Part shown: positions 1 through 18,675 of the stretch, piece by piece
Layout of the letters: each line of letters opens with the position of its first letter
Position numbering within the stretch: the first letter of the stretch is position 1
Assembly (NCBI GenBank): GCA_018609965.1
Contig: JAHENP010000316.1
Span: 1 to 18,675 of the forward strand
Reading direction: 5' to 3'
DNA: 18,675 bases
From: Haloferacaceae archaeon
GTDB lineage: Archaea > Halobacteriota > Halobacteria > Halobacteriales > Haloferacaceae
Notes under the pieces: model-generated
Database searches by the model: none
What the model saw: only the letters and a program-made list of their open reading frames with translations
What the model was told of the DNA's origin: nothing
Position numbers and translations under genes: made by a program

Positions 1-110
1 CCTCTACCTCCCCCGCGACACCCTTCCGACCCCCTCGAACCCCCGGCATGAGACTCCCGAAACCCCTCTTTCCGACCCGCTCAGCCACCTCAAACCCTCT
101 ATCTGCCTCG
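1..110. repeat. C/T-rich tract at the left end of the window
   Basis: The plus strand is rich in runs of C interrupted by words such as CCTCTACCTC, CCTTCCGACCCC and CCCTCGAACCCC. No gene is visible. The same words occur at the right end of the window (from about 18471). The minus strand is correspondingly G-rich and could form G-quadruplexes. If the molecule is circular, the two ends form one tract of about 315 bp. Confidence 0.6.
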
Positions 111-177
111 AACGGCCGACGACGGAGCCGTCACCACAGCTCCACCAGCCGCTCCAGCCGCTCGTCGTCGGTCACGT

Positions 178-249
178 CGTCGACGGAGCCGCCGGCCGCC
201 ACCGGTGTCGCCGTCGATCACCGCCGTCGGTCGCTCGTCGACGGAGCCG
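178..249. repeat. 72-bp exact direct repeat, copy 1
   Basis: This stretch is identical over 72 bp to 568-639. The two copies are 390 bp apart within mosaic block A. It contains several mosaic words in the same order, so whole strings of words are copied together and not only single words. Confidence 0.85.
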
Positions 250-567
250 TCGCTCGTCGGTCGCTCGCCGTCGGTCGTCGACGGAGCCGCCTCGAACGCC
301 CGCCGGCGTACGTCGCCGCCCGCTCGTCGACGAACTCCCCAGCCGTCGACGCACACCTCGCCCGCTCGTCGACGACGATCTCCGCCACGGTGCCGGTGTC
401 GGTGCCGCCACGGAGCCGCCTCGAACGCCCGCCACGTCCGTCGCCGTCGATCACCGTCGTCGGTCGCCGCGTCGGTGTCTCCGGTCGCCGTCGACGGAGC
501 CGCCGGTCGCCGCCGTCGCTGTCGGAGTGGTCGCGAGCGGGAGCCGTCGACGTACGTCGTCGGTCGC

Positions 568-639
568 CGTCGACGGAGCCGCCGGCCGCCACCGGTGTCG
601 CCGTCGATCACCGCCGTCGGTCGCTCGTCGACGGAGCCG
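568..639. repeat. 72-bp exact direct repeat, copy 2
   Basis: This is the second copy of the 178-249 repeat. The flanking bases differ on both sides, which sets the limits of the duplication. Confidence 0.85.
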
Positions 640-1005
640 GAGTGTCGGCGCCCCAGCCGTCGCCCACCTCGCCGCCCCAGCCGCCGTCGATCACGACGGA
701 GCCGCCGGTCGCACGCTCGTCGATCACGCCGGTGTCGTCGGTCGCGAGTTCGTCGACGAACTCCTCGCCCCGGAGCCGGAGCCGCGCCCCACGCGCCCCG
801 CCGCGTCGACGCCGTCACAGCTCTGCCAGCTCCCTCGCCGTCGGTGTCGTCGGTCGTCGAACGGAACCGGAGTCGTCGCCGGCGTCGGAGTGGTCGCGAG
901 CGGGAGAACACCCCTCGCCGTACGGAGTCGAGGCGCGCCCCGCCAGGAGTTGACGCCAGACGCGCGGCTGTCCGCCGAGGCGTTCTCAACCCCGTGCCGG
1001 TGGCG

Positions 1006-4000
1006 TTACGACGGCGGCGGGTCGCCCTCGGCGACCGCAGTCGAATCGTCTGGCGACGGGATCGTCGCGCCTCGCGCCGCGGTCACCCCGTTGGCGGGCC
1101 GCGTTCCGTCGGCCACCCGGTGAGACCACGTATAGGTATACTGTGAGTGGTCTTCCGGGGGTTCGTCGTCGGTGTCGGTGTCGGGGAGGGTGACCTCTCC
1201 GGCACCAGAGTTGCTGGCGTCGCCGTACACGGTGGCCCGGCCGGGCGACTCGTCGACGGTCTCGATGTACCCTCGGTCACGGAGATCACGGAGAATACCC
1301 CGCAGTCGACTGTCCGAGGTGGCGAGGTCGTCGGCGTCGTCGCGGGCTTCGAGACGACGCTGGAGGTCGGAGCGTGTCCACCGGCCGGTGAGGTCGGCGG
1401 CTGTCTCGGCGACCGTCTGGGCCGTCTCGGAGTAGGTGCGGACGACCTCGCCGCGGTCGACGACGGGAACGTCGTCGCGGAGACAACCGGTGTGAGCGTA
1501 CACCGTCACGTCCGACCCAGCCGACCGGCCGAACCGGAGCAACGCCTGGAGCACTTGGTCGTCGCGCATGAGTCCGAGCGCGTCGTCTGCGACGCCGGAG
1601 CCATACGACAACCCGGTGCCGTGGCCCGTCCGATGCACCTCCTCGCCGGCGAGGGCCGCCCACCGTTCGACGACAGCGTCACCCCAGTGTTGACAGCCGA
1701 GCAGCGCGGCCACGTCGTGACCGACGAGTCGCTCGGAGCCGGTGAGGTCGCCGTAGTGCGCCCACTCCTCGGCGACGGCGTCGTCGCGCCCCTGGAGTCG
1801 GGTCTCCACGCTCTTGGTGGTGATCACGCCGGGGTCGGTACCGTGTCGCTCGGAGATCTCCCGGAGCAACTCCGTCGGGCCGTCAAGGTCGATGCTGGAG
1901 GGGTCACCCTCGTAGTACAACGCGTCGTCGGTCGTTTGGATCACTGACATGCCGAACACGTCCCGCACGAACTCTCGTCGTTCGGCCATGTCGTCGTGAA
2001 CGTCCCGCACGTCAACCTCGGTGCCGAGCGCCAGACTCCAGAGTCGGCGCCGAGCGGTTGCGTCAAGCCCCACGACGGGGCAGTCACCGCCGTCGGCACC
2101 GTCGAACGCGGGCGGGTGTGAGACAGTCGCGCCGTGACCGTCGCGGTCGGCGAGGACAGTGTCGCGGTTGCCGACAGCGACTCGTTGGACGCGGGTCGGG
2201 CCGTCACCGTCGCCGCCCCAGCCGAACGCGTCACACTCAACGACGGTCGACGCGTCGGCGTCGCGAGGGGCGGCCGCGGCCGCCAGCAGAGTGTGCGCGA
2301 GGGGGTGAGAGTCGCCGTCGTCGGACCACAACGCTACCTGCTCGACTCCGTCACGGCCGCCACGCACGGCGCGAGACGCGGTGTCGAGTGTCGCGACTGC
2401 GGTGTCGGCGTCACCGGTGGCGAGCGACCGCACGGCGTCGTCGACGACGTTGGCGAGGTCGCCGGCGAGGTGGTCGCGAGCGGCGGCGAGACGACTGTCG
2501 ACCAGCTCCGCGACGGAGTCGACACCGGCGTCGCGGAGCCGGTGTCGGAGGGTGGCGAGACTCTGTGCCATGTCGTCGATCTCGTCGTCGGCGCGACGGT
2601 CGCGGTCGTCGTCGTCAAGCCGAGCGACCGCTCGGTAGACGGTCTCCAGCCGACGGGGAGACGGCAACCCGAGGTCGGCGACGTGTTCGAGCGTGTCGAC
2701 GGCGTCGGTACGGGCCGGCCGTGCAGACGAGTTGAGGGTGTCGCGTGCGACGGCGGCCGGACGGGCGAGACACTCCCGGAGCATGGCGAGAGTGTCGGCG
2801 AGTTCGGCGAGCGAGTCGGGTGGTTCGCCGTCGATCCACCCGCGCACAGCGTCGTCGGACCACAGCCCACGCTCGGTGAGGTCGGCGAAGTCCACGACAC
2901 CCGAGTCGAGCAACCCGCCGGCCCACACCGCCGCGTCCCGCCACTCGTCACCGAACGACTCGTGGAACGCGTCGCCGACGAACTCGTCGAGCGCGACGGT
3001 ACGGGGTTCGCGAACGACCTCGCCGTCGGAGTCGCGGGCGATGTACGACCGCGCCGTCGGCACATGGGCGAGAGTGTAGTGTCCAATCAACACGTCAAAC
3101 GGGTGGTCGGGGTCGGCGGCGTGTTCCCACGCGCGGCTGTAGGCACACAACGTGTCACGGTGGGCGTCGTGGTCGTGATCATCGGCGGGGTCGACACACT
3201 CGTCGCAGGCGCACGGGAGCGGGTCGCCGAACAGGGTCGTCCCGTCAGAGTGGAGCCGCTCGGGACGGTGACCGCGTTCGCGAGCGACGTGAACCGCCAG
3301 CCACCACTCGGGGCCGTGAACACCGTCGGCGGTCTCGCACGACTCGCGAGGGAGATCGGCACTGTCGTCGTCGCCGAGGTCGCCGGGGTGGGGCACCGTC
3401 GCGCCGTCGTCAAGCCGGTCTTCGGTTTCGTCGACGAGCGCCGCCCGGTCGCGGAGTAACTGTTGTCCTTCCTCGCGAACGGCGCGGGCGCCGGCGTCGA
3501 CGACGTGGTCCGGCGGGGCAACCTCGCCGAAGGTGGGGAGCGCGTACGCCGAGACACCGGCGTCACGACACCGGTCGAGCATACCTTTCATCAGTTCGGC
3601 GCGTGGCGCGCCGTAGAACACAGGGTGGTCGCTCGCCTGGTGAGCTACCTGGTGGGTCTTCCCGAGCGCGGGGAGCACACGGAGAACATCCGCGCCAGGC
3701 GTCGTGGCGGCGTCGTCGTAGAGGTCGGCGACGGCGTCGCGCGCGCCCTGGAGGCGGTCGGCGGCGTCAACCTCGGCGGCGTCGGGGAGATCGTCGGCGT
3801 CGGGGAGCACAACCGTGTGACGCGGCGCGCGGCCGTCCCACGCCGGGAGTGGCGCGCCGTAGACGGTACGCGCCAGCCAGTAGGCGGTGTTCCACGCGGT
3901 ACCGGTGAGACCGTCGTCGCTCGCCAGCGTGGCCCACGAGACGAGACCGGAGTCAAGCGCGACGACCTCCAACGGTCGCAGGGTTCGATCCAACGCAGGG

Positions 4001-6588
4001 TCGCAGTCGTACACGCGTCCGCTGTCGTCGAACAGCAGAACCGACTCCCCCGAGTCCGACTGCCGCCAGACGGGGTCGATACGGGCGCGAACGTCACCGT
4101 CGTCGGTGGCTGGCTCCAGCTCCGAGTTGAGGGCGTCGCGGTCAAAGTGATCGAACCGGAGCCGACGGAGCGCGCCGTTCACTACCGACCACCGTTCGGT
4201 GACAGTCTCACGGTCGACATACTCCGGGAGGGGAGCGTCCCACTCGGAGCGCGCCCACTCGTAGGCACGGGTGTAGTCGTCGGCGTCAAGACCGACGCCG
4301 GCGTGTGGCACAAGCCCGGTCGCGACGGCGGCGGCCCGGACAACGTCACACCGCACGCCAGAGTGAGCACACACCCATGCGTCGCCGTCACGCGACTGCT
4401 GAACTCCGTCGTGATCACTCGGTGCGTCGCCGAGGTCGTCGGGAGCAACAGCGTCGGCGGCGGCCCACGCGGTTTCGTGATCAAACGCCACGTCGACCTC
4501 GGTGGGGTCGTCGTGATCACCGCCGGGAGTGGGTCGCTCGTCGTCGGCCGCCCACTGTTCGCGGCCGGGAACGAGACCGACCTCACGACACGCTTCCAAC
4601 GCGGCGTTGTACGTCGCTCCCTCGGGGAACCCGAGGTAGGTGTCGCCGTCGTGGTCGCTCGGGTCGTCGACGACGCCGCCCGTCTCGGCGTCGCGAGAGA
4701 CGAACGCGTCGCGGTCGCACACGTCCAACGTGACGGCCGCCTCGCGGAGCGACCACAACGGCATGCGGCCGTACGGCTCACCGGTGTCGGGGTCGGTCGT
4801 CTCCGCGTCTGGGGTGTAGGCGGGGACGGCAAACCCGTGATCACGGAGCCACTCGCGTCCGACACCCCGCAGTTCGGGGTCGGGGTCGTCAGTGTGCGAG
4901 ATCTCGCCGGCGGCAACGAGCGCCATTTTCACCGGCCCACCGCCAGTCCCGTCTCCAGTGTCGACCCACCAGCCGCCACGGCCGGTGTGAACGTAGTTCG
5001 CGTTGCCGGAGTCGGCGTTGCGCCCCCACACCGGGACGAACGCGCGTTTGCCGTCTCCCGAGCGGTCGGTCAACCCCGAGGCGGCTTCTGTCCACTGAGC
5101 GACGACCGTCGCCTCGGCGACCCGTTCGGCGTCGAGCGCGTCGACAGCGTCGAACACCTCGCGACGGTTCGGCGTAACGGGGGCGTCCGCCAGTTCGTCG
5201 CTAGCGCCGCCGGCACGGTCGGCGCGGCGTGCGGCCCGCCGGTCGGCGTCGGCGTCTGCGGCGTCGGTGGCGTGTGCGCGCCGTCCCTCGACGTGTGTCT
5301 CTCCGCGGAGCCACGTCTGGAGGGTAGTGGCCCACGAGTCACACTCTGCGGACAGCGACGGCCACAGCGTCGCTACGAGGTCGCTCACGGAGTCGGTGTG
5401 TCGGGTGTCGGTGAGACCGCGCGCCCATGCCGCCGACGCGTCGATCACGTCGTCGTCGACCGCCGACGGGAGCGTCGGAGCGTAGTCGACCGACCCACGC
5501 ACGGCGCCCGTCTCGGGGTCGCGGTCGCGGAGCGGGACACACACGAGGTCGTGATCACCGTGCAACGCGAGTGGAGCCTTCGACTTTCGGTTGACGTTCT
5601 GCACAAAGTCAGGGTCGGCGACGCGGTCGGCTCCGTCGACGCGGTCGCAGACACGGCTCCACATATTCCGACTCCACTCGGTCAACCGGTCGCGCAGTTC
5701 CGACATGACGCGGTCGCGAGCGCGGTCGTCTTCGAACAGCCGAGCAACGGGCAACGCGGCTTCTGGCGGCCCGTAGACGTACATCCCTCCGCCGGAGTCG
5801 AGCGCGTACACCGCGTCCGTCTCGACACCGTACAACTCCGCGACCTCGTCGATCATGGCACGCGCGGCCCGTTCGACGGTGGCACGCGTCCGGTCGGGGA
5901 GGTTCCCACGCTGGGGTTTCAGTTCGTCTCGGAGATCGAAGTCAACCCAGAAGCCGAACCCGCGGAGGTCGGCATACTCTGGAGTCGGGGAGCCGGTGCG
6001 GTACTCGCGACCGTCGTCAGTCTCGCGCGACAGAGTCGTGTCGGTGACGGCCGCGGGGTCGTCCCACGAGGTGATCTGGTACACCGTCCGTTCGTCGCCG
6101 TCGGTGCCGAGGTCACGTTGGATCTGCCCCCAGTCACGGGAGAGAGTGAGCGGTCGCGTGCGCGTCTGCCAGCCGGCGTCGATCACGTCCGGGTCGGTCA
6201 CCGGTCGGTTGCTGTACCAGCCGCTTTTGGCGGCGTGACCGAGACACGGATACTCGTCGCCCAGCTCCGCGAGCGCGTCGAACGCCTCGCCGGCCCGGCG
6301 GTAGTGGTCACGGACAGCGTCGCGGTCTCCGCGCCAGTCGGGGTCGTCGATGTAGCCGCCGTCGTCGCGGTCGAACGGGTCGCCCTTGGCGGTGTCCCCC
6401 GGCGCGTCGTCAGTCACGCCCGTTGCCCGCCCGTCGGCGAGGTGTCCGAGCGCGTCGGCGACGGCCGCCGGGGAGGCGTCGATTTCCGGTGAGCCAGCGA
6501 CGCGAGCAACGGCCGCCTCCGCGGGGTCAACATCCCGTACACGACACCATTCTCGCACGGTGTCGACAACCGAATCCGGGTCAGTCAT
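1006..6588 (-). CDS. Giant primase-helicase fusion, probable replication protein
   Basis: This 1860-residue protein probably primes and unwinds DNA for replication of the element. The N-terminal part looks like an archaeo-eukaryotic primase: a metal-binding DxD pair (D216, D218, in GFWVDFDL), a DSGGGMYVY motif (264-272), and a Lys/His motif (RKSKAPLALHGDHDLV, 334-349). Two similar W-x(n)-DSG segments follow near 521-560 and 841-885. The second half resembles an XPD/DinG-like superfamily 2 helicase: a Walker A motif (LPALGKT, 972-978), a cysteine cluster (C1126, C1128, C1131, C1148) where such helicases carry an Fe-S cluster, DVLIGHYTL (1165-1173), a DEF box (1201-1203), LDAT (1508-1511) and motif VI QALLRFGR (1681-1688). 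A winged-helix-like segment spans about 1731-1788 and the tail is acidic. The ATG overlaps the stop of the upstream ORF as ATGA and is preceded by GGTGAG. The fold assignments rest on motifs only. Confidence 0.85.
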   Translation of the reverse strand: MTDPDSVVDTVREWCRVRDVDPAEAAVARVAGSPEIDASPAAVADALGHLADGRATGVTDDAPGDTAKGDPFDRDDGGYIDDPDWRGDRDAVRDHYRRAGEAFDALAELGDEYPCLGHAAKSGWYSNRPVTDPDVIDAGWQTRTRPLTLSRDWGQIQRDLGTDGDERTVYQITSWDDPAAVTDTTLSRETDDGREYRTGSPTPEYADLRGFGFWVDFDLRDELKPQRGNLPDRTRATVERAARAMIDEVAELYGVETDAVYALDSGGGMYVYGPPEAALPVARLFEDDRARDRVMSELRDRLTEWSRNMWSRVCDRVDGADRVADPDFVQNVNRKSKAPLALHGDHDLVCVPLRDRDPETGAVRGSVDYAPTLPSAVDDDVIDASAAWARGLTDTRHTDSVSDLVATLWPSLSAECDSWATTLQTWLRGETHVEGRRAHATDAADADADRRAARRADRAGGASDELADAPVTPNRREVFDAVDALDAERVAEATVVAQWTEAASGLTDRSGDGKRAFVPVWGRNADSGNANYVHTGRGGWWVDTGDGTGGGPVKMALVAAGEISHTDDPDPELRGVGREWLRDHGFAVPAYTPDAETTDPDTGEPYGRMPLWSLREAAVTLDVCDRDAFVSRDAETGGVVDDPSDHDGDTYLGFPEGATYNAALEACREVGLVPGREQWAADDERPTPGGDHDDPTEVDVAFDHETAWAAADAVAPDDLGDAPSDHDGVQQSRDGDAWVCAHSGVRCDVVRAAAVATGLVPHAGVGLDADDYTRAYEWARSEWDAPLPEYVDRETVTERWSVVNGALRRLRFDHFDRDALNSELEPATDDGDVRARIDPVWRQSDSGESVLLFDDSGRVYDCDPALDRTLRPLEVVALDSGLVSWATLASDDGLTGTAWNTAYWLARTVYGAPLPAWDGRAPRHTVVLPDADDLPDAAEVDAADRLQGARDAVADLYDDAATTPGADVLRVLPALGKTHQVAHQASDHPVFYGAPRAELMKGMLDRCRDAGVSAYALPTFGEVAPPDHVVDAGARAVREEGQQLLRDRAALVDETEDRLDDGATVPHPGDLGDDDSADLPRESCETADGVHGPEWWLAVHVARERGHRPERLHSDGTTLFGDPLPCACDECVDPADDHDHDAHRDTLCAYSRAWEHAADPDHPFDVLIGHYTLAHVPTARSYIARDSDGEVVREPRTVALDEFVGDAFHESFGDEWRDAAVWAGGLLDSGVVDFADLTERGLWSDDAVRGWIDGEPPDSLAELADTLAMLRECLARPAAVARDTLNSSARPARTDAVDTLEHVADLGLPSPRRLETVYRAVARLDDDDRDRRADDEIDDMAQSLATLRHRLRDAGVDSVAELVDSRLAAARDHLAGDLANVVDDAVRSLATGDADTAVATLDTASRAVRGGRDGVEQVALWSDDGDSHPLAHTLLAAAAAPRDADASTVVECDAFGWGGDGDGPTRVQRVAVGNRDTVLADRDGHGATVSHPPAFDGADGGDCPVVGLDATARRRLWSLALGTEVDVRDVHDDMAERREFVRDVFGMSVIQTTDDALYYEGDPSSIDLDGPTELLREISERHGTDPGVITTKSVETRLQGRDDAVAEEWAHYGDLTGSERLVGHDVAALLGCQHWGDAVVERWAALAGEEVHRTGHGTGLSYGSGVADDALGLMRDDQVLQALLRFGRSAGSDVTVYAHTGCLRDDVPVVDRGEVVRTYSETAQTVAETAADLTGRWTRSDLQRRLEARDDADDLATSDSRLRGILRDLRDRGYIETVDESPGRATVYGDASNSGAGEVTLPDTDTDDEPPEDHSQYTYTWSHRVADGTRPANGVTAARGATIPSPDDSTAVAEGDPPPS

Positions 6589-6848
6589 GCCGTCTCACCG
6601 TCTGTACGTGTTCTCGTCGCAGTGACTACAGGATCTCTCACAGTCTCGATGGTCTCGTCAGTCGGGGTTGGTTTCGCCTGCGGTTCGATCAACCGGTCCG
6701 CGTGTGCGTCACGCTTTTGCGGCCGGCCAAGAGAGGAACAGACGCGAAGACAGGGTGTAGGACCGGTATCGGCCGTTGCAGGGTTCCAATCTGTTCGGGC
6801 CGATTCGCCGGTGTTGTCTGCTCCTCCCTTCTGTGGGAGGGGTTTCAC
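6585..6848 (-). CDS. Small hypothetical ORF overlapping the primase start
   Basis: This is an 87-residue ORF with a GTG start. Its stop overlaps the primase-helicase start (ATGA), as expected for translational coupling. The protein is hydrophilic, has two Cys, is not notably acidic, and contains no motif I recognise. A TATA-like stretch (complement of about 6881-6890) lies upstream. The primase start has a Shine-Dalgarno-like GGTGAG just before it, so this region is probably transcribed as leader in any case. The ORF may be a real leader gene or just an open frame in an untranslated leader. A CCTCCC/GGGAGG hairpin falls within its first codons. Confidence 0.35.
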   Translation of the reverse strand: MKPLPQKGGADNTGESARTDWNPATADTGPTPCLRVCSSLGRPQKRDAHADRLIEPQAKPTPTDETIETVRDPVVTATRTRTDGETA

Positions 6849-6971
6849 GCGTATCTTGTCTACTCCCGAGTGTATGCTCTATCATCATAAGGGTGACGAG
6901 CGGGGGGAACACCGGTCGCGAGGGTGGTGAAAGTGCAGAACAGACGTGTCAGGGACTCTCTGTGAGGGTTA

Positions 6972-6995
6972 GGTGGGGGGTGAAGCGTCCCCACC
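6972..6995 (-). terminator. Hairpin downstream of the 9182-to-7078 gene cluster
   Basis: Arms GGTGGGG (6972-6978) and CCCCACC (6989-6995) pair across a 10-nt loop. It lies about 80 bp past the stop of the last gene. There is no T-run, so it may be an RNA-stabilising hairpin and not a terminator. Confidence 0.3.
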
Positions 6996-7012
6996 CGCGA
7001 GACAGGGTGATG

Positions 7013-7049
7013 CTGGTCGACCTCGTGCCTCGCCTCGCGCGTCGACCAG
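7013..7049 (-). terminator. 9-bp inverted repeat downstream of the 259-residue gene
   Basis: Arms CTGGTCGAC (7013-7021) and GTCGACCAG (7041-7049) are perfect complements with a 19-nt loop, 29 bp after the stop of the last gene of the minus-strand cluster. The position suits transcript ending or processing, but a protein-binding site is equally possible. Confidence 0.35.
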
Positions 7050-7077
7050 ACGCGAGGGTCATCGGCGACGCGAGTCG

Positions 7078-7857
7078 TCAGTCGGCTGTCGTCGCGGAAC
7101 CGCCGCGGTCGGGATCGACACCGGCGTCACGCCGGTCGGCGAGCGCACGGCGCGCCAGCGTCAACACCCACGGGAGCGCATCGTCGATCTCCAGGCTGGC
7201 GAGACCCTCGTGTTCGACCGTCTCGACAAGCTCCCTCACCCGGTCGCGGTCGGCGAGACCGACGGCGTCTGCCCACTCTTCGGCGTCTGCCCACTGCGCG
7301 GCCCGTGCGAACCCCCACGCCGCGAGCGCCGCCACGGGCATGCCGTACGACGACCGCCATCCACCCGCCGCCTCGCCAGCCGCCTCGAACACCTCGCCGA
7401 CGGCGTCGGGAGCGGCGTCAACCGCGCGTCGGACCGCCGGCTCCGGGACGGCGTCGACGGAGATCTCCCCGTCGGCGTCGGGAGCGTCGCCGTCACAGAC
7501 GACCCACACGTGTCGTTCCATCTGCGGGACGTGTCTCCGGGCCGCTCGCGGCTGTCCATCGACCCATCCGGTGACGACCGTTCGCCAGCCGTCGTCGTCG
7601 TCGCGCGCCACGAGGTCGACGCGGTCACCGTCGACGAGCGACGCCAGACGCTGTCGGTGCGGCCACCCGAGTGTCGACACGTTGGCCTTTCCCCCGACGC
7701 CGACGCGTTCCGGGTCGATCACGCCGTCGTGAACCGCGTCAACCACGGCCCGGAGCGTCTCGTTGGACGTGACTGCGACCGTGTCGACGCTGGCGAACAC
7801 CTCGGAGACGCTCGCGAACCCGACCGGAGCCGCCTCGAACCGTCGCGCGTTGGTCAC
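7078..7857 (-). CDS. Hypothetical protein, 259 aa
   Basis: I do not recognise this protein. It is acidic and apparently soluble, with no signal peptide or membrane segment. It has an N-terminal alpha/beta-looking part (about 1-120, including a GWPHRQR stretch followed by alternating hydrophobic strands) and an Ala-rich helical C-terminal part (about 140-245) with several Trp. The GTG start overlaps the stop of the preceding mini-gene (GTGA), so translation is probably coupled. It is the last gene of a four-gene minus-strand cluster headed by the DUF5821-like protein, and two hairpins follow it. The coding call rests on haloarchaeal composition and the tight overlap. Confidence 0.75.
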   Translation of the reverse strand: MTNARRFEAAPVGFASVSEVFASVDTVAVTSNETLRAVVDAVHDGVIDPERVGVGGKANVSTLGWPHRQRLASLVDGDRVDLVARDDDDGWRTVVTGWVDGQPRAARRHVPQMERHVWVVCDGDAPDADGEISVDAVPEPAVRRAVDAAPDAVGEVFEAAGEAAGGWRSSYGMPVAALAAWGFARAAQWADAEEWADAVGLADRDRVRELVETVEHEGLASLEIDDALPWVLTLARRALADRRDAGVDPDRGGSATTAD

Positions 7858-7946
7858 CGCCGCTCACCCCCCACGACCGCCGCCGCGGTCGTCGGAACCG
7901 TCACGAGCGTCTCCACCACCTCGCGGAGAGACCCCGAGACTGTCAT
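7854..7946 (-). CDS. 30-residue mini-protein resembling the DUF5821-like N-terminus
   Basis: This very short gene fits exactly between its neighbours: ATGA overlap with the upstream stop and GTGA overlap with the downstream start. Its product begins MTVSGSLREVVETLVTVPTT. That resembles the N-terminus of the DUF5821-like protein of the same cluster, where TVSG, LREV and VTVPS occur in the same order with extra residues between them. It could be an internally deleted remnant kept as a coupling peptide, or a small partner that imitates that domain. No function is known to me. Confidence 0.55.
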   Translation of the reverse strand: MTVSGSLREVVETLVTVPTTAAAVVGGERR

Positions 7947-8395
7947 GCCGCCTCACCTCCCGCCTGTGCCCGGCGCTCGACCTCGGCGGCCGCCTCGCGA
8001 AGCCCGGTTGCGACCGCCGTCTCGAACGGGTTGAGCCGCACCACGCGCCGACCGCGTCGAAGCTGGCGCGGCACGGTCAACTCTCGGTGTCCGTCCCGCT
8101 CGCGGACGACGACCTCAGCACCGGCTTCAGCCGTCTCCGTGACGATCTCCCCGTCGTCGGCGTCTCCGACTGCCGCGTCCGCCAGCCGCCGCGCCGCCTG
8201 TTCGCCGACGAACACCGCCCGTCGGGAGTCTGTCCTTCTCCAGAACGAGAGTTTGACCGACCCCCCTTGGGTGACGATCACGAACTCCACCGGCCCGCCG
8301 AACTCCAGTGCTTCCCCTTCGGTCCCGTGGTTTAGTTTGCGTCTCACACCACGACAGACGGGAGGTAGAACGTTCAAACCACATTTTCTCGCCAC
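7943..8395 (-). CDS. Hypothetical protein, up to 150 aa
   Basis: This protein has no recognised family. The longest frame uses a GTG at 8395, 28 bp after the upstream stop. The conserved-looking part begins near residue 27 (EGEALEFGG), so an internal start such as a GTG at about residue 17 is possible. The middle contains a basic/hydrophobic strand (SVKLSFWRR), then GEQAARRLADAA, and the C-terminus is helical. That order (strand, then an AARxLAD helix, then charged strands and a helical end) resembles the C-terminal half of the 207-residue protein at 15343-15966, suggesting distant paralogy. The stop overlaps the mini-gene start as ATGA. Confidence 0.65.
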   Translation of the reverse strand: MARKCGLNVLPPVCRGVRRKLNHGTEGEALEFGGPVEFVIVTQGGSVKLSFWRRTDSRRAVFVGEQAARRLADAAVGDADDGEIVTETAEAGAEVVVRERDGHRELTVPRQLRRGRRVVRLNPFETAVATGLREAAAEVERRAQAGGEAA

Positions 8396-8423
8396 AAAGG
8401 GGGGTGTCGCTGGCGAGAAAGGA

Positions 8424-9182
8424 TCAACCTGAGACAGACAGCAACTGTCGACGACCGACCGAGGTGAGCGGAGGATTCTGTTCGCGTGTCACCGTCTGCG
8501 AGGGACGGCCGGGGGAGCCGTCAGGGACACGGAGAGATCGGATCAATCCCACATCTGCGAGTTGTCGGACACGTCGGGACACGGTACGCTCCCCACACCC
8601 CAGACGCGGGGGTATCTTCTCGCGCAGAGTGGTCACTTCCGGCTCCGACCTTGCCGCCGCCCACACCGCCACGCCCACCGGAGTGTCCGCAGACTCGTCG
8701 CCCCGAACCGCCTGACACAGGTCCTGAACGTCGTCAACCGCGGAGTCGTCCCCGACCGTCGCGACCGCGTCGATCACCGACTCGTACGTCGGGCACGACA
8801 CCTCGCGCGACGACGACTCCCGCCAGATAGACTCGAACTGTTGGATCACCCCGTCAGACGGCTCCGCGACCACTCCGGTCGGTGGTCGGGTGTCGGTCGA
8901 TATGGTCCCAACAGCCTGTTGGGTCACGACCGCCGTTTGATCAATAGACGACGTACGCAACTCGGTGTCTGCGATCACGTCCGACAGCCGCCCGAGGGTC
9001 GGCCACCCCGACGCTTCCAGAACGCCCTCGTCAACAACGAGACGGCACGAGTGTGTGTCGATCACTCCGACCACGGACGACAGCGACGGGACCGACGGAA
9101 CGGTCACGACGGGCGCCTCGCCGTCAGCCGTCTTGAGCACCTCGCGGAGTGTTTCCTCAACCCCGGAGACAGTGACGTTCAT
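8424..9182 (-). CDS. DUF5821-like winged-helix protein
   Basis: This 252-residue protein is a probable DNA-binding regulator. It resembles, from memory, the haloarchaeal DUF5821 family. That assignment needs a profile search. The N-terminal two-thirds alternates hydrophobic strands and acidic helices (TVSGVEETLREVLKT at 4-18, then VVTVPSVPS), somewhat like a receiver or TrmB-type sensory domain. The C-terminus (about 185-240) has a helix-turn-helix/wing pattern: REKIPPRLGCGERTVSRRV, then QLADVGLIRSL and a basic, Gly/Pro-rich wing. It heads the four-gene cluster and is divergent from the 68-residue membrane peptide across a 102-bp spacer with a TATA-like box for each side. Confidence 0.75.
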   Translation of the reverse strand: MNVTVSGVEETLREVLKTADGEAPVVTVPSVPSLSSVVGVIDTHSCRLVVDEGVLEASGWPTLGRLSDVIADTELRTSSIDQTAVVTQQAVGTISTDTRPPTGVVAEPSDGVIQQFESIWRESSSREVSCPTYESVIDAVATVGDDSAVDDVQDLCQAVRGDESADTPVGVAVWAAARSEPEVTTLREKIPPRLGCGERTVSRRVRQLADVGLIRSLRVPDGSPGRPSQTVTREQNPPLTSVGRRQLLSVSG

Positions 9183-9209
9183 GCTATTTCGACATTATTC
9201 CGCTCCCAC

Positions 9210-9219
9210 TTGTATTCTT
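9210..9219 (-). promoter_or_regulatory. TATA-like box for the DUF5821-like cluster
   Basis: On the minus strand this reads AAGAATACAA, about 30 nt upstream of the ATG at 9182. That spacing is typical of haloarchaeal genes with little or no 5' leader. Confidence 0.5.
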
Positions 9220-9254
9220 CTTCTTCTCTGTCTGAAAGGATTTCGTCACGGGGG

Positions 9255-9260
9255 TATAAG
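9255..9260 (+). promoter_or_regulatory. TATA box for the 68-residue membrane peptide
   Basis: TATAAG lies 25-30 nt before the ATG at 9285, placing transcription start at or next to the start codon (leaderless). This is the best reason to believe in the small gene. Confidence 0.6.
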
Positions 9261-9284
9261 TGTCGGCAGAACGACTCCCTACCT

Positions 9285-9491
9285 ATGCTGGAAAGGCTCA
9301 CTGCGGCGGTTGTCGCGCGTCCGGCCGTCGTTGTCGTCGTCGTCGCCGCCACACTCGTTGTCACCGCCACGCTCGCCGGAGACGCCGCGACCGCCGTCGA
9401 CGCCACGACGCTCGGAACAGAGAACGGAACGTTCGAAACGCAAGACGGAGTCGGTTGGACCGGCCCGCCAGAAGTCGGGGGCGGCAGTTAG
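9285..9491 (+). CDS. Small single-span membrane or secreted peptide, 68 aa
   Basis: The peptide has a basic N-terminus (MLERLTAAVVARP), a strongly hydrophobic Val/Ala segment (about residues 14-32) and a polar, acidic, Gly-ending tail, fitting a membrane anchor or uncleaved signal. It is one of only two plus-strand genes I support, and its end overlaps the end of the convergent CHAT protease gene by 4 bp. A TATA box sits at the right distance. The start also resembles the first segment of haloarchaeal RND/MMPL-type exporters, so it could be a fragment of one. Pairing with the protease (substrate, anchor or toxic peptide) is only an idea from position. Confidence 0.6.
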   Translation: MLERLTAAVVARPAVVVVVVAATLVVTATLAGDAATAVDATTLGTENGTFETQDGVGWTGPPEVGGGS

Positions 9492-11497
9492 AGATCTGCT
9501 GGCCAGCGCAGTTCGTCGTCGATCACCACTGGTGAGTTGAGCCGGTCGCGGAGTTTTGCTCTCGTGTCTTCACCCAGTTCGTACGTCTTAGTTCCACCCA
9601 GTCTGTCGGATTTCTTCAGAACATCAGAAATGGCTGACCCCGGTGAGTCCGGCGAACGGTGATCGACACTCACTGTACGCTCGTCTGTGTCGACGACGAC
9701 AAGCGGAGGGGACACTGCGGGTGACCGGGCAACGCGGGTCGCCCCGTCCCCGACGACCGCCCACCCGAGCGGGTCGCGCGCCCGTCGCAGTAGATCGACG
9801 GCACGCTCGACACACCACCCGTGAGACAACAGCCCAGCCAGGTCGGCACCGTCCCGACGAGCATCCTCGCGGAAGACTGTCCCGAGCGTTCCGACCGCCG
9901 CGTCGGCTCCCCGCTCGGCGGTCGTGCGTGCCAACTCCTCGGAGCCGCACACGTTCCAGACGACGACGCTGGGCGCGACCGCTTCGGGAACGTCGAACTC
10001 GTCGAACGTCTCTCCGTCCGCGCAGACGACCCCCTCCCCGGAGTCGTGGCCGGCCACATGGATCACGTCGTGGGGGGACTTCAGCGCCGTCTGGAGTCGG
10101 TCAACTGTTGGGGACGACACCACCGAGAGGTCGATCTCGTCGTCTCCAACTGTCTCCCTCCACTTTTGTGCTGTCTCCCCAGCCGTTTCCCCGCCACACT
10201 CCACGACGGTCGCTCGGAGCGGGTCGTCGTCTCTCCCGGTGGCTGGGGACGGCGCCGGCGCCGAGAACTCGAACGCCCCCGCCGGCTCCCCCGGCGCCGC
10301 CCAGCCCGTCATGGCCTCGCCCGTCGACGACGGCGCCAGCCGCAGGGTCGGCTGATCAACTGCCTCCGGCCCGCGAATTGCCTCCCGCGCACGCTCTTGG
10401 TATAGCATTTCGGGCAGTTCCATCTGGCGCGCGCGAGGGAGCCGAACGTCGGGAAGCCGTCCGAGTGTCCCCACGACGGACGTGAGTTGATCGACGCTCG
10501 GCTCCACGTGGAGCACTTCGGGCCATGCCGGCAGTTTGTCGTCAACTCGGTCGTCTGCCGTGAGGTACCGCGCGACCCGCTCGGCAAGCGGGAGTTCGTA
10601 CAGCGTTTCAGCGTCGGCTTCGACAGCCGCCAACACGCTGTCGTGGTTTTGGAGCCGGGAGCCGTGTTGCCCGGCGGCCCGGACGTGACAGTCGAGGTGG
10701 AAGACTCGTCGAAGCCACGACGATGCTCGGCGGTCAACCGCGTCTGGGTCGCTCCCGAGCGACCACTCACTGCCGGCGGCCCGGAGCCGCGCCTCCGACG
10801 CACCAGGGTCGACACTCACCTCGGCGCCGGTGTAGACGGCGAGGGACGATGCTGCAACGACGAACTCCAGGCTGTCCGGGAGACACAACTCGACTCCCGT
10901 GTCCGGTCGATCTACCTCCGACGGAGACGTACCGCGGTCGCTCGGGCCGTCGACCACCACGGGAGCGTCTCGCCGGGCCGCCGGCCACGTCCGGTCTGGG
11001 GTCTCCGTCTCCGGCATTGCAATCACCGCGGCCGCCTCCACGGCCGCCGCGACGCCCGCCGGGTCACCCGACGGGAGAGAGATCTCCGCGGGACCATCGT
11101 CGTCGTCGGACGCCACCCACCCCACGGCCGCGTCTCCCGACGGGTGGAGTGTCGCGCGACCGTGGCCGTCAATCGAGACCCGTGTCCGGCCGTCGACCCG
11201 CACGACCGACGTGACCGGTGACTCCACGACGACCACGTCTCCCTCCGTGAGCGTCGTCGACGACTCTTGCGGGAGTCGGCCGCCGCCGACGACCGAGACC
11301 CCTCCGCGCGGCAGAGTGATCTCTTCTACATCAGTCACTGCTGTCTCATGCGTGACCGGCCACCCGTCCGGGTCGATCACGGGCCGGCCGCCGCCTACCT
11401 CCCCGTCGACACGGACAGTCGAGCGGTGTTGTCCGTGTTTCCCGACGATTCGGCTGTCGTCTCTCTCGATGTCCATACCGGCAAACTCGTCGCTCAC
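9488..11497 (-). CDS. CHAT-domain cysteine protease, haloarchaeal type
   Basis: This 669-residue protein carries a caspase-like CHAT domain near its C-terminus. The His of the dyad is H484 (IHVAGH), and the Cys is C517 (VWNVCGS), followed by the typical ELARTTAERGADAAVGTLG helix-strand and LLSHGWCVERAVDLLRRA helix. The N-terminal 300 residues are strand-rich (for example GDVVVVESPVTSVVRVDGRT), with no TPR repeats. Its partners and substrate are unknown. CHAT proteases in other systems act in defence or programmed death. The GTG start was chosen because GGAGG (complement 11508-11512) lies 10 nt upstream; an ATG eight codons in is the alternative. The gene lies 70 bp downstream of CRISPR array 1 in the direction of array transcription, so read-through could link them. 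Its end overlaps the small membrane gene. Confidence 0.88.
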   Translation of the reverse strand: MSDEFAGMDIERDDSRIVGKHGQHRSTVRVDGEVGGGRPVIDPDGWPVTHETAVTDVEEITLPRGGVSVVGGGRLPQESSTTLTEGDVVVVESPVTSVVRVDGRTRVSIDGHGRATLHPSGDAAVGWVASDDDDGPAEISLPSGDPAGVAAAVEAAAVIAMPETETPDRTWPAARRDAPVVVDGPSDRGTSPSEVDRPDTGVELCLPDSLEFVVAASSLAVYTGAEVSVDPGASEARLRAAGSEWSLGSDPDAVDRRASSWLRRVFHLDCHVRAAGQHGSRLQNHDSVLAAVEADAETLYELPLAERVARYLTADDRVDDKLPAWPEVLHVEPSVDQLTSVVGTLGRLPDVRLPRARQMELPEMLYQERAREAIRGPEAVDQPTLRLAPSSTGEAMTGWAAPGEPAGAFEFSAPAPSPATGRDDDPLRATVVECGGETAGETAQKWRETVGDDEIDLSVVSSPTVDRLQTALKSPHDVIHVAGHDSGEGVVCADGETFDEFDVPEAVAPSVVVWNVCGSEELARTTAERGADAAVGTLGTVFREDARRDGADLAGLLSHGWCVERAVDLLRRARDPLGWAVVGDGATRVARSPAVSPPLVVVDTDERTVSVDHRSPDSPGSAISDVLKKSDRLGGTKTYELGEDTRAKLRDRLNSPVVIDDELRWPADL

Positions 11498-11507
11498 CCT
11501 CTTAATT

Positions 11508-11530
11508 CCTCCGGGGGACAGACGATATTT
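11508..11530 (-). promoter_or_regulatory. Ribosome-binding site and weak TATA-like box of the CHAT gene
   Basis: On the minus strand, AAATAT (11525-11530) sits about 30 nt before the GTG, and GGAGG (11508-11512) 10 nt before it. The gene may therefore have its own promoter in addition to possible read-through from CRISPR array 1. Confidence 0.45.
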
Positions 11531-11567
11531 CTCGCGCGGCGGAGCCGCCGCGCCGTCGGGAACCGTC

Positions 11568-11864
11568 GCTTCAACCCCACAACGGGTTCATCTGGTACTG
11601 AGCGTCACCGTCGTCATTCGTCACCCTCCGGAGGCTTCAACCCCACAACGGGTTCATCTGGTACGCGCGGTGTGGCGGGCCGAACGGCGTCCGACTCTCC
11701 GCTTCAACCCCACAACGGGTTCATCTGGTACGACACCCTGACCGACCCTCCACGCTCGTCGACGATGCTTCAACCCCACAACGGGTTCATCTGGTACCGC
11801 TCGGTTCGAGCGGCCGCTCGTGACGGTTCCGACGCTTCAACCCCACAACGGGTTCATCTGGTAC
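11568..11864 (-). CRISPR. CRISPR array 1: 5 repeats, 4 spacers
   Basis: Five identical 31-nt repeats start at 11568, 11634, 11701, 11767 and 11834. Spacers are unique, 35-36 nt (11599-11633, 11665-11700, 11732-11766, 11798-11833). On the minus strand the repeat begins GTACCAGATGAACCCG and ends GTTGTGGGGTTGAAGC, close to haloarchaeal type I-B repeats and with the usual GTTGAAGC-like 5' tag, so transcription should run on the minus strand. The conserved leader lies at the right end, in agreement. AACCC/GGGTT can form the repeat hairpin. No cas gene is in the window. The repeat variant (GTACC start) differs from arrays 2 and 3 (GTTCC). Confidence 0.93.
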
Positions 11865-11962
11865 CATGCCCGGAACGGGCATGTACAGCCTGCTAACGCC
11901 CGCCCAGCACTTAGTGGTTCCGTCGACCCGCAATCACCCCCCAACCCCCGTGGGGTCAACGG
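11865..11962 (-). promoter_or_regulatory. Leader of CRISPR array 1
   Basis: This 98-bp sequence is shared with the leader ends of arrays 2 and 3, with five differences. It starts with a perfect hairpin touching the first repeat (CATGCCCG, loop GAA, CGGGCATG; 11865-11883). It also contains the palindrome CACTTAGTG and a CCCC/GGGG hairpin. The loop differs from the other leaders (AAC) while both stem arms are kept. I see no TATA box inside it. Confidence 0.8.
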
Positions 11963-12960
11963 ACACCTCACCCCACGCCCCCGTCGACGGTCGTCGTCTC
12001 TCGTCGATCACGGCGGAGCCGCCGTACGCCCGGTCGCCCAGCCGTCGCTCGCCGCTCGTCGACGGAGCCGGCCGCCCCAGCCGGAGCCGTCGGTGTCGAT
12101 CACCCCGTCTCGGACACCCCACGCCCCTATATAAAACGACCAACTTGTGAACAGCCTGTACGAGAACATCCGTGCGCGAACAGGGTCGGCGGTCGCGAGC
12201 GGGAGCCGTCGAACGGAGCCGTCGCCGCCGGGCGTCGACGGAGCCGTCGCGAGCGGGAGCCGTCGTCGACCGCCCCACCCGCCGCCCACGTCGCCCCGCC
12301 CGTCCGCCGTCGACGGAGCCGCCCCACCCGCCGCCCACCGACGGAGCCGTCGCCCCCAGCCGCCGTCGATCACGTCCGCCGTCGACGACGATCTCCGCCA
12401 CGGAGCCTCGCCTCGCCCGGCGGCGGCGCTGCTCGTCGAGGCGACAGTGTGTCGGTGTGGTGAGGGGTCGGCGCATGGCGGTGGAGGTGGACCGTGGGAC
12501 GGCGGCGTGGTGGGTGAGCTGTGAAGCGTGGTGTCGAGACGCTGATACGCCCCACGCTCCGCCGCCGCAGTCGACGAACTCCTCGCCGTCGGGAGCCGTC
12601 GTCGGTCGCCGCCCACCTCGCCCCGCACGCCGTCCCGCCGCTCGCCCCGCACGCCGTCCCGCCTCGCCGGTCGCCCCCAGCCGTCGCGTCGCCGTCGTCG
12701 GCCGCCCCAGCCGCTCGTCGTCGGTGCCGCCGGAGCCGTCGACGACGATCTCCGCCACGGAGCCGCCGACGGAGCCTCGCCGTCGACGGAGCCAGCGTCG
12801 ATCACCGCCGCCTCGCCGTCGGTCGCTCCGTCGGAGTGGTCGCGAGCGGGAGCCGTCGAACGGAGCCGGCGTCGGCCGCCTCGCCGGGCGCCGTCGACGA
12901 ACTCCTCGGCGCGAACACTGCGGTCAGAAACCCATCTGTATACCAGTCTCCGACACGACG
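11963..12960. repeat. Modular GC-rich mosaic block B (gene-free)
   Basis: This block is built from the same words as block A, including GACGACGATCTCCGCCACGG (twice, with AGCC following) and GTCGGAGTGGTCGCGAGCGG. It also has short tandem units such as CTCGCCCCGCACGCCGTCCCGCC repeated near 12630-12662. No gene is supported. A strong TATA-like element interrupts it at 12128. The last part (12910-12960) is less repetitive. Confidence 0.65.
12128..12136. promoter_or_regulatory. Strong, near-symmetric TATA box inside mosaic DNA
   Basis: TATATAAAA is an isolated AT-rich island in GC-rich mosaic DNA. Read rightward it would drive RNA into mosaic block B, starting near 12158. Read leftward (TTTTATATA) it would start near 12106 and run through leader 1, array 1 and on to the CHAT gene. 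A GTG at 12147 opens a 125-codon plus-strand frame that soon becomes mosaic words, so I do not call it a gene. Confidence 0.45.
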
Positions 12961-13026
12961 CCTCCCGCTACCCCCGTCTCCACCCTGTTCTTCCCGGTGT
13001 TTCGGCCGTCGGAGCGTGCCGAGTGA

Positions 13027-13047
13027 CGGAGAACCGGGTGTTCTCCG
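13027..13047 (-). terminator. Hairpin just after the 117-residue membrane protein gene
   Basis: Arms CGGAGAAC and GTTCTCCG pair around a 5-nt loop. The hairpin begins 3 nt beyond the stop codon on the minus strand. No T-run follows, so its role as a terminator is inferred from position. Confidence 0.5.
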
Positions 13048-13050
13048 ACA

Positions 13051-13404
13051 CTACAACGCTGCTTTTGCTGCTTGACCGACTGGTGTTTTCGACGCTGTGC
13101 CCGTCACCGTTTTGAGTCCGATGATACCGACAGCAACCGCTCCGAGCGCCCAAATCCACAGAGGTATCCCCAACGTGACCGTTTCCACCGTCCCGTCGAT
13201 GATACCCCCTCCAGGTTCGTCGTCGAACGTCCGCGCGACCGCCTCGTCAGTGGAGCCGAGCACATGGTCGGCTGTCTCCACCGTCCCGTCGATGATACCC
13301 CCTCCAGGTTCGTCGTCGAACGTCCGCGCGACCGCCTCGTCAGTGGAGCCGAGCGCATGGTCCCAGAACCCTTCGTCTGTGTTCCCCTCGTTTGTTGTAC
13401 TCAT
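13051..13404 (-). CDS. Single-span membrane protein with internal 31-residue tandem duplication
   Basis: This 117-residue protein starts MSTTNEGNTDEGFWDHALGS. Residues of the form HxLGSTDEAVARTFDDEPGG...IIDGTVETxD are present twice in tandem (period 31 residues, 93 bp), then comes a membrane segment (VTLGIPLWIWALGAVAVGII) and a short basic tail ending KAAL. The topology is probably acidic domain outside, short tail inside. The ATG at 13404 follows a clear TATA box (GGGAATATAAGG). A longer upstream frame exists but is mosaic DNA before the promoter. It may be a small surface or virion-type protein. I know no family. Confidence 0.8.
   Translation of the reverse strand: MSTTNEGNTDEGFWDHALGSTDEAVARTFDDEPGGGIIDGTVETADHVLGSTDEAVARTFDDEPGGGIIDGTVETVTLGIPLWIWALGAVAVGIIGLKTVTGTASKTPVGQAAKAAL
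13184..13358. repeat. 93-bp tandem duplication inside the membrane-protein gene
   Basis: Two in-frame copies begin at 13184 and 13277. They are almost identical at the DNA level (I see one change, A to G near the end), including at third codon positions, which points to a recent duplication. Confidence 0.85.
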
Positions 13405-13412
13405 ATCATACG

Positions 13413-13424
13413 CCTTATATTCCC
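13413..13424 (-). promoter_or_regulatory. TATA box of the 117-residue membrane protein
   Basis: The minus strand reads GGGAATATAAGG, about 10-20 nt before the ATG at 13404. A second AT-rich stretch (13433-13446) lies just upstream. The start is probably leaderless or nearly so. Confidence 0.55.
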
Positions 13425-13467
13425 ACCTTGTCTTAGATATTATCATCGGACGCCTCCCTGCACGCAC

Positions 13468-14330
13468 CCCTGGGACGACGGAGCCGCGGAGCCGTCGATC
13501 ACGTCGTCGGTGCCGAAGCCGGTCGCGCGCCGTCGTCGACGACACCCGCCGTCGGTGTCGTCGGTCGTTCCGTCGGTCGCCGCGTCGGTGTTCCCGGCCG
13601 CCGTCGGTCGCTCCGTCGGTGCCGTCGGAGTGGTCGCGAGCGGAGCCGTCACCACAGCTCCACCAGCCGCTCCAGCCGCTCGTTGTCGGTGTCGGAGCCG
13701 GTCGCGAGCGTCGTCGACGACGAACACCTCGCCGTCGGTCGCCCGCTCGTCGAACGGAGCCGTCTCTCGTCGGTCGCTCGCCGTCGCGTCGCCCACCTCG
13801 CCCGCCGCCGTCGAACACCCGGAGCCGTCTCTCGTCGTCGACGACGATCTCCGCCACGGAGCCGTCGGAGGGAGCCGGTCGCTCGTCGATCACGTCGTCG
13901 ACGGAGCCGGCGCCCAGCCGGCGGTCGCGAGCGTCGATCACGCCCCTCCCGCCGCCGAGGTCGCTCGTCGGTCGCCCCAGCCGTCGCTCGCCGCTCGTCG
14001 ATCACGTCCGCCGTCGACCGCCGCCGGCCGCCGCCCACCTCGCCGTCGCCCACGTCGCCGTCGTCGGTGCCGTCGACGGAGCCGCTCGCCCCCGGCCGCC
14101 ACCGGTGCCGTCGACGTACGGAGCCGGTCGCTCGTCGATCACAGCTCTGCCAGCCGCGACTGCCGCCCCGCTCCGCGGGCGGTGTCGACCCACCTCGCCG
14201 TCGTCGCCCCGGCCGCCGCCGCAGTCGACGAACTCCTCGCCGTCGACGTACGTCGTCGGTCGCCGCCGACGGAGCCGGAGTCGGAGCCGGAGCCGCCGTC
14301 GCCCCGGCCGTCGGCGCGCCTTCCCCCGTG
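13468..14330. repeat. Modular GC-rich mosaic block C (gene-free)
   Basis: This block uses the same vocabulary as blocks A and B. A 43-bp stretch (13641-13683) is identical to 123-165, about 5.2 kb away if the molecule is circular. GACGACGATCTCCGCCACGG appears again near 13839. Short leucine-rich ends such as ERLERLVELW-stop can be read on the minus strand, but no complete gene is supported. Confidence 0.65.
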
Positions 14331-14431
14331 TGGGTCACGGTGAGCCACACCGGCCCGCTCGGCGGGGGGAGACTCGTCTTGCCGACGGTCGGGTGGCCCG
14401 GCGTGGCCCACACGGTGAGGTCGTCGTCGAC

Positions 14432-14795
14432 GCTTCAACCCCACAACGGGTTCATCTGGAACGGGACGACCGGACAGTGGTGGTCGGAGGCGGCACGGGC
14501 TTCAACCCCACAACGGGTTCATCTGGGACTCGGCCGTGATCGACCGGCCGGCACCGGTGTCGGAGCTTCAACCCCACAACGGGTTCATCTGGAACCTCGG
14601 AGCGTGGACAGTCGCGCGGCGCGTCACACTCGCTTCAACCCCACAACGGGTTCATCTGGAACACTCGTTGGAGACGCCGCTCACACGCTCGGCACGGAGC
14701 TTCAACCCCACAACGGGTTCATCTGGAACACCGCGTCCCTCGTGTTTGGGGTTGGGTCGACGACGCTTCAACCCCACAACGGGTTCATCTGGAAC
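14432..14795 (-). CRISPR. CRISPR array 2: 6 repeats, 5 spacers
   Basis: The 31-nt repeats start at 14432, 14499, 14565, 14632, 14699 and 14765. Spacers are 35-36 nt and all different. On the minus strand the repeat begins GTTCCAGATGAACCCG and ends GTTGAAGC. The copy at 14499 carries one change (GTCCC start instead of GTTCC). Orientation and leader position are as in array 1. No spacer is shared with array 1 or 3. Confidence 0.93.
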
Positions 14796-14946
14796 CATGC
14801 CCGAACCGGGCATGTACAGCCTGCTAACGCCCGTCCAGCACTTAGTGGTTCCGTCGACCCCCAATCACTCCCCAACCCCCGTGGGGTCGACGGAGCCGGT
14901 CGTCGACGGGGCCGCTCGTTGCCCGCCTCCCCGCCGCCGTCGGTCG
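14796..14946 (-). promoter_or_regulatory. Leader of CRISPR array 2 (151 bp, duplicated at array 3)
   Basis: It starts with the hairpin CATGCCCGAACCGGGCATG touching the first repeat (14796-14814). It also carries the CACTTAGTG palindrome and a longer inverted repeat, GTCGACCCC (14853-14861) with GGGGTCGAC (14883-14891). The whole 151 bp matches 18102-18252 with one mismatch, and its right part already consists of mosaic words. Confidence 0.8.
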
Positions 14947-15196
14947 CGTCGCCCACGCTTGTCGATCACCACCGACGGAGCCGCCCCAGCCGCCGGTCGC
15001 GAACGGAGCCGCCCCAGCCGCCGACGGGCGCCGGTCGGGGCGGTGCGACCGGGGTCTCGGCGGGTCAACCCTCGGGGTCACGCCCCCAGAACCCGCCTTA
15101 ACCCGCCGCTCACTGGGGTGAGCCGCCAGAAAGCCGGTCAGAACAGTCGCACGGTGGTGTCGGCGGCGAGGAACTCCTCGCACGCCGTCGACGCCG
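14947..15196. repeat. Mosaic block D and end of the RHH operon
   Basis: Words such as CGGAGCCGCCCCAGCCGCC and GTCGATCACC continue to about 15060, then less repetitive DNA runs to the zinc-finger stop codon at 15197. No gene is seen. Confidence 0.5.
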
Positions 15197-15346
15197 TCAG
15201 TCGTCGACGGAGACGACCATGTCGCGAGCGATACGGCCGCGGAGGTCGTCGTGCGTCCCGAGGTGGCCCTGGTAGTCCGACCACGTGAACCCCAGCAGTC
15301 GAGTGTCGCACGACGGACAGCGTGCGGGTGGCGTCTCGCGAGTCAC
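15197..15346 (-). CDS. 49-residue C2H2-type zinc-finger protein
   Basis: This short protein begins MTRETPPARCPSCDTRLLGF and contains CPSC followed by WSDYQGHLGTH, giving a C-x2-C ... H-x3-H zinc site (C10, C13, H28, H32). Single-finger proteins of this size are common in haloarchaea and are thought to bind nucleic acid or regulate genes. The GTG start overlaps the upstream stop (GTGA), making it the third gene of the RHH operon. The tail (DDLRGRIARDMVVSVDD) is acidic and has no further motif. Confidence 0.78.
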   Translation of the reverse strand: MTRETPPARCPSCDTRLLGFTWSDYQGHLGTHDDLRGRIARDMVVSVDD

Positions 15347-15966
15347 GAGTCGATCAACTCCTCGGCGGCGTCGACGAGCGCCTCCCGCAGAGAGCCGCGC
15401 GGGGCCGTTTCGCCGCCGTCGTCGGGCAAGACGACATGGCCGGACGGGTCAGACTCCACGCTCACGATAAGCCCGCCAGACTGCGACTCGTCGACGACGA
15501 CCCGCGTCTGCGTGTTCGACGCCTCTGTCCACATCGACGCGCGAGATACGTCAGTCTGTTCCGGGTCAACCACGTCCGCCAACTGTCGGGCGGCGGCTGG
15601 CTCCAGGTACGCTGTCGCGTCGTCACCGACAGACTCGTGAGCCCGTTCCTCCGGCCGCACGCGGAGTCGGACGCGGTTGGCGGCGGCCGCCGCAACCGAC
15701 ACTGTCCCCGGCCGCGTCTCGTCGACTGGAGCGTCTGCTGGCGACCACCTCCAACTGCCGGGCACCGTGGCCGCCGCGGTCGACTGCCGCTCGGGGTTCT
15801 CGACAACCTGGTCCGCCGTCTCGCGGGCCGCCTCCCGAACGCCTGACTCCGACCCGCCGACGACGATCTCGCGGCTGTCCCCCGCGACCGAGACGACTCC
15901 TCCGGCCGCGAGCGTGTCGAGTTGGTCGTCGGACAGCTCCACCAGCAACCGCTCGATACCGCTCAT
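15343..15966 (-). CDS. Hypothetical protein, 207 aa, second gene of the RHH operon
   Basis: I do not recognise this family. The N-terminus (MSGIERLLVELSDDQLDTLA) is a helix pair, followed by VVSVAGDSREIVVGG strands. A second strand-helix unit (RVRLRVRPEERA ... AAARQLADVVD, about 110-145) lies in the C-terminal half, which ends in an amphipathic helix (LREALVDAAEELIDS). That half resembles the 150-residue protein at 7943-8395. The ATG at 15966 was chosen because it overlaps the RHH stop (ATGA); a longer frame to 15996 would run into the RHH gene. Its coupling to a probable autoregulator suggests a partner or effector of the RHH protein. Confidence 0.72.
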   Translation of the reverse strand: MSGIERLLVELSDDQLDTLAAGGVVSVAGDSREIVVGGSESGVREAARETADQVVENPERQSTAAATVPGSWRWSPADAPVDETRPGTVSVAAAAANRVRLRVRPEERAHESVGDDATAYLEPAAARQLADVVDPEQTDVSRASMWTEASNTQTRVVVDESQSGGLIVSVESDPSGHVVLPDDGGETAPRGSLREALVDAAEELIDS

Positions 15967-16532
15967 GAAGCACCCTCGGAGTTGAACCCGACCCACTCGT
16001 ACCGGTCTGACCCCGAGACGGGTGTCTCCACGCAGTCGAGTTGTCGCGCGACCCCCGACAGCAACCGGCCGGGCGCCGACACGTCGGCGAACGTGTCGGC
16101 GACTTCGGCGAGATCTCCCGAGCGGGTACGCCTCCCCGCCGCGAGCGACTCCAATGCCGCAACGACGCCGTCGACGCGGTTGTCACGACGAGCGTATTGC
16201 ACGTTGTCCCAGTCAAGCGCCTCAACCGCGGATCGAATCTGTGCCACGGTGTCGGTGTCGACATCGGCGTCGGGGTCGGCGGCGATACCGGGGTCGTCGA
16301 CGACGGCGTCGGGAGACTCCAGCCGCTTGAGCCGTCGGTGGAGGTCGCCCACCGTCACGGGCCCGGTGTCGCCTTCCTCGCCGAGGTACGGCGTCTCGCC
16401 CGCGCCGGCCGCCGCACGAACGGAGTCGTTGATCACTGCCGAGATCGACACGTCGCGTCGCTCGGCTTCGGAGCGTACCCACTCGTCTGTGTCCGGTTCG
16501 AGCGTCACCGTCGGGCGTGTGCTTTGGCCCAT
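15963..16532 (-). CDS. Ribbon-helix-helix DNA-binding protein with C-terminal extension
   Basis: The N-terminus (TRPTVTLEPDTDEWVRSEA, then RRDVSISAVINDSVRAAA) matches the strand-helix-helix of CopG/Arc-like RHH repressors (about residues 5-42). The remaining 145 residues are acidic and helical and may bind a ligand, partner or second subunit. The ATG lies inside an inverted repeat that could be its own operator, with a second copy upstream of the promoter, so autoregulation is likely. The gene is first of three overlapping genes. Alternatives are a plasmid partition (ParG/Arc-type) or copy-number regulator or an antitoxin, but the partner looks like neither ParA nor a known toxin. Confidence 0.8.
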   Translation of the reverse strand: MGQSTRPTVTLEPDTDEWVRSEAERRDVSISAVINDSVRAAAGAGETPYLGEEGDTGPVTVGDLHRRLKRLESPDAVVDDPGIAADPDADVDTDTVAQIRSAVEALDWDNVQYARRDNRVDGVVAALESLAAGRRTRSGDLAEVADTFADVSAPGRLLSGVARQLDCVETPVSGSDRYEWVGFNSEGAS

Positions 16533-16541
16533 ACTGGGCCA
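16525..16541. promoter_or_regulatory. Operator-like inverted repeat O1 at the RHH start codon
   Basis: TGGCCCATACTGGGCCA has perfect 6-bp arms with a 5-bp centre, and contains the complement of the RHH start codon. Protein bound here would block transcription start or translation. Confidence 0.65.
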
Positions 16542-16552
16542 CTACGACCCAC

Positions 16553-16563
16553 GGGTAGTTAAG
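16553..16563 (-). promoter_or_regulatory. Probable promoter of the RHH operon, between two operators
   Basis: The minus strand reads GGCTTAACTAC, an AT-richer stretch about 25 nt before the ATG at 16532. This is a weak TATA match in the right place for a leaderless transcript. Confidence 0.5.
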
Positions 16564-16567
16564 CCTA

Positions 16568-16584
16568 TGGCCCACACCGGGCCA
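16568..16584. promoter_or_regulatory. Operator-like inverted repeat O2 upstream of the RHH promoter
   Basis: TGGCCCACACCGGGCCA has the same two arms as O1 with a different 5-bp centre. The two sites start 43 bp apart, about four helical turns, which would put two bound dimers or tetramers on the same face of DNA. Confidence 0.65.
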
Positions 16585-16589
16585 CGACC

Positions 16590-16945
16590 GCCCACCTCGC
16601 CGCCGCCAACGGAGCCGTCGCGAGCGTCGCGGTCGCCTCCCCGCCGCACGCCGTCGGACGGAGCCGCCGACCGCCGTCGCCCAGCCGCTCGTCGACGGGA
16701 GGCGGAGCGGTCGCGACCGGGAGCCGTCGACGCCGCCCACGTCGCCCACCTCGCCCCACGTCGCCACCGTCACTGCCGTCTCGTGGTGTGGGTCGCGGTG
16801 GGCCACGCCGACTCCCGAGGAGTTCGTCGTCGCTGTCGTCGACGGAGCCAGCGTCGGTCACGCCGGTGCCGGTCGCGAGCGTCGCCGACGACGAACGCGA
16901 GTTCGTCGCTCGCGACGGAGCCGCGCCGTCGACGCCGACGGTTTG
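16590..16945. repeat. Modular GC-rich mosaic block E (gene-free)
   Basis: Words such as GGAGCCGTCGCGAGCG, GCCCACCTCGCC and GTTCGTCG repeat. No gene is supported. Some open frames run through it on both strands but have no constant reading frame. Confidence 0.55.
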
Positions 16946-16961
16946 CGCCGGCGCAACCCCG

Positions 16962-16994
16962 TCGAACCCGGTTTCCACACGACCCCACGGGGTC
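16962..16994. repeat. CGAACCCGGTTTCC motif and GACCCCACGGGGTC hairpin
   Basis: GACCCCACGGGGTC (16981-16994) is a hairpin with 6-bp arms. Its core resembles the ACCCC/GGGGT element in the CRISPR leaders. The adjacent GAACCCGGTTTCC recurs near 17520, just after the 94-residue gene, so these short sites bracket that gene. Confidence 0.4.
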
Positions 16995-17021
16995 GCACGG
17001 CGTCGAGACGACGATCTCCCT

Positions 17022-17057
17022 CGTTGCACAACTCTCGGCGACCCCCCTTGTGCAACG
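17022..17057. promoter_or_regulatory. 10-bp inverted repeat upstream of the 94-residue gene
   Basis: CGTTGCACAA (17022-17031) and TTGTGCAACG (17048-17057) are perfect complements 16 bp apart. The half-site recurs at 17174. This suits a protein-binding site, possibly for the 94-residue protein, or an origin or partition site. Confidence 0.55.
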
Positions 17058-17173
17058 GCGCCGGTGAGGTGGGCGTGATCGACCGCGTCACCCCCCGCTC
17101 GCCGGCGTCGATCACGCCCGAACCCCGGCTTCACCGCGTTCCAGCTACCGGCTCAACCACCCTGAACGGAGGG

Positions 17174-17185
17174 GGTTGTGCAACC
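17174..17185. promoter_or_regulatory. Third copy of the TTGTGCAAC half-site, near-palindromic
   Basis: GGTTGTGCAACC lies 40 bp before the ATG at 17225 and matches the half-sites of the inverted repeat at 17022-17057. It is placed where an operator would control the 94-residue gene. I see no strong TATA box. Confidence 0.5.
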
Positions 17186-17224
17186 AGTCGCCGGACTTTC
17201 GACCCGTGACAGCGTAGCCGACGT

Positions 17225-17509
17225 ATGCGGATTCAGTCGACAGACGACCGAGAACGACTCTGGGAAGATCTTCGCGAGGCGACCGGCGAGGGGCACACGT
17301 CTCAAGCGCTCGACGCCGCGGCGCGTCACTACGTCCGTTGTCGCGGTGACACCGCGGCTGTCCCGACCGGCACGTACGCCGAACTGCTCCGCGCCGCCGA
17401 CGACGCCGACGCCGGTCTCGGGCCAGAACAAATAGCCGAGATTCTCGACACCGACGAACTCGCAGTCTCCGCCTCCACGACGACCGAGATCTCCGTCGGC
17501 GACGACTGA
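17225..17509 (+). CDS. 94-residue putative RHH-like DNA-binding protein
   Basis: The N-terminus (MRIQSTDDRERLWEDLREATGE, then HTSQALDAAARHYVR) fits a short strand and two helices, like small haloarchaeal RHH-type proteins. A second helical part follows, with LGPEQIAEILDTDELAV (about 64-80), and the tail is acidic. I recall similar small proteins from haloarchaeal plasmids, but cannot name the family safely. The gene stands alone on the plus strand with three TTGTGCAAC half-sites upstream, arguing for self-regulation or for a role at a nearby replication or partition site. The ATG start gives the full strand-helix-helix. Confidence 0.78.
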   Translation: MRIQSTDDRERLWEDLREATGEGHTSQALDAAARHYVRCRGDTAAVPTGTYAELLRAADDADAGLGPEQIAEILDTDELAVSASTTTEISVGDD

Positions 17510-17619
17510 CGGCCGGCTGGAACCCGGTTTCCCCCACGTCTACCCCACAGTTACGATTCCAGAACCGGTGTGTAGACCGTACGAGCGGCGGCAGAACCAG
17601 CGAATCGGGGCGCACGCCG

Positions 17620-17932
17620 TCAGTCGCGAGCGGGAGCCGGTCGGTGCCGTCGCCCCAGCCGCTCGTCGACGGGAGCCGTCGCCCACGTCGTCGCCCACCT
17701 TGCCGTCGATCACCGCCGACAGAGCCGTCGTCAGAGTGGTCGCGAGCGTCGGCGGAGCCTCACGCCCCAGCCGCCGTGCGCCGTCGACGTACGGAGCCGT
17801 CTCGAACGCCCGCCGTCGCCCCGGCCGCCGCGCCGCCCAGCCGGAGCGGTCGCGAGCGTCGACGGAGCCGGAGTCGTCGACGGAGCCGTCGCCCACCTCG
17901 CCGTCGTCGGTGCCGGAGCCGGTCGCCCGCTC
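17620..17932. repeat. Modular GC-rich mosaic block F (gene-free)
   Basis: Words shared with other blocks include GCGAGCGGGAGCCG, CTCGAACGCCCGCC, GCCCACCTCGCCGTCG and GTCGACGGAGCCG. This block runs directly into array 3. Before it, 17510-17619 is a short non-repetitive spacer with no gene. Confidence 0.6.
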
Positions 17933-17935
17933 GTC

Positions 17936-18101
17936 GCTTCAACCCCACAACGGGTTCATCTGGAACGCGGAGACACCGGGCGTGACGACTCCGTCGACGG
18001 CGAGGCTTCAACCCCACAACGGGTTCATCTGGAACCCTCTACTGGAGACGTTCGGCCGGCTCACTCTGCCGCTTCAACCCCACAACGGGTTCATCTGGAA
18101 C
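17936..18101 (-). CRISPR. CRISPR array 3: 3 repeats, 2 spacers
   Basis: The 31-nt repeats start at 17936, 18005 and 18071 and match the common array 2 repeat. Spacers are 38 and 35 nt. Leader and orientation are the same as in the other arrays. Confidence 0.9.
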
Positions 18102-18252
18102 CATGCCCGAACCGGGCATGTACAGCCTGCTAACGCCCGTCCAGCACTTAGTGGTTCCGTCGACCCCCAATCACCCCCCAACCCCCGTGGGGTCGACGGA
18201 GCCGGTCGTCGACGGGGCCGCTCGTTGCCCGCCTCCCCGCCGCCGTCGGTCG
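18102..18252 (-). promoter_or_regulatory. Leader of CRISPR array 3
   Basis: This is identical to 14796-14946 but for one base, including the CATGCCCGAACCGGGCATG hairpin touching the first repeat and the GTCGACCCC/GGGGTCGAC inverted repeat. Confidence 0.8.
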
Positions 18253-18470
18253 TCGACGGAGCCGCCCACGCCGTCGCCGACGGAGCCGGTGTCGGTGCCG
18301 CCGCGGAGCCGTCTCGAACGCTCGCCACGCCCACCGTCGTCACTGCCGACGACACCCACCTCGCCGGTCACCTCGACCCAGCCGTCGCCGACGACGATCT
18401 CCGTCACGGAGCCGGCGGTCGCCCACCTCGCCGTCGCTCACGTCGGTCACGAGGTCGCCGTCGACGTTGC
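18253..18470. repeat. Modular GC-rich mosaic block G (gene-free)
   Basis: The block continues from leader 3. It contains a variant of the GACGACGATCTCCGTCACGG word and several GGAGCCG cores. No gene is seen. Confidence 0.55.
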
Positions 18471-18675
18471 ACGACCACCCCTCTACCTCACCTTCACACC
18501 CCCCTCGAACCCCTCTACGGACACCCCAGCTACCTTTCTTACGGGGCCGCTCACCTTCCTCATACCCTCGATTTCTACCGGTGTCACCGCCAACCCCCCT
18601 CACGACCCCTTCCGACCCCCCCTCACGGCCCCTTCACACCCCCTCTACCTCCCCTCGCGGCCCCCCTCTACCTCC
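18471..18675. repeat. C/T-rich tract at the right end of the window
   Basis: Runs of C with the words CCCCTCTACCTC, CCCTCGAACCCC, CCCTCACG and CCTTCCGACCCC match the left end. The last 11 bases equal the first 11. The minus strand is strongly G-rich, with several closely spaced G-runs of four or more. No gene is present. Confidence 0.65.

Follow-up and report, generated by a model that had tools for sequence, protein, structure and literature searches.

How could a small, plasmid-like haloarchaeal contig come to carry three CRISPR arrays with no detectable cas gene beside them, and could such arrays still serve it? The window, by which we mean the whole contig of 18,675 bases, holds three arrays on its minus strand, with 5, 6 and 3 repeats from left to right, each flanked on its right by a leader of one family. 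We consider it likely that a small plasmid acquired a type I-B leader and repeat, that these were copied internally and regrown, and that the resulting arrays are used with the Cas proteins of the host. The features on which the argument turns are the following.

1006..6588, minus strand: 1,860-aa protein of a type known from small haloarchaeal plasmids, probable replication protein
11568..11864, minus strand: CRISPR array 1, 5 repeats (GTAC variant) and 4 spacers, newest spacer at the right end
11865..11963, minus strand: leader of array 1, 99-bp conserved unit
14432..14795, minus strand: CRISPR array 2, 6 repeats and 5 spacers
14796..14894, minus strand: leader of array 2, 99-bp conserved unit
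14895..14946, no strand given: 52 bp past the array 2 leader, common with array 3, marking the copied block
17936..18101, minus strand: CRISPR array 3, 3 repeats and 2 spacers
18102..18200, minus strand: leader of array 3, 99-bp conserved unit
18201..18252, no strand given: 52 bp past the array 3 leader, common with array 2

Judged by its sequence, the contig looks like all or most of a small haloarchaeal plasmid, because relatives of its 1,860-aa protein sit on 25 plasmid records; the two that were retrieved are both circular (13,972 and 18,285 bases). The window protein has no convincing Pfam match, and DnaG_N is present in two of three aligned relatives. None of the ten related-protein stretches, taken from nine replicons, holds an array of the window repeat family. 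The two ends of the contig do not overlap by as much as 15 bases, i.e. it is not closed; C154, in the same assembly, has one of 141. A viral origin was considered and rejected: the best PHROGs match among nine window open reading frames had an E-value of 0.0035, and the IMG/VR scans turned up no relative of the 1,860-aa protein and no instance of the repeat. The place of the contig in this genome rests on binning.

The arrays are built from a 31-nt repeat and spacers of 35–38 nt. They show the repeat of about 30 nt, the near-constant spacers and the conserved leader adjoining the first repeat that are found in haloarchaeal I-B arrays. There is no decay in the window repeats: 8 of 14 are consensus, 5 carry one array-wide variant, and 1 has a single change. 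The eight reach the Rfam CRISPR-DR24 gathering score, all on the minus strand, while its listing omits the five GTAC repeats and the one ending in GGGAC. A preliminary description, made from the sequence alone, had reported arrays of 5, 3 and 6 repeats with different spacers in each, and a repeat variant common to arrays 2 and 3 but missing from array 1. The arrays are real, in the order 5, 6, 3 along the contig, and all 11 spacers are distinct; eight of the nine repeats in arrays 2 and 3 end in GGAAC and one, in array 2, in GGGAC, whereas all five in array 1 end in GGTAC, a variant absent from every other array compared.

Do the three units descend from one another within the replicon? Leaders 2 and 3 agree over 151 bp with one mismatch (position 14869), exactly as first described, and 52 of the 151 bp lie outside the conserved leader. 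Leader 1 had been said to share 98 bp with five differences; over its first 98 bp this holds against leader 3, but against leader 2 there are six. In a tree built from 11 rows of repeat plus leader, whose alignment is without locus L028 (G016) as that stretch did not show its leader, the three window leaders group together in a single clade (97/93), apart from eight others of the genus. We conclude that the leader and one repeat were probably copied inside the replicon, because there is one leader clade and arrays 2 and 3 share 151 bp, 52 of them beyond the leader. A common origin of the three leaders with copying within the replicon is supported, best for arrays 2 and 3. Growth of the putative copies afterwards is also supported, since all 11 spacers differ and every array-1 repeat carries the variant that the other compared arrays lack; the earlier proposal of a leader-array cassette copied within the replicon, followed by independent spacer gain, thus finds backing.

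The arrays and leaders are more than a chance resemblance, because a leader-plus-repeat query reaches E-values of 1e-40 and below on other contigs of the same genome. A 132-base repeat-plus-leader query matches in 19 of 60 genomes, the own genome counted, over at least 120 bases in 13 of them and, among the matches listed (18 of the 19 genomes), at the repeat end only in 5; it also matches 17 plasmid records, 16 over at least 80% of its length. The leaders had been called hairpin leaders. A 12-bp inverted repeat at the far leader end is well preserved (90.7% of cells paired among 19 aligned leaders), but the repeat-adjacent hairpin, perfect in the three window leaders, is paired in only 61.2% of cells. 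The covariation score over both helices was reached by 39 of 500 shuffles, and a conserved structure is therefore not demonstrated by covariation.

Which proteins could serve these arrays? The window had been described as free of cas genes. Indeed, scans of its nine likely genes, so judged among 96 open reading frames of at least 80 aa, found no Cas protein with Pfam, PHROGs, NCBIfam or PADLOC, and no match from six-frame whole-genome searches for Cas1, Cas7/Csh2 and Cas6 fell in the contig. The window repeat and leader recur elsewhere in the assembly, on contigs C153 and C246. On C246, an array of 11 repeats is followed on the same strand by cas6 (65.8 bits, cut-off 58.65) and then by a 544-aa open frame, probably cas8b; over its final 58 residues this frame shows 93% identity to the beginning of a cas8b fragment that lies on C59. 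The latter contig carries the end of cas8b (47.2 bits, partial and below the cut-off), cas7, cas5 and cas3. That C246 and C59 form a single I-B locus, in one cell with the window, we only infer, because they have no exact overlap of at least 15 bases and the 544-aa frame matches no NCBIfam model. Cas6-cas8b-cas7-cas5-cas3 and the same repeat are present in the assembly, and a matching type I-B effector set would be available in trans, because the same repeat and leader adjoin cas6 and the probable cas8b on C246 and C59 carries the rest. The search with leader and repeat for a host locus with cas genes, suggested at the outset, led to C246 with its cas6, in line with the predicted dependence on host Cas6 and Cascade.

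We hypothesize that the plasmid picked up a type I-B leader with its repeat from a host-type locus, that the leader and one repeat unit were copied within the plasmid, and that the copies then acquired separate sets of spacers, added next to the leader. Minus-strand transcripts would be cut by host Cas6, and the crRNAs would be loaded into the host Cas8b-Cas7-Cas5 complex, acting with Cas3. The plasmid would thus add guides to the host set while relying on host proteins, and spacer addition would proceed in trans, by a putative Cas1-Cas2. The neighbourhood of the I-B locus showed no cas1, cas2 or cas4; on C59, cas3 is followed by uvsE and orc1. In the genome, whose assembly is 74% complete, no type I-B Cas1 was found; the only Cas1 detected comes nearest to a type I-D model (363.9 bits, below the cut-off of 385) and adjoins a repeat different from that of the window. 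Action of the I-D Cas1 through a common leader was considered and rejected: the I-D leaders of G001 are, by eye, unlike the I-B leader, and therefore lend no direct support to adaptation by I-D Cas1. Were it true that I-D Cas1 adds the spacers, cross-type adaptation could be tested in this genus.

Another possibility is that the arrays are dead remnants, captured by recombination and neither read nor extended. They are short and lack adaptation genes, a plasmid survey gives a lower mean length for orphan arrays (PMC9071438), and decayed repeats occur on the host contigs C153, C246 and C167. The window repeats, however, are undecayed, and the conserved blocks persist in the window leaders, where the far inverted repeat of leader 1 shows a single change; we find this explanation unlikely. 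Separate capture of the arrays from host loci, with no copying in the plasmid, would fit the repeat variant of array 1 and its different flank past the leader. It accords poorly with the single clade of window leaders, and it is disfavoured for arrays 2 and 3 by their common 52 bp, so that on the whole we hold it quite improbable. We give equally little credence to the idea that a leader with a single repeat is a spreading minimal unit that copies itself inside a small plasmid and is regrown into arrays by I-D adaptation, and whose newest guide, with its partial match to the plasmid's own operon, would act in kin exclusion or self-regulation and not in plain immunity. On host contig C167, a leader with a decayed repeat of the same family stands alone.

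That newest guide, A1s4, raises a question of its own.

11798..11833, minus strand: A1s4, newest spacer of array 1, whose seed-end 19 nt match window 7891-7909
7891..7909, plus strand: partial self-match of A1s4 over 19 nt, read in crRNA orientation, with GTC before it; lies within a 30-aa open reading frame (7854-7946, minus strand)

Regulatory guides of the CreA type combine a seed match with a cognate PAM, located where a linked gene has its promoter. Somewhat in the manner of a haloarchaeal CreA RNA, A1s4 might through its partial match direct Cascade to the plasmid's own operon (7078-7946), for repression or primed adaptation in place of cleavage. The 19-nt seed-end match is reached by none of 1,000 shuffled sets (three reach 18), and control comparisons top out at 15 nt, both for 62 from other arrays of the genus against the window and for the 11 window spacers against 22 other loci. 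GTC is one base off TTC, and in Haloarcula hispanica adaptation was primed by partially matching targets with CTC, TCC or TAC (PMC3936756). Nevertheless, GTC differs from the H. hispanica TTC, 25 of 36 positions match overall, and the site lies in a small open reading frame, not clearly at a promoter. Moreover, A1s4 also has weak, non-significant matches in two plasmids of Natrinema (26 nt, 92%, E = 0.1). We regard a regulatory role as very improbable, and the self-match as the best new lead. A 16-nt seed-end match of A3s1 at window 12776-12791, a length reached by 4 of 1,000 shuffled sets, was set aside because 3 nt run into the repeat and the site lies in the repetitive mosaic.

To return to arrays served by host proteins, the arrangement is already known, plasmid-borne cas-less arrays and repeated leader-array units both having been described, and we treat it as a known arrangement and not a new system because matching Cas proteins are encoded on other contigs of the assembly. 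The plasmid survey reports 207 orphan arrays (non-redundant set of 17,608 bacterial and 220 archaeal plasmids) and proposes that those on plasmids use host Cas in trans (PMC9071438). The window resembles these cas-less plasmid arrays, and differs from what is described there in its three leader-array copies on 18.7 kb and the matching effector locus in the assembly. Plasmid pGSL19_54.9 of Halobacterium sp. GSL-19 likewise has three arrays within 4 kb, each followed by a related leader, but with cas7b, cas5b and a DEAD/DEAH helicase annotated next to them. On pNG300 of Haloarcula marismortui (39.5 kb) there are arrays with a related leader and no cas gene among the 46 listed in an incomplete gene table, but its repeat differs from that of the window by at least 11 mismatches. 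Several arrays with like leaders per cell also occur in Haloferax: in H. volcanii, with loci P1, P2 and C, the P1 and P2 leaders are 95% alike (PMC7521656), and in H. lucentense adaptation is proposed to be outsourced to another replicon (PMC12596717). P1 and P2 flank cas genes, however, and the provirus of H. lucentense has effector genes of its own. Copying of leader and repeat, with an effector locus in the same assembly, is a likely route of origin for cas-less arrays of small plasmids.

What might the guides recognize? Mini-CRISPR arrays used to exclude rival elements, the role first suggested, would be expected to hold spacers that match related viruses or plasmids. A partial search of phage, plasmid, IMG/VR and genome sequences gave no convincing protospacer. 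All 11 spacers, as three array stretches, were compared with phage records, where no match had an E-value better than 0.4 and the hosts were mostly bacterial; Halorubrum virus CGphi46 gave E = 2. Plasmid records were queried with 3 of the 11; the best match of A1s4 was that in Natrinema (E = 0.1), A2s5 had none, and A3s2 reached E = 0.3. Exact pieces of 25–26 nt from 3 of the 11 were used for IMG/VR. Queries of the own genome covered the five array-2 spacers and A1s4, the remaining five being compared with the set of compared loci only; the best array-2 match outside arrays had E = 0.018, on C287. For A1s4 against 170 genomes (mostly five candidates scored in each), and for part of A2s4 with A2s5 against 392 genomes (two scored in each), those of the listed matches that were read lay at the repeat. 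Among the compared loci, A1s2 has a 20-nt match with one mismatch in G002 (E = 0.002).

We take C316 for the greater part of a plasmid; the contig does not close. The window spans this contig entirely, one of 361 in an assembly that totals 2,612,205 bases and is 74.07% complete. Its three CRISPR arrays, numbered from left to right, share a repeat of 31 nt.

CRISPR arrays of C316
11568-11864, minus strand: array 1, 5 repeats
14432-14795, minus strand: array 2, 6 repeats
17936-18101, minus strand: array 3, 3 repeats

The preliminary description had these counts correctly but placed them in the order 5, 3, 6. All 11 spacers (35-38 nt) are different. The Rfam CRISPR-DR24 threshold is passed by 8 of the 14 repeats, every one on the minus strand, and new spacers enter a growing array at its leader end; each array therefore has its leader on the right, and its rightmost spacer is the newest. 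A GTAC variant occupies all five repeats of array 1 and is absent from every other array listed. A new repeat arises by copying of the one nearest the leader, which makes growth of array 1 in situ probable.

How are the three leaders related? The conserved leader unit reaches about 99 bp beyond the repeat, and searching with 132 bases of repeat and leader gave matches in 19 of 60 genomes, that of C316 included (over at least 120 bases in 13 of the 19), as well as in 17 plasmid records, 16 of them over at least 80%. The three window rows group as one clade (97/93) in a tree built from 11 repeat-plus-leader rows of the genus. Leaders 2 and 3 have 151 bp in common with one mismatch, as first described, while the five differences reported for the first 98 bp of leader 1 hold against leader 3 and become six against leader 2. 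Arrays 2 and 3 also have in common 52 bp beyond the leader, which suggests that the copying took place within the replicon. Towards the array their likeness ends at the leader-proximal repeat, so that the copied unit may be no more than one repeat and its leader. Among 19 aligned leaders, 90.7% of cells are paired in the 12-bp inverted repeat at the far end and 61.2% in the repeat-adjacent hairpin. We claim no RNA hairpin in the leader, because for both helices together the covariation score is reached by 39 of 500 shuffles and the percentage paired by 21 of 500.

A candidate host locus combining this leader and repeat with cas genes, for which a search had been proposed, is found on another contig of the assembly, C246, where a cas6 scoring over its cut-off comes after an array and in the same orientation. 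The contig carries 11 copies of the window repeat, the farthest decayed, and one separate decayed copy, and overlaps C344 by 141 bases. C153 also has 5 copies of the repeat, of which the far ones are decayed; on C167 (L013, 735-860) a leader accompanies one decayed repeat, with no array. Overlapping the cas6 is a 544-aa frame, cut off by the contig end, that is matched by no NCBIfam model. Over its last 58 residues it shares 93% identity with the beginning of a C59 frame, which over its later part matches Cas8b (47.2 bits, under cut-off), and parts of the 544-aa frame resemble cas-locus DNA of the three other genomes of the genus; on these likenesses we read it as cas8b. C59 continues as follows.

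Features of C59, in order
after the cas8b part: cas7, over cut-off
after cas7: cas5, over cut-off
after cas5: cas3, HD model over cut-off, helicase model under
beyond cas3: uvsE and orc1/cdc6 on the opposite strand

We infer that C246 and C59 are neighbours; no exact overlap joining them was found. Type I-B Cas7 is present in all four genomes of the genus. In G001 and G002, two of the others, the arrays adjoining I-B genes have a different repeat from the window arrays, so in neither genome do those carrying the window repeat adjoin the I-B genes found. The sole Cas1 found in the assembly of C316 lies on C281, in a type I-D locus (L016: Cas10d, Cas7, Cas5, Cas3', Cas4, Cas1) with two copies of another repeat, of 37 nt, at the contig end. 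The one Cas1 of G001 is closest to I-D and that of G003 is of type I-B; none was found in G002.

The proposed spacer search against viruses and plasmids, run in part, yielded no convincing protospacer. The newest array 1 spacer has a 19-nt match to 7891-7909 of the window, anchored at the crRNA seed end (25 of 36 positions in all), at a site within a 30-aa ORF and preceded by GTC. Among 1,000 shuffled spacer sets 19 nt was reached by none and 18 nt by three, and the longest such match to the window among 62 spacers from other arrays of the genus is 15. The match may originate from a related plasmid, or from chance through shared codon usage, which the shuffles model incompletely.

Tblastn with the 1,860-aa probable replication protein found matches in 25 plasmid records, no single stretch covering 80% or more of the protein, and in 3 phage records, covering 6% of it. 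Three full-length relatives share 34-37% identity with it, and two of these contain DnaG_N; Pfam gave no convincing match for the window protein itself. Another relative (36% over 417 residues) is encoded on C154 (L053, about 6.7 kb), which is probably a circular plasmid, since its ends overlap by 141 bases. The window repeat with fewer than 12 mismatches occurs in none of ten stretches bearing relatives (L055, L056, L083, L084 and L086-L091; nine replicons, some in part). L086 contains short repeats.

Literature searches on this kind of system turned up no paper naming the C316 plasmid, and no claim is made that it is unpublished. Related papers are PMC9071438 on orphan arrays of plasmids, PMC12596717 on the Haloferax lucentense provirus system, PMC7521656 on the Haloferax volcanii loci, PMC3936756 on priming in Haloarcula hispanica and PMC9458426 on CreTA. 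For a 669-aa protein (9488-11497, minus strand), public predicted proteins yield 13 matches, one of them the protein itself, and the four libraries scanned yield no family match. A small protein at 13051-13404 (minus strand) shows, by eye, an internal duplication of about 31 residues and a likely membrane segment. Short shuffled modules on one strand abound in about 5 kb taken to be non-coding.

Module-rich stretches taken as non-coding
1-1000
11964-13050
13410-14431
14900-15330
16540-17220
17510-17935
18200-18500

In this DNA GTCGACGGAGCC occurs 18 times on the plus strand and once on the minus. Among 40 genomes searched, a 961-base module-rich piece recurs only in C316, bar one short match in each of three other genomes.
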